From Daphnia pulex (taxonomy: Eukaryota; Arthropoda; Branchiopoda; Diplostraca; Daphniidae), in NCBI RefSeq assembly GCF_021134715.1, contig NC_060020.1, positions 8,060,001 to 8,124,000 on the forward strand: DNA of 64,000 nucleotides. The letters run 5' to 3'. Under the pieces are notes generated by a model. That model ran no database searches. It had not been told where the DNA came from and saw only the letters and a list, made by a program, of their open reading frames with translations. Made by a program: the position numbers and the translations under genes. This document shows positions 1 to 64,000 of the stretch, piece after piece. Position 1 is the first letter of the stretch, and each line of letters begins with the position of its first letter.

Positions 1-1
1 A

Positions 2-690
2 TTCGAGAAAATTCGAGAAAACATTTATTTAAAAAGGGGAGTTAGACAAGGATGCCCTTTGTCTATGTATTTATACATACTTTTTATAGACCCCTTTTTA
101 AAATTCATAAAAAAGAAGATCAATTCAACGCAAATATCACAATCTAGTCATCAAATCAGTGTTTTTGTGGATGACATATCCATTTTTATTCAAAACCTTA
201 CAGACATCGGAAAACTTGAAAATAGTATAGAAATATTTGAGAAAGCAACAAACTCGAAAGTTAAAAGAACAAAATCGTATCTTTTAAAATTGGGAGCATG
301 GAAAACTGAAACCCAGTGGCCAGTTATATGGATAACATCTCAAGAATCCATAAAAATGATTGGAATACACTGGTATGAAGATATTTTAACAACAATCGAC
401 AAAAATTGCACGAAAATTATTGAAAAAATGGAAAAAACCATTATAAATACTTTCAACCGCCTCCTCACCATCCAACAAAAAGTCATTTTCTTCAATAGTT
501 TTATTGTAACAAAATTTTCACACATAGCAAAGATTTTGCCAATTCCCAAAACACACACAGACAAAATACAGTAATTAGGACATCATTTTATTTGGAAACA
601 CAGACTGGAAAGTTTAGCAATAAATGAACTGTACCTCCCAATACTCCCAATACAACAACAAACCTATCATTTAACATCAATCTATAATTA
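2..690 (+). pseudogene. Non-LTR retrotransposon reverse transcriptase fragment
   Basis: The frame is open from base 2 to the stop at 572-574 and enters from outside the window. Visible RT motifs are GVRQGCPLS (the RT palm motif before the active site) and FVDDIS, a variant of the YxDD catalytic box. After these comes a KLGAW...IKMIGIHW segment, as in the thumb region of LINE-type RTs. Past the stop, the same frame continues with HHFIWKHRLESLAINELYLP, which matches the usual post-thumb 'F.W' segment, so the stop at 572 is a lesion. Endonuclease and 3' tail are not in view. It is a decayed LINE copy; I cannot fix the clade. Confidence 0.85.
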
Positions 691-1177
691 AACAAACAAC
701 AATATATAAAACACTTATCTAAACAAACATCAAAGGGTAACATAGCGTCAAACCTGGGATATTAGATTTATCAAATCTAACTTGCAATCAAACCTAACCT
801 TAAAATCAAATGTAAAATAATAGCTTCGTAAACCTGCATCAAACCTATTATCTATTATTCAACCGGGCAAATTTTTAAAGTAGCAAACAAGGAGCAACAA
901 GGTGGTCTCCCTCATAACGTCAGCCTACACCTATCGAGAGGGGGTGGTCACCCCAACAGACCCTAAAGGCAAAGAGGGGGAAATTTTGCTTTCGCGAGCG
1001 CTATGTGGCTTATAGGATGAAGCCCGGCATGGCCGAAAAACGAAGAAATTTTTAGGAATTTTTTCCAAAATTTCAATCGTTAATATCTCGGCTTCTTAGC
1101 CGAATATTAAAAAAAAATTAAAAAAGTATGAAGAGGTGGGCTATCCTATCATTTTTAAACAATTAGAATATTTCTAG
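691..1177. other. No gene seen; AT-rich repeat debris
   Basis: No supported coding sequence. A GC-richer patch at about 890-1035 stands out from its AT-rich surroundings and may be a piece of another dispersed repeat. Confidence 0.4.
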
Positions 1178-1207
1178 GTGCAGCAGTTGACGAGAAAACT
1201 GCTGCAC
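1178..1207. repeat. Perfect 11-bp hairpin
   Basis: GTGCAGCAGTT at 1178-1188 is exactly complementary to AACTGCTGCAC at 1197-1207, with an 8-nt loop. A second hairpin with a roughly 13-bp stem (AAATGACATAAAT and its complement) lies at about 1478-1519. Confidence 0.7.
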
Positions 1208-1338
1208 AAAAAACGAAAAAAATTTCTAATTTCGGCTACCCCCTCTCAGTTTTTTTTTAATATCTCCCAAACTACAAAAGCTAGGCGCACATGGTACGGG
1301 TTGAAACCTCGGTGGGTTCAATCCTCGACTGGCTCGGA

Positions 1339-2014
1339 AGCAAGCGGCCAAGTGTTGGTCTCATACCGAAGAAAATATTTTTCATACAGTCCCCTCCATA
1401 AGTATGGGATCACCCCGTGCCGTTCCATAAGGCGGCGTGTATTTTTCATATGGGTTTTTTGGTTGGCAAAAATCGAAAAAATGACATAAATTCACCAAAC
1501 TTGGGATTTATGTCATTTTACGTCTTTTCTATTGTCTGAATATTTTTCAAATTTTCCCCCCTATTTTTTATGCCTAGAAAAGTGGCGCACAAAGTATCGG
1601 ATCACTCCGACGCCGCCCGTGTTGTCTTATGGCGCAAATGGGCTTTTCATATTGCTTTTTATATATTTAATTTTCAAGAAGGAATTTTTATTTTCAAACC
1701 GTGTATACAATACCCTTTCATAAATTTACTGTCAGTTTTTCATGATGATATGAATTATTTTCGAATTTTCCCAGATTTATTCGTTTCCCGAGTTTCTGAA
1801 ATAAAAGACTGCAGAAGACTTCATTTACGGTTTTCAACCTCTATCAGCTAGCGTAGGCCGGAAAATTAGTGTCGTTTCTATACGCCCCTTAAGTAAAAAA
1901 GGAAGCAGAGCGCCAGTGGTGTATAGAAACGAAACTAATTTTCCGGCCTACGCCAGCTGATAGAGGTTGTAAAGAAAGCGGCCAAGTGTTGGTCTCATAC
2001 CGAAGATAATATTG
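1339..2014. repeat. Short direct repeat flanking a foldback
   Basis: The sequence AAGCGGCCAAGTGTTGGTCT and the following CATACCGAAGA occur at about 1342-1379 and again at 1976-2014. Between the copies lie a diverged internal repeat (ACCCCGTGCCG at about 1412 against ACTCCGACGCC at about 1604) and the foldback at 1835-1969. It looks like a broken dispersed repeat with a MITE inside. GGTTCAATCC at about 1315 resembles a pol III B box, so a SINE origin is possible. Confidence 0.45.
1835..1969. mobile_element. Foldback MITE, 49-bp arms
   Basis: The arm at 1835-1883, starting CAACCTCTATCAGCT, is the reverse complement of 1921-1969 with two mismatches in 49 positions. The loop is 37 nt. There is no coding capacity. 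This is the structure of a very short foldback MITE or of a tail-to-tail pair of element ends. Confidence 0.8.
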
Positions 2015-2021
2015 TTAATAT

Positions 2022-2063
2022 GTCACTTAGCTCAGTTGGTAGAGCGCTGAACTCGAGTTCAGA
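2022..2063 (+). pseudogene. tRNA 5'-half-like sequence
   Basis: TAGCTCAGTTGGTAGAGCG is a textbook D-arm/A-box. It runs into the palindrome CTGAACTCGAGTTCAG where the anticodon arm should be. No T-arm/B-box follows, so this is a truncated tRNA-derived piece (SINE head or pseudogene), not a functional tRNA. Confidence 0.6.
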
Positions 2064-3378
2064 TGGCGACAGATGACGACAGATTTCGGACTTTTCGTCT
2101 TAACAATTAGACAAAAAATATGCGGTGCGACCAGAAAAAAAATACATTTACTTAATTATTACTCCCGTAAAAAATGAAAAACTGCTAAAATAATTGCTTA
2201 ATGACTGGTGACATCTGGCGGTTGTGACTACAACTTTTCCACCTTAGGTATAAATTCCACTTTCCACAACAGCTTCCCTCGTTTTGATTTTTACAGAGGC
2301 TTGCCATGTCAAGGTCATGTTAAGGTGTGTACGGGATTTCTCTATCCTGCAAATATACCGCCGGAGGCCATGCGTGAACCTCTGTCGTGCAAACCACCGG
2401 AGGCTATGCAGGAAAACCAAATTTACCGCCGAAGGCCATTGCACTCATGCAAAGGTTGCTTAATGGAAACTGCTGTTGGTATAATGCCTATAATTCTGAT
2501 TTCGCGATCCAAAGGAAAGTGGTTCAAACCCAACAATTAAACGACATCGTTTTTCGTGATCATCTGCATGTGGGGGAAGGGTAAATGAAGCCAAGGTTTG
2601 GTAACGACCATATATCGTGATAAAAAAATTTTCACGCCAAAAACAATGAAACACAACAATCAATTCCGTTTCAAAATAGTTTCCCATGGTATACAAGAAC
2701 TAATGTAGTGATTATAGCGCTGATTGATGATGAAGAGGATCATGGTTCACATCCCATTAAAGTATACCTTTATTAAGGATAAAATATTGTTTTGACCTAT
2801 GTTTTTGTAGCCATGACTCAGACAAGTCAAAATTTCGTGAAAATTACAATTCTTTATGTAATGCTTTTTACCAGTTTTCATATTACATTTTTTTATTTGT
2901 ATTGTGTTCTAATTTATATATAAATATTTTGAAAATAATTGTATAATGAAAAAGTGGCAGTTTTGGGTTCTCATAGAGAACCGTCAACCGAACGAACGAA
3001 TCGAACCACAAGGTAATTCTTCTGAAAAGGCTTTGTCTCAATTTTTTAATTTGTTTTTTGGCTTCTTACATTAAACTCTAAAGATCGTTTGACTAAAAAA
3101 AAATAATTTATGTTATTCTTGATTAAATAAAATTTTAATAAAAAAAAACAAAGATTTTTCTCGTAAAATAGCTCTCCCCTTACCAATTAAAAATAATTTT
3201 CAGACAATGCAATGTCTTAAGACAATAAATATCTGATAAAACATCGTTCGTTGTTTTGTTCATAATCCCACGTTATTTTCAGTTTCTAATATTTTGAAAT
3301 TATTCATTGTAAAATTTCATGATATAATTGCTAAATACTTTTTTGAATTTAATTTGAAATAACTATTGAAAAAAACTT
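2064..3378. other. No gene seen
   Basis: Short open frames at 2208-2696 overlap on both strands and show no recognisable motif or consistent exon structure. The rest is AT-rich with poly-A/T runs. Confidence 0.5.
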
Positions 3379-3736
3379 AAGACTTTGCTATGTCTGAAGA
3401 AAAAAAAAGATAGAATCAGCCCTTTTGGTAAAGGACAAAAAACCTTCGACTTAACATATAATGACAAAAACATGAATAAGTCAACCTTAAATACAGCTAC
3501 CAATCACTAGCGCGAGGAAAAATATCGTTTTTAAAACAGACAAATCTTAAGACAATGCTTTGTCTAAAAAAGAGAGAGAATCAGCCCTCTTGGTAAGGCC
3601 GGAAAAAAAAAATCAACTTAACATATAATGACAAAAATATGAATAAGTCAACTTTAAATACAGCTACCAATCACTAGCGGGAAGTATAATATCGTATTTA
3701 AAACGGACAAATCTTAAGACAATGCTGTGTCTGTTA
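3379..3736. repeat. 178-bp tandem duplication
   Basis: Two near-identical head-to-tail units start at about 3379 and 3557. Each contains GAATCAGCCCT, ACTTAACATATAATGAC and ACAGCTACCAATCACTAGCG, and ends with the near-palindrome CTTAAGACAATGCTNTGTCT. Related TGTCTTAAGACA pieces occur at about 3205 and 3755, so the array may once have been longer. Confidence 0.85.
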
Positions 3737-5274
3737 CTTTGAAAATATGAAGACAAAGGTATGTCTTAATTCGGTGAGCATATGTTATCTATAAGTTAAC
3801 AAATAAAATTAATTTTTTTTAATTATTCAAATTTAGCTACTAACAAAAAGAAACACAAATAAACGATGATAACATTTTAGAATGCACCTGTTTAAAATGT
3901 CAACATCAATAATTTATTTTTTATTAGAATTTTAACAAAAACAACGTAGATGAACGAAAACGGAAGAAAATTGCCACAACAAAGAAAGCTAAAAGTGCTA
4001 AATTGGATAAAAAGAATGTGAGCGCCCAAAATCCTGACCATGACAGCGTCAGTGATATCTCAAGCATGGGTCATTCCATGACAAGTCGAATTTTTCCGTC
4101 GCAAAAAACCATTTTTTTGCTGTGGGTTTTTATTGTTATTAAGATTACTTTTGCCAAAGGAAAAATTTTCCGGTCAGCAGGAGCTGAGGAATAAATCCCC
4201 GAAATTTTCCCTTTTTTTTAATTTTTTAGATGCGTGTTTTTACGATTTATTTAACATTTGGCCTATTCATTTTTTTTAAGAAAAAAGAAAAAATTGTGAA
4301 AAGAAAGAGAAAATTTTTCTCTTTCTTCGGCTGGTATAAGAAACAAAGCATAAAATACTTAATGACATCTAGTGGTAGTGATTGAATTTAGGTTAAGGGT
4401 AAGTCCGAGAGATTTGAGGTTCATAGCAGTGGTTAGCTACGGGAACGTTTTACGCATCGAATCGCCGGGAATATTCCGCAATTTCGATATTGTAATTACC
4501 AATAAAGGAGGGTAGACCTTCTTAGTCTGGGAGCTCAGCAACAAAAGAATGATGATAATTTAGCAAAAGGTTTGAGGCTGAAATATGGTTTGGGAAAGAG
4601 GGATGAGACACAAGAAAAGCCACGTCTGTCTACTCGCCGGGGCGTTCAAGCGTGATTGGATCCCGAGGTCAGCGGGAACTGTAAAAAAATCTACTTTGTT
4701 TAGCAAGCCCAAATTTTCTCTAAGAAGCAAGCTAACATTATGTTGATCAATAATCCCGCATGGCAGACGTCAAATGACGGGACTATAATACCAACAGATC
4801 ATCTTAAAAATTAATAAAACCGTAATTTTGTTCAACTTTGTTTAGAAAATACAATTTTTACATTAAAATATAGAGAAACATCTGATTTATTATAATCCCA
4901 GATTAAACACGTCGATATCTGAGTCCTTGGGGGCACCAGACGGCGGTGTGTAACGGAATTTCACGTAATTTTACTCCTTAGTGGATACCGGCAACAATGT
5001 ATCCTGGGCGCTTAATTCAAAAAGATATCTACGTGAAAGTGTTTTGTCCGTTTTTTTTTGTTGGGAGCTGCTGTGGGAGCTTATATTGTCTACATATCTC
5101 CTTAGCTAATAATATTACCGAGAAATAATATGGTGAGGTATGGTATAATATGGGGAGGTATGGTGGCGACGATGGGGTAGTCGCAGTCCCGCGAGCCTGG
5201 AGTTTTTCTTGGTTATTTTTTTCATAGGCTCACATATAAATAATTAACAATAAAGGCAGCATAATTAGGCTAAA
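3737..5274. other. No gene seen
   Basis: AT-rich sequence with small open frames (for example 4003-4194) but no recognisable domain or splice structure. Confidence 0.45.
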
Positions 5275-5352
5275 ATTAATCATCCTCGGAATCAACAGCA
5301 CTATCATTGTCACTTGAAACATCCTCCACTTCTTCGTCTTATTTATTTTGGG
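5275..5352 (-). pseudogene. Acidic C-terminal exon-like fragment
   Basis: On the minus strand a short frame reads DEEVEDVSSDNDSAVDSEDD followed by a stop. Composition is typical of an acidic protein tail, but no upstream exon can be attached with confidence. It could be the last exon of a decayed transposon gene. Low confidence. Confidence 0.25.
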
Positions 5353-5979
5353 ACACAACGATGTCTTCTATATTTTAAACAAGCAGGAGCTATAGCTACT
5401 CTCCGCCGCGTTCCTTGCGGAAGCCAGCAGAAGGTCTTATCTTTTTAGACCTATAGAAATATGGTTTCACGAAATATGAAGGCCGGTATAATTAAAGGCC
5501 AATAGATGAGAGCTTCTAAAAGAAATATGTCGGTTGCTATGTCGGTTGCTTCTATCTATTTTTTTTTTGTTTTTTTTTTGTTTTGGACTTTTGGTTTCCT
5601 TTTTGTAACACTGCATACACGCAACTATTTTCGAATGGTCAAATGAGATACAAATATTTAGGGGATTTCCAAACATGAGCTTTTATTGTATCAACAATAT
5701 TAACCATTTGTCGCTGTCTATAAGCGTGTCTAGATTTATATCTTGCAAAATGGCTTGGCCTACGTCTGTATATATCTTGTTGATACGTATATGTAATTCA
5801 AATCTAATTAAATTTTATACGAGATTAGAATTATTTTAATAATCTTGCTGCGCGATTCAAAACTTTTCGATCCGATGAACCGACAGAACAGACTAGAAAC
5901 TGTACTCAACGGAAGGTTACAAACCTGAAATAAATTAACTTGCTAAAGACTAAAATTAAATTTCATTTAGAACATTATT
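5353..5979. other. No gene seen
   Basis: Nothing supportable; includes a T-rich run at about 5550-5590. Confidence 0.4.
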
Positions 5980-6284
5980 CACCCTTATGAAAAAACAGCT
6001 AGTTTCCAGCTTGTCTTAGCTTGACAATTTGGACCGCCAAGCTTGCAATTAGCTGATAAAGTTTAGGCTAAAAATGGACGATATTATCCTTCCATTTATA
6101 AACTGATTTTTAGTTGTTTAGGGTAAGCTTAAAGTAAGCTTAATTATTTTAGCTTTTTTCAAGCTTAGCTAATTCAACCAATAACTAGCTGATAAAATCT
6201 AGCTTTTAACAAGCCGATTTTAGTTAACTTGTTTTTGTCGTAACTTGAGGCGGAGGGTCGGGCAAATAAAACAAACTAAACATG

Positions 6285-7260
6285 TTAAAATTTTGAGTTG
6301 AATTCGACTTTGTATTTCAAAACACGACACATAATGTTGGGCATAATCACGCACTCTAACGAACAGACATAAACATCACTCAACACAACTAAGAGTAGAC
6401 AATAGAACAATACAAATAACAAACTTTTGAATTTCGAAGGAACTCCTGCAGTAAGTGGTGACGATGCCTCGTTTGCCAGCATCTTGTTTTTCTGCTTTTT
6501 CTCTCTTGTTTGGGCCGCAATGAGTTTGGCACTTACAGCTTCTTTAACTTGCTGCTCTGTCAGAATAGATCCTTTGTATGCTTGATCCCAATATGTTGCC
6601 TAAAACCTAAGAAGAAAGTGGTTAACTATCTGATGCATAAAAAAGGGAGTTTTTGGTCGATAACTTACCTATAATTTCATTCAAGGCCTCCTTGGGAATT
6701 TCTGGCTTTGACTTAGAGGTTAGAGCCTGGCATACTCGGGCAGGCATTGCCAGAGAGAGACATGTTGGCCAATTCTTCTGGCTGATACAAAGCGTCAAGC
6801 AATTTTGGAAATATCATCTACACATAAGGGGATAAAAACAAAAGAAAGTTTGGAATAAATCAAGGTGAAACGTAAAAATAGATATTTATAATACCACAGT
6901 GAAAGAGAATGAAGCCAGTCTTCATTATCAATTTCTTTCCATCACATTTCTCTGGAATTGAATAATCGGTGAAATGATAAGGGGTTTTATTATCATCCTA
7001 ACTGGTCCATCTGTAAAAAAAATTTTATCGTTAGAATAAACAGATACAAGTTTAATAACACAAAAAAAGAACAATAGAATTACCTGAAAACGATAACCTT
7101 TTCACTATGAATCCAAGAATCCAACAAAGAGATGTAGTCGATCAAATCCATGTTATCTAGACTAGATGTAGGCTTGAAGAAGCTTTGTACATCGTAGTGA
7201 TGATAAGGTTCTCATCAGTCCACTTAATAACAATGACTGGGGAATTTACATTTGCTTTTC
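6285..7260 (-). pseudogene. Decayed multi-exon gene inside element A, possibly BEN-like
   Basis: Coding-like exon pieces follow one another on the minus strand. One (7190-7085) reads SLDNMDLIDYISLLDSW, one (7015-6895) YHFTDYSIPEKCDGKK, and one (6835-6667) LLDALYQPEELANMSLSGN then SKPEIPKEALNEIIG. The last (6600-6420) reads GSILTEQQVKEAVSAKL with a Lys/Arg-rich tail. Introns with GT...AG borders fit between them, but stops and frame changes interrupt the reading. The LLDALYQPEELA...SG...P...L..I spacing resembles a BEN domain, a DNA-binding fold of animal chromatin proteins and some transposon genes. That assignment is tentative. Confidence 0.35.
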
Positions 7261-7742
7261 CATTCTATCATACAAAATGTAAATTCGTTATATGACTAAA
7301 GATAAAGTTTCAAAGCGTAAAATAACCAAAGCTTACACAAGGCTTGCATCAATTAAGCTAAAAAATGGTTTCAGAAAACCATTCTCTCTCCCCAAATAGG
7401 CTATAGGCTATGCAATATATAAAATAACAATTTTAAAAGTCAAAACTTACTTTTTATCTGCAATTGCAAGATATAAAACGAATAAAAATTTGAGAGCACT
7501 CATCAGAAGCACTTATGAGAACGCATTTCATTCAGAGTGACGATCTGAACATTTCAGTGCAGACGAGATTTTTTACGCGGGAAAAGCCACTGCATCTTTT
7601 TTTTCATTTACAATGTTGCTGTGCTGGTTTGCTGGATTTTCGAGGCTAATACTGTCAAGTCTTTGTTTTGTTTACTTTTCAAAATACTTCTTTCTAATTT
7701 CTAATCAGCCAATATATATGTCTCGTGTGTTAGACTAACGGT

Positions 7743-8106
7743 GTTCTGTATTTTACAAATAAAATACAAATAAAATACAAATAGCCTACAGCTGTATTTT
7801 TATTTTAATACGTACAGTATCCTGCATATAAATCCGAACCCCTTGGTATCTTTCTGTATTTAAAAAAATATTTCGGCATTTTTTTTCTTAATTCTAATAA
7901 ATGAACTTTGTAAAACAATTAATTCTACACGTAATATGAAGTCTTGAAAGTTAAAAACAAAAAATATAAGTTAAACTGGGCTTTTGAAAAAGAACTGCGT
8001 TCTGATTTTATTGCAGGATACTGTACACTAAAGTAAGTCACAAATACAAATAAAAATACAGCTGTATTTGTATTTTATTTGTATGTTATTGTTAAAATAC
8101 AGAACA
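7743..8106. mobile_element. AT-rich foldback MITE nested in element A
   Basis: The left arm (TTCTGTATTTTACAAATAAA, then ACAGCTGTATTTTTATTTT, then ACAGTATCCTGCA) is mirrored by the right arm (TGCAGGATACTGT, then AATAAAAATACAGCTGTATT, then AAAATACAGAAC). The arms are about 90 nt and the centre is unrelated. No coding sequence. Confidence 0.7.
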
Positions 8107-8936
8107 TGCTGGTTAACATTATAAATAAAGCTATAATTAACAATTAGCTGTTATTCAAATGCTAAAAAAGATCTTTTAGCAATGCTGTATGTTAAAAATA
8201 ACTTAAATTTAGCTGTAAAACAATTGGTTGATCCAAGCTTGCGGTACACAGCATAAATACCAGCTTAGATATAGCTTTAAAAAGACAGGTCGAATCGAGC
8301 TAGGGGTTCTAATCATAGCTTTAGCTTGAAGCAAGCTATGAAAAGACAGGCTAAAACAGTTTACCTGATGTTCAGGTATTTAGAAGGTGAGCTGCGCAAG
8401 CATGAAATAATTCAGATAATTGCCAGCTAGTGGCAAGCTAGAAATCACTAGCTTGAACCAAATCAGCTTGCCGCTAGCTTCAATGTCGATCAACTAGCTG
8501 TTTTTTTCGTAAGGGCATAACCAGTGATAAATTTTTTTTGTTTTTTTTTTGTTTTTAGCCCGTACGAAACGGCAAGCTGATTTTTAGCTTAATTACAGCT
8601 ATCCATTTAGGAGGGTAAAGCTAGCTGCTTCTAGGTTACATTTTTTAAAAAACAGCATGGAATTTCAGGGTTAGATTAAACTTAACATTAGCAGGGGAAA
8701 AAAGCTGGCCGTTTAGCAGCTATAGGACAGCTATGATTTATTAGCCTACTAAATACAAGCAAACCTTAAGCTAGTATATTTTTCCTATTTTATACTTAGA
8801 ATTACCTAGTATATTCTTCCTATTGCATACCTAGAATTAGTCACATACAAAAATGAGTTCAAATTTCTTTGTATTTGACGACGAGATTAAAATGCAAAGA
8901 CTAGGTTATACATATATTATGACAAAAATGGAGTTT

Positions 8937-9121
8937 AACAGCAAACAGATTGCTAAGTTGACGAGGGAAACAATAAGGCGCATAACTGGCAGTTTGTAGA
9001 GGGATGTAACAGCAAACATATTGCTAAGTTGGAGGGAAACAATAAGGCACATAACTGGCAGCTTGTAGAGGGGTGTAACAGCAAACATATTGCTAAGTTG
9101 ATGAGGGAAACAATAAGGCAG
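8937..9121. repeat. About 70-bp tandem repeat, 2.6 copies
   Basis: Units begin AACAGCAAAC at 8937, 9008 and 9077 (periods 71 and 69) and share TTGCTAAGTTG, GAGGGAAACAATAAGGC and CATAACTGGCAG. It lies between the left end of element B and its gene. Confidence 0.85.
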
Positions 9122-9282
9122 TAAGGAATAAAGGCAATAAGGAGTTCGGAAAGATGATGGCGTGTTACACCGAGATACTGGAGGAGTCAGAATAACTTCA
9201 TTGCGATGAACGGCCGAGTGAACGGCACCATTACTTGAGGCACTGCCACCAATACAGCGATCCTGTACATATAAACAAATCT

Positions 9283-10215
9283 TTACTCATGTATGCCAGT
9301 GATTATAAACACAGATTTAATAATTACTACATCAGTCCGGGGGATTTTGTTGCGGGTACGAGGAGGAGGAGATGGAGCCAGCCAATCTACTTCTTCATTA
9401 CCAGAGTCTGATTCTTCGCTTTCAGATGATGGTAGAGCACTAACACCCAAATCACTGACTTCATCAGCTGTTGGTTTGATTGCTTGATCTTTGCTTCTTG
9501 ATGGATTTGTTTTCGTTGTTTTTCTCTTGTTGTTATCTATGGGTTCTATGAATAAAAGATTAAGTATAGCAAACACTTTGCGAAAAAAGAAATATTAAAA
9601 GAAACCTGAATTTGAAGTATTCCCAACTGTTGGAGGCAAAGACTTCTTGGCATATGAAACAGAAGCAACAGGTTTGGGGGCCACTTGGGATTTTGGAGTT
9701 GAGTGCAAGATTTTGGTGGAGCGTGCAGATTTTGGTTTAGATTTCATCATTGCATCACGAGTTATTTCTAACACCTCCATGTCTTCTGTTAAAATGAAAA
9801 AACATTGGTTAGAAAGAGCATGCGATATAACATCAAGTTCAACAATACAACCACCTGAGAATGTAATTACATGCCCAGCTCTCAGTTCCAATTGGATCGA
9901 TGGGTCTTCACCTGAAGCACTGTGCTTGGGGAAACTAAACAAACATGATTTAATACAACTTTACGACATTTAGTTTAAATGTACCATTACTTTAAAGCAA
10001 CATCAGTCTTCCCAGAAATGAACTCTTTCAGCATGCGAATCTTGTCTTCAAGGTTTGGAAGCGACACGAATGTTTTGGGAAAGGCTATGGAATCCATAGG
10101 ACCAATACCTAGCTCTGGTTTAACCTTTTTTAAAGGAAACGAGAACGTAAATTGTGGGGTTTCCCATTTTTCCAATATTGTTAGGAAAACTATTCCTGAT
10201 AAGTCAAAACTATAA
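9283..10215 (-). CDS. Spliced gene of unknown function inside element B
   Basis: Three minus-strand exons join cleanly in frame. Exon 1 (open from about 10215 to 9995) ends GCTTTAAA|GTAATG. Exon 2 starts after TTTGTTTAG at about 9937 and ends TCAG|GTTTCT at about 9605. Exon 3 starts after TTATTCATAG at about 9545 and stops at 9283. Optional splicing of an in-frame segment at about 9860-9790 is possible. The protein has a hydrophobic N-terminal half, a Lys/Ser/Pro-rich middle, and an acidic Ser/Glu stretch (SSESEESDSGNEEVDWL) near the C-terminus. I recognise no domain and see no clear ATG, so the 5' end is probably missing. It may be the accessory or transposase gene of element B, or host sequence carried along. 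Confidence 0.45.
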
Positions 10216-11039
10216 ACTACTTCACACGTCGAAAAAGAAAACGCGTCATGGAGACGAAAGTGAACTAGAATAATGGCAGCTGGAAATACCTGAGCGCCAA
10301 AAATTGAAAGCGTTGCCAGATTGTGTTTTCGATTATTTTTTAAATACCAGCAATAAATGGAATAAAAATGAAATTACCGTAAAAAATTGCAAATTAAAAG
10401 AAAACAATGAGAATTTTCATTTGGAGATTTTAAATTTACTGTATTCAATCTGTTTCAATTGAATTGGGTAGGGCCTGGGTAGGGCAGTTACACTTGGATT
10501 TTTCCCACGAAAATGACAACCAAAATAAAGTAAAATTAACAGCAGCAGCCAGTGCTTATTCCACTCCAAAATTTTTCTTTAATTAGCCTCCAACGTTGTA
10601 AGTTAGCTGGTGGCCATCAATTATGGCCAAATTTTCTATACCCATAAAAATGTATGTTTATTTAAACAGAGGGCTCTGACTAAAAATTTTATTCGGTACC
10701 CTACGACTAGCTGAAAATAGCTTTATGCACAAAGGCTGGTCGCTACTAGCTACCCTTAGCTAAAACTTACTGCTGCGCAAATTAGATAAATTTTATAAGT
10801 CGAACAACTAGCTCGAAATAGCTTAACGTACATAGGCTGGTCGTTACTACCTACACATGGTTAAATTACTGCTGAACGCAAGCAGTCTAGTATCAACAGG
10901 TTTAAGCTAGCTGGTAGAAACGAGGCTGCTCCCGTTCAGCTGTAATGTAACTTAAAGAAAGATAGTTATGACCAACCAACGTACGTAAAGCTACTTTTTA
11001 GCTAGTCGTTCAGAGACCCAGCTAAACAAATCGTACGGG

Positions 11040-11239
11040 AGGTGGACAAAGTTAACAACTGAGAAAATAGATGTAGGTATATTGTTTCACATTATAAAAA
11101 AAGAACCTGTTTCAAAGCGAACGATAAATGAAAATCAATTAAAAAAACTCCGACAGTTTTGTATTGTTAGAAACGGAACTTACCCTGTTTGGCATATGGC
11201 TGGCTTTGCTACGTCGACAATTATGGTGAAAGATTCGTT
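11040..11239. other. Spacer between elements B and C
   Basis: About 200 bp without a recognisable feature. Confidence 0.4.
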
Positions 11240-12249
11240 CCCACATAACACAGGGCAGTCCCACGGATGTTCGACAGATGTCGTACTCGGACATTCAAAA
11301 CATCCGTCGAACATCCACTGGACCGCCAGACATCCGCACAGGAGGGCGTTTAGAGGTCGGAAAAACGTTAGAAGACCTACCCAAATCGGCGCCGACGGAC
11401 ATCCCAGGTTCATTATTCCGGATATTAATATGGCGTTCCTGGGCTTTGATTTCGCGTTTAGAAATAAATATTTATTTCCTGTCTCTAACACTTCCTCTCA
11501 CATTTTCTTTTATATTTCCTTCTTTATTCCATATCTAACTTCTTACTGGAAAGCTATTTTCCCTGATAGAAGATTTGACTCTACGGGATTCGAACCCGGA
11601 TCGACTGGGTGGAATCCCAGCGCTTTACCGACAAGCCATTGATAAGATATCGAAACAAACTCAGTCTAGAGAAATGTTCTTATAAGTCTTTGAAATCAGC
11701 CTTCGTTCGCAATAAAGGCACATATTCATGAGAATCCGAATAATTCTTTTTTAAATTTCAACAATGAAACGTTTACGGAATCATTTAAACTAACGTGTCT
11801 GATGTGATATCTTTATTGCCTGAAATTTGTATGTTAAACTTATTTCGTTTATGAACTCATTTTAAAAAACAACCCGATTACGCAAATTTAATGTTATTTT
11901 TAACTTTATTTAAAAAAATAAAGTTTCTTCTCATCCATATCATGTCTGAAGGCAAACAAAATTTCGAAAACAATTTTTCTACCTAAAGGAATTTTTAAAA
12001 TCGCGCCTTTGCGGCTGATATTTTTTTTTAAACAAGTAAAAATTCAACGTCTTAAAAGAAAATTACTTTACGTGATATCTATACTTGGATGTATTATGGA
12101 TGTCAATAGGATGTTGTTTTTGCTCATCCCAGGGACAACCAATACGTATAGCCATTGGACATCCATTTAACATCCCGTACGGGACATGGCTGTCAATCGG
12201 ATATGCGGCTCTCATTCGGACATCCGACGGATGAAGTGTGCTATGTGGG
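11240..12249. mobile_element. Element C: 1.0-kb MITE-like unit with GGACATCC arrays
   Basis: CCCACATAACACAG at 11240 is inverted as GTGCTATGTGGG ending at 12249. Just inside both ends are clusters of GGATGT/GACATCC words: about 11265-11405 on the left and about 12090-12235 on the right. The overlapping open frames at 11082-11642 are coincidental reads through these repeats. No transposase is present, so it is non-autonomous. Confidence 0.6.
11578..11652 (-). pseudogene. tRNA-like sequence in element C
   Basis: On the minus strand, a D-arm-like GGCTTGTCGGTAAAGCG precedes a 5-bp anticodon stem CTGGG/CCCAG with loop ATTCCAC (anticodon TCC, Gly). A perfect B box GGTTCGAATCC follows. The acceptor stem pairs poorly, so this is more likely a tRNA pseudogene or SINE head than a working tRNA. 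Confidence 0.5.
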
Positions 12250-12309
12250 TCCCTGAAAATTATTTTACTGATTGCAATATTTTTAATTGTTTTACTTAGG
12301 TTTAATGTT

Positions 12310-13100
12310 TATACCTTAAAATTCTTCAATGTCATCAGCATCATTCCACTCCTTTCCATGTTCCGAAGGATCAGAAGTATTTACTGCAAATAAAAAACCA
12401 AAGGTTCAAATTTATCCTCTGCAAATAGCAAACTTCAGGTATGTATAATTGAAAAAATTCAAATTACCATCTTCAGACTGTATGTTGACAATCTGCAACT
12501 CTTCATGTTCGTGAACATCTTCATCCCCTTCATTCTTGTTATCGGAACCTTTAAGTAATTTCATTTTTATCCTCGAAATTTCATTTGAAATTGTTACTTA
12601 CTTACTTCATTGTGTTGCTCATAATATGGGCTCCATATGAAGTGGTCGGATTCGCATCTTGGTAAAGTCAAACATGAAATTCCACTCCAAATCAGACATG
12701 CTGCATGACTCCGAGAAATTATTTTAAATATCATCGCTATCAGATCCGGCTGTTTCATCTACTTTCTTCGTTTCTATATTTTTTTTTCTTTTTTTAATCA
12801 CACGAGAGAAGTCAGGGAATAAAGAGAAAGATATTTATGTCAACCAACACTTCGTCATCGATTATTATTTGAAGGTATTACAACTTCTGTTTACCTTCAT
12901 TACTTTCAATGTTAGATTCAGTGTCCAGTTTTGCAACGGAGATGTTTTCTTTAGAGGTATTTGAATCAGAATAATGATCAGAACTTTTGTCATTATAATC
13001 ATAGTCAACCGACACTTCGTTATCTTCCAAAATTATGTATTCTTAAACTACCAATCAGAGTAGGTAAAATTTTATAAATGTTGTTAACATAATAACTCAT
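12310..13100 (-). CDS. Putative 3' exons of an acidic multi-exon protein
   Basis: Three minus-strand exons have good splice borders. One at about 13025-12890 reads EDNEVSVDYDYNDKSSDH... and ends before GTAAACAG. One at about 12551-12468 reads SDNKNEGDEDVHEHEEL and ends before GTAATTTG. The last (about 12384-12320) follows TTATTTGCAG, reads VNTSDPSEHGKEWNDADD and stops. The product is acidic and Ser-rich with no recognisable domain. Upstream exons (the frames at 13108-13405) cannot be joined convincingly. Host gene 3' end or transposon accessory gene are both possible. Confidence 0.35.
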
Positions 13101-14365
13101 TTTTTTTTCACTTACCAGGGCATGGTGTCTCATGGTGAACATTATAGCGATTGAAAAAATTGCTGCAGTTTTTAAGGTAGAGTTTGTAATTATTTAACTT
13201 GCGCGTTGCACCAAAAACTACCCTTAGGGATTTCCATTTTATCTTTGAGAATTTCCATTTTCGTCTTGACAGACATTGTCTGGACAAACTTGGCAAGCCG
13301 CGGGACGGGGGCCCATATTAGCCCAGCATTGAGTTCTAATACGCAAACGGAGACTGTTTTTGAAGGAGCAAGCTTGGTAGCCGTCTTAACATGCCGGAGC
13401 AGCACTCAGCCATTCTGATAGACCAGAAGACAGGAAGCAGCACACGCCTCTTATGGCACGCACGCAAAAGTATGCAATTCGGTCCGTACTATTTCTTGCG
13501 TTTGGGAAGAGACAACGGGCAAACTTGATCTCCTTTAAACGTCCGATTCTCTGAAAATATTTCTCCTATCACACCTTTTCTTCACCAAACACAGCATCGT
13601 CCCACTGGAGCCCTCTCCCGCCTAGCTCCCGTAGTTTAATTTTAGCCTTAACAGTCATCTAGGAGTCTGTCCCTAAAGGGTCAAACAATCCAGCTACTTG
13701 GGCAGCAACCCTACTCTGGTGTAGTTCACAATGGTCACTTTCAGGTGATACACCAAATATTTAAGCATCTAAGGCCAATTGTAAATCAGGTTGACCAGCA
13801 ATAAGAATAGATTTACAGACATATAAGTTCGCTTACTTTTACCGATACTTTTATTAAAGCAAAAATAGCAAAAGCAGACAAATTTTTCATAGTTGTTATT
13901 CTTCATATCACTGGTTAAGTGAAATTTTCACCAGAGTTTTTTATTTCAAATGTCTTCCAATTTTATGCGTCTCTGATCTAGAGACATAATTCTTTCGAGA
14001 TAACAACCCTAAAAAACGTTCCTCAATAAAAGTTACATTGGGAGGGTTTAAAAAATAAATTTATGATTTTACATGCGTGTACCCACCAATTCAAAAGAAT
14101 TGCCAACTACAGATGAAATAGGAAATTTTTTCAAAATTTGCTGTTTTGATGTTTTTTTTTATAATTATGTTTTGTTTAGGAGTGTTTCATTTGAATAAAT
14201 TTACACCAGAAGAAGGGGCTCAAGCCACGGGAGGCACTCATCGAAATTCTCCCAATCGAATCCATCCCTGTAATCGTTAAAGAAGCCAATCTCATTCCTA
14301 CACCAGATGATGACTTTAAGGAACAGGGCATTGGGCTTGAGGGACTTATTTTTGCTGGGGGGGAA
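13101..14365. other. No clear gene
   Basis: Overlapping short frames on both strands at 13108-13418 without domains; otherwise AT-rich unique-looking sequence. Confidence 0.4.
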
Positions 14366-14640
14366 GTGAGAGATGGAGGAAGTAAAGAAAGTAATGTGGG
14401 TGAGAGGATTGAAGAAAATAGGGTGGAGAGTGAAGAAAATAGGACGGAAGGTGAAGAAAATGGGGAGGAGAGTGAAGAAAATAGGGATATAAGTAAAGAA
14501 GAACATGAAGAAGAAAGTGAAGAAAACAGGGAGGAGAATAAAGACAATAAGAATTGTGAAGAAGAAATTAGGGAATAGAGTGAACATGAAAGTGAAAAAG
14601 AAAGTGGAGTAAATACCAAATAGAGAGAATGCAGGGAAAG
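14366..14640 (+). repeat. Purine-rich degenerate repeat (GAAGAAAATAGGG-type)
   Basis: The plus strand is a run of GAAGAAAATAGGG, GAGAGTGAAGAAAA and similar words with a period near 24-27 bp. It translates to SEENR-type Glu/Asn/Arg repeats on plus and to low-complexity Ser/Phe/Leu on minus. The plus frame stops at 14576-14578. Downstream, 14637-14765 reads RRSRRRCRSPSRTISAGSRQ, an Arg/Ser stretch that could be a decayed coding exon. Confidence 0.5.
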
Positions 14641-15159
14641 TGAACGAAGTCGAGGTGACGTGACCCTCGATAGACGAAGCCGTCGGCGTTGCCGTTCACC
14701 GTCACGCACAATTTCTGCAGGAAGTCGTCAGGTACATGAAGACTTTCGAGAAATTACACAGCAATAAAGATCATTTCGTAGTGGGGTTACCAGACGTTTT
14801 TTAGGGTTTTTTTTCCCACTCACAACAGCAGCCATTCAACTTCAAAAACACCAACATATTGAAATTCAAATGAGATAGCTTGCATCTCTTAGAAGTGAAA
14901 ATTAAGCCTGTACAAGTACAAGAAGATCAACAGTATTCTTCTGGATCATAGCAAGGTTGATTCTCTATATGTTCCACCGATTGGCATGAGCAACAAGAGT
15001 GCATACGAGTACAATACATACGAAGAAATGGACTGGTGTAAGTAATCCTTTGAGCTAGAAGCATACATCTTGAAACATGACAATGCATCTTTAAATAAAA
15101 CTAGTAAATAAAGAGCAAAACTCGCCCACAATTGAACAAGATATGACGCGCAAACTGAA

Positions 15160-15471
15160 ATGGCTAAACGTCAAGATGAAATAGAAGTGATAGAGTGTAG
15201 TGACTTGTCACTGTTACAACCATCCCACCTAGGACATGTGCATGTGCGCACTCCTGTGTTCTCTTCATATTCATGTGGATTCATTATGTTTGACGAACAG
15301 AAAGAATGCTCATTCCATTGGAGAGTAGGATCTAATGTCAATCGGAATGTAGCCTTTGCATTTGCATTCCACCGAATGGGGCTAGGTCTCAACTACAGCA
15401 TCACAGTTGAAAAGAAAAATGAAGATATACAGGTCTTCAACGGATTTCCAATGCCGAGCACATCGGCATGA
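15160..15471 (+). CDS. Small unknown ORF (103 codons)
   Basis: ATG at 15160 opens a clean frame to the stop at 15469-15471. The product has mixed composition (MAKRQDEIEVIECSDLSLLQ... to ...GFPMPSTSA) with no signal peptide, membrane segment or motif I recognise. A second small ORF with its own ATG follows at 15726-15986. Upstream, about 14945-15035 reads like coding sequence (VDSLYVPPIGMSNKSAYEYN). These may be exons of one decayed retroelement or host gene. Confidence 0.25.
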   Translation: MAKRQDEIEVIECSDLSLLQPSHLGHVHVRTPVFSSYSCGFIMFDEQKECSFHWRVGSNVNRNVAFAFAFHRMGLGLNYSITVEKKNEDIQVFNGFPMPSTSA

Positions 15472-15725
15472 TTCTACTCTAAAATGAAATTATGGATTGA
15501 ATGACAATATGAAGGCAGAAATGAAATGACTGAAATGGATAAATGAAGCATAATATTGATGAATTGTTGCTAAAATGTCTGCCTTCACCAACTCGTGACT
15601 CAAAGATTCATTTTGCATCGCCGGATTCAATCGCAAAATATTTTGTTTGAGAGTTGCTAGATTGATACATGGCAAATTGCCAAATTGAATCAGTTGCCTG
15701 TTGTTCACTGGAACTATAGCGATCA

Positions 15726-15986
15726 ATGGAACCCAATGGCCATCAACTGATTGTCTTGACCACTGTGACTGCGTGTCTTTCCGGTAAAGCTGACGTTATT
15801 GACGTTTCACCAATAAAATGGATGATACTGGACAAGTTGCCATCCGTTGTGAACCAGTTTGTAGTTCATATAACGTATTCGATATTTGCATTTGGCCCAC
15901 TTCGCTCCAAATGTCACGTGAAATGGTACACAACGAGACAGCTCAACTCACCGAATACTTTTAATCGTGAACAATTTGGTAGGTGA
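15726..15986 (+). CDS. Small unknown ORF (86 codons)
   Basis: ATG at 15726 to the stop at 15984-15986. No domain is recognised. Composition is protein-like (MEPNGHQLIVLTTVTACLSG...), but the frame is short and isolated and may be chance or a remnant. Confidence 0.2.
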   Translation: MEPNGHQLIVLTTVTACLSGKADVIDVSPIKWMILDKLPSVVNQFVVHITYSIFAFGPLRSKCHVKWYTTRQLNSPNTFNREQFGR

Positions 15987-15989
15987 AGT

Positions 15990-16990
15990 TGCGTGATCGC
16001 GTACCAGTCATTACTTTTCGCACTCAGGAGTATGCTATGGCGTGTTTTTCCGGTTTTCACATTGTAGGTCTAATTTCACTCCTATGAAATCAATAATTTC
16101 AACGAATAATCAATAATTTCAATTATGAAATCCTAATTTCACTCCTTAAATCAATTAATCTGGTCCATCGTTTCATTAATTTATTATCATAACCTCTAGT
16201 AATTGGTGGTCAGCTGCTTCCTGGATTTCCGCCGCTAAAAAGATTGACTAGCACTTCTGTAAAGAAAAAAATATATTATGAACAATTCTTATCATATATA
16301 AAAATTTATTCCTTACCAAAGATGGATTTTCAATTTGGTTTTCTTTAGCCAACTTTTTGTTTCTTTACCAGCTCGAGTTTTGAACAGCAAATTAAATTTG
16401 GCCCACAGACCAACCGACATGACGAAATGCCACGCAGTAAATACAGCATCCTTAAGATCCTTCCCAACTAACTACTTTGCAGAATTATAAAAAATCAAAT
16501 TAAAACATTTTCAATTTATTTTACAAATGATTGTTTGAATGCTGCGTCCCTTAATTAAGCGTCAAGAATATCAAACACCTCCAAATGTTCCATAGACTAG
16601 TGTCTGGCCAACAAAAATCTAATCCTTCTGATAAATTTATTAGAAATTTCCCCTTCCGGTTATACATTGTTTCAGGGTTTTCACTTTAGACTGCCACTTA
16701 AAGTGGCACTTGCATGTAAATAAAAAAATTGCGGCTGGAAAAAATAGCATTTTTCTCGATTAAATTTAGCTTAAAACCTAACTGGGACTACGAAAAAACG
16801 ATTCAAATTTCTCTATCTTACAGCTATTAGCCAATTGTACTGTATGGCTGCTCCGTTTTGGCCATTTTTCTTTTTACTGAGAAGGAAATTAAGCAGCTTT
16901 GATCCTTCCAGTGCACAATTAAGCTTATCTCGACTAGTGCTTTTTAAAACCGTCTCCTCTGAAAGTTGTTTTTTTCCTTAACATAATTCG
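15990..16990. other. No gene seen
   Basis: AT-rich sequence; includes a local repetition of ATCAATAATTTCAA at about 16085-16130. Confidence 0.4.
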
Positions 16991-16992
16991 TA

Positions 16993-17960
16993 TTGATCTG
17001 CGTGTACGTGAGATTAATCAACTTCGGTACTGCACTGCATCTGATGGTTGGTTTTCAGCGGCATCACTTTACTGGCTTAGTAGGATTCTGCCTTGTTCAA
17101 TACCCTTTCCAAAATCCGACGTACTCTCACAGTCTCACAGATAGAATGTTAACTATTCTTTGCCACCGTACATATTTGCCCTTGCACTGCTCCGTCCGAC
17201 GATTTTTATTTAACTTTAGCTCTCTCTGCTTCGTAATATCGATACTGCCTTCTATCGACTTGCATTACTCACGTTCTTGATTTTAATAGTGCTGCTGACT
17301 CTGTTTTTCTTGCTATGCAGCTTTCTGTCTTGCACGCGATAACCAGAGCCTGCCAAGTGATAGGGGGTGGGTTTACTGCTAAAAAGTGGCCAACAACACC
17401 ACAGATTTTGAGTTCGTCCGCTATGGCTCCACGCTTTCTGAGTCTGTGCGACTATGTGCAGACTTGCTGGCACCACTCCGCGATAAAATTTGAATTTTTA
17501 TTACCAAGTAAAACGAAAAACTTCGGCTAGCCACCATGGGATGATGTTTACCAGGAGATAGTTTTCAGGCTGTAACCCAAATCCTACCTACCAAAGCCTC
17601 TTGTCGTAACGCCATAAAAAGTCTGACTCAGAGTATGTGACTGACAGAAAGGCAGACCTGCTCAAATGTTCATTCTGTCAGGGAATTTTTTCCCTCAGTC
17701 GAATCAGCTTGTGAAATCCCCCCCCACCACCAGCTTTGTGCTGAAGTAACGTAAATTCTTACTGGTCACTCGCTTCTAAACACTCATCAATATCGGTTTG
17801 ATTTCCGTGTTGCCCATGCGGTTATGTGCCAGAGACGGTTGAACACTTTTTTTTCTTGCTTCTTCTTCTCTAATCAGCGTATTCTATTTTGGTTGGCGGC
17901 CTCTGGCCCTCGTTCACACCATGCTGTCTGTAAAAACTTCAATCTCCTTCTCCCTAAAGA
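16993..17960 (+). pseudogene. Decayed non-LTR retrotransposon 3' region
   Basis: At about 17805-17850 the plus strand reads PCCPCGYVPETVEHFFF. This matches the CxC...ETxEHFL Cys/His motif found after the RT in R1/I/Jockey-type LINEs and related elements. The following frame is interrupted by stops. Upstream open pieces at 16993-17530 are in different frames and may be the remaining RNase H/linker part. Identification rests mostly on the one motif. Confidence 0.4.
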
Positions 17961-18049
17961 GAAAGAAGAAGAGAAGCTTACATAATTTAATTAAAAATAA
18001 AAGTTAATTACTTAATATTAAGTTTTCGTAGCATACATGGGATACCTGT

Positions 18050-18200
18050 TGGTTAGTGAAACAGGCTCATCAGCTAGTAGAAGCTAGAACTAGTAGCAGC
18101 TAATAGCAACAGTAGCTAACAGCAACTAGTAACAACAGCTAGTAGCCGCTAGAACAGGCTAAGCGGCCTGAACAGGCTCAGCGCTTTGTACTGGTGCTGT
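18050..18200. repeat. AGCTAGTAG/AACAGC low-complexity stretch
   Basis: Many overlapping words of the type GCTAGTAG, AACAGCAACTAG and GAACAGGCT. A degenerate short tandem repeat. Confidence 0.6.
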
Positions 18201-20900
18201 AAACAAAAAGAAATTAACACTTTCTTTGATCAATAAATAATCAGCAATGTAGTTAACACTTACTTTTCAGAGTAGATAGGGTGGGCTTTACAACAATTGT
18301 GGAAAGTTTATTACTTTTTGAGTGTATATTTTTTCAGTGGCACCCAAAATGTTTGATAAAAACACACACCACTGCACACCCAAAAAGGTTTTTGATGGTC
18401 CAATGGAGATTTTGGCGGTGTATTATCCTATATCCACCACAGTGTCCAAGGATACTTGGGTAATATTGGCTTACATTCTAAAACAAAAACAAAAAATTAG
18501 TCGAAGCCCAAATTTTAAAGCGCAATAATCTACTTAGTTTTTTTTATAATTTTAGGTGACAGAAAAAAAAGAACGAACGAAGAAACTGTACAAAATGCTT
18601 CTGAAATTTCGCGCGCTCTAATACGCACACGTGTTTATTTAGGATACACTGCTGTTTATGTCTATGTAATACCTTAATGCGGCTTAATATGCGATTGATG
18701 ACCAAATCATGTAAGAAACTTTTGGGACCGTACAGTAATTTGGTGATCTGTTATATTTTAGTTGATTTATTACGCTATTAGAGTATCTATCTCTAATCAT
18801 AAAAATATAAGTGACTCTAGAATTGTGTTTATTGTCCCAATTCCACACACAATTCCTCCATAGTTTTCTTTTGTTCAGTTTCCAGTACTTAGTTAAGTAG
18901 TTAAGTTATGTACTGGGTGAATATATCTAATTTTATATATACTAGAAGAGTTATCATTAATTTTCCATCTCGAGTATGGTCCATGTCCATTTAGTAATCA
19001 TCTCAATCATGAAATTTTTTTTCATGTTTTAAAGTATATCGGGTGATTGATTAGTATAAAGGCTTAAGAGGACCAACAAATATGAACACTTAAAGCAACT
19101 AAGCAGTTTATACTTTAAATGCAATTTTTCTCTATGTGGTTTTAGTTTGATGAGAATGCTGATTATATGACTTGCATGAACCGACAAGTTTGATCTTCTT
19201 CTTCTTGGTTGGTTTCATTGCATTACCTAGATCGAGGCCCAAGTATATCTTTGGTGTGGAATTGGCCCACCTAGCTGCGTTGTATTTTTCACGTTTTATT
19301 AATTTGATTTGTGGTTTTTTCCTCTTGTAATTTCGTTTTTCACACCTGTTCAGGTCACCATATATTCGTTGATTTTAAAATTCTGATGGCTGGGCAGCTG
19401 GTCTCACTAAAAAGGAGGCAGTAGCTATACAGTTGGTCTCCCCTCCCCTTCCTTAACCAGATCACGAGAAGAAAAATGAAGAAATTAAAACAGAAAAATG
19501 TAAATTTCTTTTTCCCCAACAATGTTGTCGTTATCAGCATCATAGCCATAGGATGTAAAAATATTTGGAAAATGTCGTTTAGAAAATCTGACGAAAATTC
19601 ATTAATTTCAAACAATGAAACTTCATTAGTGTTCCATTTTTACAAGAATTTCCAAAATTCTTATTATCATTTCCCACGACAATTTACTTCAGTAGTTCGT
19701 GTCTAATATGGAGTACAATTGAAAGCAATTTTCGTATTTTTTCTTACATGAACAAGACGCAATGGCGTATCATAGCTCTGGCTACTGAAACAATATTTAG
19801 CTTAAAATCCACTTTGTTTCTTTATTGTGCGATGATTTACGGGAAGTGTTTTAAGTTTCAATATCTTGTTTGCTTGTAGAAATTCTATTTTATCTTCTAC
19901 TGTTGCCGTATCCCATTTTTTGGTACCATCCTACTTATACTTTTATCGTATCTCATACCATATATTCTGGGTAAGAGATCCTTATCCTTTCCTGGTATGA
20001 GTGGTTCAGAAAATTAACATCTACAGTAAGTCAATTCGGTTTCTTCCGAAGGCGACGAGACGGTCTTTGAGATGTGCCCCAGTAGTTTCCAGTTGATAGA
20101 CTCTACGACATTTTTCTGCATGCTTTCAAATTCAAAATTCAAAACGGTTATGCGCTGTGATGACACAGTAATTTGCAGTTGAATCTTGCTGATTGATGGA
20201 ACTGTTGGAACGGGACACTGTGGCACGTAAATTTGATGCACCAGAATCCTTACTCAATCCAATTCTTAGGAGAGTTTTCAGGTCAATCAGATCAGTATGA
20301 AGGACTGCTTCTAGAGAGGAGATTTTTATGAAACATGAAATGGAATGTTTTGAATTATATTTTCTTCTCGAAGAATCCTCCCTAATTGGAACTCCGTTTT
20401 TGTCTCTGATTAGACGATGAATTTACATTTTTAACCTTTTGAACGTCACAGTAAAAAAAAATAGCTAAGATACATTCGATTTTCTCCCATGCTACGCTTG
20501 ATAAGGTCTCAGACGAAAGTGCAATACGATTGAGTAAATATAAACAGTGGTTCCTGCAACTTCAGCCCAGAGATGAACGACTAGTGTTGACAAATGCAAC
20601 ATACTTTTGGTGGATTCCAAGATTGTATTGGTTTTAGTATTGTATTGTATGATATGTATTGTATGTATGTTTTGTATTGGTATTATTGTAGGGTTTTAGT
20701 ACCCAGCCACTCCAATCTGCTGAGGATTCTTAAGTGTTGCTGGTTGGATTAATATTTCCTCATTCAATCAGATCTTTACTTGTATTCGACACCATTGTCA
20801 GGAAGTAAAACGCCAATGGGTCTTCCTGTCTCCGTTTTAATATTTTGAATTTGCTAATTTGCATCTGATTTCATTTTTAAAGAACTTGGCACTACCAAAT
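18201..20900. other. No clear gene; possible remnants
   Basis: The minus strand at about 19370-19140 is open for some 75 codons of a strongly basic sequence (KRNYKRKKPQIKLIKREKYN...). Minus 20241-20014 is open for 75 codons without an ATG. Neither carries a motif I can name. A GTATTGTATG-type microsatellite lies at about 20630-20690. Given the Copia remnant next door, part of this may be decayed retroelement. Confidence 0.35.
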
Positions 20901-21441
20901 CTAGAAACGTCCCCCCCCCCCAAAAAAAAAAATATGTATATGTAGACGGAACCATTGGTATTGGTTTACATAAATGGATGATGAATTGATGATGAATGAG
21001 TTTGTTTGAATGTGGCCTAACGTAAGGAAGTCCCCATAGAAAGGTGGTGGACTAGACGAATTTGCAATGTTTAGTCCATCAATTATCTTAGAAGAATATA
21101 TGTGATGTATCTTGGAATGGCCAGCATGACCTAAGCACTCGTGCCAGATCTGCAATGAGTTAAAAATATGTCTGCTGACCAGTGCTGCAGTGTGGTTGCA
21201 TCGGATACAGCGTATTTTGAATCCCAGAACTAAAATTGGGGAAAATATCGAAAGAAATTGATGTGTTTTGATGATATTTTTTGACGAACACAAATGCGTA
21301 AGGGAAAAATGCATCGTGACTACGGCACCCAGAAAAGGCTAATTGGCCGTATACCTTGGACACAGACGAAGGGGATTCTTGATCAAATTGGCCTCGTCGA
21401 TAATTAAAAGCTGCCCTAATCAGGAAGGTGAAACACATCAC
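20901..21441 (-). pseudogene. Ty1/Copia retrotransposon fragment
   Basis: On the minus strand the frame at 21314-20901 contains IWHECLGHAGHSKIHHI...IIDGL. This is the GAG-pre-integrase signature of Copia polyproteins (WHxRLGH...GL) just before integrase. The frame at 21441-21160 covers the preceding segment with a frame change (SVSKVYGQLAFSGCRSH...). A poly-C/poly-A run (20911-20930) and stops end it. No intact protease, integrase core or RT is visible here. Confidence 0.6.
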
Positions 21442-21444
21442 TCT

Positions 21445-22060
21445 CGAAACACGTCACTTGTTAAACATACTCAACGTCAGAGTGATAAAAATACTGATAG
21501 GTTGCTCGCCGCAATCGAATGAATCGTTTTTTTTTCAAGCGAGTTTTCCAAAGGATTTTAAAATAAAACAATGGGTTACTGGGAGGCAATCCACGCCTAA
21601 GAGATTACATGACAACCTCTAATTGCGTCAACAGGTGACATAGTCACTGGAACTCGTGAGAAAGTGAAGGGTATAAGAGACACTTATCGTAACCGTATGC
21701 AACGGCTGAAGAACGTTAACTCAGTAAAAATCGGATGGCTTCTTACATCAATTTGAGGATCTTTCGGCCTTTGACCGTGTAAGAGTGCGATGGGATGGTC
21801 CCCATATCTTTGGTAATAGCTTTCTTTTTCCTTGATCGTGGTCGCCGCAGGCGGGTGGAGCACCAACAAGTGTGTGGAGTAAGTCGTCAGAATGGAGGGA
21901 CTGGAAAAACACCTTTCCGTACACGGAAAAGACATGATAAAGGACGGCCGCTTCTGCCTAGTATCAGCGATCGAATTTTCCTTTAATTCTTGGACGTGGA
22001 GCTTTCGGGAGCCTCGAACTGCAAACCGTGAAGAAGGATACAGCGTTGTGTTACTGAAAA
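21445..22060. other. No clear gene
   Basis: Overlapping frames on both strands at 21684-22128 with no recognisable domain. The right part may be LTR-like, because it runs into a TATA/initiator pair. Confidence 0.35.
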
Positions 22061-22064
22061 ACAC

Positions 22065-22100
22065 TATAAAAGCTAAGAAAATGGAGCTTCTTCCTCAGTC
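22065..22100 (+). promoter_or_regulatory. Promoter-like TATA plus arthropod-type initiator
   Basis: TATAAAA at 22065-22071 is followed by TCAGTC at 22095-22100, a 30-bp spacing that fits a core promoter. Another TATAAAA lies at about 22205. No gene starts downstream, so this may be an LTR promoter left from a retroelement. Confidence 0.4.
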
Positions 22101-22678
22101 TTGTTTGTTCAGTCATTGTCCATTGTAACAGTAGTAATACACCTAGTTAACTTGAAAACGCCTCGTTACAATTTTATAATAACACATGCTATATATCCGT
22201 AGGTATAAAAGCGCGACTCAAACGGTGATCGCACACGTATTTGTATGCATTGCAATTATTGTATTTGCAATAACCTTGCTAGTGTTATAATACAGGGCTT
22301 CCTTCTACAAATCGTCTATACAATTTTTTACCCAACCCCTTGTTACACGCTTGTTGCAAATGCTATATTTTTGGCTACAACATTTGAATTGGTCAATAGA
22401 TAATCTCGTTTCCTGCTCTATGATTATGTCACTCTTGCTCTAACTGGGCTAACGCATGGTAACGCCTACAGGAGCCAACTTATTATCCTTAATCAAGTGT
22501 GATTCTGTTGGTTGTAATTTTCAGTAATGATTATACCGCCAGAAAATAATTGCATTCACAATGAAATCGAATGATAAAAAATTTGATATGATCTTGTTGT
22601 TGTTATGAATTTTGAAAGTATCCCTTTTGTAAAATTGGGATTAACGTGAATGGATAGTGCACAACTAATTTAACACAC
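22101..22678. other. No gene seen
   Basis: AT-rich, no supported feature apart from a second TATAAAA near 22205. Confidence 0.4.
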
Positions 22679-23016
22679 TTGTCAAAGTTCCAGACTTTTT
22701 TAGTATAGAAATTTAGTGAATTTTAAATTAAAATGTGTTTTTTAATTTTAACCGATTTCTCCCTTGTGAAGAGTTGTCGCATCTTCCCAGATACCCGCGA
22801 ACTGAAAAAAAAATAAGAAAAAAACAACAATGGGAAAAAATAAAGGAAATTTAAACCTCCCTCCTATAACACTAACAAAATACAGGTTTGGGATGATTGC
22901 GACAACTCTGCACTTAGGGAAAAGAGGGGAGAAAACGGTTCAAATAAAAAAAAACGGATTTTGAATTCCAAATTTATTCGAGTTCTATTGACTCGAAAAA
23001 TCTGGAACTTTGACAA
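22679..23016. mobile_element. 338-bp foldback MITE
   Basis: TTGTCAAAGTTCCAGA at 22679-22694 is exactly inverted at 23001-23016. The arms extend inward: ATTTCTCCCTTGTGAAGAGTTGTCGCA on the left matches TGCGACAACTCTGCACTTAGGG on the right, inverted. No coding sequence. Confidence 0.75.
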
Positions 23017-24473
23017 ATTCCAAAGCTAACGCAGCTCTAAATTTGAAAAAAAATCTAACCTCTTCTGTACTAAAGGGCCACCAAAGTAGACCTTTTTGCA
23101 TAAGGGATGTTCGCGTGTTCCGATAATTAGGGCTTGGATTAAAAAAGTCTTTAAAAATATCATCCAGAAGCTGGCCCCTTTAACTCCCAATAAAAAAATG
23201 ATCGCTTTCCAACGAAAACTCTCTATTTGGGAGCGCCGACAAAATTGCCTTTTTTCATAAGGTTGTCTCAAACGTCCCCGTACTTTAGGTAGCAACTGTA
23301 TATTTTGTTATTGTCTCATTCAATTTCTTCACCAGATCACTGACGTTGGCATTGGGATTGGTAGAGGCAATACCCGTTAAAGGATAAAGGAAATAGGAGT
23401 AGAATTTATGGAGCAAGAAAGAATGTGACTTTCAGAAATAAAACATAGGTCAAATAACGAGCATGTTTCATTCTTGAGTTTTTAAAAAATTACAATTTTA
23501 TCATGCTGCTTACAATCACCTTTTCGAAGCCATCAAGCATGATATTCTTGGATGTGGCTTTTTTTAAGGTCAGTTCCTTCTAAATCTCTGTTTACGTCAG
23601 TGGATGCATAATCCACCCCAAGTTGGTCTGAACCGAAGATTGAAATTATTTAATTTCTGTGAATAAAAGAATATGCCTTCTGCGAAGTTCACAAATGCTG
23701 CACTTTAATAAAGTGGCATCAATTACACAACGAGAAATAGCAAAAAAAATATTTCTGAAAGCAGAGTTTGCTGAAAGTTCAATATTGTTCGTAACTCTAA
23801 ACTCAAAAGAAATAAAAAAACGTAAGTAAATAATTGTTTAAAGTTTTCGATTAATTTTTTCTTGAAGGATGTCAAACATCAGCGAAGTAATGTCCAAATT
23901 ACTTGAATCCTTGACATCGCAACTGTAGTATAGCTGGAAGTGTGCATTTAAGAAGCGGATTGAGAAATAAGCAAAATTTGAATTGTTGGTTAATAAACCT
24001 TGCATGTTCTAAATTACAGAAAAAATCCATCATCAATGAACAAGCAGGTGAGGAGGCAAACATTTTTAAAGTTGAGTCGCAACCTCCACATTATTAGGAT
24101 TGGGACTCAGAGTGTCTTGCATTTTTTTTTAAATAAGAAAGATGGGAATCGAGAAGGGCATCGGCCATTACATTAATAAATTCCTCAGCATGTCAATCGT
24201 AAGGGGAAGCTGTTCTTGCAGATCATTAATGCTTGCAAATTATCCATCGTGATTCTTTAATAGAGTAGTAGCATCAAAAATAATTAATTTTTGCTTTGAA
24301 CCCTCCCAATACAACTTTTCACGACGAATCTTTAAATGTGTAGGTTGTTACCTCGAAAAATGTATTTCCTTAGATATTTAAGTTTAAAGTTGCATTTAGC
24401 TCCTTCCACCCCAAAGTTTGCTGTTCATACATCTTTGGTGGGAGGAGCCCAATAAGGGCCTTAAACAAAGACA
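23017..24473. other. No gene seen
   Basis: An 89-codon minus frame at 23026-23295 has no recognisable motif. The rest is AT-rich. Confidence 0.4.
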
Positions 24474-24570
24474 AAGAGTTATGGACTGCCAAGCTTCTTT
24501 GTTAATCGATTAGTAAAAAATTGATTTAACAATCGACAAAGAATAAAAACAAGTGGCAGTCCATAGCTTT
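24474..24570. repeat. Small foldback, about 40-bp arms
   Basis: AAAGAGTTATGGACTGCCA... at 24474 is inverted as ...TGGCAGTCCATAGCTTT ending at 24570. The inner arms CTTTGTTAATCGATT and AATCGACAAAG also pair. MITE-like. Confidence 0.6.
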
Positions 24571-25254
24571 TTAGCCTTTTAGCCAAAATTTTCTCGACAC
24601 TCGAACAAAACAGGGACACCTCGATCTCGCAACTTCAACTACCGTGTTTTGGGACCGGTGACTGAACCTGTTGCTCTCCCTGTTTATTATATATCAAATA
24701 TTCCTTTAGTTTTCCATTACGATGATCCAAGAGTTTTATAAAGAGGAATCTGTTTTCATACGGAATATTCCACGTGTTTGCACGTGTTGAGTACCAAATA
24801 TTGTGTGCATATTCCTGATTTCTCTCTTTTGTATACTTTTTTATCAATCGTTTTTTTTCACCCTAAGCATGTTTTCCTTTAATTTTTTGTATTGATCTCC
24901 TGTTTGTTTTGAATCTCATATCCCCCGCAACCACGTACCCCTTAACGTGCATATGCCGTTTTGACTCCCAGATACTTTCTTACTGTTTACTAGATTCATT
25001 TGAACACATTCCATCTCGTCTATCATCACCCAATGGTACGACGGAGAGGATCGCATCAAACAACTAAATGTTTCGATCCCAAATGTTCCTTTTTGCTGGA
25101 CTCTACAGATTTACACATGCAGTGTTAAATAAAAAGGAAGTATCTGAACGATTTGCCATAACGAAAATGTCTTGAACGGAAAGTTTTTTCTCATCTCCTT
25201 AAGCAAACAACATCCTCAAACACAAACCTATCTTCCACGTTAGTTGAGCATTTT
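24571..25254. other. No gene seen
   Basis: A 70-codon minus frame at 24635-24847 has no recognisable domain. Nothing else is supportable. Confidence 0.4.
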
Positions 25255-25497
25255 CCGAGTTCTATCCTCGATGACAATTTTAAGATTTGAAGTCTCGATG
25301 AAATTTTCCGAGTCCAATCCTCGAAGTATTCCGATTTTTTAAAACATCAATGACTATATTCCGAGTTCAAAACTCGATGATTGTATTCCGATTTCAAACC
25401 TCGATGACTGTATTTCGAGTTCAAACCTCGATGACTATATTCCGAGTTCAAACCTCGATGACTGTATTCCGAGTTTGAACCTCGATGAAAATTTTAT
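25255..25497. repeat. 27-bp minisatellite
   Basis: Repeats of TTCCGAGTTCAAACCTCGAT plus GACTGTA with a 27-bp period. The units from about 25358 to 25494 are well conserved and the earlier ones are diverged. Each unit contains the small inverted pair CGAGTT...AACCTCG. Confidence 0.85.
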
Positions 25498-26160
25498 TGG
25501 ATCATGTAAACGAATTTAAATGTCGTTTCTTACTTGTCCCAAGTGTAAATAAAATTCCAATAATTCTTTTATAAGTCCAAATGTAGGCGACCATAGGTGC
25601 TGAATCAAGTTCTGCCGCCGTGTATCCAGACAAAAGTAACAAAATAGCTTTTATTGTCATACATTTTCCCCCCTGTACGTTTCGAACGAGAATGTGAGCA
25701 GAAATGATCGTTGAAGATCTTCATCGACACGTAGCATTGACTAACTACGCTCCAGGGAGAGCAGTATATACTACAAACTGAGCCTCGTTTAAGGGAGAGA
25801 TTATGCAGTAAACATTGTCTTCATTCGCTACAGAATAACGACAGCCAATCCCAGAGAATCTCGAAGTCGCTCGTGGCACAAATATTAAATATTTCTTTCT
25901 TTTCATACATTCTAAATTTTCTAAATTTGTTAATAGCTATTTTATGGTAAGCAGTCCTATATGAAACAGGCCATCCACCAGTAACTTCTAGTTTTCAGTT
26001 TAGTGCATGACTTTATTTTGCTGTCACAGACTCTGAAGAAGACACAAGGAAGTCTTCAAAAACTCTAGTGATTCTTACTACCTACTACATGGGAATACCT
26101 ATCATCTTGTAAATCACCACCCGGCGTAAACGACAAAGACGATCGAACTTCTAAATATTC
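25498..26160. other. No gene seen
   Basis: No recognisable coding sequence, although this segment lies immediately upstream of an LTR-like sequence and could be decayed internal Copia sequence. Confidence 0.35.
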
Positions 26161-26193
26161 TTCCACACATTCAATATTCTGTTTGAGGGAGAG

Positions 26194-26585
26194 TGTTGGA
26201 AATCATATTCAATCCAGATATTGAATGTACATGACTTCTTAATGTTTAATGATGAACCCTTTAAGTGTAATCTGTAATCATATATGTTGTATTGTAACAG
26301 CCACCAGATGGCGCTGATTGTGAAGGTGAGGCAACCTATCTATATCTATAGTCTTCTTCGGTTGCTGTTTAGCAACACCTTCACTCTGACTTGACAGTTC
26401 TGATTTACAATGGACGTGTTTTTGTATCTCCTCGAATACTTCATACAAGTTTAAACACTATCAACTCTTTGTTAATTCTCTAAATTCAACAGGTGTTGAA
26501 TTTAGAGAATTTATTTTTATTGTTCATCATTAAACATTAAGAAGTCATGTACATTCAATATCTGGATTGAATATGATTTCCAACA
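26194..26585. mobile_element. Copia-type LTR joined to an inverted, shortened LTR copy
   Basis: A purine tract GAGGGAGAG precedes TGTTGGAAATC at 26194. The unit ends TTCTCTAAATTCAACA at 26491, giving a roughly 298-bp LTR with TGTTG...CAACA ends. After two G residues, 26494-26585 is its reverse complement with the middle deleted. The outer 63 bp (26194-26256 and 26523-26585) are perfect inverted repeats, and the sequence beyond repeats the polypurine tract in inverse. This looks like two head-on LTRs, one internally deleted. Confidence 0.65.
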
Positions 26586-27689
26586 AATTACTCTCCTCCA
26601 AAACAGAATTGCGTCGCGGCTCGCAGACAGTTGTAACTTTTCCGTAATCGTAGACGAATACAAATAAAAAGAACTCGCAATAATAAAACTCAACTTTGCG
26701 AATAAAAAAAAACCATTCAGTCATCTCTGTTCCCCTCAAAAATTCCAAGTTGCATCAAAGGACCAATAATATAAAAAAAAGCGCAATTCTTCTAACTCCA
26801 TCGCGTTCAACGTAGTGTCGTATATTGTAATCAATACATTACGGTGTTTGACGAAAAAATGTGAATGATTCATTAGGATCTGTGGTTAGAGGGGATGGGT
26901 TACGGAAACCGTGACGGAAGTCACTGAACACAATTAATTCACTTTGATTGAATAAAACAATTGTTTCGCACAAAAAATTCGAATGTTTTGCAGTGAACAT
27001 TGCTGATCTAATCAATGTGCTTGCAAAAAATGTGAAATTATTAGGATAACACGAGTTCATTACGCCTGCACAATAGTTCGAAAAAGTGAATTTTAACCAA
27101 TGTAAGAAACAGAAGAGGATATATAAAAGTGATCACATTCATATTGCTGAACAACAAATGCCTCTGGCCAAGTGTGATATTTTTTTTACATTAGTGGGGC
27201 AATGGAATAATAAATTACGGCACCCATTAATTATAAAAATAAAAAATTGCTTCTGGCTGGACTGCAACGATTGAAAGTAAAACTAAAAGTTTTAACCTTA
27301 CGACGACGGAATATTGATAAACGAAATAAAAATTCAAATGCTTCACACAATCGCGGTAATAAATGTAAGTTTCAGGTGTGGAAGCGACAATCGGTGGTTT
27401 TTAATTTTCTCAACAACGCTCATGAATCATGATTCTAATTAATAAAAGCCTCTAAAACTTCTTCTTTTGAGGAAAAAAAAAGTGAATTTTTCAACAGGAA
27501 TATCTGTTTTGAAGGCTACCTGTTCGAAAGAAAAGGCATCCCAACCCACCTGTGTCATCAGATCTAAACAATGGTTTAAAAGAAGTTCATGAGAAAAAAA
27601 AGAGGCATTTTTCTGGGATTGCGTTTCTTCGCCTTCTTTCGCCCATGGGGTTCTTCTCCTTCTTCTTCTTCCGCCTTGGACGTTTTTTT
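26586..27689. other. No gene seen
   Basis: Open frames at 26545-27060 (minus) and 27086-27743 (plus) lack motifs. The first includes the inverted LTR. Confidence 0.4.
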
Positions 27690-28364
27690 ACCCTTGGCCG
27701 GTATTTTTTACCCGGCCAGATTTATGCCATGCTTATCGGGTAAAATCGGGTAATTTTCCGGTAATTTTCCGGTAATTTTTCCTATTTTTACCCGTAATAT
27801 TACCCGATTCGTATCATGTCGAAATTTAAGAAATGGGACATAGAGAATTCCCGGGCCGGGATCATGGGCTATGATTTTTTTCATGTAAAATTGAGCATGA
27901 GAGCGAACTTAAATAACAGAGCTTCGACGGTTTTATTGTACCGTAACGCACGGGTAACGCACAAAGTATCTTCCGTACCGTATTTCATGAGGATTAAGTG
28001 ACGATACGCTATAGTGCATGCACGGACGATACACCGTAGGAACGCTTATTTTCCGTGCAGACGCCTGGTACGGGTAAAACACCGTCAGGAATCAATTGAT
28101 AAGGTACGTCCGTGAGAACGCTGTCGAAGCTCTAACCAAAGAATGGCTCGGAATTCAGGACTAAAAATAAATTTTGGCCCCAGACCCAGCCCGGCTAGAA
28201 CACGGTAAATGGTAGCTTTACATGCCAGGAGGTTCGATATTAAAAGTATTTATTATGATATAAATAATGTTATTCAATCTCCAGAGGTTCATCATTATAT
28301 ATACCGGTGACTAAGTCAATTTAGACTCAATAAAAGTTTTAGTTCATCTTCCATAAAAAAAAAA

Positions 28365-28445
28365 TGTACCCCACGGTAATTGAACTCAAGAGGTTACGAT
28401 CATGAGTCAAATGTCGGCACCCTAACCAACTGTGATATCTGGGCA
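28365..28445 (-). pseudogene. tRNA-Met-like sequence
   Basis: On the minus strand, GCCCAGATA begins an acceptor-like start. CACAGTTGGTTAGGGTGCC is a D-arm/A-box, GACTCATGATC carries a CAT anticodon, and GAGTTCAATTACC is a B-box-like T arm. Stems are imperfect, so a SINE or pseudogene is more likely than a working tRNA. Confidence 0.45.
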
Positions 28446-29189
28446 ACTTGACTTGAGTTTCATATTTTTTAATCAATATATAATATTAAATATTAAAATA
28501 ACCGAATATTTTCAGTAGATTACAACGATACGCATTAGTCAACGTATGTTAACTTATCTTTTTTTCCTCTTGAAATATAGAAAACGCTTTCGTATTAACA
28601 TCTTCCAACTGCCAAAGCCATTAAATGGACGTCGGGAAATAACTATATTCTACTTCTTATATTTGAATTACATGACTTCTTTTATACAAATTAATTAATT
28701 ATAGAACGGGTCGTGTTTGATCTGCATATTTGGCAAATCCAAGACGTCCCGTATTCAAATATAAGGAACACTGGATAAACTTTTCACTATTTTTGTTTTT
28801 TTTTCATTTCGTATTCACTTATTATTTCTTTAGGTAACTCACATTAACCATTTTGTTAGTCGCACTCGCGGTAGGCGAGAGCACTGTGACACTTATTTCT
28901 TTCTTTATTTTTCCATTTCGTATTCACTAACGCTTTATTAGATGAATTACTATCGCAATTATTTTATTATGTTTGAACGTTAGCGGTAAGTTAGGTTTGT
29001 TATATTTTTGTTCTTGTTTTCCAATTGTTTTTTTATGTAGTTGTTTTATTTTTGTTCTTATTAGTTGTTTTATTTATTTGTTATTTTTAATTGTTCTTAT
29101 TAGTTGTTTCTTTGCTTTTTTTACTTGTTTTTTTACTAATTTTTACGTGTTTGTTTCTTGTTATTTCTTCATTGGTGGGAGACGTAGTG

Positions 29190-29243
29190 CGCTATTTATT
29201 GCGGTCGATTCGTTAATTCACGAATCGACCGCAATAAATAGCG
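29190..29243. repeat. Perfect 24-bp hairpin
   Basis: CGCTATTTATTGCGGTCGAT... at 29190-29213 pairs without mismatch with 29220-29243 around a 6-nt loop (TAATTC). It lies in the right half of the CGGGTAA element. Confidence 0.9.
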
Positions 29244-29610
29244 TATTATTGCCGACTATTAGTGACATTTAGTCAAAAATAGTCGATAATTTAGTAGGTG
29301 ACTATAAAAAAAACGGGAGAAATTTAAAAACGGGGGTAATTAAAAAAAAACGGGTAAAGACCGGGTATAATCGGGTAATTTTTTTTACCAGTTTTTTACC
29401 CGAACCGAGTAATTTAAGTAAAAAGCGGGAAAAAACCGGGTAAAATCGGGTAATCAGTTTTTTACCCGGTTTTTTCCCGCCGGGGAAATCGGGTACACAC
29501 AGGCGAATTTACTGCCAAATTACCCGGTCCATTTTATCCGGGTAATTCACCGGGTAATCCAAAAAAACGGGTAAAAAACCGGGTAATGACCGGGTAAAAT
29601 TTCTACTAGT

Positions 29611-31168
29611 GTACGAAGACAAAGAAGGAACAGGAAAGCGTAGAAGAGGAAGACGGCGAACCAAAACGAAAAAAAAGTAAATCCTCTGAAAAAGCCACAC
29701 GGAAACAACCAGTTATAACTCCAAAAGCAGCAGCCCCCAAACCAGTCTGTACCCCTAAACCAACTAGTAATGCTGCTCCCAAAACAACTGCTGCTCTCAA
29801 GTCAACTGATATTCCCAAACCAAGCGCTGCTCTCAAACCAACTGGTGCTCCGAAGCCAATCTCTGCCCCAAAGCCAACCGCTGCTCCGAAGCCAACTGGT
29901 GCTCCGAAGCCAACTGGTACTGCAAATACAACTGGTGCTCCAACACCAACTGGTGCTTCATTGTCGCCACTGGTTCCCCTAATATCTCGATCTCATAACC
30001 AACTAACAAAGCAAGATAGAATCGAAAAATCTCTGAAGACCGTCCAAACTGATAATGATGTTGCCAAGGCCGACGACGTCGAAGTTGATGTAAAGCCCTT
30101 AACCGTAGAAGAGGAACTGGAGCACTACAAGAAACTGACGAGAAGATTGCAAGGCATCATTGGTTAGTATATTAGAATGTCCATACATTTTAACTGGTTT
30201 TTAGACGGTCAATCTCCATCCGCTCTTAGCAAGTCAATATTCGATGATAAGACCACTGATAATAATGACACAGAGAAGAACAAAAAAATCAGAAACGTAT
30301 CATGCATATTTTCTGTAATTTTTATTCTTTTGCCAGTCGTTATCGTTACTGTCGTCAACTGTAATCTCCCCCCTACCCCCGACTCAACTAAGATTAACAA
30401 GAATTCATCAACCAAAGACAAAATTTCACAGAAAATGATTGGATTGAAACCCCCTCCTCTAGCAAAAAAAGAAAAAAAGACCGAAATAAACTGCGTACAA
30501 CCTGTCAAATTTGCGGCATCGGCCAAGCGAAATGAGAGACAAGCTGAAGTACACAATACCGTTTTTTTAAATAACACTCTACAGGCTAAAACAAAGAAAT
30601 TGACAAAATTGGAGAAAGATCTAGAACGGGTAAATATAACATATTTGTATTTTATTTTTTTCCGAAACATGAGCGTGAAGTTAGCGGCGAACTGGAGGCT
30701 GCAAAAAAGAAACGAAAAATAAAAGATCCGAGCTTTGGATCTGAAGACGATGACGATGAAGACGAAGAGGAAGTCGAAGAGGACGACGAGGACGGCCACC
30801 TCGATTTCACAACTCCCGAATACCTCAAGATAAATATTACACAACACGAGGATACAAGCTCATCGGAATGGGAAGCAGTTGATGTAGACGGTGACTGCAT
30901 CTTCTGCTACCTGTGCCTGAACACTGAAGGCATTCCAGTCTTCGTATGCGACAACGAAGGCTGTCATATGGCCGTTCATCATTGCTGCGAACGCAAAGAC
31001 AAATCCATGAACATGGAATGCCTCCTGAAACCTGACGACGAGAAAGCTCACTGGAGCTACCACTATTGCACAAATGATCCAAAGCTCATCCCTGATCCGA
31101 TCGCAGCCTTCAACAAGCTGGTTCAAACCAGTTCGCAGCCAGCAAAAAAGAAGCAACGATCGAAATAA
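29611..31168 (+). pseudogene. E0 accessory gene, 5'-truncated, PHD-finger type
   Basis: Only the last part of the accessory gene remains. It starts at the junction near 29605 after the CGGGTAA element. Exon 1 (about 29611-30163) encodes Lys/Glu-rich sequence, then a run of PKPTGA-type repeats and EEELEHYKKLTRRLQGIIG, and ends at a GT donor. Exon 2 (about 30206-30295) reads GQSPSALSKSIFDDKTTDN, the counterpart of ISKAIFDNHDTDD in E2. A middle exon at 30337-30630 is open but shifted. The last exon (about 30670-31168) has an acidic run, then the PHD finger (CIFCYLC, CDNEGC, HHCC). The final Cys pair reads SYHYC, so one zinc ligand is lost. It ends with a basic PAKKKQRSK tail. Confidence 0.75.
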
Positions 31169-31289
31169 ACCTTTTTTTACTGGCTACCACAGCTATCAAA
31201 CATCTCCCTAATTTGTTTCTATCATTATATTAACTTTTTTGTCTTCAGCAGCCTTTTTTTTTCTTTTTTACCACCAAAAACCAATCGAA

Positions 31290-31451
31290 AACCAATGCGA
31301 TAACCAGTTTTTTTATTAGTTGATAACCAATGACAAAAATCATGTTGCTAACCAGTTTTTTAGCAGTGAATTTACTAACCAATAAAAACGTCATTCAGCC
31401 AGTAAATTTTTTTTTCTAACCAGTAATTTAAAATTTTCTAACCAGTTTACT
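31290..31451. repeat. E0 right subterminal array (AACCAGT), part 1
   Basis: AACCAGTTTTT, AACCAATGAC and AACCAGTAA words recur here. The array continues after E1 at 38300-38360. Confidence 0.75.
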
Positions 31452-31489
31452 GAAGTTGTCTGGAATTACGTCATTTGAAAGCGGATTTA

Positions 31490-31735
31490 CTGGTATTTTT
31501 AAATTTACTGGTAAGCCGACTGGTAAGCCAAAAAAAGACTGGCTAAATGACGTGTTTACTGGTAAGCAAAAAAGACTGGTAAGCACTGGTAAGCCAACTG
31601 GTAAGCACTGGTAAACCAACTGGTAAATACACTGGTAAAGACACTGGTAAACACGGTACGAAAACATTGGTAAGCACGGTGCGAAAACACTGGTAATTGG
31701 TAGTAAACCAGTGGCGAAAAAGAAAAAGAAACTAG
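31490..31735. repeat. E1 left subterminal array (ACTGGTAA)
   Basis: More than a dozen ACTGGTAA/ACTGGTAAGC words in one orientation follow the left terminus, spaced roughly 10-20 bp. Confidence 0.9.
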
Positions 31736-31771
31736 TAATCGTTGTTGTTTAAATTAATAACATAACAGTAA

Positions 31772-34700
31772 TCATTTGCCGGCTTTCTTTTGTTTCTTGT
31801 GTGGGGGTTGAAGCCTCCTCTGGCCTTTGTTGGAGCGCGCACGCTTCTTTGACTTAGAAGATTCCTTCGTTTTTTTGAATGAGGTCCTTGAAGGCTTGGA
31901 TGGGGTCTGGGATTTGCCCTGGGTAACCGTTGCAATAGTGGCAATTCCATTTCATGGAGGTCCCCGGGAATAATAAAGTATTCTGCTTTAGTTCCCTGTC
32001 CTTCTTCTTGCAGCAATGAAGATGTACTGCCAGTGGGCATCCATCAGTGTCGCACACAGACACGTCGATGCCATCCGCGTCGAGGCATAGGTAGCAGAAC
32101 ATGCAATCGCCATCTAGATCGAAGATCTCCCATTCGGTTTCATCGGAATCGTCGTCCATGTCGTTGATGAGAACACTGGTTCTGTTTTGTAATTCGGACT
32201 CTTCATCCTCTTCGTCGTCGTCTTCACTGTTGAAACTTCCGTCTTTTTTCTTTTTTTTCTTTTTGAGGTCTTGTACTTTGCGTTCGTGCTTCAAAATATA
32301 AGTCACACACCACTGAAATATTGTTACCCTCTCCAGATCTTTTTCTTCTTGATTGAGTTTTTTCTTTGTTTTTTTCTATGAAGAATATAAAATATTTTAG
32401 CTAATTGAAATAGCATACCTCAGTTTGTTTTGTTGATCTTTCTTTCGATTTGTTCAAAAAGGAAACGAATCCGCTCGTGCTCATGACATTGACAGTTTTT
32501 CCAGTGTTGGTAATTGACTTGGTAGAACTGGTATCACTGGAGGTGGAAGGCTTAGCGGAGATGGTACCAATTGGTATTTTCTTCGCGGGCATGACACCAG
32601 TGCTTTTGTTTGATATTTTCTGTGTAACGGATGTATTAGGGGTTGTGGTCTGTCGACTTCCTTTTGGTTTCGGTAGACTAGGTGCAGGTATAACTGCCTT
32701 TGATAGAGATACTAGTGCCTACCAGTTAAATGAATGAGAATATATAATATTTACTGTCTTTGTTTTGAGGTTAGAACATTCGTCGGTGTCGTCGATAGTT
32801 TTGTCCTGGAAAATTATTTTGCTTAACTGCCCAGGTGATTGCTCGCTTTCTGTGGCTATAGCAATCATTGTTAAACACTAAAAGGATGTATACCGATTTC
32901 TTGCTGAAGGATTTGCATCATCTTTCTCATCTCCGCTAACTTCTCCTTAGCTGATAATGTAGAGGCCATTAACTGTTGTTGAGGTTTTAGGTCGTTGGGG
33001 GCGCACATCGCAGCGACAGACTCCTGCCTAGAAGTAGGAGGAGGGGGAGCAGGCAATCCACTGTCCTTGGATGGTGTGGATTGTGGTCCTTGTTTGGGTT
33101 TGTTAGTTCTAGAGGATCTTCGTTTGATCTTCTCGATTTCGGTGGTGGTGCAGAGCTCGTCGTGGAAGTGCTTGTAGACGAGGATGTGGTAGAAGACGAT
33201 TCCCCTTTTACTTGAATGTTATCAGCTCTCAGTACTTCGAGCTCTGCGCGGCGCTTCATATGGCTTGTTTTGTTGACTTCAGGTTTGTAACATCCATTAG
33301 GGCCTCCAAATAAATTCTCGATTCGCGATCGCAAGTATGATTCTGGAGTGGCACCTTCTACTGCATTGCAGAACATGCCATACTTGACCTGGAAGGCTGC
33401 GTGGCTGGGATTTTGTTGGGGGTCCCATGCATTGCGATGATAAAGGTCTAAGTGGTGACGCTCCTATATTTAAAAAAAGAATGATTATGCGTCAAGAACT
33501 TTATTACCGATCTCCATGCAAGTTTCAGGAAAATCTTGTTGTCCTCTAACCATATCATGAAGTCTTCGTTGTGGGTCTTGATATTTCGCCCCAGAATTCC
33601 TGCAAGTTTCTCTTCGTATGTCAAGCCGGAGGGGACTCCGTTTAGGATGTGATGGAAATTTAAGAAGGCAAAAAAGCTAAGTTGCTCGCTTGTATACTTT
33701 TACGTTCCAAACTTTCGAATTCTATTGATGAGATAAATGAAATTGATTTTTGATTACCTCTTTTTGGTTGTCTGTTCTTCTTCTTGCTCGTCATCTCCGT
33801 TAACATCGTCTTCATCTTGCACTGGCGGAGGCACTTGCACTGGCGGAGGCACTTGCACTGGCAGAGGCACTTGCACTGGCGTAGCCACTGGTACAGGCGT
33901 AGCCACTGGTACAGGCGGAGCCACTGGTACTAGTGGATTGGTTACAGATGGGTGAGGGGCTGTAAACGGGAGAGGGGATATAAATGTCGGAGTGGCTGCA
34001 AATGATGAAGGGTTTGCATCTGGAGACTTAGCCAATAGTCGCGTATCAAAGGAGACATGTGAATAACTGGAGGAATCACTTGAGTTCGAGGTATTGATCT
34101 CCTCATCTTTATTGCTTTCATCGTTTATGAGTGAGAGAAGATTACCCGTTGCGGTAGGTTCGTTGGTGGTATGGGTAATATTAGATGAGAGATTTAATTT
34201 AACCGGACATTTAGTTTCTTCGGGCATGGAGGTTTTTGTTTCAATTTTGGATAGTAGGTTTCTTATTGGAGTATCGCTTCCGGATGTGTTTGCGAGCATT
34301 CTCAGGAACGATTGGACTTCAGGGTTACTCGCTACTCTGAAGAGTTCGCTTATTCGATTTTTATCTGCAGCATTCTGACTGGTTGTTTGGCACTCCTCAG
34401 GATTTGAGCCGATGACCTCCTTGTTATTCTAAACACTATTAGAAAAAAAAACTTGAAATCATACACTGCCATGGTCTTTGGTGTGATCTCGGGATTCTCC
34501 TTGGTTGGAAACGTTTTCAGTACCAAGTGTAAGGATTCTGAGATGCGCCTTTCTATTTTTGATCTGGGTCAAAGTTGATCCAAGTGCCTTTCTCTTTTGT
34601 GACCTGTTGTGACCTACCAATTTCCCTTTCTCTTGACCTATTATTTCTCACTTTCCCTTTACTTGTTTTCGGTATAAAACCCAACGCAGAGTCTCATTCT

Positions 34701-35049
34701 TTAGTTCAGTCTTTCTGACTCACCCGTCGCAGAATGTTACTGTGTAGCTCAGTGTCTCACTACTGGCTCACTTGTCACACCTCTCGGGTTTATTCTTCAT
34801 TTCATTATTGTTTCCATATTCATGTTTTCACCCGTCTCATGCTAGAGAAGTCTTGCGCTTCGCATGTAGTCACGTAAGCTAATGTGAACAATACAATTCT
34901 TTACGCTTTTAAATTAATCTTTAAGTTGACGATTGAGCGGAAACAGCCACACGGCCTATCCATTCAATTCGTTGCACAAGCACGCCTGTAGATGACTCCA
35001 AGGGAGCATCAATATGTGTGGACGCAGGGAGTGGAACGATAGGGGTCAT
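31772..35049 (-). pseudogene. E1 accessory gene (PHD finger), interrupted by an insertion
   Basis: ATG at 35049 starts MTPIVPLPASTHIDAP, matching the LPAST start of the E2 gene. The reading is cut at about 34923 by foreign sequence and resumes near 34530 (ENVSNQGESRDHTKD). Downstream come a Ser/Thr-rich part with PVPVATPVQVP repeats (34378-33754) and the conserved block at about 33700-33240 (HNEDFMIWLEDNK..., then ERHHLDLYHRNAWDP and ATPESYLRSRI). A further exon lies near 32600-32400. The last exon (32306 down) has an acidic stretch and a complete PHD finger: CMFCYLC, CDTDGC, HLHC, CHYC. A one-base slip in an A run near 31870 decides between a stop at 31854 and a basic tail ending at 31772. 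Confidence 0.8.
34530..34923 (+). mobile_element. Insertion of about 390 bp in E1 accessory exon 1, with promoter features
   Basis: Comparison with E2 shows foreign sequence between the LPAST start and the rest of exon 1. It contains TATAAAA at 34673-34679 and TTCAGTC at 34705-34711, a TATA-initiator pair on the plus strand pointing toward the E1 transposase. It could be a solo LTR or MITE. Exact ends are uncertain (AAG occurs at both sides). Confidence 0.6.
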
Positions 35050-35156
35050 CCTGGTTTTGGTGTTATTCAACCGAAACAAAAAAACAAACTTGAACACTAA
35101 CAACTAGACTTCGTAATAAATAAATACGAAACTGCTCTAACCAGTCAACCAATGCA

Positions 35157-35166
35157 CCAATGACGT
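35157..35166. promoter_or_regulatory. Terminal-type motif CCAATGACGT in the E1 central promoter
   Basis: CCAATGACGT at 35157-35166 equals the motif next to the right termini (CCAATGACGTTTTTCCAGAC at E0). The same motif lies between the divergent genes of E2, E3 and E6, with a shorter version in E4. It may be a shared binding site. Confidence 0.55.
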
Positions 35167-35277
35167 CCAGGCTTACCAATGATAGCTTGACAAATGTTAA
35201 CGCACATAAACAGAGTTGTTAAGATATATTTTTATCCTTGAAACAATAGACCGGGTTTGTCTATTTGAACCACCGAC

Positions 35278-37940
35278 ATGAGAAACATGTTCTCATCGAT
35301 TTTCGGTGAAGACGAGCTGTGGCGACAGTATACTGTCAGGAATTTCTCTTCGGTTGCGTGCCACCCAGAAATTTTCGATTATTACTCCCAGTTCGTCGGA
35401 GTGCCAATATTAAAAGACAAGTATGGTTAGAATACTGCAAGTCTTTTAACTTTGCGAAATTTTTCCTCGACAGACAGGAATTATTCGAGTTACTATACTA
35501 TCTACGCGTATACCCAACAACTCGTCAATGCGGCTTCCTTTTTGGCAATAAAACCTGTTACAGTGATATGCTGGCGAAGTTCCAAGCTCAAATGGAGTAC
35601 CTCATATCGAAAAATAAATTCACCGAGCACTGGAATCGCAAAAGATTCTCGGTCGACAATATGCTTCCACATTTCTTTTCGATATTCACGAACGGATGCG
35701 TGGACACGGTGGACGTCACGACGCGAAAACCGTGTGACTCGAAAACCAGAGAGTGAATATACACTGGCAAGTCAAAGACATGCTGCATTAAATGGCAAGT
35801 ACTGTGCGACAACCTTGGGCATATAATACATGTTACCGGACCCTTTTCATCTCTAGAATACGATGGCCACATCTGGCAGGATAGCGTAGAGGAGCTTGGT
35901 CTTTGGAATGGAACGGAGGAAGACAATCCGGAACACTCGAAGAGATTCGAAGTATTCATTGGCGACAACCACTATATGACTGCTCCGCAATGCGCAACAC
36001 CAGTGAACAAGCAAAACAAAATTCGCTTAGATCCAATGGAGGTTCAGTATAACAATTACTGCGGCAGTATGAGATCCACTATAGAACAAGTTTTTGGATA
36101 TCTTAAAACCTGGGCAATCATTGGAGGCGTCTACAGAGGTATGATTGGTCGAGAAACTGGTTATAAATTTTTATCTACAGCAATAATGTTTTGCTGTGAA
36201 TTATACAATGCGCGCTTCACTATTCTCGGCAACAACAAACGCAATATCAGAGTTTTCGGAAGAGACGCTGACGGTGTACCCTTATGCCCGCCTCCTAATC
36301 TCACTCCTGAGAACCTTAGAATCAGATTAAACATACACAACCAGTTATCTCGATTCAATAAAGTCTCGTACAAGCGATTTTACTTTGCCTACGACATCGA
36401 CTCCAGAAATACCAGTGACTCTTTCCATACTGGCGATCATGTGTGGCTTTTTATCGAAGATCAACAAGATTTCATAAAGGCAAACATTACAGGATGTGTA
36501 AACGACCTTTTCTCTATCAGATCCGCAGACAAAAAACTTTGTCGCACTGGCATAAGCCCGTCGCTAATATACAAACGTATAAAGAACTCTAAAGACAAAC
36601 CTGTATTGGCTCACTATGTCATACCATCACGTCTTATTCCAATTTCTTTTTTTTCAAAATGCAAACACCTCGTCAGCCTCAGGTACGACCTCATACTTTT
36701 TATTTAAAAAATTCTCTGACCAGTCACCGCCAGTTCATCTTCGTCGTTACCAGTGTCATCTGCATATCCTAATAATACAGCTCCGATGGTTACCAGTTCC
36801 AATGCATCCAATGTTGAAGTACCATCATTCGATCTCACATGCTCAGAGTTATACGACAGAGTATTCGACGCAACCAAATCGAACCTGGATGAAAACGAAA
36901 TATCCGATTCGGAAAACGAAACATCGTTCCTTGACGATGAATTTCGTTTCGAACTCGGCTTGTCCGACCCGGAAGAGGACGACGTACACGCGGAAGACGC
37001 AGATGATCCTCCTTTGCATGAAGCCGACAACGACACGCAAAGCAACTCAAGCGACATGATAACGGGTGATTCATCTGAACAAAATCCCTGGGAGATCATA
37101 TCGGATGCCGAGGATGATGCTATCATTTGTTCATCTAGCTCGGAAAGGGAACAGCTCACTAAAAGCGACATTAAACGACTACTCAACAGAAATTGGATCA
37201 ACGATCAGATCATAAATTTCTTCTCTGACAGTGTCAATCAACACACTTCGGGAGAGTCGATGATACAAATCAAAACCCATTTATGCAACACCTGTCTCTT
37301 TCGGAGACTTTCAACCACTTCAGCACACGGAGAGATTGGCCGCTACAACTTCAGCTCCGTTAGGCGTCATTTCAGAATCGAATGTACGAAGACATGGCAA
37401 ATCGAAACGTTCTGTGTGCCAATCCACATTCAGAGATCTCACTGGCTATGTTGCGTCATAAAAGTACCCGAAAGAACTGTACTGGTAATAGACTCATTAC
37501 CGGAGTTTGCGCCTGAGGTATCTCTTAAACGAATTGGTGATTATTGCCGGAAATGGTATACAGACGAACTCAAAGCAGCCTTAAAGCAAATTACAGCTGC
37601 AGACGGTCCATACTACGTTGGCAACCCAATCGAGCGCGAGACCTTAGTGCGCGAGATAAATATACAGATTCATAACACTGGTACCGCGAAAGACTGGGAA
37701 GTTGTACCAACGACTTTCTGGCATCAAGGCGAGGATAACACATGGGACTGCGGCGTATTCACTTTGCTTACGATGTTCTACTTCTCCTCAACCCTAAAGA
37801 ATCAACTGCAATTACCAGTAATAACAGAAGAAAACGTCAAAATGGCGAGAATGGTTTTACTGAAGTTCATTAACTACAAGTACACTACTAAGTCAAACGA
37901 GCATTTAGACCCTAATGTTCTTTTTGATTTTATACTTTAA
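35278..37940 (+). pseudogene. E1 DDE transposase-Ulp1 protease fusion with one nonsense codon
   Basis: Exon 1 (35278-35420) starts MRNMFSSIFGEDELWRQYT. A 53-bp intron has borders GTATGG...CGACAG. Exon 2 (35474-36682) carries the DDE domain: VDTVDVTTRKP, GDNHY and RSTIEQVFGYLK. A TGA at 35754-35756 stops it just before IYTGKSKTCC, where E2 is open. A second intron (about 36683-36733) is inferred from frame and GT-AG borders. Exon 3 (36734-37940) encodes an acidic linker and the C48 protease with SHWLC (His), VIDSLPE (Asp), WHQGEDN (Gln) and WDCGVF (Cys). The protease half is intact. Without the stop it would match E2 throughout, so recent inactivation or a base error are both possible. Confidence 0.85.
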
Positions 37941-37969
37941 ATTAAAATAAAACTACCAATTAAATCATT

Positions 37970-38299
37970 CAATTGAATACAATAACCATACCAGTATAAT
38001 ACCAGTATAATACCAGTTAAATACCAGTGAAATACCAGTACCAGTGCACTGGTAAGCACGGGTAATAAATAGCAGGAAGTCGATGACGGACAATTTTCAC
38101 TGGTAAACACTGGTAAACACTGGTAAGTGGATGTCATTTTCACATCGCTGGCGCTTAAGCTGTAGGCACATATTTGACTGGTAGCGCGTAGCGCGCTACA
38201 CTCTCCGTGACACGGCGATTCCGAAAATCGAAAAAATGGGGTATTTGGTCGACAAAATTACCAGTCTACCACTGATTCCAGTCAATTCCAGACAACTCC
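37970..38299. repeat. E1 right subterminal array (ACCAGT)
   Basis: ACCAGTATAAT, ACCAGTGCACTGGTAA and related words are dense up to 38140 and reappear before the terminus at 38288-38299. Confidence 0.85.
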
Positions 38300-38360
38300 A
38301 CTGGTTTCCAAAAAAAAACCAGTAAATTTGCTAACCAATGACGTTTTTCCAGACAACTCC

Positions 38361-38523
38361 ATACTTTCCATTTTGATTCCCTTTTCTGATAACTCTATTC
38401 TTCGTACGGCGAACGTATATTGGAAACGTGTCGATACTACCTGAACGACTATAACTCGTTATGTAAAAAGCCAAACCTGTTGTCGGTGAATTTACTCATT
38501 AGGTTCCGTTAGTAAAAATATAT
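38361..38523. other. 163-bp spacer between E0 and E3
   Basis: Sequence without CCAGT repeats between the right end of E0 and the left end of E3. It may be original host DNA. Confidence 0.5.
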
Positions 38524-38539
38524 GGAGTTGTCTGGAGAG

Positions 38540-38820
38540 CACTGGCGGCGCTGGTCAGCTGGTAAAACGGACTTTTTATACCCTTTTTATTGCAGATTCG
38601 GATTCGCCACGTTGCGGGGAGTGTGTGGCACTAGTGCTTACCAGTGAATTTACCGTAACGGCTAATAGCGCCAGTTGAGTTAAAATGTCCTGCGCTTACC
38701 AGTCAAATACCAGTCGCCACTGGTAAGCATGGTGCGTCACCGGTATTATTTATCCGCCTGTTCCATACCAGTGGTTATACTGTTCAATACCAGTGGTTAT
38801 ACTGGTATTTGGACATGATT
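38540..38820. repeat. E3 left subterminal array (CCAGT/ACTGG)
   Basis: ACTGGCGGCGCTGG, CTTACCAGT, AATACCAGTCGCCACTGGTAA and GTTATACTGGTATT. Both orientations are present. Confidence 0.8.
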
Positions 38821-38858
38821 ATATCTAAAATTATGTTAATATTGTATATTGATAGTAA

Positions 38859-39306
38859 TTAAATTGCGAAATCGAAGAGGATGTTTGGGTCGAAGTGTTC
38901 ATCGGACTTCGTTGTGTACTTGTAATATATAAACTTCAAGAGTACGAGGCGCATTTGCTTCACCTTCTCCTCGTTTAGTTCCGGGGTCTGAAGTTGGTTG
39001 CTTTGGTGTGATGCGAAGTAGAACATAGCCAGCATCATCAAAATACCGCAGTCCCATTCATTTTGTTCGCCTTGGTGCCAGAAAGTTACTTGTAGAAGCT
39101 GCCAGTCGTTGATTCCGTATAGTTTAATATTGATATTTTGCATTGTCGCCTCTCGTTTCACTGGATCAGCGATGTAAAGAGGACCACCAGCTTCGGTTAT
39201 TGATTTTTTCGAAGCATTCATCTCAGACTTGAACCAGTTGAAACAGAAGCGTCCAATGCGCAGCCTTGTTTGTACTGGTGTCAACTCTGGTTTCGAGTCG
39301 ACAATT
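38859..39306 (-). pseudogene. E3 Ulp1 protease C-terminal piece, cut off by E2
   Basis: The frame begins at the insertion site with VDSKPELTPVQTRLRIGRFC (the catalytic Asp in VDS). It contains WHQGEQNEWDCG (Gln and the catalytic Cys) and ends FDPNILFDFAI. Its missing first half is at 45432 onward, on the far side of E2. The codons around the ATT duplication join in frame (ELL then IVDSKPE), which proves the two pieces were one gene. Confidence 0.92.
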
Positions 39307-39319
39307 GGAGTTGTCTGGC

Positions 39320-39660
39320 GCACACTGGCGCCAGTGGTACACTGGTATTGACCCCTTCCTAATACCCTATTTTTGTTATATTTCCTGAATCGCCGTGTTG
39401 CGTAGGGTATGTGGTACCCTACGCACCAGTCATATGTGTGTAACGGCTAAGATCGCCAGTGGTGTACCAGTGACGCTTTGCGTACCAGTTGTTTACCAGT
39501 GTACACTGGTACGCACCTCATGTCATCGACCTCTGCTTACTTATTTACTGGTATGCATGACTGTTATTTACAAATACACTTTGGTTTAATATATTTAACT
39601 TTTTCCACCAGTTACATCGACTGGTGGATACGTTGCACTGTCATAATCAAGCTAAGTGTT
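39320..39660. repeat. E2 left subterminal array (CCAGT/ACTGG)
   Basis: ACTGGCGCCAGTGGTACACTGG, GTACCAGTTGTTTACCAGTG and ATTTACTGGTATGC words in both orientations between the terminus and the stop codon of the transposase gene. Confidence 0.85.
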
Positions 39661-39678
39661 TAGAGATAATGGTGTCAA

Positions 39679-42209
39679 TTAAATATTCGGATGGAATAAT
39701 ATACTTGGGTCGAATTCCTCTTCGGATTCGGTCAAGTACTTATATCTTATAAAATTCAGTAAGAGTAGGCGCACTTTGTCGATATCGGCTTGAGATAAAT
39801 CGGGTGTTTGTAAGTGGTTCTGTTGGCTATAGCAAAAAAAGGTCATCGCCATTAACGTGTAGATGCCGCAGTTCCAAGTATTTTGTTTTCCTTGGTGCCA
39901 GAAAGTCACTGGTATTACAGGCCAGTTGTCGATGTCATATTCACGGATCATAAAATTTATTTTTTGGACAGAGGCTTCACGCTGAATTGGGTCGGGAATG
40001 TAAGACATGTCACACGGATCGATAATTGACTTCACCGAAGATTTCAAATCGTCTTTAAACCATTTTCTGCAGTAAGACCCAATACGGATGGCTGTCTTCT
40101 GTTCAGTGTATTCTGGTTTCGAATCAATTACTAGAATTTGCTTATCCGGCACTTTAATAATGAAACAAAGCCAGTGAGATTTTCGGATATGAACTGGTAT
40201 GCACATTGTGTCCAGGTTCCACACTGTAATCCCTCCGAGTTTAGTGTGCCGACGCACTGATTTGTAGTCGTAATGGCCAATTTCTCCATGGACGTTAAAA
40301 GATCCAAGTTTAACGCACAGCCATGTATTGAAAATATGCGTCGAAATCCCATTACCAGTACTGGTGTAATTGCCGCCGCCAGTGTCGACGCTTGCGCTGT
40401 TCTTTAAAAATTGGTTGATTCCAGTGGAGAAGTAGTTTAAAATTTGATCATTTAGCCACCGTCTGTCCAGTAGTGTAGCAACATCTTTTTTAGTTAGTCC
40501 GATTTCCCTGTTATGAGATGTGCTGATGATGGTTTTGGGATCAATAGTCGAAAAACAGCGCCAAGGGTTTTCATTTTCTTGAGATAACTGTTCAGCGAGG
40601 TCTTCTTCGACTTCCGTGCATACCTCCATGGCACCAGTGTTCATTTGCTCAGAATCACCGGTCTCCTCTTCGTCTTGGTTGATGTCTCCTTCATCGTCAA
40701 TGTCTTCGATTCCCATTTCGTTTAATATTTCGTCGTCAAGTAGAACTAAATCATTATCAGAGGCATCCGCTTCAGGCGGCCAATCGTCGCCAGTGGGACA
40801 CTCGCTCGGAGATTGTTTGAAATCATCTATGTGAACAGATTGAAAAGAGACTGGCAAGACTAGAGAAGCGGGATTGGTGTATTGAGATAAAATTGGTTTT
40901 TCTCTGGAGTTCTTAACACGCGGGAAAATATTTGATGGCTTTACTCCAGTGGCGCAAAGTTTTTTGTTGGCGGATCGGATTGAAAACAGGTTATTGACGC
41001 ATCCTGTGATGTTTGCTTTGATGCAATCTTGCATACTCTCGACAAAAACCCAGACATGATCTCCAGTACGGAAGGATGAACTGGTGCACTTCGAATTGAT
41101 ATCTGCCTCTAGGTAGAACACATCGTTTGATATTTTGTTGAACATCGAGAGCTGTTTGTGTAGGTTGAATCTTATTCTAAGATTTTCTGGTGTCAGATTA
41201 GGGGGAGGGCATAAAGGTACGCCGTCATCGTCACGAGCGTAAACGCGTATATGCCGTTTGTTGCCACCGACTATAGTGAATCTGGCATTATATAGCTCGC
41301 AACAAAAATGAACAGCCGTGTTAAGAAATTTGAAGCCAGTGTCTTTTTGAAGCATGCCGCGGTAGACTCCCGATATTATTGCCCAAGTCTTTAGGTAGCC
41401 AAACACTTGCTCGATTGTGGACCTTGTACTTCCTAAAAAATTGTTGTACTCAGTTTCCAATGGATGCAATGTTTGGTTTTTTGGTTTGGGTTTTGGTATT
41501 GGTGAAGCGCAATGTGGCGCAGTGGAGTAGTGTCCATCGTCAATGTAGACTTCGAACCTTTTGCTATGTTCCTCATTTGATTCGTCGATGCCATTCCATA
41601 ATCCAAGTCCTTCGAGACTGGCTTTCCATATGTGCCCATCGTAGTCAAGGGAAGAATGTGGTCCATCGACGTTTATAATATGACCCATGTTGTCGCACAC
41701 AACTTGCCACTTTATGCAACAGGTCTTGGACTTTACTGTGTAGATGAACGTGCGAAACGCAAAGTCTGTTGGTTTTCTTGTTGTCACGTCCACAGTGTCG
41801 ACGCTGCCATTCGTGAAAACAGAGAAAAAATGCGGAAGCATGTTTTCTGCAGAGAATCTCTGTCGATTCCAGTGCTCGATGAATTTAGTTTTTGAAATTA
41901 GATACTCCATTTGAGCTTGGAATCGCGCGAGCATGTCACTGTAGCCTGTCTTATTGCCAAAGAGAAATCCGCACTGGCTTGTTGTCGGGTACACTCGTAA
42001 AAAGTACAATAATTGGAATATGTCTTGTCTAATAAATTATAACAATTAAAGAGTTTGCCAATGTACTTGTCTTTTAAAATAGGTACACCGCAAAACTGAG
42101 AATAATAATCGAAAACCTCAGGGTGGCATGCAACTGACGAAAAATTTCGAGTAGTGTACTGTCGCCATTGCTCGTCGTCGCCGAATAAGTTTGAGAACAC
42201 ATTCTGCAT
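39679..42209 (-). CDS. E2 DDE transposase fused to Ulp1/SENP-type cysteine protease (830 aa)
   Basis: ATG at 42209; exon 1 is 42209-42067, a 38-bp intron spans 42066-42029, and exon 2 is 42028-39679. The same intron position is seen in E1, E4, E5 and E6. The N-terminus reads FGDDEQWRQYTTRNFSSVA. The DDE_Tnp_4/PIF-Harbinger-like domain follows (about residues 115-275): VDTVDVTTRKP (first Asp), SLDYDGHIW, DDGHY (second Asp, about 211-212) and RSTIEQVFGYLK (Glu about 254). Next are CPPPNLTPENLRIR and a GDHVWVF...FSIRSANKK segment that could be an SH3/Tudor-like barrel. An acidic linker follows (about 470-530). The C48 protease (about 565-830) has SHW (His666), VIDS (Asp683), WHQG (Gln760) and NCG (Cys768). 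All catalytic residues are present. It should cut and insert its own DNA; the protease may remove SUMO or a SUMO-like tag, or process a protein. Confidence 0.93.
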
Positions 42210-42438
42210 GATTGTTGTGCTAACAGAGTCCTTCCAGGGTTTTGTATTTTTAGAAAAACATATGTTGGATATGCGCTGACATCTGTTGTTCCTTTGTCGT
42301 ACGCTTCAAGTTCACTGGTAGGCAATACGTCATTGGCTCACTGGTACACTGGCTATTTGAAACTTAATCTTTCTTAGCTTCATAAATTCTCGTTCAAGTA
42401 TGGTTTTCTTTTTAGTGTCATTATCTGAAAAATTTTAA
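42210..42438. promoter_or_regulatory. E2 divergent promoter region
   Basis: The 229 bp between the two start codons contain ACATATGTT (42258-42266), GCGCTGACAT (42273-42282) and ACGTCATTGG (42327-42336). The ACATATGTT/GCGCT pair recurs between the genes of E3, E4 and E6, and in looser form in E5. ACGTCATTGG also sits next to the element termini. Two ACTGGTA/ACTGG words follow. It probably drives both genes and may be autoregulated. Confidence 0.65.
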
Positions 42439-45067
42439 ATGGAAAATTTAACCATGCTCCCTGCGTCTACACTTGACGAGGAAAATAAAAGTTCGCCCAG
42501 TAGAGCTACTACGGGAGAATCGTCAGAGTTCAATCCCGTCGATGAGAGACAGGATGCTTGCATGGGACACGTTGAAAACAAGTCTGAGAACACTTCCAAT
42601 GTAAGAGAGGCCATCGTTTCATTTTTTCATGGTACCCAGGACACGTCTGTTTTGCCTCAGCCTAACTTGACCAATTTTGCCCAACCCATTACTTCAGTTT
42701 TGCCTCAGCCCAACTCAACCAATTTTGCCCAACCCAATACTTCTGTGTTGCCTCAGCCTAGCTCAACCAATTTTGCTCAACCCAATGTTGCTCAACCCAA
42801 TGTTTCTCAACCCGCCGTCATTCAGTTGCTCCAGATGCTTGCAAATTCGAGTCTTCAACAAACCATTTCTAATAATGCTTTTGGAACATTTCCTGTCATT
42901 ACTCAAGCCCAGCAAAATTTGCTTACCCAGTCAAACACGAGCTCCAGCACCAGCTCCAGTGCCACTTCAGCACCAGTGTCCCAACCTTCGGTTAACCAGT
43001 CAACCACAAGCTTTGGTTTCAGTACCAGTTTTACACCAAGCAGTGGAGTGTCTTTGCTACAGATGATGCAAAATGACTCAATCGACGAAAACGCTGAAGA
43101 TGAAAATGGAGATGCCGACGAAGAGTACGAGGGGGCCGACGAGGAAAATGGAGAAGAGGAAGAACCTCTAGACAACGCACCAGTTCGAAGATCTCGACGG
43201 TAAAAAAAATGTGTCTCAACACTTATCTCTACACAGGAACCGAGGGCCGACAAGCCGCTACACATCAGAGCAACTCAGCTTCTTCTCATTTCTGGCGTAT
43301 CATCACATACTACACGCAAACCCCCACGGGCTACCTTATGAAGAAAAGGTTAAGCGCATTGCATTGAAATCGATAAAGTACCACAACGAGGACTTTGTGA
43401 TTTGGTTGGAAGATAACAAAGTTTTCCTCAAGGATAAATGGAGAGTAGTAAGTTGTTATTTTGTATACTCTGATACCATTTAACCTTTAGGAAAGACCTC
43501 AACCTCTATTCTTCGAACCAGTGGGACCCATTGAAAAACTCAGCTCATTCAGAGTTCCAACGAAGATTCAAACTATTTGCCAGTGCCGTCGACGACTCAA
43601 CGCCGACGGCGTTCTTGAAAAGCAAAATTCCCACTCTCTTTACGAATGGCTTGTACAAGCCAAATGCCACGACGCAATCTTTCCCCACCAGACGCAAGCG
43701 CTTGCAGCTTTTACTGACACCTCCGGCGACAGGTGACCAACCCGAGCCGGCGCCCCCGACTAGAGTTGCCATCAAACTCGAAACCAAACAGGTACTGAGA
43801 AACCGCGCAAACTATGGTAAGCCCGCTCCAATGTCTGTCCCTCCGCCTCCTATTCCTGCTATTTCCAAGCAGGATAAAGTCGCCGCAATGACTCAACAGA
43901 GCACGTCAGACCTAACTGCGCTTGCTTCTTCAGAAACGTCATCGGATGAGCAATTACTTGACGAATATAAGAAGAAGGTTGAAGCTATCCAGCGCCGCAT
44001 TGGTAGGCACTAGTTATCAGATTTAATTTTGAAATTATTTTCGTAGAGGAACGAAACAAGCCTAACTCAACTGGCGCCATCGAGACACCGTCGACCATCA
44101 GCAAAGCCATATTCGACAATCACGATACTGATGACAAAGACCCCAATTCCAACGCAAAATCGAAGAACGTAAGCACTTCTAAATGATGATATTTATCTTA
44201 TTAATGCAGGCACTGGCATCTCTTTCCGCTTCGGTCATTCCTCCCCCGCAAACCAAGACACAATCAACAAAGTCAAAAATCACACCACTTCAAAGAGTAG
44301 CCAGTATGAGCACAGGACTCGCACCTGAGAATGTCTCGAAGAAGAACATTCAAAATGTCAAAGTTGTTACGGGCGGCAACTTTAAAGCTTTTATGAGTTC
44401 CTCGGCTACAAGAGAACAGATCCAAAAAGAGGTGAGTTTAATGATTATTTGTTTCTAATATTTTTTCAATTACTAGAACAAAACAAAGAAGAAGTCCAAG
44501 GCAGAAAAAGAACTTGACGCGGTTCATTTTTATTCATTTAGCTCACTATTTATTTATGAATCATCACACACAGTTCGAAGCCAAAACACAAGGAAAAAAA
44601 CAAGAAATGCTGATTGGGACCAAAGCGAGGAATCCGAACAACAGCAAGAAGATGAAGACGGAGAAGTAGACGAAGACGGAGAAGGGCACTACGACTTAAC
44701 ACTGGCGCACGCCAACGAAGAAAACAGCGAATGGGAAGCCACTGACGAATTGGGCGACTGTCTGTTTAGTTATTTATGCCTTGATACAAAGGGAATACCA
44801 GTGTATGTCTGTGATTCGGAAGAGTGCCACTATGCCGTACACTACGAGTGCTGCGTGCAGAAAGATAAGGAGATCCGGATGCTCACAACTCTTTTCCCCG
44901 ACTTTGATGAGAAGTGGTACTGTCATCATTGCATTGGTGGAGTTCCTGGCCTAATCAAGGAACCGATCGCTGCCTTCAAGGAGCTCACAAAGAAGAAACC
45001 GAAGGCCTCGAAGAGCTCCAAAAAAGAAAGCAGCCAACAAAGACCAACGAAGAGAGTTCGCAATTAA
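42439..45067 (+). CDS. E2 accessory protein: low-complexity N-terminus, conserved block, PHD finger
   Basis: ATG at 42439. Exons: 42439-43199, 43237-43447, 43491-44002, 44047-44168, 44210-44431 and 44477-45067, all with GT-AG borders. Exon 1 is Ser/Gln/Pro-rich with three SVLPQP...TNFAQP repeats and an acidic end. Exons 2-3 hold the conserved block (YTSEQLSFFSFLAYHHILH, HNEDFVIWLEDNKVFLK, then QWDPLKNSAHSEFQ). The last exon is acidic, then carries a PHD-type finger (about 44756-44930): CLFSYLC, CDSEEC, HYEC, CHHC. One of the first Cys pair reads Ser, although a nearby Cys could substitute. The end is basic (KKPKASKSSKKES...). The join of exons 2 and 3 is off by two bases by simple splicing, so a small deletion or unusual splice is possible. 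Probable role: chromatin or DNA targeting partner of the transposase. Confidence 0.82.
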
Positions 45068-45239
45068 CAGTACCAAATAGAATGCATGACTACTTAATTA
45101 GCATTCTTCTTGCATATGGTACACTGTATCGTGTTGGCTACTGCCGCAGCCCCAGATTTTCACCTAGTTCTTTAATTATCTTAATGCATGTAAATGTTAT
45201 AAACATTAAATTTAAAAAAAAATTTTAAACCATTTTTTG

Positions 45240-45431
45240 ATGGTATAAACCAGTGTACCAGTAAGTGTTTACCAGTGGTGTACCAGTGGCTCACCAGTGT
45301 ACCAGTGTACCAGAAAATCCGTCGTTCTACCAGTAAAATATTTATTGCGTACCAGTGTGCGTACCAGTGTACCAGTCCCGGACAAAATACCAGTAAAAGC
45401 GCGTACCAATGGCGTTTTTCCAGACAACTTC
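45240..45431. repeat. E2 right subterminal array (ACCAGTG)
   Basis: ACCAGTGTACCAGTAAGTG, ACCAGTGGTGTACCAGTGG and similar words, then CCAATGGCGTTTTTCCAGAC at the terminus. Confidence 0.9.
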
Positions 45432-47535
45432 ATTAGCAGCTCCTTCTCTCTGACCTTCAGGATGCAACATAACCAGTAAGACGCTTGTAGACTAACTGGT
45501 ATGCTTATGATATCGAGGTCCCATGGAGACCTCGGTTGCTGTCTGAAATACCGACGAACACCGTGGTAGCTATAGTTTCCTAGTTCTCCGTGGCTAGACA
45601 TTGAACTAAATTTTGAGAATAGCCAAGTGTTGCAGATGTATGATTGTTGTTGGTTGACGTCCTCAGCACTGGTAAGCTCTTGTTCAATGTTATGTTGATT
45701 GCAACTCTGAGTGAAGAAGTTCATGATTTGGTCGTTTAGCCAGTGTCTGTCTAACAACTTGCTTGCGTCTCTTTTGGTTAGCTCGATGTCTCCTCGGTGA
45801 GATGTGCATAATATTGATAGCGGCTTAACTTCTGAAAACTTTCGCCATTCCTGTTGTAATTCGACTTCCACTGATTGGTCGTGTTGAGATTCGTCGTCGA
45901 CTTCAATGTCTATCGCTGTCGACGGATCATCCGCGTCTGAATCAGAGTCAGGGCGTTCATCGTCTTCACCATCGACTGCGATTCCCATTTCATCTAAAAA
46001 TTCTTCATCGAGGAAGAATACCTCGTCTTCACTAGAATCTCCGTGATCATCGTTTAAAGGCCATGCATTGGTGATGGGTGCTCTGGCTTCGTCTTCGTGA
46101 CTGGCATCCGTTAACCTACTGGTAGACGTTGAATGACTGAAATTGGCGTTGTCGGTCATGACGTCATTGGAAGGTATCGACGCTTGAGCTGATAAGACGA
46201 AGTGTTCAATGATTGGTTTGTCGATGGAGTTCTTTACCCGTGGAAACACGAGTGACGGAGGAGTGCCAGTCGCAGCATACTTTTTGTCTGCAGATCTGAT
46301 TGAAAACAGGCCATTGACACACCCGGTTATATTGGCTTTAATGAAGTCTTGTTGGTTTTCCATTAACACCCATACGTGGGCGCCAGTGCTGAAAGACGAA
46401 CTGGTGTTGCGCGAGTCGATGTCTTTTGAAAGATAGAATATTTCTTCAGATAATTTATTGAATCTCGATAATTGATTGTGGATGTTGAGTCTTACGCGAA
46501 GATTCTCCGGTGTCAGATTAGGAGGTGGGCATAAGGGCACACCAGTTTCGTCTCTGGCATAGACTCGAATCTCGCGTTTCTTTGTCCCTAAAATTGTGAA
46601 ACGAGCATTATATAATTCACAGCAGAAGTTGACGGCAGTCGAAAGGAAGTTGTAGCCAGTTTCGCGCATGAGTAGGCCACGATAAACACCACTGATAATA
46701 GTCCATGTCTTGAGATATGCAAAAGCTTGTTCTACTGTTGATCTTGTGCTTCCGAAATAGTTATTGTACTGTGTTTCTGTTGCGTCAAGCTTTCCGTTGT
46801 CTTTTTTTATGGGGACAGCGCAATGCGGTGAATTCATGTAGTGATTGTCACCCAAAAACACTTCGAATCTTTTGCTGTGTTCTGGGTTATTCTCGTCAAC
46901 ACCATTCCACAAACCAATGCTTTCATAAGAGTCATTCCATATGTGGCCATCGTAGTCAAGAGACGAAAACGGACCAGTGACGTGGATGATGTGGCCCATG
47001 TTGTCGCATAGAACCTGCCACTTCAAGCAACATGTCTTAGACTTGCCAGTATATATAGAGTTACGATGCGCAGAGTCTACGGGCTTTCGGGTAATTACAT
47101 CAACCGTGTCGACGCTGCCATTGGTGAATATAGAAAAAAATGCGGGAGCATATTATCAGCCGAGAAGCGTTGGAGATTCCAATGCTCGGCGAATCTCGTC
47201 TTCGAAATTAAATATTCCATTTGGTCGTGGAATCTTTTCGACATGTCGCTGTAACTGGTTTTGTTACCGAAAAGAAAACCGCACTGGCTTGTCGTTGGAT
47301 AAACTCGAAGGAAATAAAGTAGTTCGAATAATTCTTGTCTGAGCGGGTAGGGGTAATAATGGTTAGGAAAATAAAAGAAACAAACTTTACTTATCCTTAA
47401 GTATCGGTACCCACAGAATTGAGAGTAGTACTCAAATACCTCCGGGTGGCATGCCACAGATGAAAAGTTTCTGGAAGTGTATTGGCGCCATCACAGCTCA
47501 TCTGCTCCGAATAGATTACAGAACAGATTCTGCAT
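45432..47535 (-). pseudogene. E3 transposase-protease, N-terminal part, frameshifted and cut by E2
   Basis: ATG at 47535 (MQNLFCNLFGADEL). An extra in-frame TGA follows DEL before WRQYT. One base is missing in GGGTACC (FCGVPILKD becomes FCGYRYL), and one T is missing in the run before SIFTNG (47135 area). From about 47100 the frame is open through the DDE domain (GDNHY, RSTVEQAFAYLK), the CPPPNLTPENLRVR segment, the acidic linker and the first half of the protease up to SYWLCCILKVREKELL, where E2 interrupts it. The intron at about 47393-47342 matches other copies. The rest of the gene is at 38859-39306. Confidence 0.92.
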
Positions 47536-47751
47536 TGCCGCATTCACCCAGATCAGTTTTGAAAGCTGGAAAATTATTTTATCATATGTTGGAGCTGCGC
47601 TCACATATGTTAATCTTATCACTGGCAAGCAGGACGTCATTGGTTAAGTGGTATACTGGTTAGTGTACTTATTTTTTATTTATTCTATCGTAGTTCATTG
47701 TTATCAAGTCTGTTATCAAGTTTGCCATTATAACTTATTTTTGTTTTTAGG

Positions 47752-50535
47752 TTGGACAGCAATCTCAACCCTGCGTCTACACATGAAGAGAATGTCTTGG
47801 TAAAGTGCACTCTCGAAGGTCATATCGGAAAGGGTGGAGATGAAACGAGCAGGAAATCGGACGGAGGGAGCGAGCTTTTTCCAGATGTGGTCATGGTGTC
47901 TACCCCTTCTCAAGCAACGCCAGTTATACAAGTTTCCCAGACCAATCCAGTTGATCCACCAGGAGATTTGTTTGTAGTAAGGACAAATTTTTTGCCCTTA
48001 CTTCCATTTTCAAAATAGTCCAAAGACCCAAAGCATGAGCAAGATTTGAAACACGAGCAAGATTTTAATGCGTTGCAAGTTACTAATCAACCTGGTTTAC
48101 GCGAGATTCTAGAGATACTTGCATCCTCAAACACTTCGCCACAGGCGTTACTCGCGTCTCTTAGATCATCCAATGTCTCCTGTTCGCCGCAGCAATCAGG
48201 TTTCACTGGCACTGGTAATAATATGAATATTCCACTCACGCAAATTTCTCAATCATTCGCTAACAACAACACCCAGTTGCAATCATGTTTCACTGGCACT
48301 GGCAATAATACTCAAGTCACGCAAATTTCTCAATCATTGTCTAACAACTACACCCAATTGCAATCAGGTTTCACTGGCACTGGCAATAATTTTCACACGT
48401 CATCTACCAATTACGCCCAGCTGCAATCAGGTTTCAGTGGCAGTGGCACTGGCAATAATACTCAAGTCACGCAGCAGTTTGCAGCACCATCAAACGACAA
48501 CACCCAGTTGCTTCGACATGGCAGTGGCTGCTTTAACGCAAACATGCCACAAAATCATGCACCAGTTAATAAAAACCTGCAATTACAGCAACCTAGTCAG
48601 CAATTCATCAACTCTTCGCATTTTGGTACACCAGTAAATAGCAATGTCCAATCGCAAGCTATGCATCCATTTGCTATCCAATCTCAACAGAACGTTAATA
48701 AAGAGCCTGACCAGTTATATGGAAACTCACAGCATAACCAACTGCAAGTTTATATGAACTCACAACCGAAACAGCCACTCTTTGGTGGTAAATCACAGCA
48801 AACACCTACCTCGTTCACTGGAGACATCAGAAACCATTCACCAAACCAGTTTGGCGACAACTCCCATTGGACTAGTCATCGTCACCCTCTTCAAACACTG
48901 GAGCATATGCAATACGGAAATGCTACCAGTCATAATCCATATTATATATTACGAGGTGACGCGGCACTGGCAAAGCGACTCTCGTGTCTCTTGGGCCATC
49001 TTCAACTAATCAGAGTCAATCCACCAAAATGTTTTCAAATGCAGAAGGCAATAAGACAAATAACGTCAATTTGCTAGATGTAATGCAAACCTGCGACATC
49101 AACGAAGGTATTATTTGATCTTTCATTATGACAAATTAAAAATTTTAGATAAATCCGGCGTTAACAATGACGACATTGAAGTGCAAGACATTAAAGTTTC
49201 ATCAGAAGAGGAAGATCATCATGAGAATTCGAATAAGTATTCTTGTTAGCGTTTACGAGCACAACTAACATCTTTTACATTAGAAGGGATCGCTCTTTCT
49301 CCTCTTTCCGCTATACACCGGAGCAATTGAGTTTTTTCTCTTTTCTAAATTATCATCACATACTTCACGACGACCCCAGTGGCCTATCCTACAAAGATAA
49401 AATAAATGGCATCCTCAGCAAAAGCAAAAAGACACACAACGAGGACTTCCAAATCTGGCTAGAGGATAATAAAATATTTCTAAAATACAACTGGCGAGTG
49501 GTACGTAATATATTTTTATCTAATTCATTATATTTTTATCTATCAGGAAAGACACTATCTCGACCTTTATCATCGCAACTCCTGGAACCCAGTAACCAAC
49601 TCGAATCACGCCGCATTCCAAGCCAAATCTGTTCAATTCGGTAAGGCAGTTGAAGTCGCGACGCCGATGTCTTTCCTCTCAAGCAAAATCCTTACTGTTT
49701 GGTTCCGACAGCTACAACCCAAACAAAACCAAACAGTCGTTTGCTAGACGAAGAGCTCAACTCCATCAAATGCGAACTGGCGAAGTCGACACCTCAAAAA
49801 AACCGAAACTAAAGCGAAAGGAGCCGGAGGTTGGCTCAAACAAAGCCGAAAGTCAACCAGCAGTTTCTAGAAAAAGAAAAAGTCGAATAATGGGAAAGCC
49901 TTAGCTCCACATGAGTCACCAGCCAAGAAACCAGTTGCTGCTAATCAGCCAGTGCAACCGCGACGAAATACCCAAGAACGAGTTGCGAAAATGATGAACA
50001 TGCCAGTGGACACAGACAACGGAAATGATTTGAGTACTTTGACTGGCCTTTCACCAGAAGAGCAACTGGCAAAGCTGAAGCAAATGGTATCAACACTGGA
50101 AAAAAACGGAGACTGCATGTTTTGCTACCATTGTTTGGATGCCAAAGGAATCCCGGTCTCTTACTGTGACAACGATGTCAAATGGCGATCCATCTAGATT
50201 GCTGCAAGTAACTCGACAAAGCGCACAACGTCAAAACGACGTTAGTACCGAATTCCTCAATTGAATGGATGTGCCACTGCTGTCGAAATTTCCCTGACCT
50301 CGTCGAAAACCCAATCAAGGCTTTCGAAAACCTGGCAGAAGAAAACAAGAAGAAAAAAAACAAGTCAAATCGAAGAAGTCTACAAAAGCGCGTCGTTAAA
50401 CATGCAGTGCTCCATCGAACTATCACGGCGCCAGTGCAATCTGCATATACCAGTCTCATTTTGGGCCTCTCATCAGCTCTATATTTCTTTTTTTATATGT
50501 TGTTTGATATACGTCTTATAAAGCCTCGCATTTAA
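47752..50535 (+). pseudogene. E3 accessory gene, decayed
   Basis: The start aligns with MENLTMLPAST of E2 but the ATG is TTG here (47752). Exon 1 ends at GTAAGG near 47977. Exon 2 (48016 to about 49075) is very Gln/Asn-rich with repeated QSGFTGTGNN units. The conserved block follows: YTPEQLSFFSFLNYHHILH at about 49310, HNEDFQIWLEDNKIFLK, then a GT-AG intron and RHYLDLYHRNSWNP. The PHD exon (from about 50100) shows CMFCYHC and YCDND. It then loses frame at VKWRSI, where QMAIHLDCCK should be read in the next frame, followed by a TAA. CHCC and a basic tail remain. It is non-functional. Confidence 0.82.
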
Positions 50536-50559
50536 TTTGTTTTTATTTTGAATATAAAG

Positions 50560-50753
50560 CAGTGCTTACCAGTGTTTTTTTTACCGTGCTGACCAGTGCT
50601 TACCAGTGAATTTACCGTGCTTACCAGCTGACCAGTAAACGCGTCATTCTACCAGTCGCCGCCAGTGCGCTTACCAGTGCGCTTACCAGCTAACCAGTAA
50701 TTGAAAAAATACCAGTAAATCCGCTTACCAATGACGTACTTCCAGACAACTCC
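50560..50753. repeat. E3 right subterminal array (ACCAGT)
   Basis: TTACCAGTG, GACCAGTAAACGCGTCATT and GCGCTTACCAGC words end in CCAATGACGTACTTCCAGAC and the terminus. Confidence 0.85.
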
Positions 50754-51404
50754 AGAGGAAATGAGCTGTAACCGTTTACAAATGCTATGAAATTGAAGGG
50801 TAAAGTATTACCTTCTGGCACTCATATATATCTGACGTTCATATAATCTAACATATGTTGTTTTATGTAGCATAATAGAAATCATCTGTATCCGCATTAA
50901 AAGAAGTTGTGCGAAGGTACAGATTAAGTGTCGTGGTTACCCAAAAAAGCAGATAACGGAAGAAAAGTTAACTTTAATTTATTATTTATTTTTAAACTTA
51001 AATGACCCTAGATAACCCAAAAACTTTCACGTATGACCCTAAACAACCATAAATAACCCTAAAAACCCTAAGGATTTGTGACCACTCTGCTTTACGGGCA
51101 CATCGTTGTAATTTGACACTCCCGTCGCGTAAAGTCGGTATAACGTTATGTTTTCATTACGGGATATCACGCAATCTTACGGGGTCTTATCGTTGTAACT
51201 ATACCATCCCGTCGTTACGGAGATGCATTCAAACCCTCCCTTTCATCATACTACGCTGATTTTTAAAGATCATACTACGCTCTCGAATCCACACTCTGGA
51301 AACTCTTATTGCAACGCCGACCACTCGACGAGTTATTGGTGTTCCTTTTCCATATTACGAGACGCATTTACCTCGTTCCTCATTTGAAGCCTTGGATTGA
51401 TCAA
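50754..51404. other. Spacer between E3 and E5; degenerate CCCTAA words
   Basis: No gene. 51000-51075 has irregular ACCCTAA/ACCCTAGA words that are too few and uneven to be telomeric. ACGGG words recur at 51095-51225. This may be host or other repeat sequence. Confidence 0.4.
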
Positions 51405-51427
51405 GGAGTTGTGCTAAAATCTGTCAT

Positions 51428-51575
51428 TGGCACCGGCCCAATGGCACCAATCATTGGCACCGCCGTTTTGTGGCACCACTTTGTGGCACCGAGGAAAAAT
51501 TTTGTGGCACCGGTAACGGCTCAGCGATGGCACCAATGACAGATATTTTGTATTTTGTGGCACCACGCTTATTTG
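51428..51575. repeat. E5 left subterminal array (GGCACC)
   Basis: About nine GGCACC words (ATTGGCACC, TTTGTGGCACC, GATGGCACC) in one orientation within 150 bp. Confidence 0.85.
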
Positions 51576-51759
51576 GCTTATTTAGGAGTTGTCTGGGATC
51601 AAGTGTCGGCACTGGACGTAGCCGTTACAAGTTGGCCAAGCTTTTTATGTGGTCGTTGGATAGCGCATGGGTCGGGCTACGCAGTGGTGTGGTCGCGCGC
51701 AGTGACTAGTGGACGTAACGGCCTGGGTCCAATGTTAAAATATCGTTGTTTTTTCCGCA

Positions 51760-51905
51760 ATGTTTACCAATGATACCAATGATCATTGCGACAAAATTGT
51801 GCACATTCGTTGTGTTATGTGCTGTCATCGGTTCCCAATGTTACCAATGATTTGCTGCCAATGTTACCAATGATTTACTGCCAATGTTACCAATGATACC
51901 AGTAA
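51760..51905. repeat. E4 left subterminal array (ACCAATGAT)
   Basis: ACCAATGATACCAATGATC, CCCAATGTTACCAATGATTTG and GCCAATGTTACCAATGAT. The motif differs from the CCAGT of E0-E3 by one base plus extension. Confidence 0.85.
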
Positions 51906-51967
51906 AAAATGTGGATTTTTTTGCTTAAGTTAAAATCATATATTATTTTTCTCATTTTAATTAGGGT

Positions 51968-54488
51968 TTAATACAGTAAATCAATTGCAACGAATGGGTC
52001 GAGGTCTTCATTTGACTTAGTCATATACTTGAAACAGAAGAAATTCAGCAACATTGAGCGAAATGATGAAACAGCTTCGCATGCTTTTTCGTTGTCGTCT
52101 GGGAGAGTTTCTCTGCCAATCCCGACGAAGTGTATGAACATTGCTAGAAGCGTGTACAAACCGCAGTCGTTGTCGTTGTCCCGTGTCCAGTACCTAGCAA
52201 GTTGTATCTTCCAATCTGGCGGAGACTCGATAAAGGAATTGAGTTCCTCCATCGTCTGCTCTCGTTCGAAAGGGTCTTCGATGTAGAAAATGTGTCCTTG
52301 ATCGACAATCCAAGATTTATTTGTTTTTAATTCGTTAGATAATCACCTATTTTGCGTACAAGCTTCTCATCAGGATCTCCAGCAGAAAAAGAATCTATCA
52401 GTAATACTCGCGATTCCTTTCTCTCAATGATTGCGGATATCCAGTGATTGTTGCCAAGGTGAACAGGTATGCAGATGCAGTCCAGAGTCCATGGTCTAAC
52501 TCCCTCGACTCTGAAAAAACGGCGTACTGAGTTGTAATTTATGTGCCCAATTCACCACGTCGAGAAACATTCGCCAGTTTGCAGAAGAACCACGTATTGC
52601 ACATGTAAGCACTACGACAAGATTCGTATTTTTCATCTTCATCTAGTCTGTAGTTGTTGCCGTTCTTGATGAAAAAATTAAGGATTTGATCATTTAGCCA
52701 CCGACCAGGTAGAAGTAACTCCGCATCCTTTCTGAATATTTCGACAGATGACGACGCAGTACTGCAGATTACTTTACGCTCTGGTATGGTTAAGATAGTC
52801 TGCCAGGGATTTAGATCGTCGTGCTTCAAGTCCTGTGTGAGATGATGATCTGGTTGCTCCTCGTATTCGTCGTCGGATTCGGCAAAATCAGAGATTTGGT
52901 CAAGACCCATTTCTTCGAGAAATTCTTCGTCTAAATGTGTCATCTCCGATTGCATGTAGTCATCAGGTTGTTCGTTGAGTTTATCGAATGAATGGGTCAG
53001 TGAGCTTTGGGAGCTCATTGAATGTTGATCGATTAATGTTTCCACTGAGGCATTATTCGTTTGTAATGCATCGCTCGTGTGATCATGTTTGACTTCAACG
53101 TCAAAAGAATTATTTGAAAGAAGATGCTCGTCCGCCATTGGGTACAGAACCGACGCTGCATGTTCGGCGATGTTTGGTTTGCTGTTGCCAGATTTATTTC
53201 GTTTGAATAGATTGGTAGGCTTTATAGAGGTAAATGCCATTTTTTTGTTAGAAGAGCGAACAGAGAATAAACCGTTTAGACATCCAGTTATATTGCCTTT
53301 AATGAAATCTTGAGACGGTTCATGGAACATCCATATTGGATCAGTTGTTTTGAATGTTGTTATCTCGTTTTTAGAGTCTATGTCTTCAGAACGATAAAAA
53401 GGCTTGTTAGATACGGTCTTGTATCTCGATAACTGCGCGTGAATATTGTCTCGTAACGTAAGATTAGCGGGTGTAAGATTGGGAGGAGGACAGACAGGAA
53501 CACCGTCAGAATCACGCAATACTACTTTCATCTCACGTTTATTGTGCCCAAGGATTGTAAAACGAGCGTTGTATAGCTCACAGCATAGTAAAAAAGCGGT
53601 CGAAAGGAAGGAGTATCCATTGTCGTGTAACAGCATTCCTCTGTATACAGAGCTGATTATAGCCCATGTCTTGAGTTATCCGAAGACCTGCTCGATTGTT
53701 GACCTGACGCTGCCGATGAAATTGTTTTACTGCTCCTCGATCGGATCAAGCTTTGAGCGATTGTTTCTTTTAATAGGCACTGCGCATTGCGTCCCAGTCA
53801 TATAATGATTGTCGCCAATGATGACCTCGTATCTATTGGCGTGCTCTGGATTGTCGTTACTCACTCCAACCCATAGATCGAGATTGGGGTAAGTCTGCTC
53901 CCAAATTGTACCGTCGTAATCTAAAGAATAGAAAGGACCGTCTACTTGTATAATATGACCTAGATTGTCACATATCACTTGCCATTTTATGCAACATGTT
54001 TTAGATTTGCCGGTGTAAATCGAAGACCGTAATTTGGAGTTGCTTGGTTTTCTGGTTGTGATGTCGACGCTATCGACGCAGCCGGTTGTGAAGATAGACA
54101 TGAAATGTGGCAAAATGTTATCTCTAGAAAAACGCTGAAGTTTCCAATGTTGGACATAATCGGTTTTTGAGATGAGGTACTTCATTTGAGAGTGGAATCT
54201 TGCGAGAAGGTCACTATAGCCAGTCTTGTTGCCAAATAAAAATCCGCGTTGACTTGAAGTTGGGTATACTCGTAGGTAATAGAGGAGATGAAATAGCTCT
54301 AGTCTGAAAAAAAAATAAAAAAAAACGAAAACTGATTACGGGTCACGAAGGATGGGAACACCTCAAAATTGCATATAAAATTCGAAGACCTTTGGATGAA
54401 CAGCAACCGACGAGAAGTTGCGCACTGTGTATGTCCTCCATAGTTGGTTCTCGCCGAATAGAGAAGAAAATACATTTCGACCTGCCAT
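51968..54488 (-). pseudogene. E4 DDE transposase-Ulp1 fusion, multiply disabled
   Basis: ATG at 54488 (MAGRNVFSSLFGENQLWR). A TGA replaces Cys in QF*GVPILRD. The intron at about 54345-54305 is in the standard place. TAA codons replace the Tyr in EEQ*NNF and in QVFG*LK (about 53730 and 53675). One base is missing at RRGELG-HINYN (about 52541), and another shift occurs near 52340. Despite this the DDE motifs (VDSVDITTRKP, GDNHY, RSTIEQVFG) and protease motifs (NHWIS, LIDSF, NDCGLY) are clear. The Gln before the catalytic Cys, WHQG in other copies, reads WTRD here. It is non-functional. Confidence 0.9.
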
Positions 54489-54663
54489 GACATATGTTAC
54501 CTATGCGCTCGCTACTTATGTTAAAAAACATTGGTGTCGCATTGTCATTGGCAACAACTTGTCATTGGGTACTGGCTACCTTTTTATATGACAATTTTTG
54601 TTTCTTTGTGTTTTACTATGTTTCCTTGTCATATTCTCAGTTTTCATCTATCGTTTAAGTCCT
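54489..54663. promoter_or_regulatory. E4 divergent promoter region
   Basis: CATATGTT (54491-54498) followed by GCGCT (54505-54509), then two GTCATTGG copies (54544-54551 and 54561-54568). These are the core of the motif next to the termini (AATCTGTCATTGG). Same layout as E2 and E3. Confidence 0.55.
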
Positions 54664-57471
54664 ATGTCTTCCATTCCCCCGACGCTTTCACATAACCTGC
54701 AACATGGCATTGACTGCTTGGTCCAAGGCGTGCTCCCGTCTACATGGTTTTCGACCAGACTCCCGACTGGTAAGTTTCCTGTAGTTTCGACTAACTCGCT
54801 GACCCAAAGACGCTTTATTGTCATCTTCTGATATCTGATAGCTCAGGTGATTCACACACACCTGGTCACTCTTTACATAACTCTACGGGATCTGCTAATA
54901 CGTTTGCCAGTGACGTAGTCCGTAAGTATATTATGTGTTGCTAATGTTTTCTAGTAGACCCAAAACAAACGAGTCTAGATGTAGCTGCGATAAGCCGTGT
55001 AGTTATCCAAGAAATGACTCCTTCAAAGGCAAATGACCCTGCACTTCTGGCGGAGAATCCCGCTGTGAAACTGTTCATGAGCATGATGAAGGACAATAAT
55101 GATCCTGTCATTGCGCAAGCTGCGCTAGCATTACAACGTGCAGTCTCTACCACGAAGCCACCTATCATATCATTCCCAATTACTCCCTACCGACAAAGAT
55201 CAAGTAGCAACGAAGCATACACGTATGACGCTTCGACCACTGTCAGCAATCAAGAATCGAGTCAGCTATCATCACAGCAACCTCAGCTCACATCGACAAC
55301 CAGTGTCAGCAATCAAGAATCGAGTCAGCTATCATCACAGCAACCTCAGCTCACATCGACAACCAGTGTCAGCAATCATGAATTGCTGACATCGACAATC
55401 ATTGTTAGCAATCCCGAACATAATACACAACCTACGCAACAGCAACCTCCAATTAGCAGTAATGCGTACTCTTTGTATTCTGAAACTCCTCGAAGACCAA
55501 ACCAGTCGTCGTGTGCAACTGTCACACCTAATATGAACTTACCTAATCATACGTCGATTAATTTATTTCAGCTGTTGATGAGCGCTGCCGCAAAAAGCAC
55601 TCCAATGAAGACACTGTCACCCACAACAGAACCACAAGTAGAGTCTTTTTCAAAAAAGCTCGAGCAAACTGCACTTGACAACATCGTACAGCAACAAGAC
55701 GAGAACGACGAAGACGTATCGCATAGTGCCACCAATATTGATTTGAATTTCAACATCATCGAAACGAATGACATCGAAGACGATGATCTACCATTCGAAC
55801 CAAACGCAAGCGAAAGTGCCAACGACAGTGACGACGGAGACAAAGTCGAACAACGAACTACAAAGAAATACTCGAAGCCCGGAAAAAAAACAAAGAAACC
55901 CAGAAAGTATTTTTGATGTCTAATTAGTTTCATAATTTTTCTTTATCAGACTAAAAAATCTTTCAACTTCAAAGTACTCTATGAAGCAGTTGGCCTTTCT
56001 TTCATTTTGGGTCTTTCATTTTATCCTTGACGGTGGTGGAAAACAGTACGACACGAATCTTGACCATGTGAAAAGAAAGGTATCAAAGTTTCACAACCAC
56101 GACCTCATCATATGGCTCGAGGACAGGAACGTATTTCTCCCAGTTGACACGATGAGGAAGGTGATAACAGTTATTTCGAGTCATATTGATAATTAGGATC
56201 GACATCATATTCAATTATTTTCTGGCAATCTATGGGACCCGGTTACTTTGCAGCATCACGCAGCCCTTCAATTCGATTACATTTCATACTGTAATGTTAT
56301 CGCCGAAGCAACGCCAGCCATGTTTCTCGAGCATAGATTGAAGAGTGTGTTCACTCAGTACTATGATGCATCCAAAGTCATTCAGTCTTATCCACATCGC
56401 CGAATTTTACTCGAGAATATTCGCAAAAGAGAGATGGAAAAAGTCGATCGCGAAGAGAAACAATCTGACAAAGAGTCTGACCCGAAACCAGAGAAAGTTC
56501 CCAAAAATAAGACGGAGAGTAGCAGTGCTCCTTCAAAGACTCGTGTTCCTACGAAGTCCACCAAAACAGATCCAAAAAAACGACGAGCAGCAATCGAGAG
56601 GTTTCGAAAAAAACAAAGGAAGTAAAAGCTCAAGCTGCTAGTGCTGCGCAAACATCAAAGGTACTTACAGGAAAAGACGAGATAGCTAGACTGAAAAAAA
56701 TTATCGAAACAATGAAAGCTTCGACGACCTCGAGCTCCTCGTCCTCGTCATCTTCTTCTGATTTGGCCAGATCGTCTGGTACATCTTCTGGCATCGACCT
56801 TTCGTTATCATCTTCGTCTGTTCCCGTGAACTCTGTCAGCTCATCACATTCCGCTCCATATCCCTATCCCTCTCTATACACAGTTTCACCCCCGCCAGTG
56901 TCAAACTCTTATAGACCATCTAAATTCGCTGCAGTTGTTCAAACACCATCGGAGATTAGCATGAATCTTTTCAAGGATACGCCAACCAACACCGACAACG
57001 AATCCAACAATAAAAGCAAAGAGGTATGACGAGGACGACGACGAAGAAGATGAGTTACAAGATGATTTGAATTCTGAGATAAGTCTCACTGAATGCGTCC
57101 CCGATCGTGATGAAGCTGCGGCTTGGGTTGCTGTCGATGAAGAAGGCATCTGCACTTTCTGCTACGTGTGTCTAGATATGCACGGCAAGGAAGTCTTTGT
57201 GTGCGACCAGGACGGATGCGGCAAAGCAGCTCATCTTGATTGTTGCGTGAAGCAAAACGCCAAGACGAAGTCGAGGTTAGCTCTGCCTGATTCATCGAAG
57301 CGTAAGTGGTTCTGCCACTACTGTAATGAGGAAACAAGCAAGCTACCTTCTGACCCAATAATGGAGATCAAGCGCATCACCTCAAGCAAGCGCAAACAAC
57401 CAGAAGGCGGAAAAGCTAACTCCAGTAAGCCTACAAAGAAGCAGAAGACTGCCAGCACGAAGCAGAAATAA
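54664..57471 (+). CDS. E4 accessory protein with PHD finger
   Basis: ATG at 54664 (MSSIPPTLSHNLQHGIDC). A GT donor follows RLPTG near 54770. The large exon to 55913 begins before 54960 and is Ser/Gln/Thr-rich, with two exact SNQESSQLSSQQPQLTSTT repeats, and ends acidic then basic. The conserved block follows: MKQLAFLSFWVFHFIL (diverged), HNHDLIIWLEDRNVFL, then an intron and HHIQLFSGNLWDP...ATPAMFLEHRL. A Lys/Glu-rich and then Ser-rich exon (56640-57025) leads to the last exon (57030-57471) with the PHD finger CTFCYVC, CDQDGC, HLDC, CHYC (all ligands present) and a basic KKQKTASTKQK tail. Frames change at introns, and I see no clear internal stop. Possibly functional even though its partner gene is dead. 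Confidence 0.72.
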
Positions 57472-57589
57472 TGGATTTAAAGCGATGTTACCTCCCCCCC
57501 CCTCTTTCATTTTCTCTCTCTTTTTTAAAATAACATTGGCAATCTTTATTAATGTTTATTACCACGACGAGAACACATCTCCCCCAGTG

Positions 57590-57840
57590 TGTGCCAATGT
57601 TCGCAATGATTTACAATGTAATTTAACCAATGTTTCCAATGATACCAGTAATTTTGTAACCAATGTTCCCAATGTTTACCAATGTTTACCAATGTTTCCC
57701 AATGAAAAAATGCAACCAATAATCCTGTCATTTACTTAATGATTTCCCATTACGCTTTCAATGATTCCCAATGTCTACCCGTTACTTTCCGTTACACTCT
57801 CAATGACCATCCGTTACGCCAAAAAAAAAAAGATGCGACC
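57590..57840. repeat. E4 right subterminal array (CCAATG)
   Basis: About a dozen CCAATG/CCCAATGTTTACCAATG words between the accessory stop codon and the terminus. Confidence 0.85.
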
Positions 57841-58021
57841 AATGACAGATTCCCAGACAACTCCTTAGGGCTTAAAACTTATATATTTTCATTGGTTGTT
57901 TATTCAGATTGTTAGACAAAGCAAGGTTAGGGTGTGAATAAAAAAACAAGAAGATATCTGTCGAAAATAGTTTGTTTGGGTATAAAAGCATTTCGAGGAT
58001 GAACGGAAAGGCTTGCTGTTT

Positions 58022-59920
58022 CTAATAGTCTAACTCCCTGTAATGTGTTGTGGCTTTTCTGTTGTTCAGGGCAGTGACATCGGCTACCGGGTCGCCTGTA
58101 CGCAGTTTAAGACAATAATGACATTTCCATTTATTTTCTTTGCGTGTAGAAAACACAGTCTTGCGAGGAGGTTTGAACTCACCATCTAATTTCTTGCAAC
58201 ACTTCAAGTGGACGCCCTTGCCGCAGTCAGCATTGTCACAAAGATATAGGGTTTCTTTGGTTTAGGCATACATAACAAAATTCATGCGAGCCATCAGGTG
58301 CAACAGGGTTCCATGCTTCGGCCGCCTATCGCGAAATTAATTATTATTCAGTTACATTCATAACTACCTTGACGTCGTCGTGTTCAGCGGTGTCGCTGTC
58401 CTCTGAGTCTTCGTCATCGGAGTCATCTTGTTGGGAAGAGCTGGAGCTTTCGAAGTCCAAGGGCTCTTTTTTCTTAGTATTTATTTCGCTTTTTCGTCTC
58501 GGTAAGCCGCTGATTTTTCTCTCGAACTGTATACGTTTGTTGCCATAAAAGATCGAGAAGAACAACATAAAAAAATAGAGAAATAATATTAGAAGAATAA
58601 GATAAGAAAAATAATTACATCCTCGAGCGCTTTTCGTTTTTGTTTTTTTGTTCTGTATAAAAATAATAAAAATAATATTTAACATCGAATTAGAGATGAC
58701 TAATGTGTAAGTAATAGTTGTTTTTTTATGCTGCTTCATTTGCTGCCTTGGCTTGTTGTTTCCGTATTTTCTGTGTTTGTTGATTAATAAATAATGAAAT
58801 TTTGATGAATAAAAAAATGATTTACTTTTCTTTGCTTCGCTGCGACATCTTTCTCTTTGTTGGTTATTTGTGTTTCGCGTCTAGAAGCAGAAGCGCTTAT
58901 GAATTGGCTGAAAGTTGGTTGATCTCTTTTTTCGGGGTTGATGTTAGTCTTAGGCGCGGCATTTTCCTTGTCGGGCGGGTTTCCTTTTACCTTTTCTCTT
59001 ATTTTCTTGGTGTTCCCGTCTTTAACTTTTGGCAGCGCTCGAGGCCAGTGAGAATCTAAGAAATCATATCCATGTAAAAAGAAAATAAACTTTGTTACAT
59101 TGTTGGCCTTTGTCTTTGAATGTTGATCGCGCATTTGCTTCACTGATGCCCTGATAGGCGGGGTAGAGGTGATTCGAAGAGGGTTATTTAGTGTAACATC
59201 GGTGTTATCTTCATTTGAAGACTGATCGTCGTTCTCTGGAACTTCTTCATCCTAAACTTGCGTAAATATTAGACTAAGGAGGTTGGTGGCGCCTCGCATG
59301 TCAGTTTCATTTATTGAGGTTGCGTTTGCGACCACGTTGCAGTTGGACGTGTTGTTATTCGATTTATTCTGTGGATAAATCCACTTCCCATCCAAGTTGG
59401 CATACTCTTTCATTATATCATTGTGTTCCTTGTCATTGTTTGATTGCAGTGACAACGTTAGCGTCGGTTCAGCTGCAGGTTGTTGTTGGTTGACAACCAT
59501 GTCATAGTTAGTGCAGGTGTAGGTGGACGTCGACGAAGAATTCGAGTATCCATGGACGGACGAAGAGGGATTCTTCATCGATGCAGTCAGCAATTCTAGG
59601 TAATTGTGAAAATGAAAAAATCACTGTACCTCGTTGCCTTTTGAGTTCATCATTATGATGAAGGGATTCGTCTAATTGTCTTTGTAATGCATCATTCTCC
59701 TGTAACAAACGCCTGCTGTTTTCATCAAGCATACTTGACTCATGCTGCTGCTGGTTGTGCTGCTGTTGACTGGCACGCTGTTCACTCTGTTGTTGTTGAT
59801 TTTGCTGCTTTTGACTGTGCTGTTGTTGACTGTGCTGCTGTTGATTATGCTGCTGTTGTTGAAAACTCCAATATAACAAAAAAAAATGAAAAAAAATTAA
59901 CAGGTACATGTGTTTACGCA
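58022..59920 (-). pseudogene. E5 accessory gene, divergent, conserved block apparently absent
   Basis: The minus strand starts near 59920 with a Gln/His-rich stretch (QQQQHNQQQHSQQ...), then a leucine-zipper-like ENDALQRQLDESLHHNDEL. A GT-AG intron leads to a Ser/Asn/Thr-rich exon (59600-59252) that ends in a TAG after IFTQV. More exons follow (59215-58830, Lys-rich; 58520-58370, acidic with SDDEDSEDSD). The PHD exon (58330-58022) reads FCYVCLNQ, loses frame by one base, then CDNADCGKGVHLKCC and CHYC. The YTSEQLSFF...IWLEDNK block of other copies is not found between these exons. The stop and frameshift suggest it is inactive. Confidence 0.72.
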
Positions 59921-59979
59921 TGTGCTGACATATGATGCCTTAAGCATACATATGTTATTCAAGTTGTTTCAGGCTGGAG
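59921..59979. promoter_or_regulatory. E5 divergent promoter region
   Basis: GTGCTGACAT at 59922-59931 and ACATATGTT at 59948-59956 lie between the two genes, in the opposite order to E2. This matches the opposite orientation of E5. Confidence 0.45.
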
Positions 59980-61431
59980 ATGGAGGGAAAGACCAGCAAA
60001 AACACACCCTTAGCGTTCACAGACCTATTCGAAGAGGATATGCTGTGGAGAAGATGCACTGTTCGAAATTTTTCGTCAGTGTGTGTACATCCAGCTATAT
60101 TCGATTATTATACCCGGTTCTGCAATCATCCTATTTTACCCCATCCGTAAGACTATGATTTTTTTCTAAGTATTTTTCACTAATATAGAAAGGAGTTATT
60201 CCATCTTCTTTATTTTTTACGAGTGTATCCTACTGTCAGCCAGTGTGGCTTTTATTTCGGAAATAAATCAAATTACGGCGATATAACATTCAAATTTCAC
60301 CAACAAATAAAGTACCTTCTTTCGAAATCAAACCTAATGAGCCACTACAACAACAGAAGATTCTCTCTCGACAACCTTTTACCACATTTTTTTTCCGTGT
60401 TCACCACAGGCTGTGTAGATTCATTACCTATAAGAGTTCGCAAGCCCTCGGCATCAGTCTATCGCTATCCTTTGTATAGTGGAAAATACAAGACATGTGT
60501 TGTAAAGTTCCAAGTAATCTGCGATCACCTTGGCCACCTTCTTTCTTTCCATGGTCCATATTCCGGTCTCGATTACGACTCAACAATTTGGGAAAAATCA
60601 TACCACCAATTAAATTTGTGGGTCGACAACGACTCTACCAATCCGGAGCATCGACATCGATTCGAAACAGTATAGTAGATTGCCACTACATGAACGGATC
60701 TCAGTGCACAGTTCCATTTGTTAAACCTGGAACCGGGTCGCTTTCGGAGACAGAAACTCTCTATAACAATTATGTTAGCTACGTACGCGCAACTATCGAG
60801 CGAGTAATCAGATACGTTAAGTGTTGGTCTATTCTAGGCACGATATATCGTGGAACGCTTCACGAAAGTTTCGGTTATAACATGCTGTGCGACTCTTTCC
60901 GATTAATTATCGAGTTATACAACCGCCGATTTTATTTGTTTGGTCACAACAAAAGGAACATCGTCGTCATAAAACGAGATCACAATAATAATCCTATATG
61001 TCAACCGGACAATTTCACACCGGAGAACATTCGAGTCCGACAGAATCTCCATCATCAACTGCAATCATACAAGTCAATAAAGGATGGATTATTCTTCAAG
61101 GAAGCCGATATAGTATCCGGCAACAACACTTTTTCCCTAAGCACTGGCGATTCTGTCTGGGTTTTCATAGAGAAATCCCAATCTTTTTTGAAAGGCAACA
61201 TCATGGGATTCAATCAATCTAATAACACATTCTCTGTTAGATCTTCCAATAAAAAAAATACTATTAACAACATTCCACCTAACATAATATTTCAACGCCA
61301 AGCTTTGTCGAACATACCTCCAGATACCTATTTGCACTCTTCTATAGCTAGGATGCCACAAGAACTTCTTTACAATGACGAGATTGACAACAAACACTGC
61401 GTCGTCAGAGGCAGTAACATCAACAAGTACG
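59980..61431 (+). pseudogene. E5 DDE transposase, frameshifted and lacking the protease half
   Basis: ATG at 59980 (MEGKTSKNTPLAFTDLF). Exon 1 ends 60146, a 42-bp intron ends TAATATAG, and exon 2 starts 60189 (KELFHLLYFLRVYPTVSQ). DDE motifs: VDSLPIRVRKP, LDYDSTIW, DCHYMNGSQC and RATIERVIRYVK. One base is missing after RFETV near 60675, moving the frame. The later frame is open through the FTPENIRVRQ and FSVRSSNKK segments to 61431. It then runs into E6 sequence in antisense, so everything after GSNINKY in this frame is spurious. The protease domain is absent. Confidence 0.88.
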
Positions 61432-61834
61432 CCATTCGTGAAAACAGAGAAAAAATGCGGAAGCATGTTTTCTGCAGGGAATCTCTGTCGATTCCAGTGC
61501 TCGATGAATTTCGTTTTTGAAATTAGATACTCCATTTGAGCTTGGAATCGCGCGAGCATGTCACTGTAGCCTGTCTTATTGCCAAAGAGAAATCCGCACT
61601 GGCTTGTTGTCGGGTACACTCGTAAAAAGTACAATAATTGGAATAACTCTTGTCTAATAAATGATAACAATTAAAGAGTTGGCCAATGTACTTGTCTTTT
61701 AAAATAGGTACACCGCAAAACTGAGAATAATAATCGAAAACCTCAGGGTGGCATGCAACTGACGAAAAATTTCGAGTAGTGTACTGTCACCATTGCTCGT
61801 CGTCGCCGAATAAGTTTGAGAACACATTCTGCAT
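61432..61834 (-). pseudogene. E6 transposase N-terminal part (truncated)
   Basis: ATG at 61834; exon 1 is 61834-61692, the intron is as in E2, and exon 2 runs from 61653. It reads LLYFLRVYPTTSQCGFLFG to FSVFTNG and breaks at the E5 junction, before the first catalytic Asp of the DDE domain. One residue differs from E2 in FSAEN/FPAEN. No catalytic residue is retained here. Confidence 0.9.
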
Positions 61835-62063
61835 GATTGTTGTGCTAACAGAGTCCTTCCAGGGTTTTGTATTTTTAGAAAAACATATGTTGGATATGCG
61901 CTGACATCTGTTGTTCCTTTTTCGTACGCTTCAAGTTCACTGGTAGGCAATACGTCATTGGCTCACTGGTACACTGGCTATTTGAAACTTAATCTTTCTT
62001 AGCTTCATAAATTCTCGTTCAAGTATGGTTTTCTTTTTAGTGTCATTATCTGAAAAATTTTAA
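61835..62063. promoter_or_regulatory. E6 divergent promoter region
   Basis: Near-identical to 42210-42438: ACATATGTT at about 61883, GCGCTGACAT at about 61898 and ACGTCATTGG at about 61952. Confidence 0.6.
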
Positions 62064-64000
62064 ATGGAAAATTTAACCATGCTCCCTGCGTCTACACTTG
62101 ACGAGGAAAATAAAAGTTCGCCCAGTAGAGCTACTACGGGAGAATCGTCAGAGTTCAATCCCGTCGATGAGAGACAGGATGCTTGCATGGGACACGTTGA
62201 AAACAAGTCTGAGAACACTTCCAATGTAAGAGAGGCCATCGTTTCATTTTTTCATGGTACCCAGGACACGTCTGTTTTGCCTCAGCCTAACTTGACCAAT
62301 TTTGCCCAACCCATTACTTCAGTTTTGCCTCAGCCCAACTCAACCAATTTTGCCCAACCCAATACTTCTGTGTTGCCTCAGCCTAGCTCAACCAATTTTG
62401 CTCAACCCAATGTTGCTCAACCCAATGTTTCTCAACCCGCCGTCATTCAGTTGCTCCAGATGCTTGCAAATTCGAGTCTTCAACAAACCATTTCTAATAA
62501 TGCTTTTGGAACATTTCCTGTCATTACTCAAGCCCAGCAAAATTTGCTTACCCAGTCAAACACGAGCTCCAGCACCAGCTCCAGTGCCACTTCAGCACCA
62601 GTGTCCCAACTTTTGGTTAACCAGTCAACCACCAGCTCTGGTGCCATTTCAGCACCAGTGTCCCAACCTTCGGTTAACCAGTCAACCACAAGCTTTGGTT
62701 TCAGTACCAGTTTTACACCAAGCAGTGGAGTGTCTTTGCTACAGATGATGCAAAATGACTCAATCGACGAAAACGCTGAAGATGAAAATGGAGATGCCGA
62801 CGAAGAGTACGAGGGGGCCGACGAGGAAAATGGAGAAGAGGAAGAACCTCTAGACAACGCACCAGTTCGAAGATCTCGACGGTAAAAAAAATGTGTCTCA
62901 ACACTTATCTCTACACAGGAACCGAGGGCCGACAAGCCGCTACACATCAGAGCAACTCAGCTTCTTCTCATTTCTGGCGTATCATCACATACTACACGCA
63001 AACCCCCACGGGCTACCTTATGAAGAAAAGGTTAAGCGCATTGCATTGAAATCGATAAAGTACCACAACGAGGACTTTGTGATTTGGTTGGAAGATAACA
63101 AAGTTTTCCTCAAGGATAAATGGAGAGTAGTAAGTTGTTATTTTGTATACTCTGATACCATTTAACCTTTAGGAAAGACCTCAACCTCTATTCTTCGAAC
63201 CAGTGGGACCCATTGAAAAACTCAGCTCATTCAGAGTTCCAACGAAGATTCAAACTATTTGCCAGTGCCGTCGACGACTCAACGCCGACGGCGTTCTTGA
63301 AAAGCAAAATTCCCACTCTCTTTACGAATGTCTTGTACAAGCCAAATGCCACGACGCAATCTTTCCCCACCAGACGCAAGCGCTTGCAGCTTTTACTGAC
63401 ACCTCCGGCGACAGGTGACCAACCCGAGCCGGCGCCCCCGACTAGAGTTGCCATCAAACTCGAAACCAAACAGGTACTGAGAAACCGCGCAAACTATGGT
63501 AAGCCCGCTCCAATGTCTGTCCCTCCGCCTCCTATTCCTGCTATTTCCAAGCAGGATAAAGTCGCCGCAATGACTCAACAGAGCACGTCAGACCTAACTG
63601 CGCTTGCTTCTTCAGAAACGTCATCGGATGAGCAATTACTTGGCGAATATAAGAAGAAGGTTGAAGCTATCCAGCGCCGCATTGGTAGGCACTAGTTATC
63701 AGATTTAATTTTGAAATTATTTTCGTAGAGGAACGAAACAAGCCTAACTCAACTGGCGCCATCGAGACACCGTCGACCATCAGCAAAGCCATATTCGACA
63801 ATCACGATACTGATGACAAAGACCCCAATTCCAACGCAAAATCGAAGAACGTAAGCACTTCTAAATGATGATATTTATCTTATTAATGCAGGCACTGGCA
63901 TCTCTTTCCGCTTCGGTCATTCCTCCCCCGCAAACCAAGACACAATCAACAAAGTCAAAAATCACACCACTTCAAAGAGTAGCCAGTATGAGCACAGGAC
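62064..64000 (+). CDS. E6 accessory protein (continues past window end)
   Basis: Same gene as in E2. Exons: 62064-62881, 62919-63129, 63173-63684, 63729-63850 and from 63892 onward. Exon 1 is 57 bp (19 codons) longer, owing to one extra NQSTTSSGAISAPVSQ-type repeat unit. The conserved block is at 62919 onward (YTSEQLSFFSFLAYHHILH). Differences from E2 are single residues (NGLYKP/NVLYKP, LLDEYK/LLGEYK). The exon 2/3 frame problem is shared with E2, so it predates the duplication or reflects real splicing that I cannot see. The PHD finger would lie beyond 64000. Confidence 0.82.

What the first reader, a model, noticed from the sequence alone, without database searches (positions are those of the whole stretch)
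39679..42209. PIF/Harbinger-like transposase fused to an Ulp1/SENP protease
One 830-aa reading frame carries DDE_Tnp_4-like motifs (VDTVDV, DDGHY, RSTIEQVFGYLK) and, after an acidic linker, a complete C48 catalytic set (SHW, VIDS, WHQG, NCG). Independent diverged copies (E1, E3, E4) keep the same fusion, so it is ancestral to the family and not a chance read-through. Ulp1 domains are known as passengers in plant MULEs and in some KDZ-type transposons. I know of no standard PIF/Harbinger element with this fusion. A deSUMOylase tethered to a transposase could control its own or its host's SUMO-dependent silencing.
Basis: partly seen in the sequence, partly recalled or inferred. Interest (0 to 1): 0.93.

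Follow-up and report, generated by a model that had tools for sequence, protein, structure and literature searches.

The report
Jumping gene fused to SUMO protease
A water-flea-like genome carries a cut-and-paste transposon whose DNA-cutting enzyme is fused to a protease of the SUMO-removing kind, so a jumping gene may bring its own tool for editing the host's protein tags where it lands or leaves.

Summary
The fusion is real: minus strand, 39679-42209, an 830-aa spliced protein with DDE_Tnp_4 (E 8e-15) and Ulp1/SENP C48 (E 4e-11) domains and complete catalytic residues. Five database relatives (37-49% identity) keep both domains in one frame.

New here is the element around it. E2 spans 39307-45431 (6,125 bp) with short inverted ends (GGAGTTGTCTGG...), subterminal ACTGGTA arrays and a 3-bp duplication (ATT). 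It jumped into the Ulp1 domain of an older copy, E3: rejoining the flanks gives a frame continuous from the DDE into the end of Ulp1. Neighbour U4 has duplication TTA. In 9 of 9 units the fusion gene stands head-to-head with a partner gene; 7 show a PHD-like finger, none a detected Myb/MADF domain.

So this is a Harbinger-like transposon with an intact transposase gene in E2, decayed sister copies, and all matches found confined to two clusters of a genome whose size fits Daphnia pulex. DDE-Ulp1 fusions are known in Ginger1, and ULP1 regions in CACTA and MULE elements; I found none described for PIF/Harbinger in the held papers (Repbase not searchable). Local deSUMOylation against silencing, or for repair, is inferred and untested.

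The parts
39307..45431 (.). E2 element (unit U2), 6,125 bp, Harbinger-like transposon holding the finding
   Evidence: Ends GGAGTTGTCTGGCG / GAAGTTGTCTGGAA (inverted), inserted in the E3 gene
39304..39306 (.). target-site duplication ATT, left
45432..45434 (.). target-site duplication ATT, right
42067..42209 (-). gene A exon 1
   Evidence: Spliced 830-aa frame; splice sites inferred, no transcript seen
39679..42028 (-). gene A exon 2: transposase, conserved middle region, acidic linker and Ulp1
   Evidence: within the 785-aa open frame, Pfam
41287..41802 (-). DDE_Tnp_4 catalytic domain; D80, D167, E209 of the 785-aa frame
40891..41268 (-). conserved middle region (residues 257-382), no known domain
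   Evidence: 40-71% identity to 12 copies and relatives; no Pfam match for the window sequence at E<=5; no PDB sequence match at E<=10
40717..40749 (-). conserved short motif LVLLDDEILNE in the otherwise variable acidic linker, SIM-like (inference)
   Evidence: pattern in 9 of 12 linkers, 0 of 2,400 shuffled linkers; the pattern was drawn from the same data
39691..40509 (-). Ulp1/SENP C48 protease domain; H621, D638, Q715, C723 of the 785-aa frame
42439..45067 (+). gene B, divergent partner (open pieces 42439-43203, 43474-44013, 44477-45067); exon joins not resolved
44708..44989 (+). PHD-like finger region of gene B; the E2 copy has Ser where other copies have the second Cys and itself matches no Pfam family
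   Evidence: similarity to other gene B copies; Cys pattern; other copies reach only sub-threshold Pfam scores, best PF13771 0.0017
39307..39676 (.). left subterminal array of ACTGGTA, 6 in 370 bp
   Evidence: 1.30 per kb in the E2 interior, 0.17 per kb in window 1-30000
45062..45431 (.). right subterminal array of ACTGGTA, 9 in 370 bp
45435..47535 (-). E3 gene A, 5' part, interrupted by E2
38859..39306 (-). E3 gene A, 3' part (end of its Ulp1 domain) on the far side of E2
   Evidence: frame resumes in register
31452..38360 (.). unit U1 with gene A copy E1 (35260-37940 +) and gene B (31854-34428 -); outer ends uncertain
51585..57864 (.). unit U4 with gene A copy E4 (51989-54479 -) and gene B (54945-57471 +); duplication TTA
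58055..61298 (.). unit U5: gene A (59950-61298 +) with no Ulp1 match, gene B (58055-59620 -)
61410..64000 (.). truncated E2-like unit U6 from the tandem duplication, continues past the window

Best explanation
E2 is a cut-and-paste transposon of the PIF/Harbinger-like kind with two head-to-head genes. Gene A makes a transposase with a C-terminal Ulp1-class protease on an acidic linker; gene B makes a partner with a PHD-like finger that probably also recognises the subterminal repeats. SHOWN by sequence: fusion, catalytic residues, termini, 3-bp duplication, past insertion into another copy, both domains shared by diverged copies. INFERRED: the transposase cuts at the inverted repeats and joins to 3-bp targets; the tethered protease removes SUMO (or a close relative) from proteins around the transposon ends, most likely relieving SUMO-dependent silencing at donor or target chromatin. 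Rough odds: mobile element with true fusion 0.95; protease activity in the ancestral protein 0.85; SUMO as substrate 0.7; local anti-silencing as the benefit 0.35-0.4.
For: Both domains over curated cut-offs. Among 12 rows with a Ulp1 domain (E1-E4, V1-V3, five database proteins; V3 and P0002 are nearly one sequence), Cys and Asp are kept in 12, His in 11 and Gln in 11; the exceptions are decayed copies E3 (His) and E4 (Gln) (duplicates E4b and E4c not counted again, U5 has no Ulp1). Over 8 copy pairs the Ulp1 part has pN 0.29-0.44 against pS 0.71-0.83, the linker pN 0.49-0.58; synonymous sites are saturated. The starred forks of the DDE and Ulp1 trees do not conflict with each other, and both trees have (E1,(V3,P0002)) and (P0003,P0006). 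Substrate class: best solved relatives Ulp1 2e-19, SENP1 3e-16, SENP2 2e-13, against SENP8 5e-5. Mobility: E2 ends, ATT duplication and a 721-aa E3 frame across the rejoined site; U4 TTA; a 540-bp short copy with AGT. ACTGGTA occurs 6 and 9 times in the outer 370 bp of E2 (interior 1.30 per kb, background 0.17 per kb); U4 uses CATTGGT, 5 and 5.
Against: 3-bp duplications were found for 3 candidate elements; candidate end pairs of U3 and V3 do not match, U1 is ambiguous, and no end pair was established for U5, U6, V1 or V2. Only one of the three duplications is TTA; the TWA preference of PIF/Harbinger (recalled) is not shown. Inverted ends are short (12-14 bp). The first catalytic Asp is lost in V1 and V2 (kept in 8 of 10 rows that cover it) and P0007 has Asp for the Glu. 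P0009, a long branch, sits in different places in the two trees, against one starred DDE fork. The terminal motif was found at 13 sites, all in two clusters, so recent activity here is not shown. No Myb/MADF domain was detected in the partner. Four of 10 relatives are listed without Ulp1, three of them visibly truncated.
Confidence: 0.6

Rival explanations
1. The protease helps transposition itself: it edits SUMO on DNA-repair proteins at the cut ends, or on the transposase or partner, controlling repair, excision or copy number rather than silencing.
For: Proposed for Ulp1/OTU in Ginger1 (PMC2836005 discussion passage). Fusion to the transposase would place the protease at the break. Catalytic residues are conserved.
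Against: Nothing in the sequence separates this from anti-silencing; no interaction data.
Confidence: 0.3
2. A domesticated host gene array: the fused protein serves the host and the cluster grew by tandem duplication, not transposition.
For: All matches found lie in two clusters; a block of about 20 kb is present three times; conserved protein sequence.
Against: E2 has termini and a 3-bp duplication and sits inside E3; U4 has its own duplication; E1, E3, E4 and V1 are broken and V3 has a frame break.
Confidence: 0.06
3. The Ulp1 domain is a passenger, or acts on ubiquitin or NEDD8, or is a self-processing protease that cuts the fusion apart.
For: C48-like enzymes include deneddylases and deubiquitinases (such chains also match weakly); the long linker could be cleaved.
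Against: Catalytic residues are kept at 26-29% Ulp1-domain identity in P0003, P0006 and P0009, against a passenger; similarity is highest to Ulp1 and SENP1/2. A Gly-Gly cleavage site was not searched for.
Confidence: 0.15

Closest known systems
PIF/Harbinger superfamily (two-gene elements)
   Same: DDE_Tnp_4 transposase, 3-bp duplications, inverted ends, a second gene, subterminal repeat motif
   Different: C-terminal Ulp1 fusion; 830 aa instead of the 400-500 aa given in PMC9710019 (passages); partner with PHD-like finger and no detected Myb/MADF domain
Ginger1 DNA transposons
   Same: DDE enzyme with C-terminal Ulp1; one family listed with Ulp1 and PHD (PMC2836005 abstract and table passages)
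   Different: Ginger1 DDE is Gypsy-integrase-like (abstract passage); its 4-bp CCGG-type duplication is recalled. Here DDE_Tnp_4 and 3 bp, and the PHD-like finger is in the partner gene
Plant CACTA-ULP and MULE-ULP1 elements
   Same: transposon carrying a ULP1-like region (PMC2528002 passages)
   Different: different transposase superfamilies and hosts
Crypton elements with C48 peptidase
   Same: mobile element encoding a Ulp1-related C48 peptidase (PMC3212892 passages)
   Different: tyrosine recombinase, not DDE; in some the peptidase is an additional protein

Membership tests
PIF/Harbinger superfamily | DDE_Tnp_4 transposase with D, D, E | tested here: met
   met in E2; first Asp lost in V1 and V2, Glu replaced by Asp in P0007
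PIF/Harbinger superfamily | 3-bp target-site duplication | tested here: met
   ATT (E2), TTA (U4), AGT (540-bp copy); U3 and V3 candidate ends do not match, U1 ambiguous
PIF/Harbinger superfamily | duplication of TWA type (recalled) | tested here: inconclusive
   one of three is TTA
PIF/Harbinger superfamily | terminal inverted repeats | tested here: met
   12-14 bp GGAGTTGTCTGG..., shared by several units
PIF/Harbinger superfamily | second gene with Myb/SANT/MADF domain | tested here: inconclusive
   second gene present; no Myb/MADF match in 10 open pieces at E<=10, but the spliced protein was not reconstructed
Ginger1 | Gypsy-integrase-like DDE core | tested here: not met
   the 785-aa frame matches DDE_Tnp_4 and, below cut-off, DDE_Tnp_1; no integrase family listed at E<=0.1
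Ginger1 | 4-bp CCGG/CCGT duplication (recalled) | tested here: not met
   3-bp ATT, TTA, AGT
Ulp1/SENP C48 peptidases | His-Asp-Gln-Cys catalytic set | tested here: met
Ulp1/SENP C48 peptidases | SUMO-specific cleavage | not testable with these tools
   sequence similarity only
Domesticated HARBI1-like gene | no termini or duplication | tested here: not met
   both present in E2

The most novel reading that the evidence does not exclude
A distinct Harbinger-like lineage that independently converged with Ginger1 on a transposase-deSUMOylase fusion plus a PHD reader. Transposase, protease and chromatin reader would form one complex that strips SUMO-dependent silencing at the element's ends and steers insertion into chromatin already holding related copies, which would explain the nested clusters.
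Probability: 0.25. Interest if true: 0.8.

Novelty: new variant of a known kind. Interest (0 to 1): 0.57.

Why it matters
Ulp1-type proteases keep being recruited by unrelated mobile elements. Adding a Harbinger-like lineage, with one intact transposase gene, a marked empty site and catalytic residues kept in distant relatives, makes the old guess that SUMO control matters for transposition testable: a single cysteine change in one fused protein would separate DNA cutting from deSUMOylation. If the host is Daphnia pulex, as genome size suggests, it is a laboratory animal.

Tried and rejected
Viral origin: no relative in viral contigs with the window protein or P0009. RNA families at gathering threshold and tRNAs: none. 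An integrase-like SH3 (GPY/F) identity for the middle region was my guess from memory and found no support (no match for the window piece; for pieces of P0003 and P0009 only unrelated matches, best E 0.0033, below cut-off; nothing). Ordinary dN/dS is not usable because synonymous sites are saturated. A first inverted-repeat scan gave mostly short or low-complexity hits; the terminal motif came from comparing units. Host gene array: rejected as main reading because of the empty site. SUMO-interacting motif in the linker: kept only as inference. Ulp1 elsewhere: of 32 PF02902 matches listed, 10 lie within about 3 kb of a listed PF13359 match, all in the two clusters (read by eye from the tables; both lists are lower bounds).

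Literature: the listings, and the passages read, showed no PIF/Harbinger-Ulp1 fusion. The library holds open-access papers only; Repbase, Dfam and subscription papers were not searchable, and the KDZ and Zisupton originals are known to me by recall only. The D. pulex DNA-transposon paper PMC2884549 lists two PIF families and its held text has no Ulp1 (passages).

Full report
OBSERVATION. The frame is on the minus strand. Stop to stop it is 785 aa at 39679-42036. Pfam finds DDE_Tnp_4 (8.1e-15) and Peptidase_C48 (3.6e-11), both over cut-off.

NOT A CHANCE READ-THROUGH. A search of about 5.8 billion proteins gave 10 relatives; P0002, P0003, P0006, P0007 and P0009 carry both domains in one open frame (37-49% identity to the window protein) and P0005 a partial Ulp1 match. 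A profile search returned the same 10. Their hosts are unknown to me. The profile matches solved yeast Ulp1 (2.2e-19), SENP1 (3.4e-16) and SENP2 (2e-13) far better than the NEDD8 protease SENP8 (5e-5). In 12 rows with a Ulp1 domain, Cys and Asp are kept in 12, His in 11 and Gln in 11; the exceptions are decayed copies E3 and E4, and V3 and P0002 are nearly one sequence. For the transposase, the second Asp is kept in all 12 of these rows, the Glu in 11 (P0007 has Asp), the first Asp in 8 of the 10 that cover it (lost in V1 and V2). Identity to E2 is 40-72% for the DDE and middle regions, 26-48% for Ulp1 and 13-35% for the linker. The two trees share (E1,(V3,P0002)) and (P0003,P0006), and their starred forks do not conflict. 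Against this, several forks are unresolved, and P0009, a long branch flagged as unsure, sits with P0003/P0006 by a starred DDE fork but with the E2-like rows in the Ulp1 tree (91/98, not starred). A single old fusion is the simplest reading; exchange of parts in the P0009 lineage is not excluded.

THE ELEMENT. Comparing units on two chromosome stretches shows head-to-head pairs of gene A (the fusion) and gene B in 9 of 9 units that I delimited (U1-U6, V1-V3; the triplicate copies of U3-U5 not counted again, and isolated pieces such as 30590-31168 and those near C10:9.768-9.771 Mb left out). A PHD-like piece is seen in 7 of the 9 (not in V1 or V2). Pfam scores of these fingers are below cut-off (best PF13771 0.0017, PF00628 0.0079); E2's own piece has no Pfam match and Ser for one Cys. 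No Myb, SANT or MADF match was seen in 10 open pieces of gene B scanned at E up to 10. A terminal motif, GGAGTTGTCTGGAA, recurs at unit ends, extended on the gene B side. E2 runs 39307-45431 with ATT on both sides. It lies inside the Ulp1 domain of E3: the E3 alignment stops at residue 636 and resumes at 635/636 in a fragment across E2, and the flanks rejoined with one ATT read for 721 aa without a stop, from the DDE domain to the end of Ulp1; upstream of that E3 has a separate frame break. U4 (51585-57864) is flanked by TTA, and a 540-bp short copy on contig 10 by AGT. Candidate end pairs of U3 and V3 do not match, U1 is ambiguous, and no pair was established for U5, U6, V1 and V2. Within 370 bp of the ends, ACTGGTA occurs 6 and 9 times in E2 and 12 and 11 in U1, 5 and 3 in V3, against 1.3-1.8 per kb in their interiors and 0.17 per kb in window 1-30000; U4 has 1 and 1, but CATTGGT 5 and 5. 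A switch of repeat motif between lineages suggests a DNA-binding protein that co-evolves with it; in zebrafish Harbinger3_DR the Myb-like partner binds a 9-bp subterminal motif (PMC9710019, passages).

GENOME CONTEXT. The genome has 133,188,837 bases in 13 contigs. D. pulex is given as 133.2 Mb (PMC12926508, passages), so I infer D. pulex; not proved. The matches listed for the fusion protein (39), for the gene B piece 43474-44013 (14) and for the terminal motif (13 with up to 3 mismatches, control 0) all lie in two clusters, C4 near 8.09-8.16 Mb and C10 near 9.75-9.81 Mb. A block with U3-U5 is present three times on C4, spacings 19,682 and 20,839 from the coordinates; E2 heads the first copy and truncated E2-like units the other two. 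Other DDE_Tnp_4 matches are scattered over the genome (148 matches in all, a lower bound).

MECHANISM. Shown: an element with a conserved transposase-protease fusion that has jumped. Inferred: DDE cutting at the inverted ends, 3-bp staggered joining, partner-assisted recognition of subterminal repeats, and SUMO removal near the ends. A short motif in the linker (LVLLDDEILNE in E2; pattern in 9 of 12 linkers, 0 of 2,400 shuffles, pattern drawn from the same data) resembles a SUMO-interacting motif (resemblance recalled). I favour relief of SUMO-dependent silencing over repair control, only slightly.

KNOWN KINDS. Ginger1 transposases carry C-terminal Ulp1 or OTU, one family Ulp1 and PHD (PMC2836005, passages); plant CACTA and MULE elements carry ULP1 regions (PMC2528002, passages); Cryptons carry C48 (PMC3212892, passages). 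No paper listed was seen to join PIF/Harbinger with Ulp1. Hence a new variant of a known kind, with the caveat that Repbase and Dfam were not searched.

Noticed in passing
window about 41800-64000 and C4:8.10-8.16 Mb: Tandem triplication of a block of about 20 kb (start spacings 19,682 and 20,839) holding U3-U5, with a junction inside an E2-like gene A.
   Followed up: partly
window about 30000-34000: GC rises from mostly 0.32-0.40 to about 0.40-0.45 near where the element cluster begins.
   Followed up: no
C10:9808416-9808955: 540-bp short copy with family termini and AGT on both sides, beside gene B of unit V3: a possible non-autonomous derivative.
   Followed up: partly
window 20901-21338 (-): ORF with WHECLGHAGHSKIHHIYSSKIIDGL, which looks like a Copia gag-pre-integrase remnant (recalled, not searched).
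   Followed up: no
window 29610-31168 (+): PKP/TGAPKP-repeat ORF followed by a PHD-like piece of a gene B without its own gene A found beside it.
   Followed up: no
window 40891-41268 (-): Conserved 126-residue region between DDE and linker with no match in Pfam (window sequence) or PDB sequences.
   Followed up: partly
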